From Bacteroidota bacterium (GTDB lineage Bacteria > Bacteroidota > Ignavibacteria > UBA10030 > UBA6906), in contig JAUQWO010000075.1 in the NCBI GenBank assembly GCA_030835135.1, positions 1 to 64,000 of the forward strand: 64,000 bases of DNA, given 5' to 3'. The notes under the pieces were generated by a model. It saw nothing but the letters and a program-made list of their open reading frames with translations, searched no databases and was not told where the DNA came from. Below, in pieces: positions 1 through 64,000 of the stretch (its first letter is position 1; every line of letters starts with the position of its first letter). A program made the position numbers and the translations under genes.

Positions 1-16
1 ACCATTCAGGGCGAGA

Positions 17-2833
17 ATGTTCAAGATCATGAAGAATCTATCCATATCGCCTGCCGCCGTCCGGGCCACCGCTCTCCTTGCGTTCGGGGTGTTCATCGCG
101 ATCGCCGGCGTCACCTTCTACAACATGGCCAGCATCCCGACCGACGAGAACGTATTCATGACCTCGCCGTCCCGTGTCATGCTGACAGCCCCTCTGTACG
201 CTCGGCTTGAAGGGCTGCCGCGCCCGCGTGTCGGCAAGGGAACGCTTCCCGATGGCAGCGCCTTCCGCCAGCTCGAACGTGGCGATCTGATAACGCTGGT
301 GGAAAAGCATCCTCTTCACACCATGGCCGCGTTCCGGGAAGCTGTGCAGCAGGCTCCACCGGACAGCGTCCGCATCAGAGTGTACCGCGCCGGTGCGGGT
401 GTGTATCTGAACTTCGTCCTTTCCACGGAAGCGCTGCGAACGGGATCGTTCACCGAAATTCCACCGTCCGTCATCATTGTATCGGTGCTGCCCGGCGGCG
501 CGTCGGACCGTGCGGGTATGCACGTGGGCGATCTGATCTCTCGCATCAACGGCGTCGGGTTCACCAATGAGCAGGATGCGGATGCGACGCTGCGCAGGGG
601 GAAGAGCGGGACGACGACTCTCTATGAAGGCCTGCGGGGGAACGACCCGCTCGTTCTGCACGTGACGCTGGCGCAGTTCGGTTTTTCGCTTTCACTGCTG
701 ATCTTCTCCCTTGCCGGCGTCGCCTATATGCTGTTCGGGACATTCCTTCTCTACAAGCGGCCTGACCTCCTCTCCGCACGGACGATCGGGTGGTTGTTCC
801 TGCTGCTGGGCTTCGTCATCTCTGTCCTCCTCACCAGGCGGGAACCCGATGTAACGGTGTTCGTGCTGGCCCGCTCCATCCTCGGGACCTTTGCCCTGTA
901 CTTCGGGACCGCCGCCGGTCTCCATGGTTCGGCGGTCTTCCCGTGGGATCGCACGAGACCCGCACTCCGGCGCTGGATCATTCCGGGACTGTATCTGATC
1001 GCCCTGCTTTCTCCGTTGACGATGCTGCTGGGGCGTGAACCGTACTTCTGGATGTTCTATATGGCGGTCTTCGTCGTGGCCGCGATCGTGACCAAGGTGA
1101 ACACCGCGCCCCTCCAGCCCGAACAGAAACGCATGGTGCGCTCCCTCCGGTGGACCGTCCTCATCGTGAATGTCGTGGTCGTGGCATTGACCATCGGACT
1201 TGCTCTCGCGGGTATCGGCGGGGTTGCGGGACTTGTCGGGATCCTGTTGCTCGGCATCCCCCTGTCCTATCTGTATATGATCGTCCGGTACCAGCTCATC
1301 GATATCGACTTCCGCGTCCGGCGAAACGTGCAGTACACCGCACTCAGCTGGGTGTGGGGTATCCTGGTCGGCGTGCTCTTCATCCGGCTGCTGATCGCCA
1401 TCCCCCAGCTTCCGTTCGAGGTGCCTGGCATTTCGGTCACCGGTCTGTCCGTGGAGATCAATCCGGCACCGTCGTCTCCCGAAGACCGCGTGTTCCTCGA
1501 ACGCCTCATGATGGTCGCTGCCGGCGCACTGGTCTGGTTCATTCTCTGGTACCTCCGGAAATGGGGGCAGGGGTTCATCGACAGAAAATACTTCCGTACC
1601 CAGTTCGATTATCGCCGGGCCGCGGCGTCGCTTGCCGAGGCTCTCTCCTCCCGACTCTCCATGAACGATATCGCCCGCGGGATCGTCGATGCGCTCGTGG
1701 ACCTCATGCGGATCCGGCGAGCGGGCTTGCTTGTGTTCCACGACGGCAACGAATGCTGCTGTGAGGCGGCGGCCGGCCTCCCGCGCGAGCAATGGGACCA
1801 GATCACGTGCGGCTCCGACCGCGATCTGGCCTCCGCGATCGGGACCCAGTCCGCACCTGTCCTCGTCGCGCTCCTCCAGGCCCCGGTGGCGTCGCTGCTT
1901 GGCGCGCACGGCTTCCAGTGCGTCGTGCCGATACGGTCCCACGGCCGCCTGGTGGGCGCCCTGCTCGTCGGTGAGAAGCTCGCGGATACCTCCTTCAATG
2001 AAGAAGACCTCTCGTTCCTGTCGGGTGTGGCGAAACAGAGTGCGGTGTCGATCGATAACGCGTTCCTCTACGAGGAACACGCCGAGAAGGAACGGATGCG
2101 CCACGAGCTGAATATCGCCCGTCGCATCCAGATCAGCTCGCTCCCCGCAACCACCCCGGCGGTGCCGGGATTGGACATCGCCGGGCTGTCGATACCTGCA
2201 CTCGAAGTGGGCGGCGATTTCTACGATTATCTGGGATGGAACGGGAAAGAGCTGATGGTGGTGGTCGGGGACGTGAGCGGGAAGGGGACGTCGGCTGCAT
2301 TGTACATGTCGAAGGTCCAGGGCATCCTCCGTTCACTCTATGGCTTCGATCTGCCGCCGCGAGAGGGATTCATCCGCGCCAACCGCCTCCTGTGCAGCGA
2401 TCTCGAACGATCCTCGTTCGTCACCGCGCTGGGTGCCCGGTACGTTGCGGCGGAGAAGTGCTTCACGCTGGTCCGCGCCGGTCATCTCCCTCTCTATCAT
2501 TATCGTGCTGCGACCGGTCAGGTGGAGATCGTGCAGACCCGCGGTCTCGGCCTCGGACTGAATGATGCCGGTGTCTTCTCGCGCGAGCTCGAAGAGCGCG
2601 AGGTCCGCTTTGCCCCCGGCGATGTGATGCTCTTCCTGACAGATGGCGTCACCGAAGCCCGGAACGCGGCGGGCGAGGAGTATGGTGACGAACGCGTGAG
2701 CGCGCTGGTGCGTTCCGGCGCCGGCCTCGCCGCGGCCGCTCTCCGCGATGCACTGGCCGCCGACGTGCGCGCGTTCGGGGCCGGGCTCGAGCAGCACGAC
2801 GATCAGACGATCGTCGTCGTCAGGGCGGTGTGA
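17..2833 (+). CDS. PDZ / multi-TM / GAF / SpoIIE-type PP2C serine phosphatase
   Basis: 938 aa membrane-anchored phosphatase of the RsbU/SpoIIE kind, predicted to dephosphorylate a partner such as an anti-sigma antagonist in response to a sensed signal. One TM helix lies near residues 14-36, followed by two PDZ-like periplasmic segments (about 60-140 and 150-220; the second has GGASDRAGMHVGDLI). Six or more TM helices follow (about 225-450, with another near 495-515). A GAF domain spans about 545-690 and the phosphatase domain about 700-938. The metal-binding motifs are GGDFYDY, GDVSGKGTSAAL, LFLTDGVTEARN and HDDQTIVVV. The start could instead be the in-frame ATG at 29. Upstream context is cut by the window edge. 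No STAS or anti-sigma kinase partner is seen nearby, so the target is unknown. Confidence 0.88.
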   Translation: MFKIMKNLSISPAAVRATALLAFGVFIAIAGVTFYNMASIPTDENVFMTSPSRVMLTAPLYARLEGLPRPRVGKGTLPDGSAFRQLERGDLITLVEKHPLHTMAAFREAVQQAPPDSVRIRVYRAGAGVYLNFVLSTEALRTGSFTEIPPSVIIVSVLPGGASDRAGMHVGDLISRINGVGFTNEQDADATLRRGKSGTTTLYEGLRGNDPLVLHVTLAQFGFSLSLLIFSLAGVAYMLFGTFLLYKRPDLLSARTIGWLFLLLGFVISVLLTRREPDVTVFVLARSILGTFALYFGTAAGLHGSAVFPWDRTRPALRRWIIPGLYLIALLSPLTMLLGREPYFWMFYMAVFVVAAIVTKVNTAPLQPEQKRMVRSLRWTVLIVNVVVVALTIGLALAGIGGVAGLVGILLLGIPLSYLYMIVRYQLIDIDFRVRRNVQYTALSWVWGILVGVLFIRLLIAIPQLPFEVPGISVTGLSVEINPAPSSPEDRVFLERLMMVAAGALVWFILWYLRKWGQGFIDRKYFRTQFDYRRAAASLAEALSSRLSMNDIARGIVDALVDLMRIRRAGLLVFHDGNECCCEAAAGLPREQWDQITCGSDRDLASAIGTQSAPVLVALLQAPVASLLGAHGFQCVVPIRSHGRLVGALLVGEKLADTSFNEEDLSFLSGVAKQSAVSIDNAFLYEEHAEKERMRHELNIARRIQISSLPATTPAVPGLDIAGLSIPALEVGGDFYDYLGWNGKELMVVVGDVSGKGTSAALYMSKVQGILRSLYGFDLPPREGFIRANRLLCSDLERSSFVTALGARYVAAEKCFTLVRAGHLPLYHYRAATGQVEIVQTRGLGLGLNDAGVFSRELEEREVRFAPGDVMLFLTDGVTEARNAAGEEYGDERVSALVRSGAGLAAAALRDALAADVRAFGAGLEQHDDQTIVVVRAV

Positions 2834-2839
2834 CCGCCC

Positions 2840-2871
2840 GTTCGTTTTTCCATTCCTCTTTTGTATATTCC
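2840..2871 (+). promoter_or_regulatory. candidate Bacteroidota-type promoter for the phosphoesterase-sigma unit
   Basis: GTTC at 2840-2843, 20 bases, then TATATTCC at 2864-2871. This is close to the TTTG-N19/20-TAnnTTTG pattern known for the Bacteroidota primary sigma factor. The translation start lies 22 bases beyond the box. It is one of several upstream sites in the window with the same 20-base spacing, which is the main support. It is a weaker match than the sites before apaG and the LpoB-like gene. Confidence 0.35.
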
Positions 2872-2893
2872 CTGATCCCAGAACCGCTCCCAT

Positions 2894-4057
2894 ATGAAGG
2901 TCAACCGCGTGGTCGTCTTCTTCTCCATCGTCTTTGCCGTCTACTTCGCCATCAACGCTTATGTGATCCACCGTGGGATGCAATGCTTCCCGGGGGGGGA
3001 CCCGATGCGCACGGTCATCCTCTGGACCGGTGTCTTCCTCGGGATCTCGTTCATTCTCGGACGCGTGCTGGAGAACTACTGGCTATCCCACGTCAGCGAC
3101 GTGATCGTGTGGATCGGATCGTTCTGGCTTGCCGCCCTCGTGTACTTCTTCTTCATCGTTCTTGTCGTCGACCTGGTGCGCCTCAGCACGGCGATCATAC
3201 CGTGGTTCCCCGGCGTGGTGACATCCGACCTGCATCGGTTCACGAGGTTCCTGTTCTGGGGTGCGTGTGCCGTCGTGGCGATCGTGCTGGTCGCCGGGCA
3301 CATCAATGCCCGGTCCCCCCGCATCCACAGGATCACGGTCTCCATCGCCAAGCCGGCAGACGGCTCCCGTTCGATCAGGGCGGCGCTTATCTCCGACATC
3401 CATCTCGGCACGATCGTCGGGCGTTCGCGCCTGCAGGGGATCGTTGACCACCTGCACGCGCTCGATCCCGACATCATCCTGCTTGCCGGCGACATCGTGG
3501 ACGAGGACCTTGCACCGGTGATCAAGGAGAACACCGGCGAGATCCTCCGCACGATCCACGCGCCCCTGGGCGTGTATGGCATCACCGGCAACCATGAATA
3601 CATCGGTGGCGCCGCGAAGGCCGTTGCGTATCTGGAGGAACACGGCATCACCATGCTGCGCGATACCTTCGTCGTGCTGCCGGACGGCGTGACGCTCGTC
3701 GGCCGGGAGGACCGGAGCAGCACACAGTTCGGTGGACAGCGGCGCAAGGACCTCCCGGCGCTGCTCGAGGGGGTGCGGCGCGACAGGCCGATCATCATGA
3801 TGGACCATCAACCGTTCGATCTGGACAGTGTCGTGGCGGCGGGGGTCGATCTTCAGGTGTCGGGTCACACGCACCACGGACAGCTCTGGCCGTTCAATCA
3901 TATCACCGACCTGGTCTACGAGCAGAGCTGGGGGTATCTCAGGAAGGGGGAGACCCACTTCTACGTATCCAGTGGGGTGGGGAGTTGGGGACCGCCGGTG
4001 CGTCTGGCGAACCGTCCCGAGATCGTGGAGATCACATTGACGTTCACGGGAGAGTGA
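2894..4057 (+). CDS. membrane-anchored calcineurin-like metallophosphoesterase (YkuE type)
   Basis: 387 aa. About four N-terminal TM helices (roughly 1-145) precede a metallophosphoesterase domain. All dinuclear metal-site motifs are visible: SDIHLG, GDIVDE, GNHEY, a His in DHQP, and GHTHHGQ. The family hydrolyses phosphodiester or phosphomonoester bonds, and YkuE-like members act at the cell envelope. The substrate cannot be read from sequence. Its stop codon overlaps the ATG of the sigma factor (TGATG), so the two are probably translated together. Confidence 0.88.
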   Translation: MKVNRVVVFFSIVFAVYFAINAYVIHRGMQCFPGGDPMRTVILWTGVFLGISFILGRVLENYWLSHVSDVIVWIGSFWLAALVYFFFIVLVVDLVRLSTAIIPWFPGVVTSDLHRFTRFLFWGACAVVAIVLVAGHINARSPRIHRITVSIAKPADGSRSIRAALISDIHLGTIVGRSRLQGIVDHLHALDPDIILLAGDIVDEDLAPVIKENTGEILRTIHAPLGVYGITGNHEYIGGAAKAVAYLEEHGITMLRDTFVVLPDGVTLVGREDRSSTQFGGQRRKDLPALLEGVRRDRPIIMMDHQPFDLDSVVAAGVDLQVSGHTHHGQLWPFNHITDLVYEQSWGYLRKGETHFYVSSGVGSWGPPVRLANRPEIVEITLTFTGE

Positions 4058-4635
4058 TGGACGCGCCGCGGGCGATCGATAGGCTGTCTGGTGGCGCGAT
4101 CGAACGCATGGTCCGGGGGATCCGTACCGGGGACCGTGCGGCATTCCGTGAGTTCTTCTTTGTGTTCCAGCCGGAGGTCTTCCGGTTCATCTTCCGGTTG
4201 ACGCGTGACCGTCAGATCGCCGAGGACCTGACACAGGACGCGTTCGTGCGGTTCTGGGAGGCACGCGAGCGCCTGGATGAGACCGGTTCTCCTGCAAGCT
4301 ATCTCTTTCGTATTGCCCGGAATCTGGTGGTGGACGAAGCGGAGCGGCGGAAACCATCGGTGGACATCGCCAGCGCGCCCGATGAGGTGCTCGTGCGGTA
4401 CTCCCGGGACCCTGAGGAGGAGTACGCACGGCGACTTGCGGCCGATGAGGTCCTGAACGCACTGACATACCTTCCTGAGCGGAGCCGGGTGGCGTTTGTT
4501 CTTAGCCGCTATCACGACATGAGTTACGACGAGATCGCCGCGACGATGCATATCTCCCTTCAGACCGTCAAGAATCAGGTCAGCCGGGCCCTGACCCTCC
4601 TGCGAAAACGACTTGCGGAGAACGACGGGGCATAG
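4057..4635 (+). CDS. ECF-type RNA polymerase sigma-70 factor
   Basis: 192 aa, the usual ECF length. Region 2 is recognisable by YLFRIARNLVVDEAERR and the upstream AEDLTQDAFVRFWE. Region 4 carries the helix-turn-helix (MSYDEIAATMHISLQTVKNQVSRAL). The start is set at the ATG overlapping the preceding stop, with GGGAGAG just upstream. The frame is open further back inside the phosphoesterase gene, but that part has no sigma homology. A FecR anti-sigma gene and an STN-containing TonB receptor follow, so this sigma probably answers a cell-surface signal and transcribes the receptor operon. It is separated from fecR by 195 bases. Confidence 0.92.
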   Translation: MDAPRAIDRLSGGAIERMVRGIRTGDRAAFREFFFVFQPEVFRFIFRLTRDRQIAEDLTQDAFVRFWEARERLDETGSPASYLFRIARNLVVDEAERRKPSVDIASAPDEVLVRYSRDPEEEYARRLAADEVLNALTYLPERSRVAFVLSRYHDMSYDEIAATMHISLQTVKNQVSRALTLLRKRLAENDGA

Positions 4636-4830
4636 TACTTTTTCCCCGCTCCGCCGTATTCCCTATGAGCGGCAGGTATCCTATACCGTTGGTCCTTTCC
4701 GGTCCGCCCACCTGTTCCTTACCCTGAATGTTCGCTGTACAGCATACCCGTGGAGCCCACAATGTTCTGGTGCGGCCTCCCGGCACCTTTTTGTTTCTGA
4801 TGTGACAACACAAGGCTCAACGCTCATCCC
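4636..4830. other. 195-base intergenic region between sigma and fecR
   Basis: No supported gene or hairpin was found. It would be the natural place for a promoter read by the adjacent ECF sigma factor, but without a second copy of a motif in the window I cannot name -35/-10 elements. A CTTTTTGTTTCTG stretch near 4788-4800 is the only A/T-rich patch. Confidence 0.5.
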
Positions 4831-5904
4831 ATGTCGTATCTTCCTCGTATGATCGATGCTTCATTCATGGTGAAGGTCCTCCGCGGCCACGCCGCCCAGG
4901 AAGAGCGCGAATTCCTCGATGCATGGCTGAAGGAATCGGATGCCCACCGGGAGGAGTTCGCGGCGGTCGTGGAGATTTGGGAACGGGCTGGCCGTGCCGG
5001 ATCGCCCGGTGTGCCCGACCCCTCGAAGCAGTGGGCCAGGATCGAAGCCGCGATCGGGTCCCGCGTGGAGATGTCCGGGCCGGTGCATATGGACCATCCA
5101 CCCGTCCGCATGACCGATCAGAGGCGACGGCCGATGAGGATGATGCGGACCATCGGGGCGGGGGCGTTGCTGCTCATAGCCATGGCCGGCCTGACCACAG
5201 GGATCTTCTGGATGGCGGGCCGGAACCATCCCCAGCCCACAGCATCGGAGCATCGCGACCGCGGGATCGGCTCCGAACTCGAATATGCGACGGCCAACGG
5301 ACGCCGCGCAATGATCCCCCTGCCCGACGGGACCGTCGTCCATCTCAATGCGGCAAGCCGGTTGACCGTTGATCCGGCGTTCGGCGGCGCCGAACGCCGC
5401 GTCACGCTCGAAGGTGAGGCGTACTTCGCCGTCGCGTCCGATCCCGCAAGACCCTTCCGGGTCTACACGGGCGCATCGTTCACGGAGGTGCGGGGGACGG
5501 AGTTCGGCGTGCGGTACCGCCGCGACAAGATCGATGTGGTCGTCTCGCGTGGCAAGGTCCGCTTCGTGAGCCGGAGCAAGGGCGGGTCCGTCGACCTTGA
5601 ACGGGGTGAAGGCGTGACGGCGACCTCCGCGGGGGAATTGTCGCGGCCCCACCGCGTGGATCTGCACGTGTCGCTTGCCTGGCGCGAGAACCGCTTGGCA
5701 TTCAAAAAGACACCGCTGGAAGACGTCATGACCGAGATCGAAGAAGTGTATGACGTGCACGTGGAATTCAGGAACACCGCGGCCCGCTCGCGGACGCTGA
5801 CCGGCACATTCTCCGTGGATGCGATCGATGTGGTCCTGTCCCAGATCGCGCTTGCGATGGATGTGTCGATCGACCGGAACGGAAGGACGGTGGTGGTGCG
5901 CTGA
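4831..5904 (+). CDS. FecR-family anti-sigma factor / sigma regulator
   Basis: 357 aa; the start could also be the in-frame ATG at 4849. An N-terminal cytoplasmic helical domain (DUF4880-like, about 1-75) would bind the sigma factor. One TM helix lies near residues 108-130. The periplasmic FecR domain follows, with the typical VRGTEFGVRYRRDKIDVVV and SRGKVRF segments. The C-terminal part (about 285-355, LEDVMTEIEEVYDVHVEF) is the STN-like domain that contacts the receptor's signalling domain in this family. Its TGA overlaps the ATG of the TonB receptor, so receptor and regulator are translationally coupled. Confidence 0.92.
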   Translation: MSYLPRMIDASFMVKVLRGHAAQEEREFLDAWLKESDAHREEFAAVVEIWERAGRAGSPGVPDPSKQWARIEAAIGSRVEMSGPVHMDHPPVRMTDQRRRPMRMMRTIGAGALLLIAMAGLTTGIFWMAGRNHPQPTASEHRDRGIGSELEYATANGRRAMIPLPDGTVVHLNAASRLTVDPAFGGAERRVTLEGEAYFAVASDPARPFRVYTGASFTEVRGTEFGVRYRRDKIDVVVSRGKVRFVSRSKGGSVDLERGEGVTATSAGELSRPHRVDLHVSLAWRENRLAFKKTPLEDVMTEIEEVYDVHVEFRNTAARSRTLTGTFSVDAIDVVLSQIALAMDVSIDRNGRTVVVR

Positions 5905-8888
5905 TGACCCTGCGGCCCCATATCTTCCGGACCCTGGCGATGGTCTGTCTCCTCCTTCCGGCCTCGCGCGTCCTGTCCCAGGAAGGCGGGAACGAACCGG
6001 TGATGCTGGAACCGGATGTGCTGCAATTCGATCCCGTGTCTGGATGGGACCAGATCACCGACGGTGGCACGTTCGCGAACGAAAAGATGGCGAAACCGAT
6101 CACGCTGGTGATGCGCGACAGGACATTGCGCGAGATCCTGGTGCGCGTTGGTGAACTCGCAGGGATCGAACTCGTCTTCAATGACGAACAGGTGGCCGTC
6201 CGCAGCGTGAGCATTGCCGCGGAACGCAAACCGGTGCAGCATGTGCTGGATGAACTCCTGCTCGGACGCGGCATCAATTACGTGGTCTCGGCGCGCGGAC
6301 AGGTGATCATCGGCAACGCACAGCGTGTCGCCGAGACCGTGGGTACCATCCGTGGCGTCGTGCTGGGGAAGAACAGCGAACCGCTCGTCGGTGCGCATGT
6401 CATGATCCGCGGAACGCGGATCGGTGCGTCCGCTGATGTTCAGGGAAAGTACAGCATACCGCGCCTGCAGCCCGGGCTGTACACTCTCGAGATCTCCTGC
6501 ATGGGCTTCGCGAAGATCTCCCGGCAGGTGATGGTGCGTGCCGGCGAGACCGTTGCGGCCGATGTCCTCATGGATGAGACATCGTTCATGATCGGCGCGA
6601 TCGAAGTCGTGGGTTCGAGTGGTGCGCTGCCGCGTGATGCACAGAGCAAGACCACCATTTCCAGCGCCGAGATCGAACATTTCCAGGCGTCCAGCATCGG
6701 TGACGTCCTCGACCTGGTGCCCGGTGTGCAGAAGACCGATAACCCCGGGCTCGGCAAGACGAGCCAGATCGCGCTGCGGGGACAGGAGGTGGATCCCCTG
6801 TCCGCGTTCGGTACACTGGTCATGGTGGATGGTATCCCGCTCTCGAACAATGCGAATCTCCAGTTCGAACAGTACACGAGTTCAAAGACGGGCGTGTCGA
6901 CCATGGGTGGGGGGGCGGATCTCCGGACGATCCCGGCGGATAACGTGGCATCGGTGGAGGTGGTGAGCGGCATGCCTTCCGTGCGCTACGGGGACATGAC
7001 CTCCGGGCTCATCAATGTGCAGACGAAGGTCGGTGCCCAACCCAACCGGCTGAAAGTGAAAAGTAACCCGGATACCCGCGAGGGCAACCTCGGGGGCGGA
7101 TTCGACCTCGGGACGGGTGGTCTGAGCTACAACTTCAATGCAGCACAGAGCGAGAGAGATGTTCGGAAGACCGGCGACGAATATGTCCGTCTCACCGGAC
7201 AGGTCGTGTACAATACCGCGATGCTCGGCGAAGCCCTGACGCTCAGCGCGAAGGTGCACGGGCAGAAGATCTTCGATGAGGAGGAACCCAGAGGAGATGT
7301 GTATCGCACCCGGAATTTCAACAGGGGACACACCATCGGACTCGCCACGTGGGGGACCTACGCGTTCGTTCCCGGGATCTCGGACCTGGATTTCAATACC
7401 TATCTCACGTACCGGAAAGAGGACAGCCATCGTTCGAAACTCGTCCAATCGGATGTCCGCGTGCTTCCCACCGGGGACACCATCTCGTCCTACATCGGGC
7501 AGGTGGATACACGTGGCATCGAGTGGACGGTCGGTGGACGGCTGGAATGGAGCAATACGTTCTTCACCGGCGATCTGATCCACAGGACCCTCGTCGGCAC
7601 CGACGTCCAGTACAATGCGAACACCGGTGAAGGGGTGCTCCTGGACACGGTCTTCAACTATTACGGCTCGTCATCGGGACGGCTCCCGTATACGTTCGAC
7701 AGCATCCCCGGCCAGCTCCTGGCCAGCCTCTATGCGGAGGACCGGATAGCGGGGCACTGGGGGGTCGATTTTGCGCTGACATTCGGCGTGCGCTATGAAA
7801 TGTACCGTCCGTTCGATCTCAGTCTCAAGGGGTTGTGGGGGGACGGCGATCTGGTACGCTCGCATCAGGGGTCGTTTTTCAACCCCCGCATGAGTCTCCT
7901 GTTGGGCTTCTCGGAAACGAATCAGCTGCGGCTCAGCGCCGGGTTCTCGTCGAAATCGCCTCCGATGAGCGCCATCTTTCCGCCGCCCGATGTCATGCGG
8001 TGGAGGAATCCCATCACCGGTACCGTGACCTATATCCGGCCCGACCTGTGGGTCCCGGACCTCAAAGGGTACCGGGAAGGTCAGATCGAGATGTCGTTCG
8101 ACCAGAAGCTCTTCGGTTCGGCCGGCGTGACGCTCACGGGCTATTATCGTGCGCGGGACCGCGAACCGGAATCGCAGTTGCTGCCTGTGTTCGCAACGGC
8201 CACGCAAGCGGGGAAGACCTACGCATACTATGTGGATACGTACGGCCTGTACGTCAATGATGGCTGGACGCTGAGCAAGGGGTTGGAGTTCACCTTGCGG
8301 ACGGGCAATATCCGGCCGCTCAACATGGAGTTCCGTGTCGTTGGGTCGTACAGCCGCAATGTGTTCGGGCGGGGTATGCAGACGTATAGTGACGCACCGG
8401 TGATCAGCAAGGGGCAGTACCCGAATGTGCCTGTTCCCGGTGCGGATACACTCATCGGGTGGTGGTATCCATCGCAGACGAAGTGGCGCGACCGTCTCCT
8501 TGTCAATTACTATCTCCGGTATACCGTGGCGCCGCTCGGGCTGTGGGCCACGGTGCGCGTGGAGCAGACCGTTTGGGAGCGGTACCAGGACATGAACATC
8601 CGGCCGGTGGATCTGGCATTGCTGACCCCGACCGAGCAGGTGCAGCGAGCGTTCGACGAGTCGATCAAACCCCGGTATCTGAAGTGGCTGCTCAATGTCA
8701 ATATCAGCAAATCATTGTTCCGGGGGGCGGAAGTGTCGTTCTACGTCAATAATATCCTGGACGATCCGGCGATCACGCGGTACATGCGTACGCCGACGGA
8801 GAGTGACGAGCAGACGCGCAACCCGGCGTTATTCTACGGTCTGGAATTCAGCATGGTGATCGACGAACTCTTCAGGAAGGGAGAGTAG
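5904..8888 (+). CDS. TonB-dependent outer-membrane receptor with STN signalling domain
   Basis: 994 aa. A signal peptide covers about 1-26. An STN (secretin/TonB short N-terminal) domain lies near 55-120, a carboxypeptidase-like regulatory beta-sandwich near 148-225 (IRGVVLGKNSEPLVGAHV), a plug near 245-375 (VPGVQKTDNPGLGKTSQIALRG) and a long beta-barrel to the C-terminus. Such receptors import large ligands using TonB energy. The STN domain signals ligand binding to FecR, as in FecA. It lies after sigma and fecR and before a lipoprotein and an ABC exporter, which is not a simple siderophore-uptake layout. The substrate is unknown. It is not SusC-like: no SusD partner follows. Confidence 0.92.
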   Translation: MTLRPHIFRTLAMVCLLLPASRVLSQEGGNEPVMLEPDVLQFDPVSGWDQITDGGTFANEKMAKPITLVMRDRTLREILVRVGELAGIELVFNDEQVAVRSVSIAAERKPVQHVLDELLLGRGINYVVSARGQVIIGNAQRVAETVGTIRGVVLGKNSEPLVGAHVMIRGTRIGASADVQGKYSIPRLQPGLYTLEISCMGFAKISRQVMVRAGETVAADVLMDETSFMIGAIEVVGSSGALPRDAQSKTTISSAEIEHFQASSIGDVLDLVPGVQKTDNPGLGKTSQIALRGQEVDPLSAFGTLVMVDGIPLSNNANLQFEQYTSSKTGVSTMGGGADLRTIPADNVASVEVVSGMPSVRYGDMTSGLINVQTKVGAQPNRLKVKSNPDTREGNLGGGFDLGTGGLSYNFNAAQSERDVRKTGDEYVRLTGQVVYNTAMLGEALTLSAKVHGQKIFDEEEPRGDVYRTRNFNRGHTIGLATWGTYAFVPGISDLDFNTYLTYRKEDSHRSKLVQSDVRVLPTGDTISSYIGQVDTRGIEWTVGGRLEWSNTFFTGDLIHRTLVGTDVQYNANTGEGVLLDTVFNYYGSSSGRLPYTFDSIPGQLLASLYAEDRIAGHWGVDFALTFGVRYEMYRPFDLSLKGLWGDGDLVRSHQGSFFNPRMSLLLGFSETNQLRLSAGFSSKSPPMSAIFPPPDVMRWRNPITGTVTYIRPDLWVPDLKGYREGQIEMSFDQKLFGSAGVTLTGYYRARDREPESQLLPVFATATQAGKTYAYYVDTYGLYVNDGWTLSKGLEFTLRTGNIRPLNMEFRVVGSYSRNVFGRGMQTYSDAPVISKGQYPNVPVPGADTLIGWWYPSQTKWRDRLLVNYYLRYTVAPLGLWATVRVEQTVWERYQDMNIRPVDLALLTPTEQVQRAFDESIKPRYLKWLLNVNISKSLFRGAEVSFYVNNILDDPAITRYMRTPTESDEQTRNPALFYGLEFSMVIDELFRKGE

Positions 8889-8892
8889 CGGC

Positions 8893-9987
8893 ATGCGAAC
8901 GGGATCATACATCGCCGGTCTGGTCTTCCTTCTTGCGGGGTGCGTGCAGGACCCTCCCGTCGGGGTGGATGGCAATGCAACGATCGTGCTGCAGGCCCTC
9001 TGGAATACGAGCGGGAACGATTCGCTACCGGCGTATGCGCCGCTGGCGGGTGCGAAAGTGGTGCTCCTCTCCGAATATGGCAGCATGGTCCGCAGCACCG
9101 ACGCTGCGGGCCGGCTGGTCCTTGACCATCTCCCGGCGGCAACGTACAGCATCTCCGTCCGCCGGGTCCATCCTCTGGATGCCGGGATCCAATTGGTCGG
9201 GTCCGCGGTGGGTGTGGCGCTCCGGCCAGGCCAGGCCAGTGCGGACACGATCGTCTCCAGGCCCATCTCCAGCACGGGGATCGCGATCAATGAGTTGTAT
9301 GTCGCCGGCCCGGTGAACAACATGTTCTTCTTCTACGATCAGTTCATCGAACTGTACAATGCCAGCGACAGTGTGCGGTATCTCGATGGGATGCTCGTTT
9401 CCCGTATGTCCGGCAATAATGAAGGCCTCGGCTCGGGAGCGGATGAGGGGAACGACGGCGATATCGATGGCGTCACCTACCTCTTCCGATTCCCCGGCTC
9501 ACCCGGCGGGGCCGAGTATCCCATCCGTCCGGGGCAGTTCGTGCTCCTGGCCGTCGATGCGGTGAACCACAAGTCGTTGTTCCCGAACAGCTACGATCTC
9601 TCGGGCGCGGACTGGGAATTCTACAATCAGTTCTCGCCGGAGGATGTGGACAATCCGCATGTGCCGAATCTCATCAACATGCGGTCGGACAAGACCACGG
9701 ACTTCCTGATCAATCTCACCTCGGATGTCATCCTCCTGGCGTCGGGCCGCGATACGGTGTGGTCCGATGGGGTCGATATCAGCACGGTGGTCGATGCCGT
9801 GGAGTACCAGTCGACACCACCCCCCGCGCTGCAGAAGACGCTTGACGCGCGCATCGACCGGGGAGTGGCCCTGAGTCCGCCGCGGTACAGTGGCCAGTCC
9901 ATGCAGCGCGCGGAGCCGGGCGGCGATTCGAACGATGCGACACTGGATTTTGTGATCATTCCGGCCGCGACGCCGGGACGTCAATGA
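8893..9987 (+). CDS. lipoprotein, DUF4876-like, with lamin-tail-like segment
   Basis: 364 aa. The N-terminus is a lipoprotein signal with lipobox LLAGC (Cys17), so it should be anchored in the outer membrane. Residues about 30-120 resemble a carboxypeptidase-regulatory-like sandwich (GAKVVLLSEYGSMVRSTDAAGRL). From about 137 onward the INELYVAGP and FIELYNASD motifs resemble a lamin-tail-type fold. By memory of the family this matches DUF4876, usually encoded beside TonB receptors in Bacteroidota. An AGGAAGGGAGA ribosome site precedes the ATG, and its stop overlaps the ATPase start. It may be a surface partner of the receptor; its function is not established. Confidence 0.7.
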   Translation: MRTGSYIAGLVFLLAGCVQDPPVGVDGNATIVLQALWNTSGNDSLPAYAPLAGAKVVLLSEYGSMVRSTDAAGRLVLDHLPAATYSISVRRVHPLDAGIQLVGSAVGVALRPGQASADTIVSRPISSTGIAINELYVAGPVNNMFFFYDQFIELYNASDSVRYLDGMLVSRMSGNNEGLGSGADEGNDGDIDGVTYLFRFPGSPGGAEYPIRPGQFVLLAVDAVNHKSLFPNSYDLSGADWEFYNQFSPEDVDNPHVPNLINMRSDKTTDFLINLTSDVILLASGRDTVWSDGVDISTVVDAVEYQSTPPPALQKTLDARIDRGVALSPPRYSGQSMQRAEPGGDSNDATLDFVIIPAATPGRQ

Positions 9988-10889
9988 CCGAAAGGAATGC
10001 CATGGAGTACGCGGTTGAATGCAGGGATCTGACGCACTACTACGGGAAGCGTCTGATCTTCGAGAACATGAATTTCAATGTGCGCCGCGGGAGCATCTTC
10101 GGGCTGCTCGGCAAGAACGGCACCGGGAAGACCACGACGATCAACATCCTGAACGGCTTCCTGACGCCGACCGGAGGGCAGTGCCTGGTGTTCGGCGAGG
10201 ACTCCCGGGCATTGACGCCCGCCACGAAGGCGCGGATGGGCTTCCTGATCGAGGGTCATGTGCAATATGCGTTCATGACCATCAGGCAGATCGAGAAGTT
10301 CTATTCCGCATTCTTCCCGCGCTGGAACAAGGCACCGTACTATGAACTGATGGCAAAGCTGGAGGTCACGGAGTCCCAGAAACTGTCGACCATGTCGTGC
10401 GGACAGCGGTCACAGGTGGCGCTGGGTCTCATCCTTGCACAGGACCCCGACCTGATGGTGCTGGATGACTATTCCATGGGTCTCGATGCGGGATACCGCC
10501 GGCTGTTCATCGACTACCTGCAGGAATATGCCCGCGCGGAAGGGAAGACCATCTTCATCACATCGCACATCATCCAGGACCTCGATGGGCTGATCGACGA
10601 TTGCGTGATCATCGACTACCGCAGCGTCCTGGTGACCATGCCCATCAGACAGTTCCAGTCCGAGTTCAAGCGGTTCACTTTCACATCGTCGGTCGCCGAT
10701 CTCAAGCTTCCGAAAGACGATGTGGTGAAGAACACGGAGTGCATCAAGCACCATGCGACGCTCTATTCCTTCAAGCCGCGGCAGGATGTGGAGGCGTACC
10801 TCCGGGGCAGGAACATCGGGTTCGAAGGGCTGAAGGAAGTGCCGATGTCGCTGGAGGATGCATTCATCGGGATCACGGGCAAGTATTAG
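9984..10889 (+). CDS. ABC transporter ATP-binding protein, atypical signature
   Basis: 301 aa. The Walker A motif GKNGTGKT is at 43-50. The signature is MSCGQ (137-141) instead of LSGGQ. Walker B ends in VLDD, so Asp162 stands where the catalytic Glu usually lies. The H-loop is in ITSH. This subfamily resembles YtrB/CcmA-type ATPases of small exporters. The start codon overlaps the lipoprotein stop (ATGA); an ATG at 10002 is an alternative. The permease follows after 102 bases. The Asp substitution suggests slow hydrolysis but does not show it. Confidence 0.88.
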   Translation: MTERNAMEYAVECRDLTHYYGKRLIFENMNFNVRRGSIFGLLGKNGTGKTTTINILNGFLTPTGGQCLVFGEDSRALTPATKARMGFLIEGHVQYAFMTIRQIEKFYSAFFPRWNKAPYYELMAKLEVTESQKLSTMSCGQRSQVALGLILAQDPDLMVLDDYSMGLDAGYRRLFIDYLQEYARAEGKTIFITSHIIQDLDGLIDDCVIIDYRSVLVTMPIRQFQSEFKRFTFTSSVADLKLPKDDVVKNTECIKHHATLYSFKPRQDVEAYLRGRNIGFEGLKEVPMSLEDAFIGITGKY

Positions 10890-10991
10890 CAGGGGCGGGG
10901 TCACGCAGGAGCGGGAGACGGGGAGAGGTTCACCAACGAACGCGACACACACCGGGGGATCACAGGTTCAGAATCGGGAAAGACACGAAGC

Positions 10992-11660
10992 ATGTTCACA
11001 GCGATTGCGTTCAAAGAGTGGTTGAAGATACGGTGGACGTTCCTTGCGATGGTCCTGGTCTGCGCGGGGATCACCGTGAATGTGGCATTGGATATCAGCC
11101 ATCTGATGACCCTGGAAAAGGCGACGAGCGTCTGGTCCTACGTCATCCTGATGCAATATCCGTTCTACAGCAGCTTCCGGTATCTGCCCCTGCTGGTGGG
11201 CGTCGCCGTTGCCGTGGCGCAGTTCGTGCCGGAGGTGCTCCAGGCACGCTTGAAACTCGCATTGCACCTTCCGTTGCGCGAGAACAGGGTCTTGCTCTGG
11301 ATGGTGACGTATGGTGGCGGGATGGTCCTGGCGTTGCTTCTCCTGACCCTCCTTGCCGCGGTGGGGGTGACGATCCGGTCGTTCCCGTCCGCAGTGGTTC
11401 GCTCCATGGTATGGACCATGGCCCCCTGGTTCGTTGCGGGCATCATCAGTTACTTCCTGACCGCCACGATCGTCGTTGAATCCCGGTGGCTCCGGCGCGT
11501 GTTCCTGATACTGCTGGCGTATGGGTTCCTGGACACATTGGTCCTGCACGTGGCGATCGAGGCCTATCGCCCGTCCCTGCTCTGGTTTGTCCTCCTCGGG
11601 CTCCTCACGACCACCGGTATCCTCGTATCCGGACACCGCTTCCGGAAGGGGGTACGATGA
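10992..11660 (+). CDS. ABC transporter permease subunit
   Basis: 222 aa, almost entirely hydrophobic with about six TM helices and no soluble domain. The N-terminal FKEWLKIRW amphipathic stretch is typical of ABC-2-like permeases. It pairs with the preceding ATPase and overlaps the next gene by 4 bases (ATGA). Two copies or a partner would be needed to make a transporter. The downstream membrane protein may be part of the same complex. Confidence 0.72.
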   Translation: MFTAIAFKEWLKIRWTFLAMVLVCAGITVNVALDISHLMTLEKATSVWSYVILMQYPFYSSFRYLPLLVGVAVAVAQFVPEVLQARLKLALHLPLRENRVLLWMVTYGGGMVLALLLLTLLAAVGVTIRSFPSAVVRSMVWTMAPWFVAGIISYFLTATIVVESRWLRRVFLILLAYGFLDTLVLHVAIEAYRPSLLWFVLLGLLTTTGILVSGHRFRKGVR

Positions 11661-12895
11661 AGACGATCCGTATCGCCCGCCTGAGCCTGGTCGTTCTGCT
11701 CATTCTCGTATTCGCCTGGACGCTCCCGTACTATTATTGGAAAGCATTTGACGTGAGCGTTCGCGCGCCCCGGGTGTCGTACAGCCCGGTGACGGAGCAG
11801 TTCCTGCTCCTGCAGCCCGAGAACAAGTCCGTCCGGTACGTCGATCTGCACGGGAAGGACTACACGCGTGAAGAGTATGAGCGGCTTCTTCCTCTGGCCA
11901 ACTACCGGCAGCTTGCCGCAACAGGACAGATGCCGGATTCGCTGCGCGGCGTGAAACTGGACCTGAAGGTCGTGGCATTGAACAACCTATTCCAGCGCAT
12001 CATGCCCGCCGACATCGGTATGCCACAGATCCCGCTCTTCCCGATGATCGAGTCGAAGTCCGGCCGCGTGAAGCTGGAGATGCCCGATGCGTTCTTCCGG
12101 ATCACGGACAGGATGGAGTTCATCGACGCGGCGACCAACACCGTGAACGAAGACCAGACGCGCTTGTTCACCGACACGCTGGCCGGGCGGGGGTTCCGGT
12201 TCCCGGCGAAACAGATCGCGGGCAACCCCACGACCCGGAAGGCGTTCGATGAAGGATACTTCGTTGTGGATGCCGCGGACAGGGTGTTCCACATCAAGAT
12301 GGTGCGCGGGAAGCCGTTCTGCAGGCTGACCGATATCCCGGCCACGCCGCAGATCATCCAGATGTTCATCGCCGAAACGGCGTTGCGCGAATTCTATGGG
12401 ATCGTCATCACCGCGGACAATGCCGTCCACCTGATCTCGTATGACAACTACCGCCTGGTCCGCCTGCCGCTCGAACGGTACGACCACCGGACCTGTGCGT
12501 TGTTCATCGGCGGGGATCTCTTCTTCCGGACCCTCACGGTGCAGGGCGACGGTTGGCTCGAAACGGTGGTGACCGATCGGGCGTATGCCGTGAAGGCGCG
12601 GTACAGCGATGCCTGGCCGACACGCGACGTTGCCGCTGCGGGACACGTGGCAGCCGCGCTCTTTCCGTTCGCGATCCACCTGGAAGACGCCGACTCGGCA
12701 TTCGTCAACCTGTACACGTCCGCCGGGAGTCTGCACGCGCTCTGGGTGATCGCGCTGTCCCTGATCGCGCTGCTGGTCAGCCTCCGGATCCGGCACCGGC
12801 AGGTGAAGGACCACGTGGCGGATCTGGTGCTCGTTGCTGTGTCGGGCATCTTCGGCTTGCTTGCTGTGCACATGATCCCCCCACCGGAAGAATAG
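11657..12895 (+). CDS. membrane-anchored periplasmic protein, DUF4857-like
   Basis: 412 aa. The start is taken at the ATG overlapping the permease stop, which gives a sensible N-terminal TM helix (about 7-27). A large periplasmic domain of about 330 residues follows. The C-terminus has two TM helices (about 358-376 and 390-407). The layout is like a transporter accessory subunit with a periplasmic sensor or coupling domain. From memory of the family it corresponds to DUF4857, found next to ABC genes in Bacteroidota. No catalytic motif is recognised. Confidence 0.7.
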   Translation: MKTIRIARLSLVVLLILVFAWTLPYYYWKAFDVSVRAPRVSYSPVTEQFLLLQPENKSVRYVDLHGKDYTREEYERLLPLANYRQLAATGQMPDSLRGVKLDLKVVALNNLFQRIMPADIGMPQIPLFPMIESKSGRVKLEMPDAFFRITDRMEFIDAATNTVNEDQTRLFTDTLAGRGFRFPAKQIAGNPTTRKAFDEGYFVVDAADRVFHIKMVRGKPFCRLTDIPATPQIIQMFIAETALREFYGIVITADNAVHLISYDNYRLVRLPLERYDHRTCALFIGGDLFFRTLTVQGDGWLETVVTDRAYAVKARYSDAWPTRDVAAAGHVAAALFPFAIHLEDADSAFVNLYTSAGSLHALWVIALSLIALLVSLRIRHRQVKDHVADLVLVAVSGIFGLLAVHMIPPPEE

Positions 12896-12901
12896 GGCAC
12901 G

Positions 12902-14347
12902 ATGCGGCGAGGTCTCCTCATAGGATGCATGCTGCTCGCGGCGGGCGCGCTGCAGGCGCAGGATCTCCGGCTGGAATCGCTGGGATCGATGCGGTACGGG
13001 TTCACTGACCCGCGTGCATCCCTGTCGCTCTATCGCTCCGGCCAGAACCCTGCAGGTCTGATCCAGGATGAACCCGTGGCCTGGTTGGCGTTCACGCCGC
13101 AGATCACGAATGCGTGGGGCTCGTTGCGCCGCGCCTTCACACCGGGTCACGTCACCATCTATGGGGCGGGGTTCGAGGGCGTCAAGCCCCTCGGGTCGCG
13201 CGGGACCTTCCGGGGGTCCAGTACGTATCTCGTGGAAGAACGCAGCAGCGTGTACCGCTCCCTGAAGCGCACGCCGTATGGCGGCGAAGCATACTTCTTC
13301 ACGGACACGACCACGGGTTCGTTCACGTACAAGGGGCCGTCGGTCGCATTCGCGTATGCCTATGAGATCACGCCCGGCCTTCAGGTCGGTGCCGATGTCG
13401 GTTATGCGCTGCAGGATGGTCTCAAGGACGTCTATACAACGGTGAAGAGCCTGTTCCGCCGCGTGCAGGGGACCGCGGGCATCGCCTACCGGGTCGATGA
13501 CGGCATTCACCTGGGCCTCACCGTGCATCCGTTCGATGAGCAGGAGCGGCTCGAAGCGAAGAGTGAAGAGGGACTCGATGCTGAAGTGTTCAATTTCCGG
13601 GGGGAGACCTTCGCCAAGCGGCGCGCAAAGAGCAGTGTTGCGCACACCGTCCGTCTGACAGGAGAAGAGTTCGGAGTGCAGGCAGCGTGGCTCTCACCGG
13701 TTGGCATGGAGGCGAGCATTGTGGGGATCGTCGGGGCTGCCAGGACGCGGGATCTCATCACGACCGACAGGGAAGAGGCGTTGGAGGATGGCTTTGCCCA
13801 GCGTTCGTGGTATGAAGCGGCGGCCCGTGTGCGGATGAGGATCACCCCGGACGCGACGATCGGGGTCGGCGTTACGCACCGGTCGCAGCGGGAGTGGTCC
13901 CGGTATCCGGCACTCGACCTGCTGCTCTGGGATGCAACGGGATCCGAAACGCTGCTTGGAGCGGGCGGCTCCTATGTGGCCGGCGGCGGGGTCCTCCTGG
14001 CGGCCGAGGCCGAGTATGCCTTCGTGCATACGGATTCATCGAAATTCATCGATAACCGGTTTGCCATCGTCCGCACCGGAGAATTCCGGGTGCGGACCGG
14101 CGTGGAGGTGCCGATCAGCGGGATCGGCACGCTCCGCGCCAGCTATGCCTTCGGCAGCGCAGGGGTGGATGTCCGGTCGGGCGGGAAAGACGTGACCGAA
14201 CAGACGGTCACGGCTGGCTTCGCCGTGCCCTTCGGATCGGGCGTGCACGTGGAAGGGCTGACGCGGTATTGCCACCGTCGCGTCAGCACCTCTGCACTGC
14301 GGGATGATCTCACGGTGGTCCTGTTGCTCCGGCTTGCAGAGCTGTAA
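12902..14347 (+). CDS. outer-membrane beta-barrel protein, DUF6850-like
   Basis: 481 aa. A cleavable signal peptide (about 1-20, ending LQAQ) is followed by alternating amphipathic beta-strands rich in Gly, Tyr and Thr up to the C-terminus, the look of a transmembrane barrel. It has no plug and no TonB box that I can see, so it is not a TonB receptor. It closes the gene run that begins with the ECF sigma factor and starts only 6 bases after the preceding stop. My DUF6850 assignment is from memory of the usual neighbourhood and is uncertain. Confidence 0.6.
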   Translation: MRRGLLIGCMLLAAGALQAQDLRLESLGSMRYGFTDPRASLSLYRSGQNPAGLIQDEPVAWLAFTPQITNAWGSLRRAFTPGHVTIYGAGFEGVKPLGSRGTFRGSSTYLVEERSSVYRSLKRTPYGGEAYFFTDTTTGSFTYKGPSVAFAYAYEITPGLQVGADVGYALQDGLKDVYTTVKSLFRRVQGTAGIAYRVDDGIHLGLTVHPFDEQERLEAKSEEGLDAEVFNFRGETFAKRRAKSSVAHTVRLTGEEFGVQAAWLSPVGMEASIVGIVGAARTRDLITTDREEALEDGFAQRSWYEAAARVRMRITPDATIGVGVTHRSQREWSRYPALDLLLWDATGSETLLGAGGSYVAGGGVLLAAEAEYAFVHTDSSKFIDNRFAIVRTGEFRVRTGVEVPISGIGTLRASYAFGSAGVDVRSGGKDVTEQTVTAGFAVPFGSGVHVEGLTRYCHRRVSTSALRDDLTVVLLLRLAEL

Positions 14348-14375
14348 TCACTCACTCATACCAGGAGGTAGCATC

Positions 14376-16604
14376 ATGAAGAGGATACCCATTGCTGTGT
14401 CTGTCTTTGCGATACTCACCGCGCTGCTCGTGACGGCCGCCGGGGCACAGACCTGGAAGGTCGGACTCACGGCATCGTATCCGGGCATCAGTTTCAGCGA
14501 TGTGCAGTTCCTGTCGGCCACGACGGGATGGGTCGTCGGGTCCAAGGGGATCGTCCTGAAGACCACGGATGGTGGCGCAACCTGGAATGGCGCCACGAAC
14601 GACACCCTCGGTACACTCTCCTCTGTGCATTTTCGCTCCGCAACGGATGGGTACATCGGCGGTTCATCGCGCAAACTCTACACGACCACGGACGGTGGTT
14701 CGTCCTGGACGCGCATCCTGCTGAACGCCTTCGTCGCCGATACCGGTGCGGTGGTCCGTTCCGTCTATTTCTCCGACGCGAGCAAGGGCTGGATCCTTAC
14801 AACGCTCTCGAGCACCAACGGGCGGATCCTCCACACGACCGATGGTGGGACGACGTGGACGCAGGACCTGGTCGTGGCCGGGAGCAACATGATCGACATG
14901 TACTTCTCCGGCCCGGACCGCGGCGTTGCGGTCGGCAAGAGCACGGGAACCCTGTACTACACGAAGAACGGGACGACATGGACGGTTGCCCCGGCCCCCA
15001 CGCTGACCGGTGCCACCTACACCCGGTCCGATATCCGTGGCGTGTATATGGTCGATTCGTTGCTCGGCTACGCGGTCGGCTGGGGATCGCTGGTTGGCGC
15101 GCAGCCCAGCATCCAGCTGAAGACCACGAACGGTGGCGAGAGCTGGTCGCACCTCGCACAGCTCGAGGCGAACAAGATGTTCGACAACCTGTACGGCGTA
15201 TACTTCAAGAACGCTGCGAACGGGCTCTGTGTCGGTGGGGCATCCCGCGGATCCATCGCCGCGCGCACCGCGGACAGCGGGATGACCTGGACGCCGATCG
15301 ATCTGCCGTGCGGCGTGACGCTCAATGGCATTCACGGCAAGGGTGATACGGTCACTGTCACCGGATCCAGCGGCGTGATCTTCGTGAGCACCGACTTCGG
15401 AACCAGCTGGGACCTGAAGACCGGCATGGTGGGGAGCACGTTGTACGGTCTGCAGTTCGCCGGCGCGACGAACGGCTACGGTGCGGGTTTCGATGGCGTG
15501 TTCGTGAAGACCACGAACAGCGGGAATGCCTGGAAGGCGTCCTTCGCGTATGCGAACAGGCTCTCCCCGAATTTCAACGACCTGTATTTTGTGAACGGGA
15601 CAACCGGGCTTGCGGTCGGGTCGTACCGGATCGCACTCAAGACGACGAACGGCGGCACCAGCTGGACCCAGGTGATCGCCGATACCACCGCGGCGACGGT
15701 GACGCACTATGGTGCCTTCATGGTCGATGAGAATCTCGCGTTCGTGGTCGGACAGCTCAGCTCGTCCAATGGCGTGGTGTACAAGACCACCAATGGCGGC
15801 ACGTCCTGGACGATAAAATCCGCCGTGGCCGCCAAGGCCCTCCGCGGTGTTGCATTCGGCAGCAGCACCGTGGGTGCGGTCGTTGGCGCCGGACGCGTTG
15901 CAGCATATACGACCGATGGTGGCGGCACCTGGTCGGCAGCCACGTTCAACAACGTTCCGGCGGCACGGTCGGTATCGAACCTGCGCAAGGTAAGATTCCT
16001 GACCGCCACCACCGCCATCGCGGTCGGCGATACGATCATCCTGAAGTCCACCGACGGCGGCGCCAACTGGAATTACGTCACCAGTCCTGCCGCCATCGCG
16101 CTCAATGGCCTCTCGTTCCAGAATGCCACGACGGGCTATGCCGTGGGCAAGGGTCAGGTCCTGAAGACCACCGACGGCGGTGACACGTGGACGGCGGTGA
16201 CGGATGCGGCGTTGCATACCGACACGCAGAATGCCGTGGCCGTGGACGCCACCGGCAATCCCTGGGTCAGCGGCACGAGCGGACAACTGACGACGACCGC
16301 GACACTCTCGGCGGTGGAAACGGGCAGCGTGATCCCGGCCCGGTTCGCGCTCGACCAGAATTACCCGAACCCGTTCAACCCGTCCACCTCGGTGCGCTTC
16401 ACGCTGCCCCATGCAGCGAAGGTCGATCTGGTCATCTACAATATGCTCGGCCAGCGCGTTGCAGTCCCGATCAGTGGCACGATGTTCGAGGCGGGAAGCC
16501 ATACCGTGCGGTTCGATGCGCGTGGTCTTGCCACGGGCATCTATCTCTACCGGTTGACCGCCGGAACCTACACGGAAACCCGCAAGATGGCACTCGTCAG
16601 GTAG
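14376..16604 (+). CDS. secreted YCF48-like beta-propeller protein with T9SS C-terminal domain
   Basis: 742 aa. The start is set at the ATG behind an ideal AGGAGGT, which also gives a clear signal peptide (about 1-24). The body is built of repeats of about 45-60 residues, each with a K/H-TTDGG-x-x-W core (for example TTDGGATWN, TTDGGSSWT, TTNGGTSWT), matching YCF48/BNR-like propellers. The last ~85 residues form a type IX secretion sorting domain: a PNPFNPST motif, then VDLVIYNMLGQRV, then GIYLYRLTAG. The protein is probably exported and attached to the surface. Its role is unknown; adhesive or scaffold functions are possible. Confidence 0.88.
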   Translation: MKRIPIAVSVFAILTALLVTAAGAQTWKVGLTASYPGISFSDVQFLSATTGWVVGSKGIVLKTTDGGATWNGATNDTLGTLSSVHFRSATDGYIGGSSRKLYTTTDGGSSWTRILLNAFVADTGAVVRSVYFSDASKGWILTTLSSTNGRILHTTDGGTTWTQDLVVAGSNMIDMYFSGPDRGVAVGKSTGTLYYTKNGTTWTVAPAPTLTGATYTRSDIRGVYMVDSLLGYAVGWGSLVGAQPSIQLKTTNGGESWSHLAQLEANKMFDNLYGVYFKNAANGLCVGGASRGSIAARTADSGMTWTPIDLPCGVTLNGIHGKGDTVTVTGSSGVIFVSTDFGTSWDLKTGMVGSTLYGLQFAGATNGYGAGFDGVFVKTTNSGNAWKASFAYANRLSPNFNDLYFVNGTTGLAVGSYRIALKTTNGGTSWTQVIADTTAATVTHYGAFMVDENLAFVVGQLSSSNGVVYKTTNGGTSWTIKSAVAAKALRGVAFGSSTVGAVVGAGRVAAYTTDGGGTWSAATFNNVPAARSVSNLRKVRFLTATTAIAVGDTIILKSTDGGANWNYVTSPAAIALNGLSFQNATTGYAVGKGQVLKTTDGGDTWTAVTDAALHTDTQNAVAVDATGNPWVSGTSGQLTTTATLSAVETGSVIPARFALDQNYPNPFNPSTSVRFTLPHAAKVDLVIYNMLGQRVAVPISGTMFEAGSHTVRFDARGLATGIYLYRLTAGTYTETRKMALVR

Positions 16605-16627
16605 ATCTGTTCGTATGATCTCCGGCA

Positions 16628-16659
16628 GCGGGGCACGGCGCGCGAGCGCAGTGCCCCGC
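16628..16659 (+). terminator. stem-loop between T9SS protein and M16 peptidase
   Basis: GCGGGGCAC (16628-16636) pairs perfectly with GTGCCCCGC (16651-16659) around a 14-base loop. No T tract follows, so it may be a weak or Rho-linked terminator, or an mRNA-stabilising hairpin. Confidence 0.4.
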
Positions 16660-16713
16660 GGGCCGGGCAATTCCGGCGCGTCCTGCGCCATCCGTTCTCC
16701 TGGAGTACTATGC

Positions 16714-19500
16714 ATGATGAAGCACAGCAGTGTTCTGGCAGCAGTGTGTCTGTTCGTCTCTCTGGCGTTCGCGGCACCCGCACCCTATGAAGAGGGAAAG
16801 GTCTATCGTCATCAACTGGACAATGGCCTGGTGGTCCTGACGATGGAGCGGCACATCGCCCCCCTGATCTACCATCAGCTCACCTATCGTGTCGGTTCGA
16901 GGAATGAGCGCCTCGGCATCACCGGAATATCGCATGTCGTGGAACACATGATGTTCAAAGGGACCCCGGCGTATGGCAAGGGGAAGGCCTCCCGCGCGAT
17001 CACCGACAATGCCGGCGTGTTCAATGCATTCACCGCGAACGACATGACCAGCTATTTCGAATATCTTCCGGCCAACCGCATCGGCCTGGCGATGGAGATC
17101 GAGGCGGACCGGATGCAGAACGCCATCTTCGACTCGGCCGAATTCACTTCCGAGATCGAAGTGATCAAGCAGGAACGGCGGATGCGCACGGAGAGCTCCG
17201 CGCAGGGCGTGATGGCAGAGGCGATGAACAGCGTGGCGTACCAGAGTCACCCCAACCGTGACCCGATCATCGGGTGGCCGGCGGACCTGAGCCGGATGAC
17301 CCGTGCAGACGCGTTCACGTACTACCGGACATTTTATACGCCGAACAATGCCTTCCTGGTCCTGGTGGGGGATTTTGCGACGGACGCGATCGTTGCGATG
17401 GCGAAGAAATACTACGGCAGGATCCCGCGCGGTCCGGCAGTACCGGCGATATGGGGTGTCGACCAGCCCCAGCGTGTCCGGAAGACCTTTACGCTGCAAC
17501 ACAGCGATGTTGCGTCACCATCGTTCCGGATGGCATTCCATGTCCCGACCTATGCCGACTCCGACGCGGCCGCGCTCCGCCTTGCGGGGATGATCCTCTG
17601 TGAGCGAAGCCGGGATGCGCGGCTGCACAAGCGCCTCATCGAACATGCGAAGATCGCCACCGGCGCCTCCGGCGGGATGGGGATGACGAAGGACCCGGGG
17701 CTCTTCTCGATCAGTGTCGGTGTCGTCCCGGACAGCAGTGTGGAGCGGGCCGAGGCCATGGTGTGGGAAGAGATCGGGCGCATGCAACAGGAGCCGGTGA
17801 CCGCACACGAACTGCAGAAGGTGAAGAACCGCTACCGGTTCACGCAGGTCACGGAGTATGTAAAGAACCCGGATATCGGCACGCGGATGAGCCGCTATGA
17901 GGCGTTCTTCGGATGGGACATGTACGATGCGTTCGATGCACGGATCAAGGGCGTGACCGCTTCCCGGATCCAGGATGTCATGACGAAGTACTTCCAGCCG
18001 AACCAGGTCACGGTCGGCTACCTCCAGCCCAAACCAGGCGGCAAGAAGCCCGCGAGGAAACCGGTGGAGAGCGGTGAAGACGGTGGGGATGCCGGTGCCC
18101 CGGACCCGGGTTGGCAGGAGGTCTGGAATTATCTCAACCCACCACCGGCGGTCCGGGTCGATGAGCCGCTTCCCGTGACGGACGACTTCGTCCGGCCCCG
18201 GCCGATCGCTCCCCGCGTCCACAGGATGCAGCTGGACAACGGGATCCCCGTGTACATCATCGAGAACCATCTCACGCCCGCGGTCTTCGTGGGTGGAATG
18301 ATCGAGACCGGGAATATTCCGGAAGCCAATCCCGGGGGCAAACCCGGCATCAGCACGCTGCTTGCCGATGTCATGAATCGCGGCACGGCAACGCGGACGT
18401 ATGAAGAACTTACCGAGCGCATGGCGTTCCTGCCGTTCAGCTTCACCGTGGCCGGTTCTTCGCGCAGCTTTTCGTTCCAGGGCTACGCCCTGAACGAGAA
18501 TGCAGCGGAAATGATGGAGACCGGGTATGACCTGATAACGCATCCGGGGCTGAGGGATGCCGATATCGAGAACCTGCGGCGCCGGCACATCATTGCGGCG
18601 CGCGACCGGTTCAAGAAGACCGGCATGGCGGCATTCTACCACATGTTCAATGCCCTGTTCGCGGACCATCCGTATGCTCAGACGAACAGTACCGAATCGT
18701 CGATCCGCAGCATCTCACGTGAAGACCTCGCGGCGCTCCACATGAAGTACTTCCGGCCTGACAGGACAACGCTTGTGGTCATGGGCGACATGCCGGCAGC
18801 CGCGCTCCGCACCATGGTGAACAAGGCCTTTGGCGCCTGGCAGTCCGCCGGTGCACCTCCTGCCGTGCATGCAATCCCCCCGGTGGCGGAGCTGGCCGGG
18901 CGTGAGATCACGGCATTCCCCGAGAAGGACTACACCGAATGTACGATCAATATCGGCTTTGCCCCATTGAATACCGTGGTGCCGGAGGAACGTGAGGGCA
19001 TCGCTATTCTCAATTCGATCCTTGCCTCGAGCGCGTTGACCTCCCGGGTCGGGGTGGAATTGCGCGACAAGCAGGGGCTCATCTATGGCCTGAAGAGTGA
19101 GGTCTGGTGTCCCTCGGGAACCATCGGATACTGGAAGATGAACACCAAGACCGGACCGAAGAATGTTGAACGGGTGATCACCGGGATCTTTGCCGAGATC
19201 AGGAAACTGTTCGCCGATGGATTGAAACCCGGGGAGATCGAAGCGGCCCGCAACCGGCAGCTCGGTCTCCTGCCCATGATCGTGGAGACACCGGATGATG
19301 TTGCCTCCCAGGTGTTCACGATGCTCCGTGACAAGCAGCCGCTGGACATGTTCGACCGGAAGGCGGACCGGTTGCAGGCGGTGACCGCGGCCGACCTGAT
19401 GCGTCTCGCGCGGAAATACCTCACGGTGGACCGGTTCAGGATCGTCGTGGACGGTCCGATCGACCAGGCCGCACTGGACGCGATCAAAGCCAAGTTGTGA
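16714..19500 (+). CDS. M16-family zinc metallopeptidase, two M16 halves fused
   Basis: 928 aa; the start is ATG at 16714 or 16717, both behind TGGAG and giving a signal peptide (VLAAVCLFVSLAFA). The N-terminal half has the inverted zinc motif HVVEH (His74, Glu77, His78) and a third ligand, Glu154, at the expected spacing. The C-terminal half begins near residue 505 and lacks HxxEH (STLLADV at the equivalent place), so it is the inactive partner, with the usual late motif GLIYGLKSEVW. One chain thus carries both lobes of the M16 clamshell, as in PqqL-like and pitrilysin-like enzymes. Likely periplasmic peptide degradation. Confidence 0.9.
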   Translation: MMKHSSVLAAVCLFVSLAFAAPAPYEEGKVYRHQLDNGLVVLTMERHIAPLIYHQLTYRVGSRNERLGITGISHVVEHMMFKGTPAYGKGKASRAITDNAGVFNAFTANDMTSYFEYLPANRIGLAMEIEADRMQNAIFDSAEFTSEIEVIKQERRMRTESSAQGVMAEAMNSVAYQSHPNRDPIIGWPADLSRMTRADAFTYYRTFYTPNNAFLVLVGDFATDAIVAMAKKYYGRIPRGPAVPAIWGVDQPQRVRKTFTLQHSDVASPSFRMAFHVPTYADSDAAALRLAGMILCERSRDARLHKRLIEHAKIATGASGGMGMTKDPGLFSISVGVVPDSSVERAEAMVWEEIGRMQQEPVTAHELQKVKNRYRFTQVTEYVKNPDIGTRMSRYEAFFGWDMYDAFDARIKGVTASRIQDVMTKYFQPNQVTVGYLQPKPGGKKPARKPVESGEDGGDAGAPDPGWQEVWNYLNPPPAVRVDEPLPVTDDFVRPRPIAPRVHRMQLDNGIPVYIIENHLTPAVFVGGMIETGNIPEANPGGKPGISTLLADVMNRGTATRTYEELTERMAFLPFSFTVAGSSRSFSFQGYALNENAAEMMETGYDLITHPGLRDADIENLRRRHIIAARDRFKKTGMAAFYHMFNALFADHPYAQTNSTESSIRSISREDLAALHMKYFRPDRTTLVVMGDMPAAALRTMVNKAFGAWQSAGAPPAVHAIPPVAELAGREITAFPEKDYTECTINIGFAPLNTVVPEEREGIAILNSILASSALTSRVGVELRDKQGLIYGLKSEVWCPSGTIGYWKMNTKTGPKNVERVITGIFAEIRKLFADGLKPGEIEAARNRQLGLLPMIVETPDDVASQVFTMLRDKQPLDMFDRKADRLQAVTAADLMRLARKYLTVDRFRIVVDGPIDQAALDAIKAKL

Positions 19501-19560
19501 ATGTGGTGGTATGCGGGGGCGTGCCCGGACGAATGATGCACATGAAAGGATAACGAACGC

Positions 19561-21528
19561 ATGGCAACGAAGTGGAAATACCGCAATCCCATCAGGACGG
19601 GATTCCAGATCCTGATCCTCGCGTTGATCGGCTATGTCGCCGTCCGGCCACTGTTCGGTGGCGGCTACGCAGCGGACTTTGAGGCCTACTGTCCGTTCGG
19701 CGGACTCTCGTCCCTGGCAAGCTGGTTCAACATCGGATCGATGTCATGCACGATGAGTGAGGTACAGATCGCAGTGGGGCTCGGACTCCTCGTCGGCGTC
19801 ATCGTGATCGGCAAACTGTTCTGCAGCTACCTCTGTCCGATCGGCTCCATCACGGAATGGCTTGGTCTCCTCGGCGACAAGCTGAAGATCCGGCGCGAGA
19901 TCCCCGGGGCGGTGGACCGTCCGCTCCGCGTCCTGAAGTACGTGCTGTTGTTCCTCACGTTCTACTTCACGATGACCACAAGCGAGCTGTTCTGCAAAGA
20001 GTATGAACCGTACTTCGCGGTGGCGAACCTGTTCAAGAACTCGGACATCAACATCCTGTATGCGGTGATCGCCACTGTGGTCACCATCGGCGGTTCCATC
20101 GTGTACCGTTTGTTCTGGTGCAAGTACCTTTGTCCGCTCGGTGCTCTGAGCAACATCTTCCTGAATGTGATCCCCGTCGCGGTCCTCATCGGTGCGTTCG
20201 TGGTGGCGAACCTGCTGGGTGCGGGGATCGGGTACGTCTGGCTGCTGGGGGCGATCGTGCTCCTCGGCGCGCTCACGGAGGTGGTGAAACTCCGCAGCTA
20301 CATCCTCCCCCTGGCGAAGATCGAGCGGGTCGCCGAGGTGTGCACCGATTGCGGTCTGTGCGATGACAAGTGCCCGCAGGGGATCGAGATCTCGTCGTAC
20401 ACGACGGTCACGCATACCGACTGCACCCTATGCACCGACTGCGTCTATGCCTGCCCCATGAAGAACGCCCTCAGCATCACCCGTCAGAAACGGTCCTGGA
20501 TGAAGTACGTCGCACCGGTGTCGGTCGTCGTTCTGGTGGGCCTGAGTCTGGGTGCCTCGTCATACTTCGAGTTGACCACGATCGCCGAGCGGTGGGGCGG
20601 GTTCGACAGCCTGCACACGTTGCGGACCTTCGAGATGTCGGGCCTCAAGAATGTGAAGTGCTATGGCAGCTCGATGTCCGTGAAGCAGAAGCTGGCGACC
20701 GTCCACGGTATCTATGGCCTCGACGCGTATGCCAGTTCCCACTCGGTGCGCGTGTACTACAATCCGGAAGAGATCAACGAAGCGGCGGTGCGTGCGTCCT
20801 TGTTCACCCCCACGAAGCAGAAAGTGCGGGAGCTGAAAGGCAAGGCACCGGAGCAGCTTGCCGTGATGGAGATCGGGATCAACAAGCTGTTCGACCTGAT
20901 CGATTTCAACAACCTCGTCTATGCGTTGCGCGAGAGCCCTGCGGTGTACGGGTTCGAAACACGGTACGGTGAGCCCGTGATGACAACGGTGTTCTACGAT
21001 GCATCGGCCCTGGACCGTGCCGGTATCCGTGCGCTGATCGAGGCGGACGAGGTGACGGTGAAGAAGCCGACGGGAGTGGAGACCGTGTCGCTGGCGTTCT
21101 TCTGTGAGGATGACGGGGCGGACCAGGGGACGATCGCGATCGCGGACTATCGGAAGCGGATCTTCCGTCCGTACGACCGGCAGTTCAACGAGTATGCGAC
21201 CTATACTCCCGCGCAGCTGAAGGTGTGGGTGTTCCCCATGCCCGAGGCGGATGCTGCGCCGTTGCGGCGCTACCTCGGTTCGTTATCGAGCCATCTCTCC
21301 GCCGATAGCGGGATCGTGCGGCTGTCCACGCGGTATCTGGATGTCCCGTCCGGGCTGGTCTACTTCGATCCCGGGAGGACGAGTGCTGAGGCGATCGCGG
21401 CGGCACTGACGAAGCAGGAGTTGACGGTGTTCCGCACGGAGACCGAAACGGAATCCTTCGCGAACCCGTTCCATCTTACGACGGAAGGGAAGGTGGTTGG
21501 GGCCGAACAGTTGGAGGAACAGGAGTAG
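19561..21528 (+). CDS. polyferredoxin membrane protein (NapH/CcoG-like) with HMA-like C-terminal repeats
   Basis: 655 aa. About six TM helices (residues 12-330) contain two conserved CxxxCP loops (FCSYLCPIG and WCKYLCPLG) as in NapH/NosR/CcoG. Two 4Fe-4S motifs follow (CTDCGLCDDKCPQG and CTLCTDCVYACPM, about 260-310), then another TM helix. From about 350 the protein continues into three beta-alpha-beta repeats resembling heavy-metal-associated domains (about 358-415, 440-500 and 555-625). These mostly lack the CxxC: the first has KCYGSSM. It could pass electrons to a membrane or metal-handling partner. The partner is not encoded beside it. Confidence 0.78.
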   Translation: MATKWKYRNPIRTGFQILILALIGYVAVRPLFGGGYAADFEAYCPFGGLSSLASWFNIGSMSCTMSEVQIAVGLGLLVGVIVIGKLFCSYLCPIGSITEWLGLLGDKLKIRREIPGAVDRPLRVLKYVLLFLTFYFTMTTSELFCKEYEPYFAVANLFKNSDINILYAVIATVVTIGGSIVYRLFWCKYLCPLGALSNIFLNVIPVAVLIGAFVVANLLGAGIGYVWLLGAIVLLGALTEVVKLRSYILPLAKIERVAEVCTDCGLCDDKCPQGIEISSYTTVTHTDCTLCTDCVYACPMKNALSITRQKRSWMKYVAPVSVVVLVGLSLGASSYFELTTIAERWGGFDSLHTLRTFEMSGLKNVKCYGSSMSVKQKLATVHGIYGLDAYASSHSVRVYYNPEEINEAAVRASLFTPTKQKVRELKGKAPEQLAVMEIGINKLFDLIDFNNLVYALRESPAVYGFETRYGEPVMTTVFYDASALDRAGIRALIEADEVTVKKPTGVETVSLAFFCEDDGADQGTIAIADYRKRIFRPYDRQFNEYATYTPAQLKVWVFPMPEADAAPLRRYLGSLSSHLSADSGIVRLSTRYLDVPSGLVYFDPGRTSAEAIAAALTKQELTVFRTETETESFANPFHLTTEGKVVGAEQLEEQE

Positions 21529-21558
21529 GGGAGCGGCAACGGAGAGCGGCAACGGAGA

Positions 21559-21594
21559 ACGGGGGAGGGTGGCATACCACCCTCCCCCGTTTTT
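21559..21594 (+). terminator. intrinsic terminator after the ferredoxin gene
   Basis: A perfect 14-base-pair stem (arms 21559-21572 and 21577-21590) with loop CATA, followed by a T tract (21590-21594). It sits between the convergent ferredoxin gene and panD. Confidence 0.88.
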
Positions 21595-21604
21595 CATTTC
21601 ACCG

Positions 21605-22009
21605 TCAGCACCCCCGGACGTGTGTCTGCGGGCCCGGCAATTCCGGACCGACCTCGGTCATGGTGTTCGCGCTGTCCACGAACACGACCGTGGGCCGGAA
21701 TGTTGCGACCTGGGACTCGGGGACGTCGGCGAACGCCGCGATGATCACGAGGTCGCCGGGGCCTGCCAGGTGGGCCGCGGCGCCGTTCACACAGATCGAG
21801 CGTTCGCCTTCCTCGCCGAGGATGGCATAGGTCTCGAACCGGGTGCCACGGGTGACATTCCAGACGTTGACGGCTTCGTACTCGGCGATGCCGGCGATAC
21901 GGAGAAGGTCGGGAGGGATCGTGATGCTTCCCTCATAATGGAGATTCGCTTCGGTGACCGTGGCGCGGTGGATCTTGGCCCGGAGCATTCTGCGGTACGT
22001 TTCGTTCAT
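21605..22009 (-). CDS. panD: aspartate 1-decarboxylase (pyruvoyl enzyme)
   Basis: 134 aa. It makes beta-alanine from aspartate for pantothenate and CoA synthesis. The N-terminal MLRAKIHRATVT is typical, and YEGSITI contains the Gly27-Ser28 self-cleavage site that generates the pyruvoyl group. The start is placed at ATG 22009; the open frame extends upstream without homology. It is downstream of apaG on the same strand, 76 bases away. Confidence 0.95.
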   Translation of the reverse strand: MNETYRRMLRAKIHRATVTEANLHYEGSITIPPDLLRIAGIAEYEAVNVWNVTRGTRFETYAILGEEGERSICVNGAAAHLAGPGDLVIIAAFADVPESQVATFRPTVVFVDSANTMTEVGPELPGPQTHVRGC

Positions 22010-22085
22010 CGGCTTTTCAACACGCTCCGTGCAGACGGGGTTCCCGGTAGAGCGGGGTGCCCTCCTCGGGTGGCGGAGCTCCCGA

Positions 22086-22487
22086 TCAGTTCGCCATGGC
22101 CCGCAGCGTGAAGCGGGGGACCACCACATAGAAAAGCTCCCCGTTCGGCCGGCGCATCAGGTATGTCCCTTCCATCGTCCCTTCGAAGGTGTCCAACACG
22201 CAATAGCTGTTGTACTCGTGTGCCTTGCCCGGCTGGATCACCGGCTGCTGGCCCACGACACCTTCGCCTTCCACTTCACGCAGGGCTTCGACCGCATTGC
22301 GGATGAACCAGTGGCGTCGGAGCAGCTGGACCGGCTGGGTGCTGTTGTTCTCGATGCGGATGAAATAGGCAAAAACGAACTTCTTCCCGATGACATCCGA
22401 CTGTCCGTCCAGATAGATCGGGCGGACCGAGATGGTGATGCGCTCGGTGGTGGCTTCATACGGCTGCATGGAAAACAAGTGTTCCAT
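22086..22487 (-). CDS. apaG: ApaG domain protein
   Basis: 133 aa, full length for ApaG, a fibronectin-III-like fold of uncertain biochemical role, linked in enterobacteria to Co2+ resistance and Ap4A levels. Recognised by the segments FVFAYFIRIENNS, LLRRHWFI, VVGQQPVI and GTMEGTYLM. The start may be 22487 or ATG 22469. No strong ribosome site is visible at either, which may mean it is coupled to the small upstream ORF. Confidence 0.9.
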   Translation of the reverse strand: MEHLFSMQPYEATTERITISVRPIYLDGQSDVIGKKFVFAYFIRIENNSTQPVQLLRRHWFIRNAVEALREVEGEGVVGQQPVIQPGKAHEYNSYCVLDTFEGTMEGTYLMRRPNGELFYVVVPRFTLRAMAN

Positions 22488-22505
22488 CGGGGTGCCCGTG
22501 TGATG

Positions 22506-22673
22506 TCAGATGCGGATGTCGATCGTTGGCGGGATCGCACTCGTGACCGCCCGCGCAAACCGATCGTACATGGTGGTTCTCCGGTGCTGCATGCTCTGCA
22601 GCTGCCGTACTTCTTTCCCCCTGCTGCGATCCTGGCGGTCGTCGATGATCGTCACGGTGAAGACCTTCATCAT
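22506..22673 (-). CDS. possible small protein upstream of apaG
   Basis: 55 aa, basic (MKVFTVTIIDDRQDRSRGK at the start), ending 18 bases before apaG. It is supported by a promoter-like sequence about 115 bases upstream and by filling an otherwise empty gap. No family is recognised and the ribosome site is weak. It could be non-coding leader sequence instead. Confidence 0.35.
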   Translation of the reverse strand: MMKVFTVTIIDDRQDRSRGKEVRQLQSMQHRRTTMYDRFARAVTSAIPPTIDIRI

Positions 22674-22791
22674 CTGACGCCCGGAAGGAGAGTACCCTCC
22701 TGCAGTCGATATCCCTGGTGTGGAGACCGGGAGCATAGTGTCCTGAAAGTGTAACAGCCTGGAATGGCGGGGAGTTCACAACGTGTTAGCT

Positions 22792-22823
22792 CAAAGATAC
22801 AACTCCGACGGACGAAACACAAC
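22792..22823 (-). promoter_or_regulatory. candidate promoter for the apaG-panD unit
   Basis: Read on the minus strand: GTTG (22823-22820), 20 bases, TATCTTTG (22799-22792). TATCTTTG is a full match to the Bacteroidota -7 element TAnnTTTG, and the -33 box matches 3 of 4 positions. The rest of 22674-22914 has no gene that I can support. Confidence 0.5.
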
Positions 22824-22914
22824 AGAAAGCAACCGAAAAGAGCAGCGTGTGCGCTGCGTCACGAATTGTGATGGGTGCTGATCCCTGTGTGTTTCCCCTG
22901 TGACGGGACACCGG

Positions 22915-23403
22915 TCAAGAGGCAATGGCCACATCCACCGGCTCGGGGGAGAGGGCTGCACCCAGGTCCCGCGGGGTGATCTCCACCAGAAAGCCGCGCT
23001 TGCCCCCGTTGATGAACAGGCGTGGCAGGTCGAGGATCGTCCGTTCAGCATAGACGCGCACGCGGGTCCGCGTCCCGAACGGGCTCACGCCACCGACCAC
23101 GTATCCCGTCACCTTCGTCACCGTGGCCGGGTCACACGGCTCCACCCGCTTCGCACCGATCGCCCGTGCCAGCTGTTTGGTCGAGACTTCACGATCGCCA
23201 TGCATCAGAACCACGAGAGGTGTGCGTCCGTCGGCCTGCATGACCAGGGTCTTGATCACGCAGTGCTCATCCACCCCGAGCGCTGCGGACGCATGGGCAG
23301 TGCCGCCATGTTCCTCGAAGGGATACAGGTGCGGCGTATAGGGTATCTTGCGATCGCGCAGCATGCGGATCGCGGTGGTGACCGGGAAGTCGGTGTCAGT
23401 CAT
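22915..23403 (-). CDS. ybaK: YbaK/EbsC-type aminoacyl-tRNA deacylase
   Basis: 162 aa. This family hydrolyses mischarged tRNA, classically Cys-tRNA(Pro), in trans. Typical segments are CVIKTLVMQ, LVVLMHGDREVSTKQLARAIGAKRVEP and GYVVGGVSPFG, with the conserved Lys in VIKTL. The start is ATG 23403, two bases after the glycosyltransferase stop (23406), so it is the third gene of a tight minus-strand operon. The substrate within the YbaK/EbsC/ProX group is not certain. Confidence 0.88.
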   Translation of the reverse strand: MTDTDFPVTTAIRMLRDRKIPYTPHLYPFEEHGGTAHASAALGVDEHCVIKTLVMQADGRTPLVVLMHGDREVSTKQLARAIGAKRVEPCDPATVTKVTGYVVGGVSPFGTRTRVRVYAERTILDLPRLFINGGKRGFLVEITPRDLGAALSPEPVDVAIAS

Positions 23404-23405
23404 GG

Positions 23406-24746
23406 TCAACGCATGATCGGTGATGATTCCGGCGACAGGGCACCCGTCCGCAGCACCTCCTGGATCCGGTACAGCCCGAGTTTCCGTGCTCTGAGAAAAC
23501 CGGACCAGGCCAGTCCGGCAAAGATCCCATCCCGCAACTTGTCGAAGAGCCACTCATCGGCGTAATCCGGGTCCTCCTGGCGGATCCCGGCGCCGATCTC
23601 CTGCAGCCATCGCCGGTTGAACTTCTCCTGAGAACCGAGTGCCGGGGTCATGATGATCGGCAGGCCAAGGGCCGCATAGAATGAGATCTCGCTTGGCTTG
23701 GTCCAGAGGATGTCCGTCTCCCGGATCGTTCCGGAAAAGCGCGCGAAGTACTCCTCGAGTGTTGGCGCGTAGATCACCTGGAGTCCGGGGGCGCCGGGCG
23801 CGTGGGCATCCTTGACGGCGTAGAAGTAATCGCGCACCTCCGGCCGCGTTCCCGCGAGAAGGTTCAGCCGGAGACCTCCTCCTTTGATCCGGTTCCGGAG
23901 GCTGGCAACGATCCGTGCGCCGATCTCCTTCTGTGCACCCGCCCCGCCGACGGCGAAGGTGATGGTCAGAACGTGATGCGGATCGGGTCTGCAATTCTCC
24001 GGCCCGAGATAGTGTTCGAGGTTCCGGTCGTGCATGGGCCAGAAGCGCGATGCCGGGTCGAGTGTCCGTAACCGGCGCCCGAGTACGGACCGCAAGGCGG
24101 TCATCTCCCGTCCGCCGACCAGTTCATCCGGCAGCGGAAAGCCGGTAAGCAGGATCCGATCTTCCGGTACCCCGTAGGCGCGGAGACGGCGGGCGGCCTT
24201 CCCGCACGGTGCGAAATAGACGATGCGGCTCTTCCATGGCTCCGCGGCAACCCACACACGGTTCAGGTCCGCGTCGCAAATAATGCAGAAGATCCGGTGG
24301 TCCGTTCTGGAATCCACGGCGATGGCGGGTGCAAAGAACGAGGTGACCACGGGCAGCTTCCGCGTGCCGATCCTGTCCACCATTCCCTGACAGAGGCCTT
24401 TGTCCACAAGGGAGGTAAGCAGCTTCACCTGGAATGTCCGGTGCGACAGGTTTCGCATCGGATACAGCGACGGGATCCGGAGAAGACTGTCCAGCAGGCC
24501 GAAGATCGGTTTGCCGATCACCGGGATCCCGTGCGCACGCGAGAGTCCTTCGTACGCCATGAGCATGCGCGACCAGAGGCGCTTTTCCGTGCGCGAGGCG
24601 GCGTCGTTGCGGCCGACCGTGATGATGCCGCCCTCCGCGATCCCGCGGAGCGGATACACTGCTCGCTGGTGGCCGTAGCCCATATCGGCGGCCACCACCC
24701 ATGCACGGCCGGGCGTATCCTCCTGGTGCAGATTCTCCCCGGTCAT
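23406..24746 (-). CDS. MGDG synthase/MurG-like glycosyltransferase (GT-B fold), divergent
   Basis: 446 aa, soluble. The N-terminal ADMGYGHQRA loop resembles the GGGH loop of MGDG synthases and MurG. VVTSFFAPAIAV and RILLTGFPLP match the end of the first Rossmann domain. TKPSEISFYAALGLPIIMTP and SQEKFNRRWLQEIGAG match the donor-binding region. It probably transfers a sugar to a lipid or envelope acceptor, but the family is divergent and no substrate can be given. The start overlaps the S9 peptidase stop (ATGA). Confidence 0.6.
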   Translation of the reverse strand: MTGENLHQEDTPGRAWVVAADMGYGHQRAVYPLRGIAEGGIITVGRNDAASRTEKRLWSRMLMAYEGLSRAHGIPVIGKPIFGLLDSLLRIPSLYPMRNLSHRTFQVKLLTSLVDKGLCQGMVDRIGTRKLPVVTSFFAPAIAVDSRTDHRIFCIICDADLNRVWVAAEPWKSRIVYFAPCGKAARRLRAYGVPEDRILLTGFPLPDELVGGREMTALRSVLGRRLRTLDPASRFWPMHDRNLEHYLGPENCRPDPHHVLTITFAVGGAGAQKEIGARIVASLRNRIKGGGLRLNLLAGTRPEVRDYFYAVKDAHAPGAPGLQVIYAPTLEEYFARFSGTIRETDILWTKPSEISFYAALGLPIIMTPALGSQEKFNRRWLQEIGAGIRQEDPDYADEWLFDKLRDGIFAGLAWSGFLRARKLGLYRIQEVLRTGALSPESSPIMR

Positions 24747-26818
24747 TTCTTCTCGTACGCCTGGTTGCGGAGCATCAGGGTCATGTCGTACGGCGCCGGA
24801 CCTCCGCCGAGATACATGTGGAACCAGTCCAGATGCGCATTATAATAGAAGGGCATGGACTTCACGGCATTGGGCCAGTGTCCGTCGTTCTTGAACACGA
24901 TGAGGCGCGACGGGATGCGGCGGCGCTGCAGATCCGTGAAGAACTCCAGGCTCTGGGTGTAGGGTACCCGGTAGTCGCGCTCACCGGTGATGACGAGGCA
25001 CGGCGTGGCAAAGTCCTTCACGAAGTTGTTCGGCGACCAGCGCTGGTACAGCGGCGACTCCCAGGGGAGTCCGCCAAGATCGTATTCCGGGAACCAGAGC
25101 TCTTCCGTGGCCCCGTGCATGGCCTTCAGGTCATAGACGCCCATCATCGCCGCGAGCGCCTTGAAGCGGGTGGTATGGCCTTCGAGCCACATCATCATGT
25201 ACCCGCCATACGACCATCCCATGGCGCCCATGCGGTCGGCGTCGACGTACGACAGCCGTGCGAGCGAATCGCTCACGGCCAGGACATCGTCGTACACCTT
25301 CCCTCCCCAATCCTTCGAGATCGCCGCGGTGAAATCCTGTCCGTACCCCGTGGAGCCGTGCGGGTTCGGGAACGCGACGACATATCCGGATCCGGGGTAC
25401 ACCTGCCAGTCGCCGCGGAACGCATCGGCCCATTGGCTCTGGGGTCCGCCGTGGACATTCAGGATGAGCGGATACTTCTTTGAGGGATCGAAGTTGTGGG
25501 GCTTCACCACGAAGGTGTGGATCTTCCGTCCGGTGGGCGAGGGGATCCAGAGTTCTTCGGCCGGACGTATGTCCACTTCCTCTTCGATCGCTGTGTTGAA
25601 CGTCGTCAGCTTCTTCAGTCCCTTGCCGTCCGTGCCGCAGATCCAGAGCTCGGGCGGTTCGCCGATCGCCCGGCGGACGAAGGTGACACGATCACCGGCA
25701 GGCGACACGGCATAGCCGTCGATGGTCTTCACATCGATCACCTGCGCGTATTTCCCCGACGTGAGGTCGAGGCGGTAGAGCGGCACATGTCCCTGCACCT
25801 CCGCGGTGAAGAACAGGCTCTTGCTGTCGGGCGCCCATTGCACATCCACGACCCAGTTGTCGAAGTCTTCGGCCTTCCTCGTGATCTCTCCCGTGGCGCG
25901 ATCGTACACCGCGATCGCGAACCTGTCTGCCTCATATCCTGGAATGCGCTGGGTACGGAACGCGATGCGCTTGCCGTCCGGCGCATACGATGGATCGCCG
26001 TCGTAGGCCCGGTTCGCGGTGGTGAGGTTCTTCAGCGGACCGCCACCGGTGGGAACGACCCAGAGATCCTTGTTCGTTGTTTCGGCCTCGAACTTCTCGT
26101 GGTTCGCGACGAAGCACACTTCTTTGCCATCGGGAGAGAACGCGAACCCGGTGCCACCCAGCGCGAACGTAGGTGCATCGTGCGTTCCCGGGGTCAGATC
26201 GGTGTAGGTCTTCGCCTCGGTATCGAAGGCGATCAGATGGGAGACCTTCCCTTCTTTCCATGTGGTCCAGTGCCGGTAGAGCAGGCCATCGGCCATGTAC
26301 GCCTGCAGCGGCCCGTTGTCCGCGGCCGTTGCCGTGGCCTTGTTGCAGCTGTCGCTTGCCCCGCAATCGGGATAGACATCGCTCGCGAACAGTATCCGCT
26401 TCCCATCCGGTGACCAGATCGGATCGCCGACGCCGGGTGAGAAGTCCGTGAGCTGGCGTGGTTCGCCGCCGGCGAGGGGGATGGTCCAGGCCTGCGGGCC
26501 ATTCTTTCGGGTGGACACGAACAGCAGGCTCGCGCCATCCGGCGACCACCGGGGATGCGTATCCGATCCCGGATCGTTGGTCATCCGGCGCAACCCGGTG
26601 CCATCGGTCCGGATGCAATAGATCTCATTGTTCGTGGTCCCTTTGGCCAGGTCGCTTTCCCGTACCACGAAGGCGATCTGATTCCCATCGGGAGAGAACT
26701 GAGGATCCTCGAGCCCCTTGAGGCGGTACAGATCGGCGATGGCAAATGGCTTTTTCTGCCCCGGGGAGGGGGCGACGAGCAAGATCAGTGCGATACAGGC
26801 AGCAGCGAAACGGCGCAT
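24743..26818 (-). CDS. S9 family prolyl oligopeptidase / dipeptidyl peptidase, secreted
   Basis: 691 aa. The start at ATG 26818 gives a signal peptide (about 1-20). A seven-bladed WD40-like propeller (about 25-430) has recurring FSPDG/WSPDG/YAPDG motifs. The alpha/beta-hydrolase domain follows, with nucleophile Ser536 (GWSYGGY), Asp615 (GERDYRVPY) and His647 (NDGHWP). This architecture is shared by DPP-IV and acylaminoacyl peptidases, which cut dipeptides or acylated residues from peptides. It is the first gene of the minus-strand operon and divergent from alr. Confidence 0.92.
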   Translation of the reverse strand: MRRFAAACIALILLVAPSPGQKKPFAIADLYRLKGLEDPQFSPDGNQIAFVVRESDLAKGTTNNEIYCIRTDGTGLRRMTNDPGSDTHPRWSPDGASLLFVSTRKNGPQAWTIPLAGGEPRQLTDFSPGVGDPIWSPDGKRILFASDVYPDCGASDSCNKATATAADNGPLQAYMADGLLYRHWTTWKEGKVSHLIAFDTEAKTYTDLTPGTHDAPTFALGGTGFAFSPDGKEVCFVANHEKFEAETTNKDLWVVPTGGGPLKNLTTANRAYDGDPSYAPDGKRIAFRTQRIPGYEADRFAIAVYDRATGEITRKAEDFDNWVVDVQWAPDSKSLFFTAEVQGHVPLYRLDLTSGKYAQVIDVKTIDGYAVSPAGDRVTFVRRAIGEPPELWICGTDGKGLKKLTTFNTAIEEEVDIRPAEELWIPSPTGRKIHTFVVKPHNFDPSKKYPLILNVHGGPQSQWADAFRGDWQVYPGSGYVVAFPNPHGSTGYGQDFTAAISKDWGGKVYDDVLAVSDSLARLSYVDADRMGAMGWSYGGYMMMWLEGHTTRFKALAAMMGVYDLKAMHGATEELWFPEYDLGGLPWESPLYQRWSPNNFVKDFATPCLVITGERDYRVPYTQSLEFFTDLQRRRIPSRLIVFKNDGHWPNAVKSMPFYYNAHLDWFHMYLGGGPAPYDMTLMLRNQAYEKK

Positions 26819-26874
26819 GCGAAGTCCTTCACAGATAGGGACGGAATAGAAGCGATGGGGTCGTTGTCCGGCTG

Positions 26875-26906
26875 AAAAATTACGCAACCGGGGCACCAAT
26901 AGCAAT
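26875..26906 (-). promoter_or_regulatory. candidate promoter for the S9 peptidase operon
   Basis: Minus strand: ATTG (26906-26903), 20 bases, TAATTTTT (26882-26875), matching xTTG-N20-TAnnTTT. It lies about 57 bases upstream of the peptidase ATG in the divergent gap with alr. Confidence 0.45.
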
Positions 26907-26943
26907 CGCTTGAAAGTCAGACAATTCCTCTCGATATTTCCCC

Positions 26944-28083
26944 ATGGAGCCACTCATGCATGATCATCCCGCCCCGCGCGCGGTCGTGGACTGCGCCGCC
27001 TTCCGTCATAATCTTGATGCGGTCCGTTCCTACGTTGGTCCCGGCGTGCGTATCATGGCGGTGATCAAGGCCAATGGGTATGGCCACGGGATGCTCCACC
27101 TCGCACGTGAAGCGGCAGCGTGGGGGATCACCGATTTCGGTGTTGCGCGTGTCCAGGAAGGCCTGGAATTGCGCACGGCCGGTTTCGATCAGCGCACACT
27201 GGTCTTTGAATCGCCATCGCATCATCTGCTCCGGGACGCGATCGCGCAGGACCTGACGTTGACCGTGGCGGAGCCGGCCGTTCTGGGCATGATCGAAGAT
27301 GAAGCCCGGCGCATTGGGAGACGGGCCACGGTACAGGTGAAGATCGATACGGGCATGGGACGGTTGGGACTTCTGCCGGCCCACGCCGCGGATCTGATCC
27401 TGCGTGCCGGGCGTTCGCACCATGTCATGCTCACCGGTGTCTACAGTCACTTCGCCACCAGCGAGGATCCCGACCGGGCGTTCGCGCTTCTCCAGCTCGA
27501 ACGATTCACGTCCCTGATGGAGAGCGTGCGGCGCAGCGGACTCGAAGTGCCCGACCATCACATGGCGAACAGCGGTGCGATCATTGCGATCCCCGAATCG
27601 CATTGCACCATGGTCCGCCCGGGCATCATGCTGTATGGGTATCCTCCGGGGCAGGGGATGCAGGAACGCTTCCCGGTGCGACCGGTGCTCTCGTTGCTGT
27701 CCCGCGTCGCATTCCTGAAGGATGTACCCACGGGGACATCGATCTCCTACGGGCGGCGGTATTTCACGGGTGCGCCTGCGAGGATCGCGACCGTGCCCAT
27801 GGGCTATGGAGACGGATATTCGCGGCTTTTGACGGGTAAAGCGGAGGTGCTCATACGGGGCGAGCGGTATCCCGTGGTGGGGACCGTTTGTATGGATCAA
27901 CTGATGGTCAATGTGAGCGGAAATCCGCGGATCGCGGTCGGGGATGATGTCGTCTTTGTGGGGGTGGATGGCGCGGAGCGCATCACGGCATGGGACGTGG
28001 CCTCGCACACCGGGACCATTCCCTATGAGACAACATGCGCGTTAACTCCCCGGGTGCCGCGACTCTACCAAAGTTGCGTGTAA
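26944..28083 (+). CDS. alr: alanine racemase
   Basis: 379 aa, full length. PLP-dependent interconversion of L- and D-alanine for peptidoglycan. The PLP lysine is Lys42 in VIKANGYGHG. The opposite-face catalytic tyrosine is Tyr269 in SISYGRRY. The C-terminal GTVCMDQLMVNV segment is also conserved. The gene starts a plus-strand run. ATG 26944 is used; ATG 26956 is also possible. Confidence 0.95.
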   Translation: MEPLMHDHPAPRAVVDCAAFRHNLDAVRSYVGPGVRIMAVIKANGYGHGMLHLAREAAAWGITDFGVARVQEGLELRTAGFDQRTLVFESPSHHLLRDAIAQDLTLTVAEPAVLGMIEDEARRIGRRATVQVKIDTGMGRLGLLPAHAADLILRAGRSHHVMLTGVYSHFATSEDPDRAFALLQLERFTSLMESVRRSGLEVPDHHMANSGAIIAIPESHCTMVRPGIMLYGYPPGQGMQERFPVRPVLSLLSRVAFLKDVPTGTSISYGRRYFTGAPARIATVPMGYGDGYSRLLTGKAEVLIRGERYPVVGTVCMDQLMVNVSGNPRIAVGDDVVFVGVDGAERITAWDVASHTGTIPYETTCALTPRVPRLYQSCV

Positions 28084-28163
28084 GCATGGCATATCGTACA
28101 TTACTCCGAAGCCGGTTCTTCACCGGGAGTGTTGATTTTTTCCATCAGCAGGAGACAGGACGT

Positions 28164-28466
28164 ATGCGGAAGATCGTGGCGGTGAGTGTGATCGCAGGGA
28201 TGTTGTTGGCGACCGTGGCACCCCTTGCGGCCCAGCAGAAGGGAACACCGAAGCAGGCAAAGAAACCTGCGGTGCAGCAGGTTGCTGACTCGTACGTGTG
28301 CCCGATGCACCCCGAAGAGACCTCGACGAAGGCCGGGAAGTGCTCGAAGTGCGGTATGGCCCTCGAGAAGAAGGCCGTGAAGCCGGCGCAGGTGAAGAAG
28401 GACAAGATGAAGCACGAGGGGAAGGACAAGTGCGGCGGATGTGAAGAGAACTGCGGGGGCAACTAG
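28164..28466 (+). CDS. small exported heavy-metal-binding-domain protein with Cys-rich tail
   Basis: 100 aa. The start at ATG 28164 follows AGGAG and gives a signal peptide (about 1-23, ending LAAQ). The central motif YVCPMHPEET with KCSKCGMALE is the HMBD zinc/copper-binding fold found in CusB-like and P-type ATPase N-termini. The Lys-rich tail ends CGGCEENCGG, four more possible ligands. Likely a periplasmic metal buffer or chaperone. No metal pump is adjacent. Confidence 0.75.
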   Translation: MRKIVAVSVIAGMLLATVAPLAAQQKGTPKQAKKPAVQQVADSYVCPMHPEETSTKAGKCSKCGMALEKKAVKPAQVKKDKMKHEGKDKCGGCEENCGGN

Positions 28467-28498
28467 TTCCATTCCCCACGACAGCACAAGGTGATGCC

Positions 28499-28933
28499 AT
28501 GACGATCCTCGTCGTTGATGATGAGCCCGAATACCGGCTCGTGCTGAAGAACGTTCTTGTGAGCGAAGGGTACACCGTGCTCGTCGCCGAGAATGGCGAG
28601 GATGGGTTCACGAAGTTGAGTCAGAACCCGATCGACCTGGTCATCTCCGATATCTATATGCCGGTCCTGGACGGCATCCGGTTCCACCGCAAGGTGCGGT
28701 CGACGCCGGAATTCGCAACGGTCCCGTTCCTGTTCGTTTCTGCTTTCGACGATCAGCACACGCTGGATGCCGTCCAGAATCCGCGCACCGAAGGATTCCT
28801 CCGCAAGGCCAGGCCCATCACCGAGCTGAAAGAGTGGATCCAGTATCTCACGACGCCGGAAGAGAAGCGCGCCAAGATGCCCCCGGGTGGCGCGCGCTCC
28901 CGCCTCAATGACCAGCTCCGTCGCTCTCGCTGA
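28499..28933 (+). CDS. single-domain response regulator (CheY-like)
   Basis: 144 aa. A receiver domain with acidic pocket Asp7/Asp8, phospho-acceptor Asp51 (ISDIYMP), Ser81 and Lys103. No output domain, only a ~25-residue basic tail (residues ~120-144). It must act by protein contact or phosphotransfer. No kinase lies beside it. Confidence 0.9.
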   Translation: MTILVVDDEPEYRLVLKNVLVSEGYTVLVAENGEDGFTKLSQNPIDLVISDIYMPVLDGIRFHRKVRSTPEFATVPFLFVSAFDDQHTLDAVQNPRTEGFLRKARPITELKEWIQYLTTPEEKRAKMPPGGARSRLNDQLRRSR

Positions 28934-28987
28934 GCGGTCTCTGTTCTCACCAGACCCATTCTCATCACAACCTGACCGTTACAGTTT

Positions 28988-30019
28988 ATGCCAGACACTA
29001 TTCGTACGCCCGCGACACTCGTGACCGGAGCGAATGGCGAGATGGGCCACGGCCTTATCGAGCGCCTCTCTGCCGCCGGGGGACACCATATCATCGCCAT
29101 GGATGTCCGGCCCATCGATGACGACCTGAAGAACCACTGCGGAACCACGCTGGTGGGCGATATCCTGGACTCACGCCTGCTGGAACGTCTGGCGAGCGAG
29201 TATCAGATCCGCACGATCTTTCACCTCGCGGCATTGCTCTCCACGCGCGCCGAGTTCACCCCCGAAGCCGCACACCGCGTGAACGTTGAGGGCACGATGT
29301 TCCTGCTCAAGCTCGCGATCGAGCAGTCGCGCTGGCAGGGTGCGCCGGTGCAGTTCCTCTTCCCCAGTTCGATCGCCGTCTACGGCCTCCCGTCGGTCAC
29401 CCAGAAACGCATGGCAGGCCGCGTCCGCGAGAATGAATGGACCACGCCGGTGACGATGTACGGCTGTAATAAACTGTACTGTGAGCACCTCGGCCGCTAC
29501 TACTCGCACCACTATCGCCAGCTTGCCGCCGATGCCGAGAAGGCCGGCGTGGACTTCCGGAGTATCCGGTTCCCGGGGCTGATCAGCGCCGAGACGGTGC
29601 CGAGCGGGGGCACCAGCGATTACGCTCCTGAGATGCTTCACGCGGCAGCGCAGGGAAAACCATACTCCTGCTTCGTGCGCGAGGACGTCCGGATCCCGTT
29701 CATGGCGATGCCCGATGCCATCACGGCAATGCTGCGGCTGCAGCAGGCCCCGGTGGCACACCTCACGCAGACCGTGTACAACATCACCAGCTTCAGCCCC
29801 TCTGCCGGCGAGATCCGGGACATCGTGCTGGGGGCATTCCCCGGCGCGTCGATCACCTTCCTGCCCGACGACAAGCGTCAGGCCATCGTGGATTCCTGGC
29901 CGGAAGATGTGAATGATGAGGCTGCCCGCCGCGACTGGGGGCTCGCACCCGCGTACGACCAGAAGCGCGCGTTCGAGGAATACCTGATCCCGACCATCCG
30001 CCGGCGGTACCACAAGTGA
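28988..30019 (+). CDS. SDR-type L-threonine 3-dehydrogenase-like protein
   Basis: 343 aa extended SDR. The NAD-binding motif is VTGANGEMG and the catalytic pair Tyr/Lys is in YGCNKLYCE. The substrate region PGLISAETVPSGGTSDYAPEM, with RIPFMAMPDAI, matches the UDP-galactose-epimerase-like threonine dehydrogenases of Flavobacteria, which oxidise threonine to 2-amino-3-ketobutyrate. No 2-amino-3-ketobutyrate ligase (kbl) is adjacent, so another SDR activity is not excluded. Its stop overlaps the GTG of the next gene. Confidence 0.8.
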   Translation: MPDTIRTPATLVTGANGEMGHGLIERLSAAGGHHIIAMDVRPIDDDLKNHCGTTLVGDILDSRLLERLASEYQIRTIFHLAALLSTRAEFTPEAAHRVNVEGTMFLLKLAIEQSRWQGAPVQFLFPSSIAVYGLPSVTQKRMAGRVRENEWTTPVTMYGCNKLYCEHLGRYYSHHYRQLAADAEKAGVDFRSIRFPGLISAETVPSGGTSDYAPEMLHAAAQGKPYSCFVREDVRIPFMAMPDAITAMLRLQQAPVAHLTQTVYNITSFSPSAGEIRDIVLGAFPGASITFLPDDKRQAIVDSWPEDVNDEAARRDWGLAPAYDQKRAFEEYLIPTIRRRYHK

Positions 30020-31422
30020 CCGCTGCGCGACAGGGCCACAGGTCCCGGTTCGTTCTCGCCTGCTGCCTCGGCACGATGCTGTGTGGAAGTGTGCCGGCGG
30101 CCTCTGCGGGCTCACCACCCGCCGACTCCCTTGCACGCATGCTCCTCCGCGCGGGCCTCAACGGCAACAGCGCCTACGCGCTGCTCGCTGAACTGACGAC
30201 GGCGTGCGGGCCGCGCCTGAGCGGCTCTCCGGGTGCCGCCAGGGCCGTGGACCTGACCGCGGCGATGATGCGCCGGTATGGCTTTGTGAACGTGCGCGCG
30301 GAATCGCTCATGGTCCCGCACTGGGTGCGCGGACCGGTCGAGGATGCACAGCTTCTCGATGGACGCGGCCGGCGTCGAGCGCTCGCCGTGGCGGCCCTGG
30401 GCGGGAGCGTGGCGACGCCCCGTACCGGCATCACTGCCGGCGTCATCGAAGTGCGATCATTCGATGAACTGCGTGCTGCCGGACCCCGTGCAGCCGGGAA
30501 GATCGTGTTCTTCAACCGTCCCATGGACCCCACGACGTTCAATACGTTCGGTGGATACGGCGGTGCGGTGGATCAACGTGCATCGGGGGCCATCGAGGCT
30601 GCACGTGTTGGCGCCGTCGGGGTGATCGTCCGCTCGGTGACGCTGGCGCATGATAACGTCCCGCATACCGGATCGATGTCCTATGCGGACAGCATCGTGA
30701 AGATCCCCGCCGTGGCCATCGGGATCCGCGACGCGGAGTTGCTGAGTACCACCGTCGCACGCGATCCCCGCGCGCGTGTCAGGATACGGTTATCGTGTCA
30801 GACCCTCCCCGATGCACCTTCGGCGAATGTTCTGGGCGAGTTGGTGGGGAGTGAGCGTCCCGACGAGGTGATCGTCATCGGCGGACACCTGGATTGCTGG
30901 GACAAAGGGGTTGGTGCACATGACGACGGGGCCGGGTGCATGCAGGCGATCGAAGCCCTCCGGCTCCTCAAGGTGCTCGGCATCACGCCGAAGCGTACCA
31001 TCCGCGCCGTCATGTTCATGAATGAAGAGAACGGTTCACGCGGCGGCAGGGCCTATGCCGCGGACCCGCACCGCACCACGGAACGCCACGTCGCGGCCAT
31101 CGAAGCCGACCGCGGCGGATTCACCCCGCGGGGATTCGCGGTGCAGGCAGACAGTGCAACGGTTGAACGTGTGCGGCGCTGGGCGCCTCTCCTGGACATC
31201 GTCGGCGCGGGACAGATCTCGGCCGGGCATGCCGGGGTGGACGTCTCGCCGATCGTCGATGCAGGTGCGACCGGGTTCGGTCTCATCGTGGACCATCACC
31301 GCTATTTCGATGTGCATCATTCCGCGAACGACACGCTGCAGGCGGTGCATCCGCGCGAACTCGAACTCGGAGCGATCGCCGGAGCGCTGCTGGTGTATCT
31401 GCTGTCGGAAGAGGGACTGTAG
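30016..31422 (+). CDS. M28-family zinc aminopeptidase, secreted
   Basis: 468 aa, starting at GTG 30016 (GTGA overlap with the SDR gene). The signal peptide ends near residue 31. A PA-type insert lies about 115-225. The peptidase core carries zinc ligands in GGHLDCWD and GAHDDGAG, the catalytic Glu in MNEENGSRGG, an Asp ligand in EADRGG and the last His in VHHSANDT. A broad aminopeptidase of the periplasm or outside is expected. Confidence 0.9.
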   Translation: MTAARQGHRSRFVLACCLGTMLCGSVPAASAGSPPADSLARMLLRAGLNGNSAYALLAELTTACGPRLSGSPGAARAVDLTAAMMRRYGFVNVRAESLMVPHWVRGPVEDAQLLDGRGRRRALAVAALGGSVATPRTGITAGVIEVRSFDELRAAGPRAAGKIVFFNRPMDPTTFNTFGGYGGAVDQRASGAIEAARVGAVGVIVRSVTLAHDNVPHTGSMSYADSIVKIPAVAIGIRDAELLSTTVARDPRARVRIRLSCQTLPDAPSANVLGELVGSERPDEVIVIGGHLDCWDKGVGAHDDGAGCMQAIEALRLLKVLGITPKRTIRAVMFMNEENGSRGGRAYAADPHRTTERHVAAIEADRGGFTPRGFAVQADSATVERVRRWAPLLDIVGAGQISAGHAGVDVSPIVDAGATGFGLIVDHHRYFDVHHSANDTLQAVHPRELELGAIAGALLVYLLSEEGL

Positions 31423-31458
31423 ACCGGAGGCGATACGGAGCACAGACCATCCATCACG

Positions 31459-33327
31459 GTGATCAGCAGGACCGGGCTCGCGCTCCTGGTCTTCATCGGT
31501 CTTGCCGGCACGTTCCCCTCCGCCGTGAACTGGGGCGCACACTTCTGGGGTTTCCTCGCACTCCCGCTGCCGATCCTCCTTGCCATCCTGATGGCGTCCG
31601 CGCTTCTCCCCCGTGTCCAGGACCACGTGCTGGCTTTCCTGCAGCGATGTGTCGATCTCTTCACTTCGCCATCGCGCCTGCGCGTGGCTCTCCTGTGGGC
31701 GGTCCTGTGCGCCGCGGCGGGAGTGCTCTTCTGGACATTCCGTCAGCGGACGTTCTTCCTGGGCGATGGCTACCTGGTTCTGCGCACGCTGCCCGTTGCA
31801 GCGGCATCCGGCGATATCCCGGCATCATTCCCGACCGCGCCTCTCACCGGATCCCTGGCGACAGCCCTGTACACCGTGTTCCGCGCGAACGGGGCAGCCG
31901 AGCCGGCCCTTGCTTCCTGGCAGACACTGTCCATCCTCTCCGGCATGGTCGCGATCCCCGTCGTGTGGAACCTGGCACGTCTCCTTGCGGCCGATATGCG
32001 CGAACGGCTGGCGGTGTCCCTGCTGATCCTGGGCAGCGGAGCAACGATGCTCTTCTTCGGGTATGTGGAAACATATCCCCCGGCGTACGTGATGTTGCTC
32101 GCGTTCCTGGGCGCGGCATTGCGAGCACGGAACCAACACGGCTCACTGCTGGCCGTGGCCGTGCTCTTCGTCGTGCTGATCCTCTTCCATCTCGGCATGC
32201 TCCTCTGTGCTCCGATCGTTCTCCTCCTTGTGACGGACGCCGTGCGAGGGAAAAGGTGGAAGGATCTTACCCTGTCGATCCTCGTCGCCGCCGGTGTCGC
32301 AGCCGTGGTGCTGGTGCTGCTTGCATATTCTCCCGCGAGGCTGCTGGCGACGTTCATGAGAGATGGAGGCTCTTTCCTCCATCTGCAACGGACCGACACA
32401 TGGAACGAGAGCTACGCGCTATTCTCGCTCTGGCATTGGGCCGACCTGCTGAACCTGCACCTGCTCGTGTCACCCTTTGCACTGGTCCTGGCAGGCGGGC
32501 TGTTCGCCGGTGCCCTCGTTCCCGCGCGCTATCGTCAACCGGGGACGTTCTTCTGGATCGTGGTCGCAGGGCCGCCGCTGCTCTGGCTCTTCTTCAACAA
32601 TTTTGAATTGGGCATGAGCAGGGACTGGGACCTGGCCGCGCCGTTCGCGGCGGTGGTCGGTCTCGGGGGTCTGGCCGGCTGGCTGGCGATGATGGGCCCA
32701 TCGGAAACGAGGACCCGGGGAGTCGTGGTGATGGCGCTCATCACGATCGTGCACACCGCCGGATGGGTGGGCGTGAATGCCAGTGCCGGAGGGTCGGTGC
32801 TCCGGTTCGATACGCTTCTGGATTTCCGGTCGATCGCGCCGCGGGCCATGGCGATCGCCTTTGAGGAGGTAGGCGACTACCGGCGTGAGCGTCGCGACGC
32901 CAACGGAGCCGTCGAAGCGTTCGCGCGCATGGTCGTGCTCGACTCCACAAGTGCCCGGCGGTGGACGGTGCTTGCGAACGCCGAGGCGATGGCAGGGAAT
33001 GCGCCGGCCGCACGGTTGGCCTACGAACGGGCCATCGCGCTCGGGAACACCGATCCGGAGACCCACACGAACCTTGCGATCGTACTGTTCGCCGGTGGCG
33101 ACGTGGATGCGGCGCTCACCCGGATCCGCGAGGCGGTGGCTCTGGACACCCTGGATGCAACGGCCGCGTACACGTACGGCCAGATGCTTGTGGAAGGGAA
33201 GGCGGACATGCGTGCTGCGCTCCCATGGTTCGAACGGGCACTGCGCCTCGATCCGACCGATCACCATGCGCAGTCGTATATGGATCGTTGCCGGGCGGCG
33301 CTCGGTGCAACATCCCGCCATCACTAG
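31459..33327 (+). CDS. multi-pass membrane protein with C-terminal TPR domain (GT-C-like)
   Basis: 622 aa, GTG start 31459. About 10-12 TM helices fill residues 1-455, including a GDGYLVLR loop after the third helix, a layout similar to GT-C mannosyltransferase-like proteins (DUF2723-like). Residues about 475-610 form three to four tetratricopeptide repeats. Glycosyl transfer to protein or lipid is possible but the acidic catalytic motif is not clear. It stands between a peptidase gene and a regulator gene. Confidence 0.6.
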   Translation: MISRTGLALLVFIGLAGTFPSAVNWGAHFWGFLALPLPILLAILMASALLPRVQDHVLAFLQRCVDLFTSPSRLRVALLWAVLCAAAGVLFWTFRQRTFFLGDGYLVLRTLPVAAASGDIPASFPTAPLTGSLATALYTVFRANGAAEPALASWQTLSILSGMVAIPVVWNLARLLAADMRERLAVSLLILGSGATMLFFGYVETYPPAYVMLLAFLGAALRARNQHGSLLAVAVLFVVLILFHLGMLLCAPIVLLLVTDAVRGKRWKDLTLSILVAAGVAAVVLVLLAYSPARLLATFMRDGGSFLHLQRTDTWNESYALFSLWHWADLLNLHLLVSPFALVLAGGLFAGALVPARYRQPGTFFWIVVAGPPLLWLFFNNFELGMSRDWDLAAPFAAVVGLGGLAGWLAMMGPSETRTRGVVVMALITIVHTAGWVGVNASAGGSVLRFDTLLDFRSIAPRAMAIAFEEVGDYRRERRDANGAVEAFARMVVLDSTSARRWTVLANAEAMAGNAPAARLAYERAIALGNTDPETHTNLAIVLFAGGDVDAALTRIREAVALDTLDATAAYTYGQMLVEGKADMRAALPWFERALRLDPTDHHAQSYMDRCRAALGATSRHH

Positions 33328-33340
33328 ACGGACCTCTGCA

Positions 33341-34024
33341 ATGAACGATCCAGTATCGGTACTGGTCATCGACGATGACCACGATTTTCTCACGAGCATG
33401 GTGGCCTTGCTCCGCCCGCTCGGCTATCACGTGTCGACGGCCCGGAACGGAGAGGAAGGCTGGACCCGGATCGTGACCGAGAAGCCCGATGTGCTGCTGA
33501 TGGATTGGGTCCTCCCCGACACGGATGGGGTTGCGCTGATCCGGCGCATGCGGGCATCGGCCGAACACCGCGAACGGTACGTGATCATGGTCACCGGACG
33601 CAGCGGCAAAGAGGACCTCATTCGGGGGATGGACGAAGGGGCGAACGACTATCTGCCCAAGCCGTTCAATAATGAAGAGCTCCTCGTCCGGATCCGCGTG
33701 GGGATCAGGAACAAGAAACTCGAAGAAGAACTGGCCCAGCAGGTCCGCCGCACCACGGTCCTGGAAATGGCGGGCTCTCTCGCGCATGAGATCGGCAATC
33801 CGCTCAGCGCGATCACGCTCTTGCACACGAAGCTCTCGCGGGACCCCCGTCTGACAGCCATGCCCGATATCACCCGCGACCTGGCAGCACTCAAGAACGA
33901 GCTTGCCCGGATAGAATTCCTCGTGCGGAAGGCGCAGCATATCACCACCGTCAATTCCATTCCCTATGCCGGTGACCTGCAGATCATCGATCTGAAGAAC
34001 GGAGCGGGGGAGCAGGAGTCCTGA
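33341..34024 (+). CDS. receiver domain fused to HisKA-like dimerisation domain, no ATPase domain
   Basis: 227 aa. The receiver (1-120) has phospho-acceptor Asp55, Thr85 and Lys107. A coiled linker (about 122-140) leads to an H-box, SLAHEIGNPLSAI, with His149. The protein then ends after about 75 residues without the N/G1/G2 boxes of a histidine kinase. It could act as a phosphotransfer module or phosphatase. The frame is intact to the stop, and no HATPase follows in any frame before thioredoxin. Confidence 0.85.
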   Translation: MNDPVSVLVIDDDHDFLTSMVALLRPLGYHVSTARNGEEGWTRIVTEKPDVLLMDWVLPDTDGVALIRRMRASAEHRERYVIMVTGRSGKEDLIRGMDEGANDYLPKPFNNEELLVRIRVGIRNKKLEEELAQQVRRTTVLEMAGSLAHEIGNPLSAITLLHTKLSRDPRLTAMPDITRDLAALKNELARIEFLVRKAQHITTVNSIPYAGDLQIIDLKNGAGEQES

Positions 34025-34147
34025 AGACCGCATCGGCCTCCGCGGCGGGCGCCCGGCGGTGACCCGTTCCGGGTGGTGTGCGCATCCTATCCACAGATCA
34101 CTCCCGCTGTGCGGGTCACACGAACAGCCAGAAATGATGAGGAAGCG

Positions 34148-34522
34148 ATGGAATTCCTGACCATGCAGTCGTTCAAAGAGAAGGTCTTCGATTTCGAGAA
34201 GAATAAAGAGTGGAAATTCGAGGGCGAACTCCCCTGTATCATCGACTTTTACGCGGATTGGTGTGGGCCGTGCAAGATGGTGGCACCGATCCTGGACGAG
34301 CTTTCGAAGGAGTATGCCGGGAAGATCAACGTCTACAAGATCGATACGGAAAAAGAGCAGGAACTGGCCTCCATGTTCGGCATTCGCAGCATTCCGTCCC
34401 TGCTGTTCGTCCCGAAGGACGGGCAGCCGCAGATGGCCATGGGCGCCCTTCCCAAAGAGGCGTTCAAGGATGCGATCAGCTCCGTGCTTGGCGTGAACCC
34501 TCCTCTGGTGATCGTTCAATAG
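34148..34522 (+). CDS. trxA: thioredoxin
   Basis: 124 aa. Active site WCGPC (Cys39, Cys42), cis-Pro in SIPSLL. The start ATG 34148 follows GAGGAAGC; no signal peptide, so cytoplasmic. It reduces protein disulfides. Slightly longer than typical because of an N-terminal ~20-residue lead (EFLTMQSFKEKVFDFEKNK). Confidence 0.93.
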   Translation: MEFLTMQSFKEKVFDFEKNKEWKFEGELPCIIDFYADWCGPCKMVAPILDELSKEYAGKINVYKIDTEKEQELASMFGIRSIPSLLFVPKDGQPQMAMGALPKEAFKDAISSVLGVNPPLVIVQ

Positions 34523-34568
34523 GACAGGGTTCCCGTTCCGGCTCCGGCAGTATGGCTGTGTGACCCTG

Positions 34569-34621
34569 CGGGCAGCCCGGTGAAGCGCAATGCCGATCCG
34601 GGTCTGCCCGTTCTTGTTGTT
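34569..34621 (+). terminator. terminator-like hairpin after thioredoxin
   Basis: CGGGCAGCCCGG (34569-34580) pairs with CCGGGTCTGCCCG (34598-34610) with one bulged T, then a T-rich TTCTTGTTGTT tract. It lies 47 bases after the stop. Confidence 0.6.
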
Positions 34622-34676
34622 CCCCCGGTTCAGCGACTCCCTCGTCTCCCCGGCGTTCTCCCCATGGATCGCGCAC

Positions 34677-34708
34677 GTTGAGGATTCCGCGCGATTTTGC
34701 TATCTTGA
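34677..34708 (+). promoter_or_regulatory. candidate promoter for the LpoB-like gene
   Basis: GTTG (34677-34680), 20 bases, TATCTTGA (34701-34708), then 30 bases to the ATG. Same box spacing as the apaG and S9 sites. It follows the thioredoxin terminator, as expected for a new transcription unit. Confidence 0.5.
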
Positions 34709-34738
34709 AGCGGCACACCACCACAGGTACCGTCATTC

Positions 34739-35374
34739 ATGAATAGTGCAAGGAGACATGCTGTGACCACCCTCCGAATTCTCTCTGTTGGCATCATGGT
34801 TCTCGCGCTGGCGATGCTCTCCGGCTGCGGCGCCTCGAAGACCGTCACCCGTGTCGAGCCCGACGAACAGATCGATCTGAGCGGCGACTGGAACGATACG
34901 GATTCACGCCTGGTCGCGGAAGAGATGATCAAGGATGTGCTGGGCCGGCCGTGGCTGGCGGAATTCAAAGGCGACAAGAAGCGCACGCCCGTGGTCATCG
35001 TCGGGACCGTCCGCAACCGGACCTCCGAACATATCGCCACGACGGCATTCATCAAGAACCTCGAACGTGAGCTGATCAACTCCGGCCGCGTGGACTTCGT
35101 GGCGAACAAGGAAGAGCGGCAGGAAGTGCGCGACGAGCGGACGGACCAGCAGGAATTCTCCTCCGCGGAGACGCTGAAGAAATTCCAGCAGGAGACCGGG
35201 GCCGACTTCATGCTCCGCGGCGACATCACCAGCATCATCGATGCGGAAGGCGGACAGCAGGTGAAGTATTACCAGGTCAACCTCGAACTCGTCAACATCG
35301 AGACCAACCGGAAGGCATGGATCGGCGAGAAGAAGCTGAAGAAGCTCGTCTCGCAGAGCGGCAGCAAATTCTGA
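34739..35374 (+). CDS. LpoB-like penicillin-binding protein activator lipoprotein
   Basis: 211 aa. Lipobox LSGC with Cys30. The domain (about 65-205) matches LpoB/PF13036: PVVIVGTVRNRTSEHIATTAF, FVANKEERQE, TGADFMLRGDITSI and a final NRKAWIGEKKLKKL. In E. coli LpoB is an outer-membrane lipoprotein that activates PBP1B, but in many other phyla the role is not tested. It is followed after 7 bases by a COG3014-like lipoprotein, a known companion pairing. A GTG at 34763 is an alternative start. Confidence 0.82.
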   Translation: MNSARRHAVTTLRILSVGIMVLALAMLSGCGASKTVTRVEPDEQIDLSGDWNDTDSRLVAEEMIKDVLGRPWLAEFKGDKKRTPVVIVGTVRNRTSEHIATTAFIKNLERELINSGRVDFVANKEERQEVRDERTDQQEFSSAETLKKFQQETGADFMLRGDITSIIDAEGGQQVKYYQVNLELVNIETNRKAWIGEKKLKKLVSQSGSKF

Positions 35375-35381
35375 CGATAGC

Positions 35382-36761
35382 ATGCCCGCGCGTCCGACCC
35401 TGATGGGTACGCTGCGGCTCGCCGCCGCGGTGTGCTCGCTCCTGCTTGCCTCGTGTGCCGCGCCGACGGCCTTCTACCGTGACGTCGATGCCGGGATGGC
35501 CGCCGGGCGATACGACGAGGCCATCGGGACCGTGCGCCTGCACCGCGAGGCGTATGGTGAGAAGAGCAGCGTGTTGTACGGTCTGGACATGGGCGCACTG
35601 CACCACTATGCCGGCAACCCCGATTCCTCGACAGCGTATCTCCTCGCCGCCGAGCGTGAGATCGGGGACCTCTACACGAAGAGCATCTCGGCGGAAGCGC
35701 TGGCGTTCATCCTCAATGATAATGTGCTGCCGTACGACGGCGAAGACTTCGAGCGGGTGCTGGTGAACGTGTTCCTTGCGTTGAACTTCGCCACGAAGGG
35801 GCTGCCCGATGAGGCGCTCGTCGAGGCGCGCAAAGTGGACCTGAAGCTGAAGGAGTATGCCCGCCAGTACGAGGGCAAGAACGCCTATCAGGAGGATGCC
35901 TTCGCGCGGTATCTCTCGGGCATCCTGTACGAGTCCACCGGCGAGATCAACGATGCGTTCATCTCGTATCAGAAAGCGTACGATGCGTACACATTCTACG
36001 CGAAGACATTCGGCACGCCGGTACCCCCTATGCTCCTGGATGATCTGGTACGGACGGCGGGGATGCTGATGTTCACCGAGCAGTCGGAGCGGTACCGGGA
36101 ATTGGGCGGGGCGCCGTACGACCGTTCCCTGGCACAGCGGGGCAGCCTTGTGGTGATCGCCTATGCCGGCCGCGGACCGGTGAAGGTCGAGGAACGTCCG
36201 AGCGTCTCCATCGCCGATGAACATGGCACGCTGCACACGTTTCAGATCGCTCTGCCGAAGTTCGTTCCGCGCTTCCGGGGGAGCCGGACGTACGATATCG
36301 GCGTGCACCGCGGGGACGATTCCGCTGCCGTGGCGTCCGCACGGACGGTGCTGGCCGAAGATGTGACCGCGATCGCGGCACAGGTACTGGAAGACCGGCT
36401 GGGCCTCATCTATCTGAAGAGCGGCGGACGGGCGTTGCTGAAGTTCCTCGCGGCCGAGAAGGCCAAGAGCGCGATCAAGAAGAAAAGCGGCGAGAACGGG
36501 TCGTCGGAGACCAGCGGCGACCGCCTGACCAATTTCCTCTCGAGTCTCGCCATCGACCTTGTGGTGGGTGCAACGGAATCCGCCGATGTCCGCACCTGGC
36601 GGACGTTACCCGCACAGTTCCAGATCGCGCGGATCTTCCTCCCACCGGGTGAGTATGCTGTCCGCGCGTCCGCCGACGATGGCGGCTATGGCATTACACA
36701 GGAGTCCGTGCAGATACGGGCCGGACGATCGACGTTTGTTCTACTGGATGACCTACGGTGA
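35382..36761 (+). CDS. COG3014-like lipoprotein with TPR-like repeats
   Basis: 459 aa. Lipobox LLASC, Cys25. Residues about 35-230 are helical repeats of TPR character (YDEAIGTVRLHREAYG, DEALVEARKVDLKL, FARYLSGILYESTG). The rest is beta-rich with a Lys-rich stretch near 360-372. By resemblance this is the COG3014 family, commonly beside LpoB-like genes. Function unknown, probably in the same envelope process. It ends 3 bases before glgB. Confidence 0.7.
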   Translation: MPARPTLMGTLRLAAAVCSLLLASCAAPTAFYRDVDAGMAAGRYDEAIGTVRLHREAYGEKSSVLYGLDMGALHHYAGNPDSSTAYLLAAEREIGDLYTKSISAEALAFILNDNVLPYDGEDFERVLVNVFLALNFATKGLPDEALVEARKVDLKLKEYARQYEGKNAYQEDAFARYLSGILYESTGEINDAFISYQKAYDAYTFYAKTFGTPVPPMLLDDLVRTAGMLMFTEQSERYRELGGAPYDRSLAQRGSLVVIAYAGRGPVKVEERPSVSIADEHGTLHTFQIALPKFVPRFRGSRTYDIGVHRGDDSAAVASARTVLAEDVTAIAAQVLEDRLGLIYLKSGGRALLKFLAAEKAKSAIKKKSGENGSSETSGDRLTNFLSSLAIDLVVGATESADVRTWRTLPAQFQIARIFLPPGEYAVRASADDGGYGITQESVQIRAGRSTFVLLDDLR

Positions 36762-36764
36762 CCC

Positions 36765-38975
36765 ATGGAAACAACCGCTTCAATGGATGATGTTTACAGA
36801 GTGATCTACACGGACCACTATGATCCCAGCAGCGTTCTCGGTATGCATGTGGTCAAGGTCAAGGGCAAGACCGCGGTGGTCGTTCGCACGTTCCTGCCCG
36901 ACAGTGACACGGTCTCAGTGGTCCCCGAGGGCGGTGGTGAGGGCGTGGCGGAGACCGCGTTGCGTCTGATCCATCCGGATGGGTTCTATGAGGCGGTCAT
37001 CCCCGGAGCAAAGGCGGTGTTCCCCTACCGCATCCGGAAGGTCACGAAGGACGGGAATGAAGAGATCTTCCACGATTCGTATGCGTACCTGCCGCGGATC
37101 ACGGATTTCGATCAGTACCTGTTCAATGCGGGCACGCATCACCGTGCCTACGAAAAACTCGGAGCACATCTGTCCGAAGTGGATGGCATCGGCGGGATCC
37201 ATTTTGCGGTCTGGGCACCCGGCGCGCGCAGCGTAAGTGTGATCGGCGATTTCAACAACTGGGACCGCCGGTCGCATGCCATGCGGGTCCTCGGCTCCTC
37301 GGGGATCTGGGAGATCTTCATTCCCGGCCTGCCGGAAGGCGTGATATACAAGTACCAGGTGAAGACGCAAACGGGCTACATCATGGACAAGACCGATCCG
37401 TATGCGTTCGAGATGGAAGTGCGCCCCAGGACCGCCGCGCGGGTGAATCTGCTGGGCGGCTATACCTGGAATGATGCAGCGTGGCTGGAGGAGCGGGGCA
37501 CGGGTCATGCCGTGCACGGGCCGGTCTCGGTCTATGAGGTGCATCCCGGATCCTGGCAGCGTGGTGACGGCAATACATGGCTGAGCTACCGCGAGTTCGG
37601 GGACAGGCTCATCCCGTACGTGAAGTCGATGGGCTTCACGCACATCGAGCTGATGCCGGTGATGGAGCATCCGTTCGATGGGTCCTGGGGATATCAGGTG
37701 ACAGGGTACTTCGCGCCGACCAGCAGGTTCGGCACGCCCCAGGAGTTCATGGCGTTCGTGGACCGTTGTCATCAGGAAGGGATCGGGGTGTTACTGGACT
37801 GGGTGCCGGCTCATTTCCCTCAGGACCCGCACGCCCTCGCTGTCTTCGACGGGACGCATCTGTATGAGCACGCGGACCCCCGGAAGGGACTCCATCAGGA
37901 CTGGGGGACGTTCATCTTCAACTATGGACGTCTGGAGGTGAAGAACTTCCTGCTAAGCAATGCGCTTTTCTGGATCGACCGGTACCATATCGACGGCCTG
38001 CGCATCGATGCCGTGGCGTCCATGTTGTATTTGGATTATTCCCGGAAAGAAGGGGAATGGATCCCGAACAAGCATGGGGGCCGGGAGAATCTCGAAGCCA
38101 TCGAGTTTCTCAAGGAGCTGAACCGGCTCGTGCATGAGTATTACCCCGGCGTGCTCACCATCGCCGAGGAATCCACGGCATGGCCGGGCGTGACGGCACC
38201 TGTGCAGTCGGGAGGGCTGGGCTTCGACCTGAAATGGAACATGGGATGGATGCACGACATCCTGGAATACTTTTCCTTCGATCCGGTGCACCGCTCGTAT
38301 CACCACAACAATCTGACGTTCGCGCTCCTGTATGCGTTCAGCGAGCGCTTCATGCTCCCGTTATCGCACGACGAAGTGGTGCACGGCAAGCGCGCGCTCC
38401 TCAGCAAGATGCCGGGCGATCTCTGGCAGAAATGCGCCAATCTCCGTCTGCTCTACGGATTCATGACCGCCTTCCCCGGCAAGAAGCTGCTGTTCATGGG
38501 TTCCGAGTTCGGACAATGGGACGAGTGGAACCATGAGCACAGCCTGGACTGGCATCTGCTCCAACACGACACCCACCAGGGGATCCAGCGGTGGTTGCAG
38601 GACCTGTTCCGGGTGTACCGTTCCCGTCGCGCGTTGTTCGCGGATGATTTCAGTTATACCGGCTTCTCCTGGCTGGAATTCACGGATAGCGCCTCCAGCG
38701 TGATCGCCTTCGAACGGCACGCGTATGAGCCCGCGGACGATCTGACGATCGTCTGCAACTTCACGCCGGTCGTACGGACGGGCTACCGGGTCGGGGTGCC
38801 GGAGGGTGGCTACTACAAGGAACTGCTGAACAGCGATAGTGGCCGATATGGAGGGAGCAATCAGGGCAATTTGGGGGGTGTGTACGCTGAACAAACCCCC
38901 TACCAGGACCGCCCCTGGTCGGTGTCGCTCACGCTCCCGCCTCTCGGGGTCGTGATCCTGAGCAGGGAAGGGTAA
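36765..38975 (+). CDS. glgB: 1,4-alpha-glucan branching enzyme (GH13)
   Basis: 736 aa, full length. It forms alpha-1,6 branches in glycogen. An N-terminal carbohydrate-binding module is present, then a (beta/alpha)8 barrel with nucleophile Asp415 (DGLRIDAV), acid/base Glu468 (TIAEES) and Asp536 (LSHDEVV). All three are exactly ten residues later than in E. coli GlgB. Other glycogen genes are not in the window. No strong ribosome site is seen, so translation may depend on the preceding gene 3 bases upstream. Confidence 0.95.
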
Positions 38976-39011
38976 CACGGGGCCCGCTCCACGGAACCGG
39001 GCCGCCTCCCG

Positions 39012-39049
39012 GGAGTGTTAGAAGAGGGTATTGCTCATAACAGGAGTGT
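39012..39049 (+). repeat. direct repeat GGAGTGT, 31 bases apart, before crtI
   Basis: GGAGTGT at 39012-39018 and again at 39043-39049, a period of 31 bases or about three DNA turns. The second copy overlaps the probable ribosome site of crtI. It might be an operator for the CarH-like regulator, but this rests on spacing alone. Confidence 0.3.
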
Positions 39050-39057
39050 CCCTCGAC

Positions 39058-40542
39058 GTGAAGCGAGTTGCATTGATCGGATCCGGGTTCGGTGGGCTGG
39101 CTGAGGCCATCCGCCTGCAAGCCCGGGGTTACAAAGTCACCATCTTCGAAAAGCGCGCGAAGGTCGGCGGCCGTGCCTATCAGCTGGTCAAGGATGGGTA
39201 CACCTTCGATATGGGACCGTCGCTGATCACCGCACCCTTCATCATCGAGCGCGTGTTCCATGCCGCCGGCAAGCGCATGCGCGACTACCTGGATATTCTC
39301 CCCCTCGACCCGTTCTACCGGATCTACTTTCACGACAAGACCTACATGGATTACTCCGGCGATCCGGTCCGGATGAAACAGGAGATCGCGAAGTTCGATC
39401 CCGCGGACGCGAAGAACTATGACCGGTTCTTCGAGGATGTGCGTGGGATCTACGATGCGGTCATCACCGATGGGCTGGGATCGAAGCCGTTCGATTCCTG
39501 GACGTCATTTCTGAAGTTCGTGCCGCGCGCCATCGGGTTGGGGGGGATGCTTCCCGTGTACTCCTATGTCAGCAAGTACTTCCGGCATGAACACAACCGC
39601 TTCGCCTTCTCGTTCCATCCGCTCTTCATCGGTGGGTCACCGTTCCGGGCTCCCAGCATCTACATCATGATCCCGTATCTCGAGCGCGAAGCCGGCGTGT
39701 GGTTCTCGCGCGGGGGGATGTACAGTCTGGTGCAGGCATTCGAAAAAGTGTTCCTGGAACTCGGCGGTACCATCAGGACCGGCGCGGAAGTGCAGGAGAT
39801 CGTGGTGCGTGATGGTGCGGTCGCGGGCGTGCGGGTCGGCGGCGAAATGCAGGAAGCCGATATCGTCGTGTCGAACGGCGATGTGCCGTGGGTGTACAAG
39901 AATCTGATCGCTCCGGAACACCGTGTGCGCCGATGGACGGACCGGGCGATCGACCGGCTGCACATATCCATGAGCGTGTTTCTGCTCTACATCGGCGTGC
40001 GGAAGAAATACCCCCAGCTGAAGCACCACACGCTGATCATCAGCAAGAGGTACAGGGAACTCGTGAAGGACATCTTCGACAGGAAGACACTGCCCGACGA
40101 CTTTTCGATGTATCTCCACGTGCCCACGCGGACGGACCCCTCCATGGCGCCGGAGGGCGCCGAAAGCATCTATTTGCTCGTTCCGGTGCCGCACCTGGGT
40201 GCGTCCATCGATTGGAGCACCGCGGCCGGACCGTTCCGGGAAAGGATCCTGGCGTTTCTCGAGAAAGAGTTCGGGCTTGAGGATCTCCGCAAAAATATCG
40301 ATGTTTTGGAGACCTTCACCCCGGTGGACTTCAAAGAACAATTGAACGCGCATCTCGGGAACGCTTTCAGTATCGAACCGCGTTTAACACAGAGTGCGAT
40401 CTTCCGGCCTCATAATCGAAGTGAGGAGATCAGAGGATTGTACTTCGTGGGGGCAGGAACGCATCCGGGGGGTGGTGTGCCGGGAGTGCTGCTAGGCGCT
40501 GAGGCGACCGAAGCATGTATCGTGGCAGACACGACGCGCTGA
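39058..40542 (+). CDS. crtI: phytoene desaturase (CrtI type)
   Basis: 494 aa from GTG 39058, chosen because AGGAG ends 11 bases upstream and the protein then begins at the FAD-binding strand (ALIGSGFGGL, residues 5-14). In-frame TTG 39031 and GTG 39046 are weaker options. The C-terminal phytoene-desaturase signature is YFVGAGTHPGGGVPGVLL. It introduces the double bonds that turn phytoene into lycopene. Eight T residues follow the stop, possibly a weak terminator. First gene of the carotenoid island. Confidence 0.92.
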   Translation: MKRVALIGSGFGGLAEAIRLQARGYKVTIFEKRAKVGGRAYQLVKDGYTFDMGPSLITAPFIIERVFHAAGKRMRDYLDILPLDPFYRIYFHDKTYMDYSGDPVRMKQEIAKFDPADAKNYDRFFEDVRGIYDAVITDGLGSKPFDSWTSFLKFVPRAIGLGGMLPVYSYVSKYFRHEHNRFAFSFHPLFIGGSPFRAPSIYIMIPYLEREAGVWFSRGGMYSLVQAFEKVFLELGGTIRTGAEVQEIVVRDGAVAGVRVGGEMQEADIVVSNGDVPWVYKNLIAPEHRVRRWTDRAIDRLHISMSVFLLYIGVRKKYPQLKHHTLIISKRYRELVKDIFDRKTLPDDFSMYLHVPTRTDPSMAPEGAESIYLLVPVPHLGASIDWSTAAGPFRERILAFLEKEFGLEDLRKNIDVLETFTPVDFKEQLNAHLGNAFSIEPRLTQSAIFRPHNRSEEIRGLYFVGAGTHPGGGVPGVLLGAEATEACIVADTTR

Positions 40543-40596
40543 TTTTTTTTGTCCCGGGATTGAAAACGCAGAATTCGCCAATAACAAACGAACCAT

Positions 40597-41526
40597 ATGC
40601 GCCCGAAAACAATGCACAAAACCGTGATATCCACGATCGACGTGGCCCGATTGTTCAATGTCACGGAAACCACCGTGAAGCGATGGGCGGACGAGGGGAT
40701 GCTCCGGTGCCAGAAGACCCCGGGAGGGCACAGGAAATTCCAGATCAGGAATGTGATCGAATTCGCGGAGAAGAACAACTTCGAGCCCACGGGCGTGCTT
40801 ACGCTGCCCGGACACGACGGGCACGATGAACATGTGCAGGTCGCGATCCTCAAGCGCGACTACGGTACCCTCGTGAAGACATTCGTTGAGAAGGCGCTCT
40901 CGCCCGACCGTTCCGATCTCTACATCTTTTTCTCGTATCTGTATGAACACCGCATCGCGCTCTGGGAGATCTATGATCTCATCCTCCGTCCGGGCATGAC
41001 CGAGATCGGCGACCGCTGGATGCGGGGAGAGATCGGCGTGAGCCAGGAGCATCGCGCATCGTACGAGACGCTCGACGCCCTGGCGAAACTTCAGAATGAG
41101 ATCCTCGTCAAGCCGCCGACCGGCGAGTCCGTCGTGTTCGCCTGCCTCGGTGATGAGTTGCATGAGATCGGCCTCCGCTGTGCGGCGAATGTGTTCGAGT
41201 CGGAAGGCTGGCAGACCCACTACCTGGGTGCCCGGACACCTCCCGATGACGTGATCGTTGCTGCACAGGATCTGCGGCCGACCGTCGTGGCCCTCTCCGT
41301 GACCCACGGCCACGTCTCTGAACGGCTCATGGAGGATCTTCGCCGGATCGCCGATGTGCTGGCGCAGGCCGGGATTCGCATGATCGTCGGCGGGTCCGGT
41401 GTCCCCGGCGCATTGCACTCCGAGCCGTGGCACAACGGGGTGTTGCATTCATCGCGCGAACTGGTCGCGTTCATCGAGTCGTGCACGGCAGAGCGCCGCG
41501 CGCGGCGTACGCAGCAGATGGGTTGA
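40597..41526 (+). CDS. carH: CarH-like MerR-family B12-dependent photoreceptor repressor
   Basis: 309 aa. A MerR-type winged helix covers about 10-65 (IDVARLFNVTETTVKRWADEGML, GHRKFQI). A four-helix B12-capping domain follows (about 80-170), with Trp141, Glu151 and His152 in RWMRGEIGVSQEH. The B12-binding Rossmann domain has Glu187-Leu-His189-x-x-Gly192. Compared with Thermus CarH the Trp, Glu and His are each offset by 10, and the cobalt-ligand His by 12. CarH binds DNA with adenosylcobalamin in the dark and lets go in light. Its position between crtI and crtB fits light control of pigment genes. ATG 40612 is an alternative start. Confidence 0.9.
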   Translation: MRPKTMHKTVISTIDVARLFNVTETTVKRWADEGMLRCQKTPGGHRKFQIRNVIEFAEKNNFEPTGVLTLPGHDGHDEHVQVAILKRDYGTLVKTFVEKALSPDRSDLYIFFSYLYEHRIALWEIYDLILRPGMTEIGDRWMRGEIGVSQEHRASYETLDALAKLQNEILVKPPTGESVVFACLGDELHEIGLRCAANVFESEGWQTHYLGARTPPDDVIVAAQDLRPTVVALSVTHGHVSERLMEDLRRIADVLAQAGIRMIVGGSGVPGALHSEPWHNGVLHSSRELVAFIESCTAERRARRTQQMG

Positions 41527-41528
41527 CC

Positions 41529-42491
41529 ATGGCCGGCATCGTCCTTCATACCATCGCGCATGCACGGGAGATCACCCGCCGCTACGCCCGCACATTCTAC
41601 TTTGCATCGCACGTCCTCCCCGCGGCGAAGCGGGATGCGGCCTACGTGGTGTATGCCTTCTGCCGCACCGCGGACAATATCACCGATGTGCACGGGGAGG
41701 ATACGGAACGCATCCCCGATGCCGAGCGCGGGATCGCCCGGCTCCGTGATGAACTCGATGCAGTGTACGCGGACGCGGATGGGCCGACCCGATGGGTCGC
41801 ACTGCGCGACGTCGTCAGGCGCTACCACATCCCGCGCCAGTATTTCGACGAACTGCTGAACGGGGTGGCGATGGACCTCACGCCACGACGGTTCGAGACG
41901 TGGGCGGACCTCGAGGTGTACTGCTATCGGGTCGCGTCGGTCGTGGGTCTGATCATGACCCATATCTTCGGGGCAACCACGCCTGCCGCACTGACCCATG
42001 CGGTCCAGCTCGGCACGGCGATGCAACTCACCAATATCCTCCGTGATATCGGCGAGGACCTCCGCATGGGTCGCGTCTATCTCCCGCAGGAAGAATTGCG
42101 CTCCTTCGGCGTGACGGAACAGGCGCTTGCGGCCGGAACTGTCACCCCCGCCATCGTTGCCCTGCTCCAGTTCCAGATCGGCCGTGCGCGGGGCCTGTAC
42201 CGGGAAGCGGACCGCGGGATACCGATGATCCCTCAGGACGGGTCGCGTTTCAGTACACAGTTGATGCGCAGCCTGTACAGCAGGATCCTGGATGCCATCG
42301 AGCGGAACGGATACGATGTCTTCGCGCACCGCGCACACGTCCGCCCGACGACGAAGCTGCGCCTTGCCATCCCGCTGTTGCTCCGGTCGTTCATGGACCG
42401 GGCGGTCAAGGCCGTGCGGGTGGTCCCGCGCAGGAATGACGCGAGACACCATGATGCATCACCACTGAGCCGGCCCGGAGGCGGCAGGTGA
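41529..42491 (+). CDS. crtB: phytoene synthase
   Basis: 320 aa, ATG 41529 two bases after the carH stop. It condenses two GGPP into phytoene. Asp-rich motifs: FCRTADNITD and LTNILRDIGEDLRMGRVYLP. Full length for the family, with a basic tail. It overlaps the prenyl synthase gene (GTGA). Confidence 0.94.
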   Translation: MAGIVLHTIAHAREITRRYARTFYFASHVLPAAKRDAAYVVYAFCRTADNITDVHGEDTERIPDAERGIARLRDELDAVYADADGPTRWVALRDVVRRYHIPRQYFDELLNGVAMDLTPRRFETWADLEVYCYRVASVVGLIMTHIFGATTPAALTHAVQLGTAMQLTNILRDIGEDLRMGRVYLPQEELRSFGVTEQALAAGTVTPAIVALLQFQIGRARGLYREADRGIPMIPQDGSRFSTQLMRSLYSRILDAIERNGYDVFAHRAHVRPTTKLRLAIPLLLRSFMDRAVKAVRVVPRRNDARHHDASPLSRPGGGR

Positions 42492-43402
42492 GAACACTTC
42501 TCCCGGAGACACCTATGGCAATGCCGATGCGCACCCCGACCCTTGAAGTCGCTCTCCCCCTGGTGATCGATCGCGTTCTGAGCGATGCGATCAGTCAGGT
42601 GGAGCCCGCATCGCTGCGTGAGATCCTCGCCGATGCCGTCGGAGGAGGGAAGCGGATCAGGCCGGTCCTGACGGCGCTCGCGTGTGAGGCGGCAGGCGGC
42701 GATGAGCACGATGCGGTCCTTGCCGGGGCCGCCCTCGAACTGCTGCATGTCTCGTCGCTGGTCCATGACGACATCATGGATAATGCCGCGACGCGACGCG
42801 GGAGGCCGACGGTGGTGGCGCGCCATGGGACCGGGGTGGCGATCCTTGCCGGCGATGCCCTGGTGGCCCTGTCCTTCCGTCTCGTCCAATCGCTGTCCCA
42901 CGCACGGAAGGCGGAGATCGAACAGACCCTCGCGTCCGCGTTCCTCAGCCTCTGTGAAGGCCAGTTCGCCGATGTCCGCGCCGAGGCCGGCGCGACCGGC
43001 GACCCCTGTTCGCATTACTGGATGGTCGAACGGAAGACCGCCCGATTGCTCGAAGCCTGTACGCGCGTCGGTGCGATGCTGGCCGATGCACCACCGCACA
43101 CGGTCCAGGCACTCGGAACATTCGGCCGTTCCCTCGGTCTCGCGTACCAGGCGATGGATGATCTGCTGGACGTGATCGGGACCTCCGACCAGACCGGCAA
43201 GCCGGTCGGGCTCGACGCGCAGAACAAGCGGCGCACCTATCTGAGCCTCGCCGGCTCGTCGATGGACAGAGCGCATCAGATCCACGCGATGGTGGAAGGA
43301 TATACCAACGAAGCATGTGCAGCTCTCGATGTGCTCCCGTTCTCTCCGGCGCGCTCCCGGCTGCATGAGCTGGCCCACAGCCTCGTTCACCGGAGATCGT
43401 GA
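42488..43402 (+). CDS. crtE: polyprenyl (geranylgeranyl) diphosphate synthase
   Basis: 304 aa from GTG 42488 (ATG 42515 or 42527 also possible). The first Asp-rich motif is LVHDDIMDNAATRRG, the second YQAMDDLLDV. Short-chain E-type prenyl transferase, most likely making GGPP for crtB. Chain length depends on residues before the first motif and is not proved. It overlaps photolyase by 4 bases. Confidence 0.88.
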   Translation: MRTLLPETPMAMPMRTPTLEVALPLVIDRVLSDAISQVEPASLREILADAVGGGKRIRPVLTALACEAAGGDEHDAVLAGAALELLHVSSLVHDDIMDNAATRRGRPTVVARHGTGVAILAGDALVALSFRLVQSLSHARKAEIEQTLASAFLSLCEGQFADVRAEAGATGDPCSHYWMVERKTARLLEACTRVGAMLADAPPHTVQALGTFGRSLGLAYQAMDDLLDVIGTSDQTGKPVGLDAQNKRRTYLSLAGSSMDRAHQIHAMVEGYTNEACAALDVLPFSPARSRLHELAHSLVHRRS

Positions 43403-44874
43403 CCGTGACCGGTTCACCATCATATGGCAGGGTCATCGTGTGGTTCCGGCGCGCGCTCCGGGCCGACGATAATCCGGCATTGTGGCATGCCATGCATGAT
43501 GCCGCGTCCGTGGTTCCGCTACTGTGCCTTTCGGAGGACCCGTCCTACGGGCAGGTGACCCCGCGGCGGGAATTCATTCGTACCGCGATCATCGGCCTCG
43601 ATGCGTCGCTGCGGAACGCCGGCTCGCACCTCCACTGCCGCATGGGATCCCCGGAGACGGAACTTCCGGCGGCCGCTCAGGCCTATGGCGCCGAAGCAGT
43701 GTATGCGGTCGGTCTGCATGATCCCGGTTCCCTCGAACGAGATGCCCGCATCGAGCGGGCGCTCCGGACGGTCGGGGTGCCTTTCGTGCGATTCCCTGAC
43801 CGCGTCCTCCGTGGTGCCGGTGATGTGATGACCGGGAGCGGGACACCGTTCCGCGTGTACACACCGTACAAGAACGCCTGGCTGGCGGGTGCCGACGAGG
43901 TCGCGCCTGCGGTCAGTGCCCCCCGGCGGATCGCTCCGGTTCCGCCGGCCGCCGGTTCAACGGACCTGCTCTCTCCCGGCTGGCCCGGCATGCACGGTGC
44001 GGCGAAGAAGGATGGGCTCGCCCGTCTTCGCGCATTCATGACCGCCGGGGCCGGGCAGTACGACGCGCGCCGCGATCTTCCCGGCGTCGACGGCACCTCG
44101 CGGTTGTCACCGTACCTCGCAGTGGGCGCAGTGTCCATCCGGCGCGTGTTTCATGCCGCCCGGGAAGCCCGTGCGGGGGCATCGTCCGGCGCGCGCAAAG
44201 GGTTCGACACGTTCATCAATGAGCTGGTGTGGAGAGAATTCTATTACCAGATCCTGACGCACTATCCTCATGTGATGCGTGCGCCCTTCCGTCCGGAGTT
44301 CGCCGGGATCCCCTGGAGCGCGGACGAGAAGAGCTTCCGGCGGTGGAAGGACGGCACCACGGGCTATCCGATCGTCGATGCCGCCATGCGCCAGCTTCGC
44401 GCGGAAGGATGGATGCACAACCGGGCACGGATGATCGTGGCATCGTTCCTGACGAAGGACCTCCACATCAACTGGCAGTGGGGAGAGCAATATTTTTTCA
44501 CCACCCTGACCGACGCGGATCATGCGTCGAACAACGGTGGATGGCAGTGGACGGCAGGGACGGGCACGGATGCTTCACCGTGGTTCCGCATCTTCAACCC
44601 GCTCCTGCAGGGGAAGAAATTCGACCCCAAGGGTGCCTATGTGCGGCGTTATGTTCCGGAACTTGCCGGGTTCTCTGATGCCGTCATCCACGACCCGTGG
44701 ACGGCGAACAGGCAGGAGCAAGAGGCGGCAGGATGTGTCATCGGCCGCGGCTATCCGGCGCCCATGGTGGATCACGCGGAGGCCCGGGTGCGGACCATGG
44801 CGATCTATCGCATGTCGGGCACCACAGCATCTACCGCATCTGCATCCCGGGTTCGCACACGATCACAGGTCTGA
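43399..44874 (+). CDS. phrB: deoxyribodipyrimidine photolyase (class I CPD)
   Basis: 491 aa, GTG start. It repairs UV-induced pyrimidine dimers with blue light. The N-terminal alpha/beta antenna domain begins VIVWFRRALRADDN. The C-terminal FAD domain has FINELVWREFYYQIL, GTTGYPIVDAAMRQL, WMHNRARMIVASFLTKDL and SNNGGWQWTAGTGTDA. Antenna type not determined. Its presence inside the carotenoid operon suggests joint light induction. Confidence 0.94.
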   Translation: MTVTGSPSYGRVIVWFRRALRADDNPALWHAMHDAASVVPLLCLSEDPSYGQVTPRREFIRTAIIGLDASLRNAGSHLHCRMGSPETELPAAAQAYGAEAVYAVGLHDPGSLERDARIERALRTVGVPFVRFPDRVLRGAGDVMTGSGTPFRVYTPYKNAWLAGADEVAPAVSAPRRIAPVPPAAGSTDLLSPGWPGMHGAAKKDGLARLRAFMTAGAGQYDARRDLPGVDGTSRLSPYLAVGAVSIRRVFHAAREARAGASSGARKGFDTFINELVWREFYYQILTHYPHVMRAPFRPEFAGIPWSADEKSFRRWKDGTTGYPIVDAAMRQLRAEGWMHNRARMIVASFLTKDLHINWQWGEQYFFTTLTDADHASNNGGWQWTAGTGTDASPWFRIFNPLLQGKKFDPKGAYVRRYVPELAGFSDAVIHDPWTANRQEQEAAGCVIGRGYPAPMVDHAEARVRTMAIYRMSGTTASTASASRVRTRSQV

Positions 44875-44889
44875 CAACGGAGGTCCTCT

Positions 44890-45354
44890 ATGCGCTTCGT
44901 CCTTATCATGCTCGCCACATTCGCCGTCATGGAGGGGGTCTCCTACGTGGCGCACCGGTTCGTGTACCACGGATTCCTCTGGATCCTGCACAAGAGTCAT
45001 CACACGCCACGGAAGGGGTTCTTTGAATTGAACGATCTCTTTCCGGCGTTCTTCTCGGTGATCGCGATCAGCTTCATGTGGTATTCGTACGGGTACCCGG
45101 AGCGGAGCGACATCCTTGCCGCAACCCTCGGGGTGACGATGTACGGTGTCATCTATAGTACCATTCACGATCTGTACGTTCACCGGCGGGCAAAACTGCC
45201 CTCGCTCAACATTCCGTATCTCCAGCAGGTGAAGAAAGCGCACATGGTGCACCATATGACCGGCGGCGAGCCCTACGGGCTCCTCGTGTTCTTCACGCCG
45301 AAGCAGGTGCGGGATGCGGCGCCGGATGAGCCCATGGATGCGACGGCCCGATGA
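44890..45354 (+). CDS. crtZ: beta-carotene hydroxylase (CrtZ type)
   Basis: 154 aa integral-membrane di-iron hydroxylase. The four His clusters are present: HRFVYH, HKSHH, HDLYVH and HMVHH. It adds 3-hydroxyls to beta-carotene, giving zeaxanthin. About three to four TM helices. Ribosome site GGAGG before the ATG. Confidence 0.9.
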   Translation: MRFVLIMLATFAVMEGVSYVAHRFVYHGFLWILHKSHHTPRKGFFELNDLFPAFFSVIAISFMWYSYGYPERSDILAATLGVTMYGVIYSTIHDLYVHRRAKLPSLNIPYLQQVKKAHMVHHMTGGEPYGLLVFFTPKQVRDAAPDEPMDATAR

Positions 45355-45373
45355 TGGCAGGGAATACACACCG

Positions 45374-45934
45374 ATGACAGCACTCGTGGGTCTTGTCGGT
45401 TCGCTGGCCATCCTGGGCGGATTCACCCTGGACGCGAGCGGCTCGGGCGAGGTCACGCTCGCCATGGTGCCGGATTCCGCGCGGGCGGTCTTCTGCCAGG
45501 TCAGCGTGCTCGAGCGCTTCATGCCGGGCGTCGCGGGGATCACGGACCGTCCGGACGGATCGTTCCGGTATCTCACCGCCCGCGACATACCGTTCTCCGG
45601 AGAGATGCGGACGGAGTTCCTTCTCCGCTGCACGATCGATGCCGGAGGCGGCGTGAACTATCAAACCCCGGACAGCACGGCAGCGAACTGGATGCGCTTC
45701 CGTTTCACGTTCACTCCTGCCGGGGATGGGCGGACGGACGTCCGGATGTCTCTCCGCGTACGGCTTGTGCGGGAGAGCGGTACCGAGATCCACCTCCTTG
45801 CCCCGCTGTTGGGAGAGGAATTCCTGAGCGAACGTATGGAAGGCGATATCACGGACATGCTTGCAACCTTTGCCGCGCGCCTGGAGGATGCCGCACCTGC
45901 ACAGCTGGCAGGAGGGGGGACAGGTGCACGCTGA
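45374..45934 (+). CDS. SRPBCC-fold-like protein in the carotenoid operon
   Basis: 186 aa, from ATG 45374. FTLDASGSGEVTLAM, VLERFMPGVAGI and a final MEGDITDMLATFAARLE suggest a START/polyketide-cyclase-like lipid-binding fold (DUF1997-like). No catalytic motif is clear. Between crtZ and the cyclase genes, it might bind a carotenoid intermediate; this is inference. It overlaps crtYc by 11 bases. Confidence 0.6.
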   Translation: MTALVGLVGSLAILGGFTLDASGSGEVTLAMVPDSARAVFCQVSVLERFMPGVAGITDRPDGSFRYLTARDIPFSGEMRTEFLLRCTIDAGGGVNYQTPDSTAANWMRFRFTFTPAGDGRTDVRMSLRVRLVRESGTEIHLLAPLLGEEFLSERMEGDITDMLATFAARLEDAAPAQLAGGGTGAR

Positions 45935-46232
45935 GTACCTTCTCGTCCTGGGAGCGATCCTGTTCTTCCCTCTGCTTCTGAGTTTCACTCTGCGGTTGCG
46001 CATCTACGCCCACTACCGGCCGCTCCTCAAGACCATGGCGATCGTCTGTCTCCTGTTCTGGGTCTGGGATGTGCTCGTGACCGCGCGCGGCCACTGGTCC
46101 TTCAACCCGGCGTATGTGCTGGGGTGGGACCTGCTCGGGATGCCGGTGGAAGAGTGGCTGTTCTTTCCGGTGATCGTGTTCGTGTCCGTGTTCACGTATG
46201 AAGCGGTGCGGAAGGTGTGGAAGGGCCTATGA
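45924..46232 (+). CDS. crtYc: lycopene cyclase subunit (CrtYc-like)
   Basis: 102 aa, GTG start after GGAGGGGGG. Three TM helices and the signature GMPVEEWLFF near residue 70. In actinobacteria and some Bacteroidota two such small proteins form a heterodimer that cyclises lycopene ends to beta-carotene. Overlaps the next subunit by 4 bases. Confidence 0.85.
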   Translation: MHAEYLLVLGAILFFPLLLSFTLRLRIYAHYRPLLKTMAIVCLLFWVWDVLVTARGHWSFNPAYVLGWDLLGMPVEEWLFFPVIVFVSVFTYEAVRKVWKGL

Positions 46233-46537
46233 AAGAGTACACCATACTCGCCCTTGCCGCCGCCGTCGGCGCGGTCGTGCTGGACCGCCTTCTGGGGACG
46301 CATCTCCTTGTGCGGCGCAGCTTCTGGGTGGCGATGGCGATCATGTTCTTCTTCAAGATCCCCTCCAACGGATATCTCACCGGACGGCCGGTCGTGTTGT
46401 ACGATCCCGCCTATTTTCTGGGGATACGCCTCGGCACCATCCCGGTCGAGGATTTCTTTTATGGCTTCGGGCTTATCACCCTGTCGCTTGTGCTGTGGGA
46501 GTATTTCGTGCGTAAGGAGGAACACCATGACCTTTGA
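46229..46537 (+). CDS. crtYd: lycopene cyclase subunit (CrtYd-like)
   Basis: 102 aa, the second half of the cyclase. Three TM helices and the matching signature GTIPVEDFFYG. Same length as crtYc and probably its partner. Its last 11 bases overlap the next gene. Confidence 0.85.
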   Translation: MKEYTILALAAAVGAVVLDRLLGTHLLVRRSFWVAMAIMFFFKIPSNGYLTGRPVVLYDPAYFLGIRLGTIPVEDFFYGFGLITLSLVLWEYFVRKEEHHDL

Positions 46538-46844
46538 CCACATCGCGCTCAATGTCCAGGATATCGCCCGTTCGGTCGAGTGGTATGTCGCCGCGACCGG
46601 CGCACGCGTGCTCTATCAGGATGAGACGTGGGCGATGCTGGAGGCGGGAGGGGGAAAGATCGCTCTGACGCTTCCGCAGCAGCACCCTCCCCATGTGGCG
46701 TTCGATATCGGTCCCACGCCGTCGGAGGAGTTCCTGAAGAAGGCGCGGGTCCACCGTGACGGCAGCATTTCACGATATGTCGTCGATCCCGATGGCAATG
46801 CCATCGAATGGATCCACTATCCACAGAAAGGGTCCACGACGTGA
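46527..46844 (+). CDS. VOC (glyoxalase/bleomycin-resistance) superfamily protein
   Basis: 105 aa. One VOC module pair: FDHIALNVQDIARSVEWYVAATGA, HVAFDI and a closing VDPDGNAIEWIHY. Possible metal ligands are His5, His56 and Glu in AIEW. A strong AAGGAGG precedes the ATG. Substrate unknown. Confidence 0.82.
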   Translation: MTFDHIALNVQDIARSVEWYVAATGARVLYQDETWAMLEAGGGKIALTLPQQHPPHVAFDIGPTPSEEFLKKARVHRDGSISRYVVDPDGNAIEWIHYPQKGSTT

Positions 46845-46881
46845 AGGTCCATCTCCTGCGCGAACCTGTGAGGGTGGCATC

Positions 46882-47790
46882 ATGAAGATCGTCATCGCCG
46901 GAGCAACGGGGTTCATCGGACGCTCATTGGTCCGTCAGCTTTCCGCGAGAGGTGATGCGGTCGTTGTGCTTTCGAGGAGCGGACACGTGCCCCCGGGCAT
47001 CTTCCCGGGGACAGTCCGGACGGTCCGGTGGGATGGGAAGCGGCAGGGGGCATGGAGTACGGAACTGGATGGTGCGGACGCTGTCGTGAATCTGGCGGGC
47101 GAGTCGATCGGGGGTGCACGATGGACCGTTGAAAGGAAAGAGCTTCTGATCAGGAGTCGGGTCGATCCAACGAACGCGCTCGTGCAGGCGTGTCTGGCGG
47201 CTGCCCGTCCGCCCTCGGTGTTCCTGAACGCCTCCGCGGTCGGCTACTACCATCACGAGGGAGACTCACCGGTGACGGAAGATGAACCCGCCGGGACAGG
47301 ATTTCTGTGCGAGGTCGCACGGCAGTGGGAGTCGGCAGCCCGTGGCGTTGAATCCCGGGGGGTGCGCCTGGTCATCCCGCGAATCGGCGTGGTGATCGGA
47401 GCGGGTGGAGGGGCGCTGCAACGGATGCTGCTCCCGTTCCGCCTGTTCCTCGGTGGGCCGCTCGGGCCGGGAACGCAATGGTTCCCATGGGTGCACGTGG
47501 ACGATGTCGTCGGCGCGATGATCTTCATGCTCGACCGGACATCTCTGGCGGGTCCTGTGAACGTCGTCGCACCCGAACCCGTCACCATGGCCGGGTTTGC
47601 CACGCAGCTTGGAGAGGTACTGCACAGGCCGTCCTGGCTGCACGTTCCCGCATTCGTTCTGCGTGTCATTCTGGGGGAAATGGCAGTTCTTATCCTGGGT
47701 GGACGGCCGGTGGTCCCGGCCAAACTCATGGGATCCGGATACGGATTCCGCCGTCCACGCCTGGACGGTGCCCTGAAGGACGCTGTCTGA
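46882..47790 (+). CDS. TIGR01777-type NAD(P)-dependent epimerase-like SDR
   Basis: 302 aa. The nucleotide motif is GATGFIGRSLVRQL. VVNLAGESIGGARWT, RPPSVFLNASAVGYY, PRIGVVIG and the closing GYGFRRPRLDGAL are typical of this subfamily, called SulA-like in older annotation. Activity is not known for most members. It is the last gene of the carotenoid run and is followed by a terminator. Confidence 0.85.
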   Translation: MKIVIAGATGFIGRSLVRQLSARGDAVVVLSRSGHVPPGIFPGTVRTVRWDGKRQGAWSTELDGADAVVNLAGESIGGARWTVERKELLIRSRVDPTNALVQACLAAARPPSVFLNASAVGYYHHEGDSPVTEDEPAGTGFLCEVARQWESAARGVESRGVRLVIPRIGVVIGAGGGALQRMLLPFRLFLGGPLGPGTQWFPWVHVDDVVGAMIFMLDRTSLAGPVNVVAPEPVTMAGFATQLGEVLHRPSWLHVPAFVLRVILGEMAVLILGGRPVVPAKLMGSGYGFRRPRLDGALKDAV

Positions 47791-47797
47791 ACTGTCC

Positions 47798-47831
47798 GGC
47801 GAGGCTCTCTCTACACTTTCTCGCCTTTTTT
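47798..47831 (+). terminator. intrinsic terminator closing the carotenoid cluster
   Basis: GGCGAG (47798-47803) pairs with CTCGCC (47820-47825) and is followed directly by six T residues (47826-47831). The stem is short but the T tract is well placed, 8 bases after the SDR stop. The TATATTCC right after it (47835-47842) may be part of the next promoter. Confidence 0.65.
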
Positions 47832-47959
47832 CGCTATATTCCTCTATTCAAATCTCGTTCCTCTGCCCATTGCCATGCCAGAGTGACCGCCGGGCCATTG
47901 TGCCACCCGGTCCTGTCGTAATGCTGATCTGCTGACTGTGATCGCTGTGAGATCGAACT

Positions 47960-50118
47960 ATGAGTACTGAACACGCCACACCACACGAGCGACTGCTCGC
48001 TGAATTCCCTCCGCCCCCGGAGGGTGCATGGAGAGCGGCGGCCGAGACCCTGCTCAAGGGTGCCCCCTTCGACAAGAAGATGATCACGCGGACGCACGAG
48101 GGGATCGTGCTCCAGCCGATCTACGACCGTCACGGTCCCCGTGCTGTGTCGCGCGGATCGGATCCGGGTGTTCCCGGCGAGTTCCCCTTCCGCCGTGGCA
48201 TCGATCCGGTTGCAGGGCCATGCAAGCCCTGGCTGGTGGCGCAGGAGCTCACCTATCCCACCTATGAAGAACTCAATGCTGCCCTGCGGCACGACCTGGA
48301 ACGCGGGCAGAATGCGGTGTTCGTCACGCTCGATCGTGCGTCGCGGTCCGGGGAGGACCCGGATCTCGCTTCGCCCGAGACGGTGGGGAGTGGCGGGGCA
48401 TCGATCGCCTCCATCGCCGGGTTCGGGAAAGCGCTGCAGGGCATCGATCTTGCGGCCTACCCGGTGTTCATCGAAGCGGGATGCGCCGGGCCGCAGTACC
48501 TCGCGATCGCTGTTGCTCATCTCAAACGGTTGAAGCAATCCGCATCGGTCTTGCGTGGCTGCATCGGCAGCGATCCGCTGGGAACGCTTGCGGCCGAGGG
48601 CAGCATCCCGTACGCCGCCGACGTGATCTATGATGAGATGGCGGTGGCGGCTGAGTGGGCAGATAAGTTCGCTCCGGGGATCCGTACGGTTGCCGTGGCG
48701 ACGCGTGCCTATGCGGAAGGCGGGGCGTCGGCGGTGGACGAGGTGGCGGCCGCGCTGGCGACCGGTGCGGCCTACATGCGCGCGCTCGTCACCCGCGGTG
48801 TGCATGCCGAGGTTGCGGCTTCCCAGATCTGGTTCTCCTTCACCGTCGGTCCGCAATTCTTCATGGAGATCGCCAAGCTCCGCGCTGCCCGGATGGCCTG
48901 GGCCCATGTGGCCGCGGCGTTCGGGGCTCCGGCGGCGGCCTGCGGGATGCAGATGCACGTGCGCACGTCGTCGTCTGCCATGACCTGTGTCGATCCGTAT
49001 GTGAACATGGTGCGCGCGACCACGGAGGCGATGAGCGGCGCCCTCGGTGGGTGTCAGACGATGCACGTGGCACCCTTCGACGATGTGATCCGGCAGCCGG
49101 ATGAATTCTCGCGGCGCATCGCGCGGAACGTGCAGGTCCTCCTGCAGGCGGAGTCCTCGCTGCACCGTGTCGCCGATCCCGCCGGCGGGTCGTGGCTGGT
49201 GGAATCCCTCACCGAAGAGATCGCCGCATCAGCGTGGAAACTGTTCCAGGAGATCGAGGCGCAGGGCGGGATGCTCGCCGCGCTCGTCGCGGGGTCCATG
49301 CAGGACCGGATCGCCGCAACAGCGAACCGACAGGCGGAGGCCGTGGCATACCGCAAGGATGTCATCGTCGGAGTCACCACCTTTGCCGATCCGCAGGAGA
49401 TGCCCCTGGAGAGGCGCACGGAAGATCTCGAGACGGTCCGCGCACGCAGGGCCGAGACGTTGCGAGTGCTCCGCACGATGCCGGACCGTGCGGAAGAGAC
49501 GGCCGTGAAAGAACGGCTTTCGCGCATCATGGAAACGGGTCGCGATTCGATCATGAATGCGTTGATCGATGCCGCGTCACAAGGGGCGACGATAGGAGAG
49601 ATGGGCCGCGCATGGCGGGCACCCCGGGGGGGCGAACCCGTCGCGGCCCGCCCGATCGTTCCCCGACGCCGCGCCGGCCAGTACGAATCGTTGCGCGCAG
49701 CGACCCAGGCGTTTCGCCGCACGACCGGGGCGCCGCCCGTGGTGTTTCTCGCCACCATGGGACCGCTCGCCCAGCACAAGGCACGAGCGGAATTCTCCTC
49801 GGATTTCATGGCTGCGGCGGGATGCATGCCACGGATGGGAACAGGGTATGACACGCCGGAGGCCGCGGTGGAGGCTGCCGTGGCGGCGGGAGCCCGCGCC
49901 GTGGTTCTCTGCTCGACGGATGATACCTATCCCGCTCTTGTCCCCGCATTCTGTACAGTGATGAAGCAGCGCCTGCCGGACGCAGCGATCATCGTCGCCG
50001 GCCTGCCCCAGGAGCACCTGGAAGCATTCACGCAGGCGGGGGTCCACGAATTCATCCATCTGCGGTCGGATGTGGCAGCGACACTCGGACGCATTCTTTC
50101 CCGCATGGGGGTGACCCT

Positions 50119-50122
<4 letters not shown>
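47960..50122 (+). CDS. mutA: methylmalonyl-CoA mutase small (beta) subunit
   Basis: 720 aa. It has the TIM-barrel CoA-binding region ([37 protein letters not shown]) and a C-terminal flavodoxin-like domain. That domain lacks the cobalamin DxHxxG ([12 protein letters not shown] in its place), as expected for the non-catalytic subunit. It pairs with the large subunit, whose ATG overlaps its stop. A weak ribosome site suggests modest translation or an unusual leader; 47840-47959 shows no recognisable cobalamin riboswitch. Confidence 0.93.
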
Positions 50123-52286
<2,164 letters not shown>

Positions 52287-52290
<4 letters not shown>

Positions 52291-53420
52291 CCGACACGGG
52301 GCGCACACCGGAGTGGGCCGATCCCGGCAAACCGGGTGTGTTCGCATCCACCGTCAAGAAGGGGGTGGAGGGGGGGCACGATGGACTTCCCGGTCAGACG
52401 CCCGCCGTTCCGGATGCCATCCCCGCCGGCCGGCCCCTTCCGGCCATAGACGAGTATGTTGCCGGCGTTCGCGCCGGCGACCGCGTCATGCTTGCCCGCG
52501 CCATCACACTCATGGAAAGCAATGCGCCCGCTCATACGGATCACGCCCGCGAGGTCCTGACCCGTCTTCTCCCGTTCAGCGGCAATGCGATCCGCGTTGG
52601 TGTCACCGGTGTGCCCGGTGCCGGCAAGAGCACCTTCATCGAAGCGCTTGGCCTGTTCCTGACCGGACAGGGACACAAGGTTGCCGTGCTCGCCGTGGAC
52701 CCGAGCTCGAGTATCAGCCGGGGCAGCGTGCTCGGCGACAAGACGCGGATGGAACGGTTGGCGCGCGACGAGCGCTGCTTCATCCGGCCTTCGCCCTCGA
52801 GTGGGAACCTCGGCGGCGTTGCGCGCACGACACGCGAGACCATGCTCCTCTGTGAGGCGGCAGGGTACGACGTCATCCTCGTGGAGACCGTCGGGGTCGG
52901 GCAGAGCGAGATCACGGTCCGCTCGATGGTGGACCTGTTCCTCCTGTTGCTGATCACCGGCGCGGGGGACGAGCTCCAGGGTATCAAACGGGGCGTGATG
53001 GAACTCGCCGACCTCGTAGCGATCAACAAGGCCGACGGCGAGAACCGCGCACGCGCCGAAGCCACCCGTGCGGAGTTCGCTCATGCGATGCATTTCCTTA
53101 CGCCGGCGACCGAGGGGTGGACACCACCGACCGTCACATGTTCGGGGCTGACCGGAGAAGGTGTTCCGGCCCTCTGGCAGAAGGTCGAGGAATTCCGCGC
53201 GCAGACGGGTGCGTCGGGCGTGTGGGCCATGCGTCGCGCCACGCAACTCCTCGCGTGGTTGCATGGCCTCATGGAGGAACACCTCCGGAGCATGTTTTAC
53301 GCACATCCCTCCGTTGCCGGCCGGCTTGCGGCCATGGAGGAGGAGGTCGTCGCGGGGACCATCACCGTTGCCGCGGCGGCGCAGGAACTGATGCATCAAT
53401 TCGAACAGCGTACAAGATAG
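52287..53420 (+). CDS. meaB: MeaB/ArgK GTPase, mutase-protecting chaperone
   Basis: 377 aa. A G3E GTPase that guards mutase-bound cobalamin and helps replace damaged cofactor. P-loop GVPGAGKS at 108-115, switch region [23 protein letters not shown] specificity motif. The first ~50 residues ([11 protein letters not shown] then a Gly/Pro-rich linker) form an N-terminal lead. The ATG overlaps mutB's stop; the C-terminal helical part fits the dimerisation arm. Confidence 0.93.
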
Positions 53421-53427
53421 AGTACCC

Positions 53428-53832
53428 ATGACACCGACACATATTGAACATATCGGCATCGCCGTCAAGGACCTGCAGGCATCCATCGCATTCTTTGAAC
53501 AGCTCCTTGGCACCGCGTGCTATGCGGTGGAAGAAGTAGCGGACCAGAAGGTCCGTACGGCGTTCTTCCGCTGCGGACAGACGAAGATCGAGCTGCTGGA
53601 GTCCACGACGCCGGATGGCCCGATCGGAAAATTCATCGAGAAGCGGGGGGAAGGGGTCCATCACCTTGCCTTTGCCGTTCCCGATGTTGCTGCCGCGTTA
53701 CGGGAAGCGCAGACGGCAGGGCTTCAAACGATCGATGCACAACCGCGGAAGGGTGCGGAGGGGCTCACCATCGCCTTCCTGCATCCGAGGTCGACGAACG
53801 GGGTTCTGACCGAGCTCTGCTCGCACGCCTGA
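53428..53832 (+). CDS. mce: methylmalonyl-CoA epimerase
   Basis: 134 aa VOC-fold enzyme converting R- to S-methylmalonyl-CoA. Motifs: IEHIGIAVKDLQASIAFFEQLLG, GEGVHHLAFAV and the closing STNGVLTELC. Metal ligands His8, His75 and Glu in LTELC fit. It sits between the mutase chaperone and the decarboxylase, supplying the stereoisomer the decarboxylase uses. Confidence 0.94.
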   Translation: MTPTHIEHIGIAVKDLQASIAFFEQLLGTACYAVEEVADQKVRTAFFRCGQTKIELLESTTPDGPIGKFIEKRGEGVHHLAFAVPDVAAALREAQTAGLQTIDAQPRKGAEGLTIAFLHPRSTNGVLTELCSHA

Positions 53833-53859
53833 TCCGCAGACCCAACGAAGGACAATGCA

Positions 53860-55413
53860 ATGCAAACCGTCAATGATAAGCTGAAGATATTGAAAGAGAA
53901 GAACGCCCACGTCAATCTCGGCGGCGGCGTGGAGCGGCTGGAAGCGCAGCATAAACTCGGCAAAATGACCGCCCATGAGCGACTCCATCTGCTGTACGAC
54001 AACGGGTTCTACGATGAATTGTTCCGTTTCGTGCAGCATCATGCCACGGCCTTCGGCCTGGGCGGGAAGGACCTGCCTGCCGATGGCGTTGTGACCGGCC
54101 TGGGAGCGGTGCGCGGCAGGCTGGTCTATGCCTCGTCCCAGGACTTCACCGTGATGGGTGGGAGCGTGGGTTTGAAGCATGCCTGGAAGATCTGCGAGAT
54201 CATGGACATGGCGCTCAAGGCGGGGGCCCCGTACATCTCGGTCAACGATAGCGGCGGCGCACGGATCCAGGAGGGGGTCGATTCACTGCAGGGCTACGGA
54301 CGCATCTTCTATTATAATACCCTTCTCTCCGGGGTCGTCCCGCAGATCTCGATCATCGCCGGCCCGTGTGCCGGGGGCGCGGCGTATTCTCCCGCCCTCA
54401 TGGATTTCATCGTGATGGTCAAGGGCACCGGACAGATGTTCATCGCCGGCCCGGAAGTGATCAAAGAAGCGACGGGCGAGACGATCTCGGCCGAAGAGCT
54501 CGGCGGTGCCTATGCGCAGGCGGCACAGAGCGGGAACGTTCACTTCATCGCACGCGACGATGCGGATGCGATCGAGATCGTGCAGAGCCTCCTGAGTTAT
54601 CTGCCCAACAATAATACCGAGGATCCGCCGTTCCACGGGACCGGCGATCTGACGATCATCGAGGACGAGGCGCTGAATCACGTCGTGCCCGACGATCCGC
54701 GCGACCCGTACAACATGTTCGATATCCTGCAGATGGTCCTCGATCCGGGGTCCCTGTTCGAAGTGCACAGCCACTACGCGAAGAACATGATCGTCTGCTT
54801 CGCCCGGCTCAACGGGCGTGTGGTGGGTGTGCTGGCGAACCAGCCGCTGGAGAAGTTCGGAGCGATCGATATCGACGCCTCGGACAAGGCGTCGCGGTTC
54901 GTCCGTTTCTGCAATGCGTTCAACATTCCTCTCATCACCTTCGTGGATGTACCGGGATTCCTCCCCGGAGTGGAGCAGGAGTTCGGCGGTATCATCCGGC
55001 ATGGCGCGAAGATGCTCTTCTCCTTCTCCGCCGCGACGGTGCCGAAGATCTCCGTGGTGGTGCGCAAGGCGTATGGCGGGGCCTACCTCGCCATGTGTGC
55101 GAAGGCGTTGGGGGCGGACCGTATCGCTGCCTGGCCGACCGCGGAGATCGCGGTGATGGGTGCGGAGGGGGCGGTCAATGTGCTGTATCGTGGCGAGATC
55201 AAATCCGCTGCCGATCCGCAGACACGGCGGAAGGAGCTGATCGAGGAGTACAAGCTGCAGTTCTCGAACCCGTATCAGGCCGCCCAGCAGGGGATGGTGG
55301 ATGCGGTGATCGAACCGAAGAAGACCCGCGCGTACCTGTCGGTGGCGCTGGAGTCGTTGCGCAATAAACGCGAACTCAGGCCGCAGAAGAAGCACGGCCT
55401 GATCCCCATGTGA
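53860..55413 (+). CDS. mmdA: methylmalonyl-CoA decarboxylase carboxyltransferase subunit (alpha)
   Basis: 517 aa carboxyltransferase of the PccB/MmdA family. It moves the carboxyl group from S-methylmalonyl-CoA to biotin. Seen: GGVERLEAQHKLGKMTAHERL, VNDSGGARIQEGVDSL, IAGPCAGGAAYSPA, and DVPGFLPGVEQEFGGIIRHGAK. The same family also serves propionyl-CoA carboxylase; the three downstream Na+-pump genes and the lack of a biotin carboxylase argue for the decarboxylase. Confidence 0.92.
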   Translation: MQTVNDKLKILKEKNAHVNLGGGVERLEAQHKLGKMTAHERLHLLYDNGFYDELFRFVQHHATAFGLGGKDLPADGVVTGLGAVRGRLVYASSQDFTVMGGSVGLKHAWKICEIMDMALKAGAPYISVNDSGGARIQEGVDSLQGYGRIFYYNTLLSGVVPQISIIAGPCAGGAAYSPALMDFIVMVKGTGQMFIAGPEVIKEATGETISAEELGGAYAQAAQSGNVHFIARDDADAIEIVQSLLSYLPNNNTEDPPFHGTGDLTIIEDEALNHVVPDDPRDPYNMFDILQMVLDPGSLFEVHSHYAKNMIVCFARLNGRVVGVLANQPLEKFGAIDIDASDKASRFVRFCNAFNIPLITFVDVPGFLPGVEQEFGGIIRHGAKMLFSFSAATVPKISVVVRKAYGGAYLAMCAKALGADRIAAWPTAEIAVMGAEGAVNVLYRGEIKSAADPQTRRKELIEEYKLQFSNPYQAAQQGMVDAVIEPKKTRAYLSVALESLRNKRELRPQKKHGLIPM

Positions 55414-55426
55414 CGCCGAGGAGACC

Positions 55427-55783
55427 ATGACAGACCCCATTGTTGAAGCGCTCCTTCTGCTGGTCGTCGGTATGGCGTCGGTCTTCGCGGCGCTGTTCCT
55501 GCTGGCCGGTATGATCCGGTTCCTGGAGTGGGCCGACTCGCGGATCAATACGATCCGCATCAGGAAATATGCAGACAAGGTCGAGACGCATCAGGTTGAC
55601 GACGATGTGAACGACGAGATCGTTGCCGTGATCACGGCGGCGATCGCCGCCACCATCCGGAAACCTGTGGTCGTCAGGAAGATCCGGTTCCTGGAGAGCG
55701 GTGCGGAACCTGCGTGGGCGGTGACCGGACGATTGAACATCATGGCATCCCATGCCATCACCAAAAGGAAATCCCTCTCATGA
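55427..55783 (+). CDS. OadG-like small membrane subunit of the Na+-pumping decarboxylase
   Basis: 118 aa. One N-terminal TM helix (about 7-29, VEALLLLVVGMASVFAALFLLAGM), then a soluble tail with VDDDVNDEIVAVITAAIAATI, the hallmark of gamma/delta subunits that hold the complex together. Stop overlaps the biotin carrier ATG (ATGA). Confidence 0.85.
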   Translation: MTDPIVEALLLLVVGMASVFAALFLLAGMIRFLEWADSRINTIRIRKYADKVETHQVDDDVNDEIVAVITAAIAATIRKPVVVRKIRFLESGAEPAWAVTGRLNIMASHAITKRKSLS

Positions 55784-56190
55784 AGAAGTTGATGATCACC
55801 GTGAACGGCAAACGCTACGAAGTGGACGTGGAAGTGGTCCACGATGATGATGTCATTGAAAGCCAGCCTGCCTTCCGTCCGCCGGTGCGGGCGGTGGACA
55901 ACTATGTCACCCCCGTGCATGCGCCGCTCCCCACCGCCGCCACCGCGGCCGGGAAGGGGAAGGCCGGTGCAGGTGACAAGAAGTCGCTGACCTCGCCCAT
56001 CAACGGCGTGATCCTGGAGATCCCCGTGAAAGAGGGGGAGACCGTGAAACAGAACGACATTCTGTTCATCCTTGAGGCCATGAAGATGAAGACCAACATC
56101 TCCTCGCCGCAGAACGGCAAGATCAAGGCCATCAAGGTCAAGGTGTCGGACAAGATCGAAGCCGGTCAGGTCCTCCTCACCTTTGAATGA
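55780..56190 (+). CDS. mmdC: biotin carrier subunit of methylmalonyl-CoA decarboxylase
   Basis: 136 aa. A biotinyl domain at the C-terminus (about 68-136) with biotinylated Lys102 in EAMKMKT. The N-terminal ~25 residues form a small folded lead, and a Pro/Ala-rich flexible linker (about 45-66) lets the biotin swing. It carries carboxyl groups from mmdA to the beta subunit. Confidence 0.93.
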   Translation: MKKLMITVNGKRYEVDVEVVHDDDVIESQPAFRPPVRAVDNYVTPVHAPLPTAATAAGKGKAGAGDKKSLTSPINGVILEIPVKEGETVKQNDILFILEAMKMKTNISSPQNGKIKAIKVKVSDKIEAGQVLLTFE

Positions 56191-56202
56191 GAGTGAGGGA
56201 TC

Positions 56203-57333
56203 ATGATCGAGAACCTTGAGAAATTCGTTGCCGGGATGGGCTTCTGGTCCCTGACGTGGGGACAGGTTGCCATGCTCGGTGTTGCATCGCTGCTGATCTA
56301 CCTGGCCATCAAGAAGGGCTTCGAGCCGTTGTTGTTGCTCCCGATCGGTCTGGGTGCGTTCCTGGCGAACCTGCCGGGGAACGGGCTTCTGACCGTGCCG
56401 CACGGGAACGAGATCGGCGGACTCTATTATTATCTGTCGAAGGGCATCGAGCTGGAGATCTTCCCGCCGCTGATCTTTCTGGGTATCGGCGCGATGACGG
56501 ACTTCGGGCCACTGCTGGCGAACCCGCGGACCTTCCTGCTCGGGGCTGCCGCGCAACTGGGCGTCTTCACCGCGCTCTTTGCAGCGGTCCTCCTGGGGTT
56601 CGATCTGAAGGAGGCCGCCGCGATCGGGATCATCGGTGGGGCTGATGGCCCGACGGCGATCTATCTGACGCTGAAGCTGGCGCCGCATCTGCTCGGGCCG
56701 ATCGCTGTGGCCGCGTACTCCTATATGGCATTGGTCCCGCTCATCCAGCCGCCCATCATGCGGGCGCTGACCACCGACAAGGAGCGCATGGTGGTCATGG
56801 AGACGCTCAAACCGGTGTCGCACAAGATCAAGCTCATCTTCCCCCTGGCGGTCACGGTCATCGGTGTGTTCATCGTTCCGCCGGCGGCCCCCCTGCTGGC
56901 GATGTTGATGGGCGGGAATCTCCTGCGCGAGAGCGGCGTGGTGGAACGTCTGACGAACATGGCTCAGAACGAACTGATCAACATCGTGACGTTCTTCCTG
57001 GGCACGTGTGTGGGGATGACCATGGGTGCGGAGGTGTTCCTGCGCTGGGAGACGCTCAAGATCATCTCCCTGGGGATCGTCGCCTTCGGTTTTTCCACTG
57101 TCGGTGGCGTCCTCTTCGGGAAGCTGATGTACCGGATGAGCGGCGGAAAGATCAATCCGCTGATCGGTTCGGCGGGGGTCTCTGCCGTGCCGATGGCTGC
57201 ACGTGTGTCACACAATGTCGGGCAGGAGTACAATCCGCAGAATTATCTCCTGATGCATGCCATGGGCCCGAACGTTGCCGGTGTCATCGGCACGGCGATC
57301 GCCGCCGGTGTGTTGCTCGCGATCCTCGGTTAG
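56203..57333 (+). CDS. mmdB: Na+-translocating decarboxylase beta subunit (OadB/GcdB/MmdB)
   Basis: 376 aa integral-membrane protein with about nine to eleven TM helices. Hallmark segments: [29 protein letters not shown] and [32 protein letters not shown] (within 57184-57291). It decarboxylates carboxybiotin and pumps Na+ out. With mmdA, OadG and mmdC it completes the enzyme. Last gene of the propionate module. Confidence 0.94.
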
Positions 57334-57352
57334 TCACAAGAAAGGAATCGAC

Positions 57353-58222
57353 GTGAATGCTTTGTGGGCGGTGCTCCTCGGTATCATTCAAGGGTTGACG
57401 GAATTTCTTCCCATCAGCAGCACCGCGCATCTTACGATCGCCGGCAAGCTCTTCGGGGTCGTGGATGCCGAGGCTCCCGAGTCCTGGACCGCGTTCATGG
57501 CCGTGATGCAGCTCGGGACGATGGCGGCGGTGCTGATCTACTTCCGCACCGATCTGTGGAACGTTGCCAGGGGGATCATCCGTGACCTCGCCGCGGGTGC
57601 GGCGGGGCGGGGCGAACGGGGGTGGTCGCAGGAGAGCCGTCTGGGATTTGCGATGGCCATCGGAACCGTGCCGGTGCTGCTGGCGGGATACGCTCTGCGG
57701 CACATCATCGAAAGCGCGCTGACGAAAAGTACGATGGTGATCGTGGGGAGTCTGGTGTGCCTTGCGGCCCTGTTGTGGCTCGCGGAAAAGGTCGCGCGGC
57801 ATGCGCGGGAGGTGGACGGGGTGACATGGAAGGATGCCCTTATCGTGGGCATTGCCCAGGCGTTCGCACTCATTCCCGGGTCCTCGCGCTCCGGCACCAC
57901 GATGACCGCGGCGCTGTTCCTCGGGTTCACGCGTTCCGCGGCCGCCCGCTTCTCGTTCCTGCTCAGCATCCCCGCGGTCCTGGCAAGCGGGCTCTATCAG
58001 TTGTACAAGGTCGCTGAGATGGTCCGGAGCGGTGCGGATGTCTTTCACCTGGGCGTCGGGAACCTCATCATCGCCACCATCGTGTCGGGCCTTGCCGGGT
58101 ACGCTGCGATCGCGTGGCTGCTCCGCTATCTGATGCGGCACACCACGATGGTCTTTGTCTGGTACCGCTTCGGCCTCGGCATCATTCTTACCCTGCTTCT
58201 CATGCAGGGTATCCTGAATTAA
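57353..58222 (+). CDS. uppP: undecaprenyl-diphosphatase
   Basis: 289 aa, GTG 57353 after AAAGGA. Integral-membrane BacA family phosphatase recycling the cell-wall lipid carrier. Motifs: GLTEFLPISSTAH and the catalytic PGSSRSGTTM region. About eight TM helices. Loss of it usually gives bacitracin sensitivity. Its stop codon lies inside the hairpin that follows. Confidence 0.95.
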   Translation: MNALWAVLLGIIQGLTEFLPISSTAHLTIAGKLFGVVDAEAPESWTAFMAVMQLGTMAAVLIYFRTDLWNVARGIIRDLAAGAAGRGERGWSQESRLGFAMAIGTVPVLLAGYALRHIIESALTKSTMVIVGSLVCLAALLWLAEKVARHAREVDGVTWKDALIVGIAQAFALIPGSSRSGTTMTAALFLGFTRSAAARFSFLLSIPAVLASGLYQLYKVAEMVRSGADVFHLGVGNLIIATIVSGLAGYAAIAWLLRYLMRHTTMVFVWYRFGLGIILTLLLMQGILN

Positions 58223-58256
58223 GAACTAAGAATTCTTAGTTCTTCATTCTTAATTC
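58216..58256. terminator. nested palindrome after uppP
   Basis: A perfect 24-base palindrome (58221-58244, centred on GAATTC) lies inside outer arms GAATTAAG (58216-58223) and CTTAATTC (58249-58256). It overlaps the uppP stop. A/T-rich and symmetric, it may end transcription from both sides or bind a dimeric protein. Confidence 0.6.
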
Positions 58257-58318
58257 GCACCAGCCGCTGGGAGCACCCGGGTCAATGATGGCGACCCTGT
58301 GGGCCCAGCGGCTGGTGC
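58257..58318. repeat. 15-base inverted repeat overlapping the end of a small minus-strand ORF
   Basis: GCACCAGCCGCTGGG (58257-58271) pairs perfectly with CCCAGCGGCTGGTGC (58304-58318), loop 32 bases. The second arm codes for residues 31-36 of the small ORF. It directly abuts the uppP palindrome. Function unknown. Confidence 0.65.
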
Positions 58319-58410
58319 GTCTCCACCGGTTCCTTGAACCGCCTCCACCCGCGGAGGCATGAGTAGAGGAACACCAGGAATGTTACCCCCACCACGATCG
58401 CCACGTCCAT
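58282..58410 (-). CDS. predicted 42-residue single-TM membrane protein
   Basis: The start ATG 58410 is preceded on the minus strand by AGAAAGG at good spacing. Residues 3-20 (VAIVVGVTFLVFLYSCL) make one TM helix, followed by RGWRRF, which obeys the positive-inside rule. It fills part of a 474-base gap; the remaining 58411-58696 has no other gene. No family recognised. Confidence 0.5.
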   Translation of the reverse strand: MDVAIVVGVTFLVFLYSCLRGWRRFKEPVETHQPLGPQGRHH

Positions 58411-58696
58411 TGCTGTTGCCTTTCTTTTTTCACGCAATGCACTCAACATAGTGCAATAGCGGGGGGCACTCCATCCTGCGGGCGTCAAAGTGGGCCCGGT
58501 TGGTATAAGAATTCCGTAAAGAACTCCATCCGGGGCCTGTGCGGGCTGCGGGCCTGCGTTCGGGTCGGTGTGTGGGGACATGGGTGACACGATGCGGCGG
58601 GTGACACAGGGCACACCGCACGCGACACGGTTGATGTATATTGATTCACCGTGTTGCATTGTCAATCTCCGGACCTGCCATAAGGAAATGACCGCG

Positions 58697-59320
58697 ATGA
58701 CTTCGCGCGAAGTGTTCATGCAGATGAAGATCGAGCATTATGTGAAGAAGGGTGAAGACTGCTGTACCATGGCTCGATATCCCGTTGCGCGCAGGATGCT
58801 CGACGCCGCACTCGCACTCGACCCCGCACATCCGGCGACGCTGGCACTCAAAGAACGGATCGATGGGGAATTCGGGCAGGTGTTGCGGCATGGGGCGGCC
58901 TCCGCGACCGGCCGTGCAGGGCAGAAGGATGATCTGATCGTGGTCGTGGATCAGGATGAACGGTTGCTGACCCACTTCGCTGACGTCCTCGGCCGTCGTG
59001 GTTTCCGGTTCGCCGGCGCGGCCACCTACGAGGAAGCGGTCGAACTCCTCTCCATGGTCATTCCCGATGTCATCGTCTCCGAGATCAATTTCGATACCGG
59101 CGCCCGCGGATTCGACCTGTTCCTCTGGCTGCGCACCAACAGTGCCCTCACCAATGTCCCGTTCCTGTTCCACGCGACCCGGATCGACCGCGACGTCATG
59201 ATCGCCGGCCGCCGGTTCGGGGTCGATGATTTCCTTGTGAAACCGGTCGACGGCGAATTGCTGGCCGCCGCGGCGACGACCGTGCTGAACCGCCGCCGGG
59301 CCGTACCCATCGCGGTCTGA
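58697..59320 (+). CDS. TPR-like plus atypical receiver protein (Glu at phospho-acceptor)
   Basis: 207 aa; ATG 58697 chosen from TAAGGA spacing. Residues about 5-60 form one or two TPR-like helical hairpins (ARRMLDAALALDPAHPATLAL). The receiver spans about 80-200. Acidic pocket Asp85/Asp87 and Lys182 are kept, but Glu129 (IVSEINFD) replaces the phosphorylated Asp and the switch Ser/Thr region reads HAT. It may act constitutively or by binding only. A TATATTGA at 58637 may belong to its promoter. Confidence 0.78.
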   Translation: MTSREVFMQMKIEHYVKKGEDCCTMARYPVARRMLDAALALDPAHPATLALKERIDGEFGQVLRHGAASATGRAGQKDDLIVVVDQDERLLTHFADVLGRRGFRFAGAATYEEAVELLSMVIPDVIVSEINFDTGARGFDLFLWLRTNSALTNVPFLFHATRIDRDVMIAGRRFGVDDFLVKPVDGELLAAAATTVLNRRRAVPIAV

Positions 59321-59324
59321 TCTC

Positions 59325-59356
59325 CTTGCTTTTCGGACGGAATCTCCCTACCATAC
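59325..59356 (+). promoter_or_regulatory. weak promoter candidate before queE
   Basis: CTTG (59325-59328), 20 bases, TACCATAC (59349-59356), 24 bases before the ATG. It keeps the spacing seen at other sites but matches the -7 box only partly. Confidence 0.25.
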
Positions 59357-59380
59357 GCGGGCCGCACAATCCCCCCGGGT

Positions 59381-60025
59381 ATGATAGAACTCGTCGTTAA
59401 CGAAATCTTCCACAGTATCCAGGGCGAATCCAGTCACGCGGGACGTCCCTGCGTCTTCATCCGCCTGTCCGCGTGCAACCTCCGTTGCACCTGGTGCGAT
59501 ACCGCCTACGCGTTCACCGCGGGTGAGTCCGTGGCCCTCGACCGGATCCTTGCCTCCGTCGCCTCCTATCATTGCGATCTCGTCGAAGTGACCGGCGGTG
59601 AACCGCTCCTGCAATCCGGCTGTCATGATCTCCTGTCCGCGCTCTGCGATGCCGGCTATCAGGTCCTCCTGGAAACAGGCGGCAGCCTTGATATCAGTGC
59701 GGTCGATGCACGTGTGCACAGGATCGTGGATGTGAAATGCCCCGGGAGCGGGATGGCCGACCGCAACCGATGGGCGAATCTGGCGGTGCTGACGCCGGGC
59801 GATGAAGTGAAATTCGTTGTCGCAGACCGGGCGGATTTCGATTGGGCGGTGGAGATCGACCGCCGGTACGGCATGTCGTCCCGCTGCCCCGTCCTCTTCT
59901 CGCCGGTGTTCGGCACGCTCTCGCCCACGGATCTGGCGGCATGGCTGCTCGACACCGGCATCCGTGCGCGGCTGCAGGTGCAGCTGCATAAGTATCTCTG
60001 GGATCCTCAGCGTCGGGGCGTATGA
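59381..60025 (+). CDS. queE: 7-carboxy-7-deazaguanine synthase (radical SAM)
   Basis: 214 aa. Radical-SAM cluster cysteines Cys32, Cys36 and Cys39 in ACNLRCTWCD, plus the early EIFHSIQGES and EVTGGEPLLQ. It contracts 6-carboxytetrahydropterin to the deazaguanine base for queuosine. Stop overlaps queC. Confidence 0.94.
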   Translation: MIELVVNEIFHSIQGESSHAGRPCVFIRLSACNLRCTWCDTAYAFTAGESVALDRILASVASYHCDLVEVTGGEPLLQSGCHDLLSALCDAGYQVLLETGGSLDISAVDARVHRIVDVKCPGSGMADRNRWANLAVLTPGDEVKFVVADRADFDWAVEIDRRYGMSSRCPVLFSPVFGTLSPTDLAAWLLDTGIRARLQVQLHKYLWDPQRRGV

Positions 60026-60720
60026 TGAACGCAGACCATCCGGCGATTGTTCTGGTAAGTGGGGGGATGGACAGTTGCGTGACCGCCGCGGTCGCCGCGC
60101 GTGCGCACACAAGCCTCGCCTTCCTGCACGCCAACTATGGCCAGCGCACCGAGGCACGGGAGCTGACGGCGTTCCACGCGATCGCGCAGCATTTCGGTGT
60201 CACCCGTACGCTCGTCGTGCCGATGAACCATCTGGCCGCGATCGGCGGCTCCAGTCTCACCGACCACACCATCCCCGTCACACCGGCGGACCTGCAGGCG
60301 ACCGGCATCCCCACGTCGTATGTCCCGTTCCGGAATGCCAACATCCTCGCCGTGGCAGTGAGCTGGGCAGAGGTGATCGGTGCCCGAACGATCTACATCG
60401 GCGCGGTGGAGGAAGATTCCTCCGGATATCCCGACTGCCGCCGCGCGTTCTTCGATGCCTACAATGCGATGGTCACGACCGGAACGAAACCCGGGTCGGG
60501 CATCGCCATTCAGACCCCGCTCCTGTCCATGTCCAAGGCAGAGATCGTGAAGCGCGGTACCGAGCTCCATGCACCGCTCGCGCTCACCTGGTCCTGCTAT
60601 CAGGCAGAGGATGAGGCGTGCGGCGTCTGCGATAGCTGCGCGCTCCGTCTGCGCGGATTCCAGAGGGCGGGGATCCCCGACCCGATCCGATACAGGATAC
60701 GCCCCGAGTACAGTCACTAA
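60022..60720 (+). CDS. queC: 7-cyano-7-deazaguanine (preQ0) synthase
   Basis: 232 aa. N-type ATP pyrophosphatase P-loop SGGMDS (13-18). Zinc site in the C-terminus: CYQAEDEACGVCDSCALR. It makes preQ0 from the QueE product with ATP and ammonia. The start is ATG 60022, or 60025 just after. queD and queF are not in the window. Confidence 0.95.
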   Translation: MMNADHPAIVLVSGGMDSCVTAAVAARAHTSLAFLHANYGQRTEARELTAFHAIAQHFGVTRTLVVPMNHLAAIGGSSLTDHTIPVTPADLQATGIPTSYVPFRNANILAVAVSWAEVIGARTIYIGAVEEDSSGYPDCRRAFFDAYNAMVTTGTKPGSGIAIQTPLLSMSKAEIVKRGTELHAPLALTWSCYQAEDEACGVCDSCALRLRGFQRAGIPDPIRYRIRPEYSH

Positions 60721-60731
60721 AGGAGACGCCC

Positions 60732-62255
60732 ATGCAACAGTTCAAAGACAGCATGCTGACGCTGATCATCGAGACGTCGACGAATCTGCCGCCGGACGCC
60801 CGGCGCGCCATTCTCGCCGCCCGCGAGCGTGAGAAGCCGGGGACGCAGTCCATGCTGGCACTCGAAACGATCGCGACGAACGTGGATATGGCATGCAGCG
60901 ATGTTGCGCCGATCTGCCAGGACACCGGGATGCCGACGTTCGAGATCATGACGCCGGTGGGAGCCAACCAGATCGCCATGAAGGCGGCGATCCGGGAAGC
61001 GATCGCGGAGGCGACGAAACTCGGCAAGCTCCGTCCGAATGCCGTCGATTCGCTCACGGGGAAGAACAGCGGCAACAACCTCGGCGAGGGCGCACCGGTC
61101 ATCCATTTCGAGCAGTGGGAAAAGAACGAGATCGATGTGCGTCTCCTGCTGAAGGGGGGTGGGTGCGAGAACAAGAACATCCAGTACTCGCTGCCGATGG
61201 AGCTGCCGCACCTGGGCCGTGCGGACCGCACGATGGATGGCATCCGTAAGTGCATCCTCCACGCCGTGTGGCAGGCGCAGGGGCACGGCTGTGCTGTCGG
61301 TGCGATCGGCGTGGCGATCGGCGGCGACCGGACCTCGGGCTATGCGTATGCGAAGAAGCAGTTGTTCCGTCTGCTGGACGATGTGAATCCCGATCCCGAG
61401 TTGGCGAAGCTCGAAGCGTACATCCTGGAAACGGCGAACGGCCTTGGCATCGGCACCATGGGCTTCGGCGGGGATGCCACGCTGATCGGCTGCAAAGTTG
61501 GTTCGTATCACCGCCTCCCGGCAAGCTTCTTTGTCTCGGTCGCGTATGATTGCTGGGCCTTCCGCCGCCTCGGCGTGGTCGTGGACCCGGCAACGGGTGC
61601 CATCACACGCTGGCTCTACCGCGACGATTCTCCGGCGATCACCATGGCGCGCGGCGAAGGGTTGCCGCTCACCGGCCGCGAGATCCGCCTGACGCTGCCG
61701 TTGAACGAGGCGCAGGTGCGTCAGCTCAAGGTCGGTGATGTGGTCATTCTTGACGGCGCGATGCATACCGGACGCGACGCGCTGCATCATCATCTCATGA
61801 CACACGACTCCCCTGTGAACCTGGAAGGATCGGCGATATACCATTGCGGCCCCGTGGCACTGAAGAAGGGTGACGCCTGGACGATGGGTGCGGCAGGTCC
61901 GACGACGAGCGGGCGCGAAGAGCCGTTCCAGGCGGACATCCTGAAGAAGTTCAAAGTGCGCGCGGTGATCGGCAAGGGTGGTATGGGGGCGAAGACCCTC
62001 GCGGCGCTGCAAGAGGTCGGGGCAGTCTATCTGAACGCCATCGGCGGTGCGGCGCAGTTCTACACCCGGTGCATCACCGGGGTCACGGGAGTGGATTTCC
62101 TCGAGTTCGGTACGCCCGAAGCGATGTGGCACATCACGGTGAAGGGCTTCCCGGCGATCGTGACCATGGACGCGCACGGGAACAGCCTGCATGCGGATGT
62201 CGAAGCGGCAACAGGAAAGGTGCTCGCGACACACGCGGCGCCGGTTCAACTCTAA
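60732..62255 (+). CDS. fumA: fumarate hydratase, class I (4Fe-4S), single chain
   Basis: 507 aa. Both class I halves in one chain: the alpha part has DVAPICQDTGMPTFEI and GGGCENKNIQ with cluster cysteines, and GFGGDATLIG; the beta part has GEIRLTLPLN-like strands, GRDALHHHL and GKGGMGAKTLAALQE. It hydrates fumarate to malate, or the reverse in a reductive branch feeding succinate and propionate. An AGGAG site lies before ATG 60732. Confidence 0.93.
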   Translation: MQQFKDSMLTLIIETSTNLPPDARRAILAAREREKPGTQSMLALETIATNVDMACSDVAPICQDTGMPTFEIMTPVGANQIAMKAAIREAIAEATKLGKLRPNAVDSLTGKNSGNNLGEGAPVIHFEQWEKNEIDVRLLLKGGGCENKNIQYSLPMELPHLGRADRTMDGIRKCILHAVWQAQGHGCAVGAIGVAIGGDRTSGYAYAKKQLFRLLDDVNPDPELAKLEAYILETANGLGIGTMGFGGDATLIGCKVGSYHRLPASFFVSVAYDCWAFRRLGVVVDPATGAITRWLYRDDSPAITMARGEGLPLTGREIRLTLPLNEAQVRQLKVGDVVILDGAMHTGRDALHHHLMTHDSPVNLEGSAIYHCGPVALKKGDAWTMGAAGPTTSGREEPFQADILKKFKVRAVIGKGGMGAKTLAALQEVGAVYLNAIGGAAQFYTRCITGVTGVDFLEFGTPEAMWHITVKGFPAIVTMDAHGNSLHADVEAATGKVLATHAAPVQL

Positions 62256-62297
62256 CCTCACAGACCCGCCGCGGGCGGATCGGAGCAGAAGTATACC

Positions 62298-64000
62298 ATG
62301 AGACCTGAAATCAAACTGCATACCGTGCCCTCGATCGGCTGTGTACAGGATATGGTCGTTCGCTCGTCACGGTACTATGGCAGCAAACTTGCGGTCGAGG
62401 ACCTCAAGCAAACGCCCATTCCACGGTTGACGTATACGGCGTTGCTGACCCATGTCTTGAAATTCGGGAGGGCGTTGCAGGACCTCGGGCTGCGTGAGGG
62501 GAGCCATATCGCCGTCATCGGAGAGAACCGGGTACAGTGGGGGCTGACCTATCTTACCTGCATGTGCTTCGGCCATGTGGTGGTCCCGATCGATCGCAAC
62601 CTGACGATCAACGACATCCTAAACATCCTCCACGAGTCCGATGCGGTGGCGGTCGTGTACTCGGACGCATTCGAACCGATCCTCAGCGAACGGCGCGGGT
62701 CGATGAAGAAGTTGAAGTTCTACATCAACATGGACCTGCCGGAAGAACGGGATGGCTCGCTGTCGATGCTGGAACTCATCGAGAGCAGCAATGGGCACAG
62801 CATCTCGGACCTTCCGGAGATCGATCCGGACAGGATGGCCGAGATCATCTTCACGTCGGGGTCCCTCGGGCGGGCCAAAGGAGTGATGTTGAGCCAGGGG
62901 AACCTCGCCGCCAACCTGATGAGCATGGTGCGGATGGTGTTCATTCATCCGGAGGACCGTTTCCTGTCCGTGTTGCCCATGCACCATACCTATGAATGCA
63001 CCTGTGGGTTTCTCTGTCCGCTGTACACCGGCGCTTCGGTGCATTATGCGCGCTCATTGAAGACCGTCGTGGACGACCTGCAATCCTCGCATGCCACCAT
63101 GCTGCTCGGGGTGCCACTCCTCTTCGACAAGATGTTCAAGCGCATCTACAAGTCGATCCAGGAACGGAAGCTCGCTTCGATGGTGATGGGTCCGCTCGTG
63201 AAAGTGACAGCGATCCTCGAAAAGGTCGGCTGGAAGAATTGCAAGAAAGCGGTCTTCCGCGAGATCCATGAGAAATTCGGCGGGCACGTCCGCCTCTTCA
63301 TTGCCGGCGGCGCGGCCACGGATCCTATGGTCGCGAAGGGGTTGCGGGAATTCGGCTTCACACTGTTGCAGGGATATGGACTCACGGAGACGTCGCCCAT
63401 CCTTGCGCTCAATCGGCCCGATGCGTTCAAAGATGAGGCGGCGGGATTGCCGTTGCCCGGCGTGACCCTGCGGATCGACCAGCCGAACGCCGAGGGCGTG
63501 GGCGAGATCTGGGCGAAGGGCCCGAACGTGATGCTCGGGTATTACAAGAACGACGAGCTGACGCAGCAAGTGAAGGAAGGGGAGTGGTTCAAGACGGGCG
63601 ATCTCGGGTTCCGGGATGAGGACGATTTCCTGCACATCGCCGGCCGGAAGAAGAATGTGATCATCTCGCGCCGGGGTGAGAATGTCTATCCGGAGGAGCT
63701 GGAGGACCTGCTGCACCGGAGCGCGTACGTTCTTGAATCGATGGTGTATGGCGAACCGGACGAGAAGCATGATGAGATCATCGCGGCGCTGATCGTGCCC
63801 GATGCTGAGGCGTTCATTGAATATGCGGAGACGCGTGGTGTGCAGATCACGGATGCGTTGATCCGGGAGGTGATCGCGGAGGAGGTGGCGAAAGTGAACG
63901 CCGAGGTCGCAGCGTTCAAACAGATCCGCAAGTTCTATGTCCGCGACCATGAGTTCGAGAAGACGACCACGCAGAAGGTGAAGCGGTACCTCGTGCACAA
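62298..64000 (+). CDS. AMP-forming long-chain acyl-CoA ligase, cut by window edge
   Basis: 567 codons visible, no stop reached. Acyl-AMP synthetase of the FadD group: the phosphate loop reads FTSGSLGRAKGVM instead of the usual SGTTGxPKG; GYGLTETSP and the adenylate Asp in FKTGDLG follow, then GRKKNVIISRRGENVYPEELE. It ends in QKVKRYLVH, close to the normal C-terminus, so only a few residues should be missing. It activates fatty acids as CoA esters. Confidence 0.92.
   Translation, partial: MRPEIKLHTVPSIGCVQDMVVRSSRYYGSKLAVEDLKQTPIPRLTYTALLTHVLKFGRALQDLGLREGSHIAVIGENRVQWGLTYLTCMCFGHVVVPIDRNLTINDILNILHESDAVAVVYSDAFEPILSERRGSMKKLKFYINMDLPEERDGSLSMLELIESSNGHSISDLPEIDPDRMAEIIFTSGSLGRAKGVMLSQGNLAANLMSMVRMVFIHPEDRFLSVLPMHHTYECTCGFLCPLYTGASVHYARSLKTVVDDLQSSHATMLLGVPLLFDKMFKRIYKSIQERKLASMVMGPLVKVTAILEKVGWKNCKKAVFREIHEKFGGHVRLFIAGGAATDPMVAKGLREFGFTLLQGYGLTETSPILALNRPDAFKDEAAGLPLPGVTLRIDQPNAEGVGEIWAKGPNVMLGYYKNDELTQQVKEGEWFKTGDLGFRDEDDFLHIAGRKKNVIISRRGENVYPEELEDLLHRSAYVLESMVYGEPDEKHDEIIAALIVPDAEAFIEYAETRGVQITDALIREVIAEEVAKVNAEVAAFKQIRKFYVRDHEFEKTTTQKVKRYLVH

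Follow-up and report, generated by a model that had tools for sequence, protein, structure and literature searches.

A conserved gene cluster linking a surface-signalling TonB receptor to a NosY-like ABC/DUF4857 unit in Ignavibacteria: a candidate system for uptake of a chelated redox metal

Our analysis of a 64,000-nucleotide stretch of DNA from a member of the Ignavibacteria (hereafter the window) identified a gene cluster that joins a sigma factor, a FecR-type transducer and a TonB-dependent receptor to an ABC ATPase, a permease and a DUF4857 protein (Table 1). We put at roughly 0.55 the probability that this is a surface-signalling system of the FecI/FecR/FecA type which brings in a redox metal in chelated form by way of TonB (most probably iron, perhaps copper), with reductive release of the metal and its handling at the inner membrane by a NosFY-type ABC/DUF4857 unit. 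The ligand would be caught at the cell surface by the DUF4876 lipoprotein and the secreted BNR protein, together with the DUF6850 barrel, and pulled inward by the receptor, whose STN domain would signal via FecR and so set the sigma factor free; the latter would then fire the element at 4632 and induce the genes from FecR through the polyferredoxin. Metal that reaches the periplasm bound to a carrier protein or peptide may be detached by the M16 peptidase; its reduction would fall to the polyferredoxin or, in relatives, to a PepSY_TM reductase together with a DUF4920 OB-type protein. The NosFY-type ABC, with the membrane-anchored DUF4857 protein, would use ATP to accept the freed metal from the periplasm and pass it on, either to a carrier or through the inner membrane.

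Table 1. Features of the cluster, with positions in the window and supporting evidence.
Feature	Position	Strand	Evidence
ECF sigma factor, TIGR02985 Bacteroidota-type, FecI-like	4057..4635	+	family search
Candidate sigma-dependent promoter for FecR and downstream genes, ATAGTACTTTT-N12-(T)GTA	4632..4658	+	
FecR-type anti-sigma factor/signal transducer, one TM	4831..5904	+	PF04773 1.5e-22, FecR_C 2e-13
TonB-dependent receptor: N-terminal STN signalling domain, CarboxypepD domain, plug	5904..8888	+	
DUF4876 + LTD-like lipoprotein	8893..9987	+	PF16215 2.6e-15, lipobox LAGC
ABC ATPase	9984..10889	+	invariant Asp for Walker-B catalytic Glu; SCGQ signature
Six-TM ABC-2/NosY-like permease	10992..11660	+	ABC2_membrane_4, AF2 model, Foldseek
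DUF4857 protein, three TM segments	11657..12895	+	PF16149 3.2e-87
DUF6850 outer-membrane beta barrel, without plug	12902..14347	+	PF21012 8e-9
Secreted BNR/Ycf48-like repeat protein, T9SS C-terminal sorting domain	14376..16604	+	PF14870 1.3e-46, Por_Secre_tail
Exported M16 peptidase, HVVEH zinc motif in first half	16714..19500	+	
Membrane polyferredoxin, NapH/NosR/CcoG superfamily	19561..21528	+	
Intrinsic terminator, 19-bp hairpin + U run, end of unit	21554..21595	+	z = -7.4 (hairpin+T)

The initial annotation had described eight genes, from the sigma factor to the DUF6850 barrel, joined by 4-base overlaps or short gaps. The gene models between 4057 and 14347 bear out the genes and their order, and Pfam confirms each of the names DUF4876, DUF4857 and DUF6850 that it had used, with bit scores over the curated cut-offs (57.4 against 27.9, 292.6 against 25 and 35.6 against 27, respectively); each of the three families has a single copy in the whole genome, in this cluster. 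Most junctions are as tight as described (FecR/receptor, -1 bp; receptor/DUF4876, 4 bp; DUF4876/ATPase, -4 bp; permease/DUF4857, -4 bp; DUF4857/DUF6850, 6 bp), but the ATPase-permease gap of 102 bp and the sigma-FecR gap of 195 bp, which holds the promoter-like element, are not short. Upstream, the ATG of the sigma factor gene overlaps the stop codon of a metallophosphatase gene by 1 base. The eight-gene extent proved incomplete, having missed three further genes on the same strand, among them a redox gene and a peptidase. The predicted unit would thus continue through the BNR/T9SS protein, the M16 peptidase (after a gap of 109 bp that holds an inverted repeat at 16628-16659) and the polyferredoxin, which has two CxxxCP motifs, two 4Fe-4S sites and an HMA-like C-terminal region, to the terminator. 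Scans for sigma-70 promoters and for terminators gave no more matches than in shuffled sequences, and the terminator scan missed the hairpin at 21554-21595.

To place the cluster in a broader context, we surveyed 83 DUF4857 loci from Ignavibacteria, Calditrichota, Neomarinimicrobiota, Bacteroidales and a few Desulfobacterota and Verrucomicrobia. The ATPase is a neighbour in 77 of them, the permease in 71, a TonB receptor in 50, the DUF6850 barrel in 47, DUF4876 in 46 and a periplasmic-reductase-type protein in 45, with the BNR protein (32), the polyferredoxin (25) and the M16 peptidase (18) less frequent. The usual order is TBDR-DUF4876-DUF6850-ATPase, with the barrel tracking with the receptor and DUF4876, and the sigma/FecR pair is an addition specific to Ignavibacteria. 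The genes keep company well beyond this genome, as the initial annotation required, and the recurrence of their association in loci from several phyla indicates that it is not due to chance. In the outgroups, the ABC/DUF4857 trio still adjoins TonB-related genes: a TonB receptor in the Opitutales locus L057, TonB/ExbB/ExbD-like genes in L057 and L062, and DUF4198-like and FeoB-like genes in L063, the TonB/ExbB/ExbD-like and FeoB-like genes being recognised by reading the sequence rather than by family search. It is very improbable that receptor and ABC genes are merely regional neighbours in separate, independently regulated operons, as might be suggested by the two loci (L026 and L015) where the ABC genes form a separate unit upstream of the sigma factor gene, and by some loci that have no receptor nearby, many of which are at contig ends. 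Such an arrangement fits poorly not only with the recurrence across phyla but also with the tight spacing, both in the window and among relatives (the permease-DUF4857 median is -1 in 70 pairs), and with the promoter-like element, which recurs ahead of the ATPase gene in L026 and L080.

The signalling part of the cluster resembles the FecIRA system of ferric citrate signalling, in which an ECF sigma factor, a FecR protein (PF04773 and FecR_C) and a receptor with an STN-type N-terminal domain are likewise adjacent. The STN match of the window's receptor (5.1e-5) is below the Pfam cut-off; in the survey, STN was found in 6/11 receptors beside FecR (FecR_C-type matches in 4/11) and in 0/29 receptors without FecR, so that, as in FecIRA, receptors carry the signalling domain only where FecR is present. 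This agrees with the signalling part of the earlier suggestion, that ligand binding on the outside would, through STN, switch on an exporter; the exporter itself is not supported (see below). The ATAGTACTTTT-N12-TGTA element lies between sigma and FecR genes in 10/10 sigma-FecR loci, and the copy at 4632-4658 is the only match in a regulatory position found in its own genome. None of the papers listed in a literature search for TAGTACTTTT was relevant. The presence of the promoter-like element between sigma and FecR genes and, in two loci, upstream of the ABC genes makes common control of receptor and ABC likely. The resemblance to FecIRA ends with the receptor, since FecA is followed by the binding-protein-dependent importer FecBCDE, whereas here a NosFY-type ABC, DUF4857 and redox genes follow.

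The permease model (AF2, pLDDT 90.5) is predicted to resemble NosY in fold: the top seven Foldseek matches were NosY chains, with probabilities of 0.98-1.00 and TM-scores of 0.50-0.58 at weak E-values (0.08-0.34). A sequence search of the PDB with the permease gave no match, and ABC2_membrane_4 matched 7/62 members of its family. The ATPase is closest to DrrA/PmtA/ABCA-type families; ABCA-type chains outscore NosF, and in 71/71 ATPases the canonical catalytic Glu of Walker B is replaced by Asp. The DUF4857 model (AF2, pLDDT 93) has an N-terminal TM segment, a periplasmic beta-rich, propeller-like domain and C-terminal TM helices; Foldseek gave only generic propellers at TM<0.3, with no close solved relative, and a sequence search of the PDB nothing meaningful. 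Our literature search found no paper on DUF6850 and some on DUF4857 and DUF4876. We regard DUF4857 as the putative inner-membrane partner of the ABC and DUF4876 as the likely surface partner of the receptor; the genes may form one functional complex, as the initial annotation inferred.

These observations do not support the exporter spanning all layers of the envelope that the initial annotation proposed: the permease is NosY-like, the catalytic site is altered family-wide, the DUF6850 barrel tracks with the receptor and DUF4876, and among the conserved neighbours we recognised neither an adaptor nor a TolC-type outer-membrane channel nor a gene for biosynthesis of a product. The lack of such neighbours, the altered catalytic site and the absence of adaptor features in DUF4857 also make unlikely a recycling form of this exporter, in which the ABC/DUF4857 unit would follow metal release by sending emptied chelator, or a surplus of chelate, back out of the inner membrane or periplasm. 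In its favour, most transporters of the ABC-2/type-V fold are exporters, the ATPase has its closest relatives among the families named above and a different transporter is known to export siderophores from the periplasm (PMC10760861).

The NosY-like permease, the ABC ATPase and the membrane polyferredoxin partner also recall NosDFY and NosR, from which the cluster differs in having DUF4857, with no NosD beta-helix or NosL recognised, Asp rather than Glu in the ATPase and a linked TonB receptor. It is thus conceivable, though somewhat unlikely, that the ABC/DUF4857 unit does not transport but, like NosDFY or CcmAB, converts ATP into conformational work, loading or stripping metal, probably copper, on a periplasmic partner (the DUF4920 protein or the HMA-like region of the polyferredoxin) for periplasmic metalloenzyme assembly. 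The polyferredoxin with its HMA-like tail, the DUF4920-family protein with an invariant Cys in 30/83 loci and the existence of copper TonB receptors with PepSY reductases (PMC12914433, PMC13038864) would fit such a role. However, the conserved neighbourhood has no metalloenzyme gene, loci occur in Desulfoluna and Bacteroidales, lineages generally known as strict anaerobes, and it was an iron chelator that gave the induction in the literature (see below). A NosZ accessory role was rejected, as the occurrence of DUF4857 does not follow that of NosZ (2/6 versus 6/54 relatives); NosD, NosL and NosZ were absent from the family-searched conserved neighbours, and NosZ is on another contig.

The case for iron uptake draws on B. 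thetaiotaomicron, where BT3625-33, linked to our cluster by family names (DUF4857, permease and ABC ATPase, BT3625-3627; two PepSY, BT3628-29; two DUF4876; receptor, BT3633), was reported to be induced 37-128-fold under dipyridyl iron depletion, and on P. gingivalis, where a DUF4876/receptor locus was reported to be induced 21-215-fold under dipyridyl (PMC10434189). Against it, dipyridyl binds other divalent metals besides iron. The reductase-type partners are mostly alternatives (polyferredoxin in 25 of the 83 loci, PepSY in 25, both in 5), and those PepSY_TM proteins that have been characterised reduce ferrisiderophores in a haem-dependent way (PMC13038864); His12 and His126 are invariant in the PepSY proteins of relatives. 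In the window's cluster, no PepSY inner-membrane reductase was found and the polyferredoxin stands instead; the genome's only PepSY_TM_like_2 protein, encoded elsewhere, was rejected as a partner, its neighbours having no similarity to the cluster families. CcoG, a relative of this polyferredoxin, reduces Cu(II) and not Fe(III) (PMC7558416), which would favour copper and counts against iron. The Bordetella copper receptor CrtA and its PepSY_TM protein CrpH (PMC12914433, PMC13038864) similarly pair a TonB receptor with a periplasmic metal-reductase-type partner, but the three-gene cruR-crtA-crpH operon is without ABC/DUF4857 and sigma/FecR. Ferredoxin piracy by a Fus-type TonB receptor and M16 protease cannot be the core function, given that M16 occurs in only 18/83 loci.

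The uptake reading resembles the XusABC xenosiderophore system of Bacteroides (PMC13142918), which shares a TonB receptor with plug, an adjacent lipoprotein and the logic of an inner-membrane reductase (PepSY in relatives), and the Bacteroides set of the same families is iron-responsive (PMC10434189). The cluster differs in its lipoprotein, DUF4876 rather than DUF4374, and in its dedicated ABC/DUF4857 unit, while the inner-membrane iron transporter of Xus has been described as unknown (PMC13142918). One tentative possibility, which we consider rather doubtful, is that TonB receptors have in the DUF4857 complex a novel type of partner at the inner membrane, with a NosY-fold ABC, a membrane-anchored propeller-like receiver and an ATPase site altered throughout the family, that imports rather than exports reductively released metal ions and so fills this gap in Xus-type iron piracy. 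To our knowledge, no ABC-2/NosY-fold transporter imports metal.

The cluster is thus a concrete candidate for the step after metal release in reductive systems such as Xus, conserved across several phyla. By family content it is also present in a genetically tractable gut Bacteroides (BT3625-33), where deletions can put the candidate to the test. How an ABC that apparently has a single ATPase works with an invariant Asp in the catalytic position is a mechanistic question in itself, and in uncultured Ignavibacteria the promoter-like element could serve as a marker of the regulon. The TonB receptors themselves are well understood; the cluster could help to answer what becomes of metals once these receptors have brought them into the periplasm.

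All eight genes of the initial annotation (ECF sigma factor, FecR, STN-TonB receptor, DUF4876 lipoprotein, ABC ATPase, permease, DUF4857 and DUF6850 barrel) were confirmed at their positions between 4057 and 14347, and the gene-level observation is upheld. The family names given there were correct: the DUF4876, DUF4857 and DUF6850 genes score 57.4, 292.6 and 35.6 bits, respectively, all over the Pfam cut-off, and each has a single copy in the genome, solely at this cluster. The description of 4-base overlaps or short gaps holds only in part, given the sigma-FecR gap of 195 bp and the ATPase-permease gap of 102 bp, and the unit extends beyond 14347, where three further same-strand genes and a hairpin follow. 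A strong GC inverted repeat without a T run (GCGGGGCAC...GTGCCCCGC, 16628-16659), inside the 109-bp BNR-M16 gap, may be a point of mRNA processing or partial termination.

Features of the cluster downstream of the DUF6850 gene
Feature	Position	Remarks
BNR/Ycf48-like protein with T9SS sorting domain	14376-16604	same strand as cluster
M16 peptidase, exported, HVVEH motif	16714-19500	same strand as cluster
Membrane polyferredoxin	19561-21528	same strand as cluster
Hairpin, 19 bp, with U run	21554-21595	z -7.4

A DUF4857 alignment search of genome contigs gave 140 relatives, and 80 loci were retrieved; with three loci from an earlier search, 83 were subjected to ORF clustering (three genomes sampled twice). 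The gene company recurs among them, the counts being lower bounds because many contigs are short: ATPase 77, permease 71, TonB receptor 50, DUF6850 barrel 47, DUF4876 46, BNR protein 32, DUF4920-type protein 30, M16 peptidase 18, FecR 13 and sigma 9. PepSY_TM_like_2 and the polyferredoxin are each present in 25/83 loci, either in 45 and both in five. The tightest adjacency is permease-DUF4857 (median gap -1, n=70 pairs). Outside the window's genus the usual order is receptor-DUF4876-DUF6850-ATPase-permease-DUF4857, which groups the barrel with the receptor and lipoprotein. The ATPase-permease-DUF4857 trio keeps to the vicinity of TonB functions in distant hosts: it is found near a receptor (Pfam match) in an Opitutales locus (L057) and DUF4198 (Pfam match) in a deltaproteobacterial MAG (L062), both with TonB/ExbBD-like genes assigned by reading the sequence, near a receptor-like protein matching no family in Desulfoluna (L055, L073), and before DUF4198-like and FeoB-like proteins, both recognized by sequence reading only, in a Rhodospirillales MAG (L063, 8428-15935). 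The DUF4857 family is patchy, occurring in 5/148 genomes of a phylum sample and 6/60 relatives. A role as NosZ accessory was rejected, NosZ being found in 2/6 relatives with DUF4857 versus 6/54 without (fragments counted). The genome itself carries a full-length clade II NosZ gene (907 bits) away from the cluster, on contig C72 (94076-95794).

The permease has six TM segments, and ABC2_membrane_4 is matched by 7/62 members of its family. The best seven PDB matches of its AlphaFold2 model (pLDDT 90.5) are all NosY chains (probability 0.98-1.00, TM 0.50-0.58), which makes the fold class clear, although the E-values are weak (0.08-0.34). NosF is not the closest ATPase relative by sequence, as ABCA-type chains outscore it. 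The ATPase family signature is unusual: Asp replaces the Walker-B catalytic Glu in 71/71 members, and 70/71 have SCGQ in place of SGGQ; Walker A and the switch His are intact. The predicted model of DUF4857 is a confident one (pLDDT 93), in which a first TM helix is followed by a periplasmic beta-rich domain and by further TM helices at the C-terminus; for this model, Foldseek returned only generic beta propellers (TM<0.3). Its near-invariant K-P-F-D-E-G-Y-F motif is a candidate functional site.

The N-terminal signalling domain of the receptor goes with FecR: among 11 receptors from FecR loci, STN was detected in six and a FecR_C-type domain in four, whereas the signalling domain was detected in none of the 29 receptors whose loci lack FecR. 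A promoter-like element, ATAGTACTTTT-N12-(T)GTA with fixed spacing, lies between sigma and FecR in 10/10 loci; the exact pattern occurs twice in the whole genome, at the window site and at one site without a sigma/FecR neighbour. At one of the genome's two other FecR genes, no match was found at ≤3 mismatches. A second sigma/FecR/STN-receptor set in this genome (contig C18, ~42581) is divergently arranged and has no TAGTACTTTT element. With a weight matrix built from the ten sigma-FecR sites, held-out matches were obtained before FecR in L016, at 77 bp and 119 bp before the ATPase in L026 and L080, respectively, and close to the BNR start in L026; the L026 ATPase match is informative because the ABC genes there form a separate unit. 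Next to another match (21 bits), at 16802-16828 (+) in L006, begins a second M16 peptidase gene, which is divergently oriented to FecR; this placement suggests that the peptidase may belong to the same regulon. Control loci without sigma/FecR (665 kb) gave eight weak hits, none of which precedes a cluster gene. The element is thus predicted to be the sigma factor's promoter, with receptor and ABC genes co-induced. The earlier idea that ligand binding outside switches on the ABC genes gains support from the STN-FecR association and the elements before the ATPase; its 'exporter spanning all layers' is unsupported.

The membrane part of the polyferredoxin matches NosR/NapH/CcoG-type models, and the protein has two CxxxCP and two 4Fe-4S motifs; among the PepSY partners, His12 and His126 are invariant. 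A small DUF4920-family (OB-type) protein encoded between DUF4857 and PepSY in relatives (L088, 11239-11787; L007, 17659-18123), whose Cys and Gly close to a second Cys are invariant, is a candidate metal carrier. Two gene sets, tied to the window cluster by family names alone, are up in published RNA-seq with 150 µM dipyridyl: BT3625-33 of B. thetaiotaomicron (DUF4857, ABC ATPase, two PepSY, two DUF4876, receptor) 37-128-fold and PG1019-22 of P. gingivalis (DUF4876, receptor) 21-215-fold (PMC10434189). The DUF4198-like and FeoB-like neighbours in the Rhodospirillales MAG may be a further hint of iron. Copper is a possible substrate on two grounds, the first being that dipyridyl is not strictly iron-specific. 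The second is that CcoG reduces Cu(II) and not Fe(III) (PMC7558416).

Our favoured reading, which we rate at slightly better than an even chance (about 0.55), is that the cluster takes up a chelated redox metal through a surface-signalled TonB system and frees it by reduction, with a NosFY-type ABC/DUF4857 unit working at the inner membrane, where the ABC step may be a receiver for import, an ATP-driven metal transfer, or export of the chelator.
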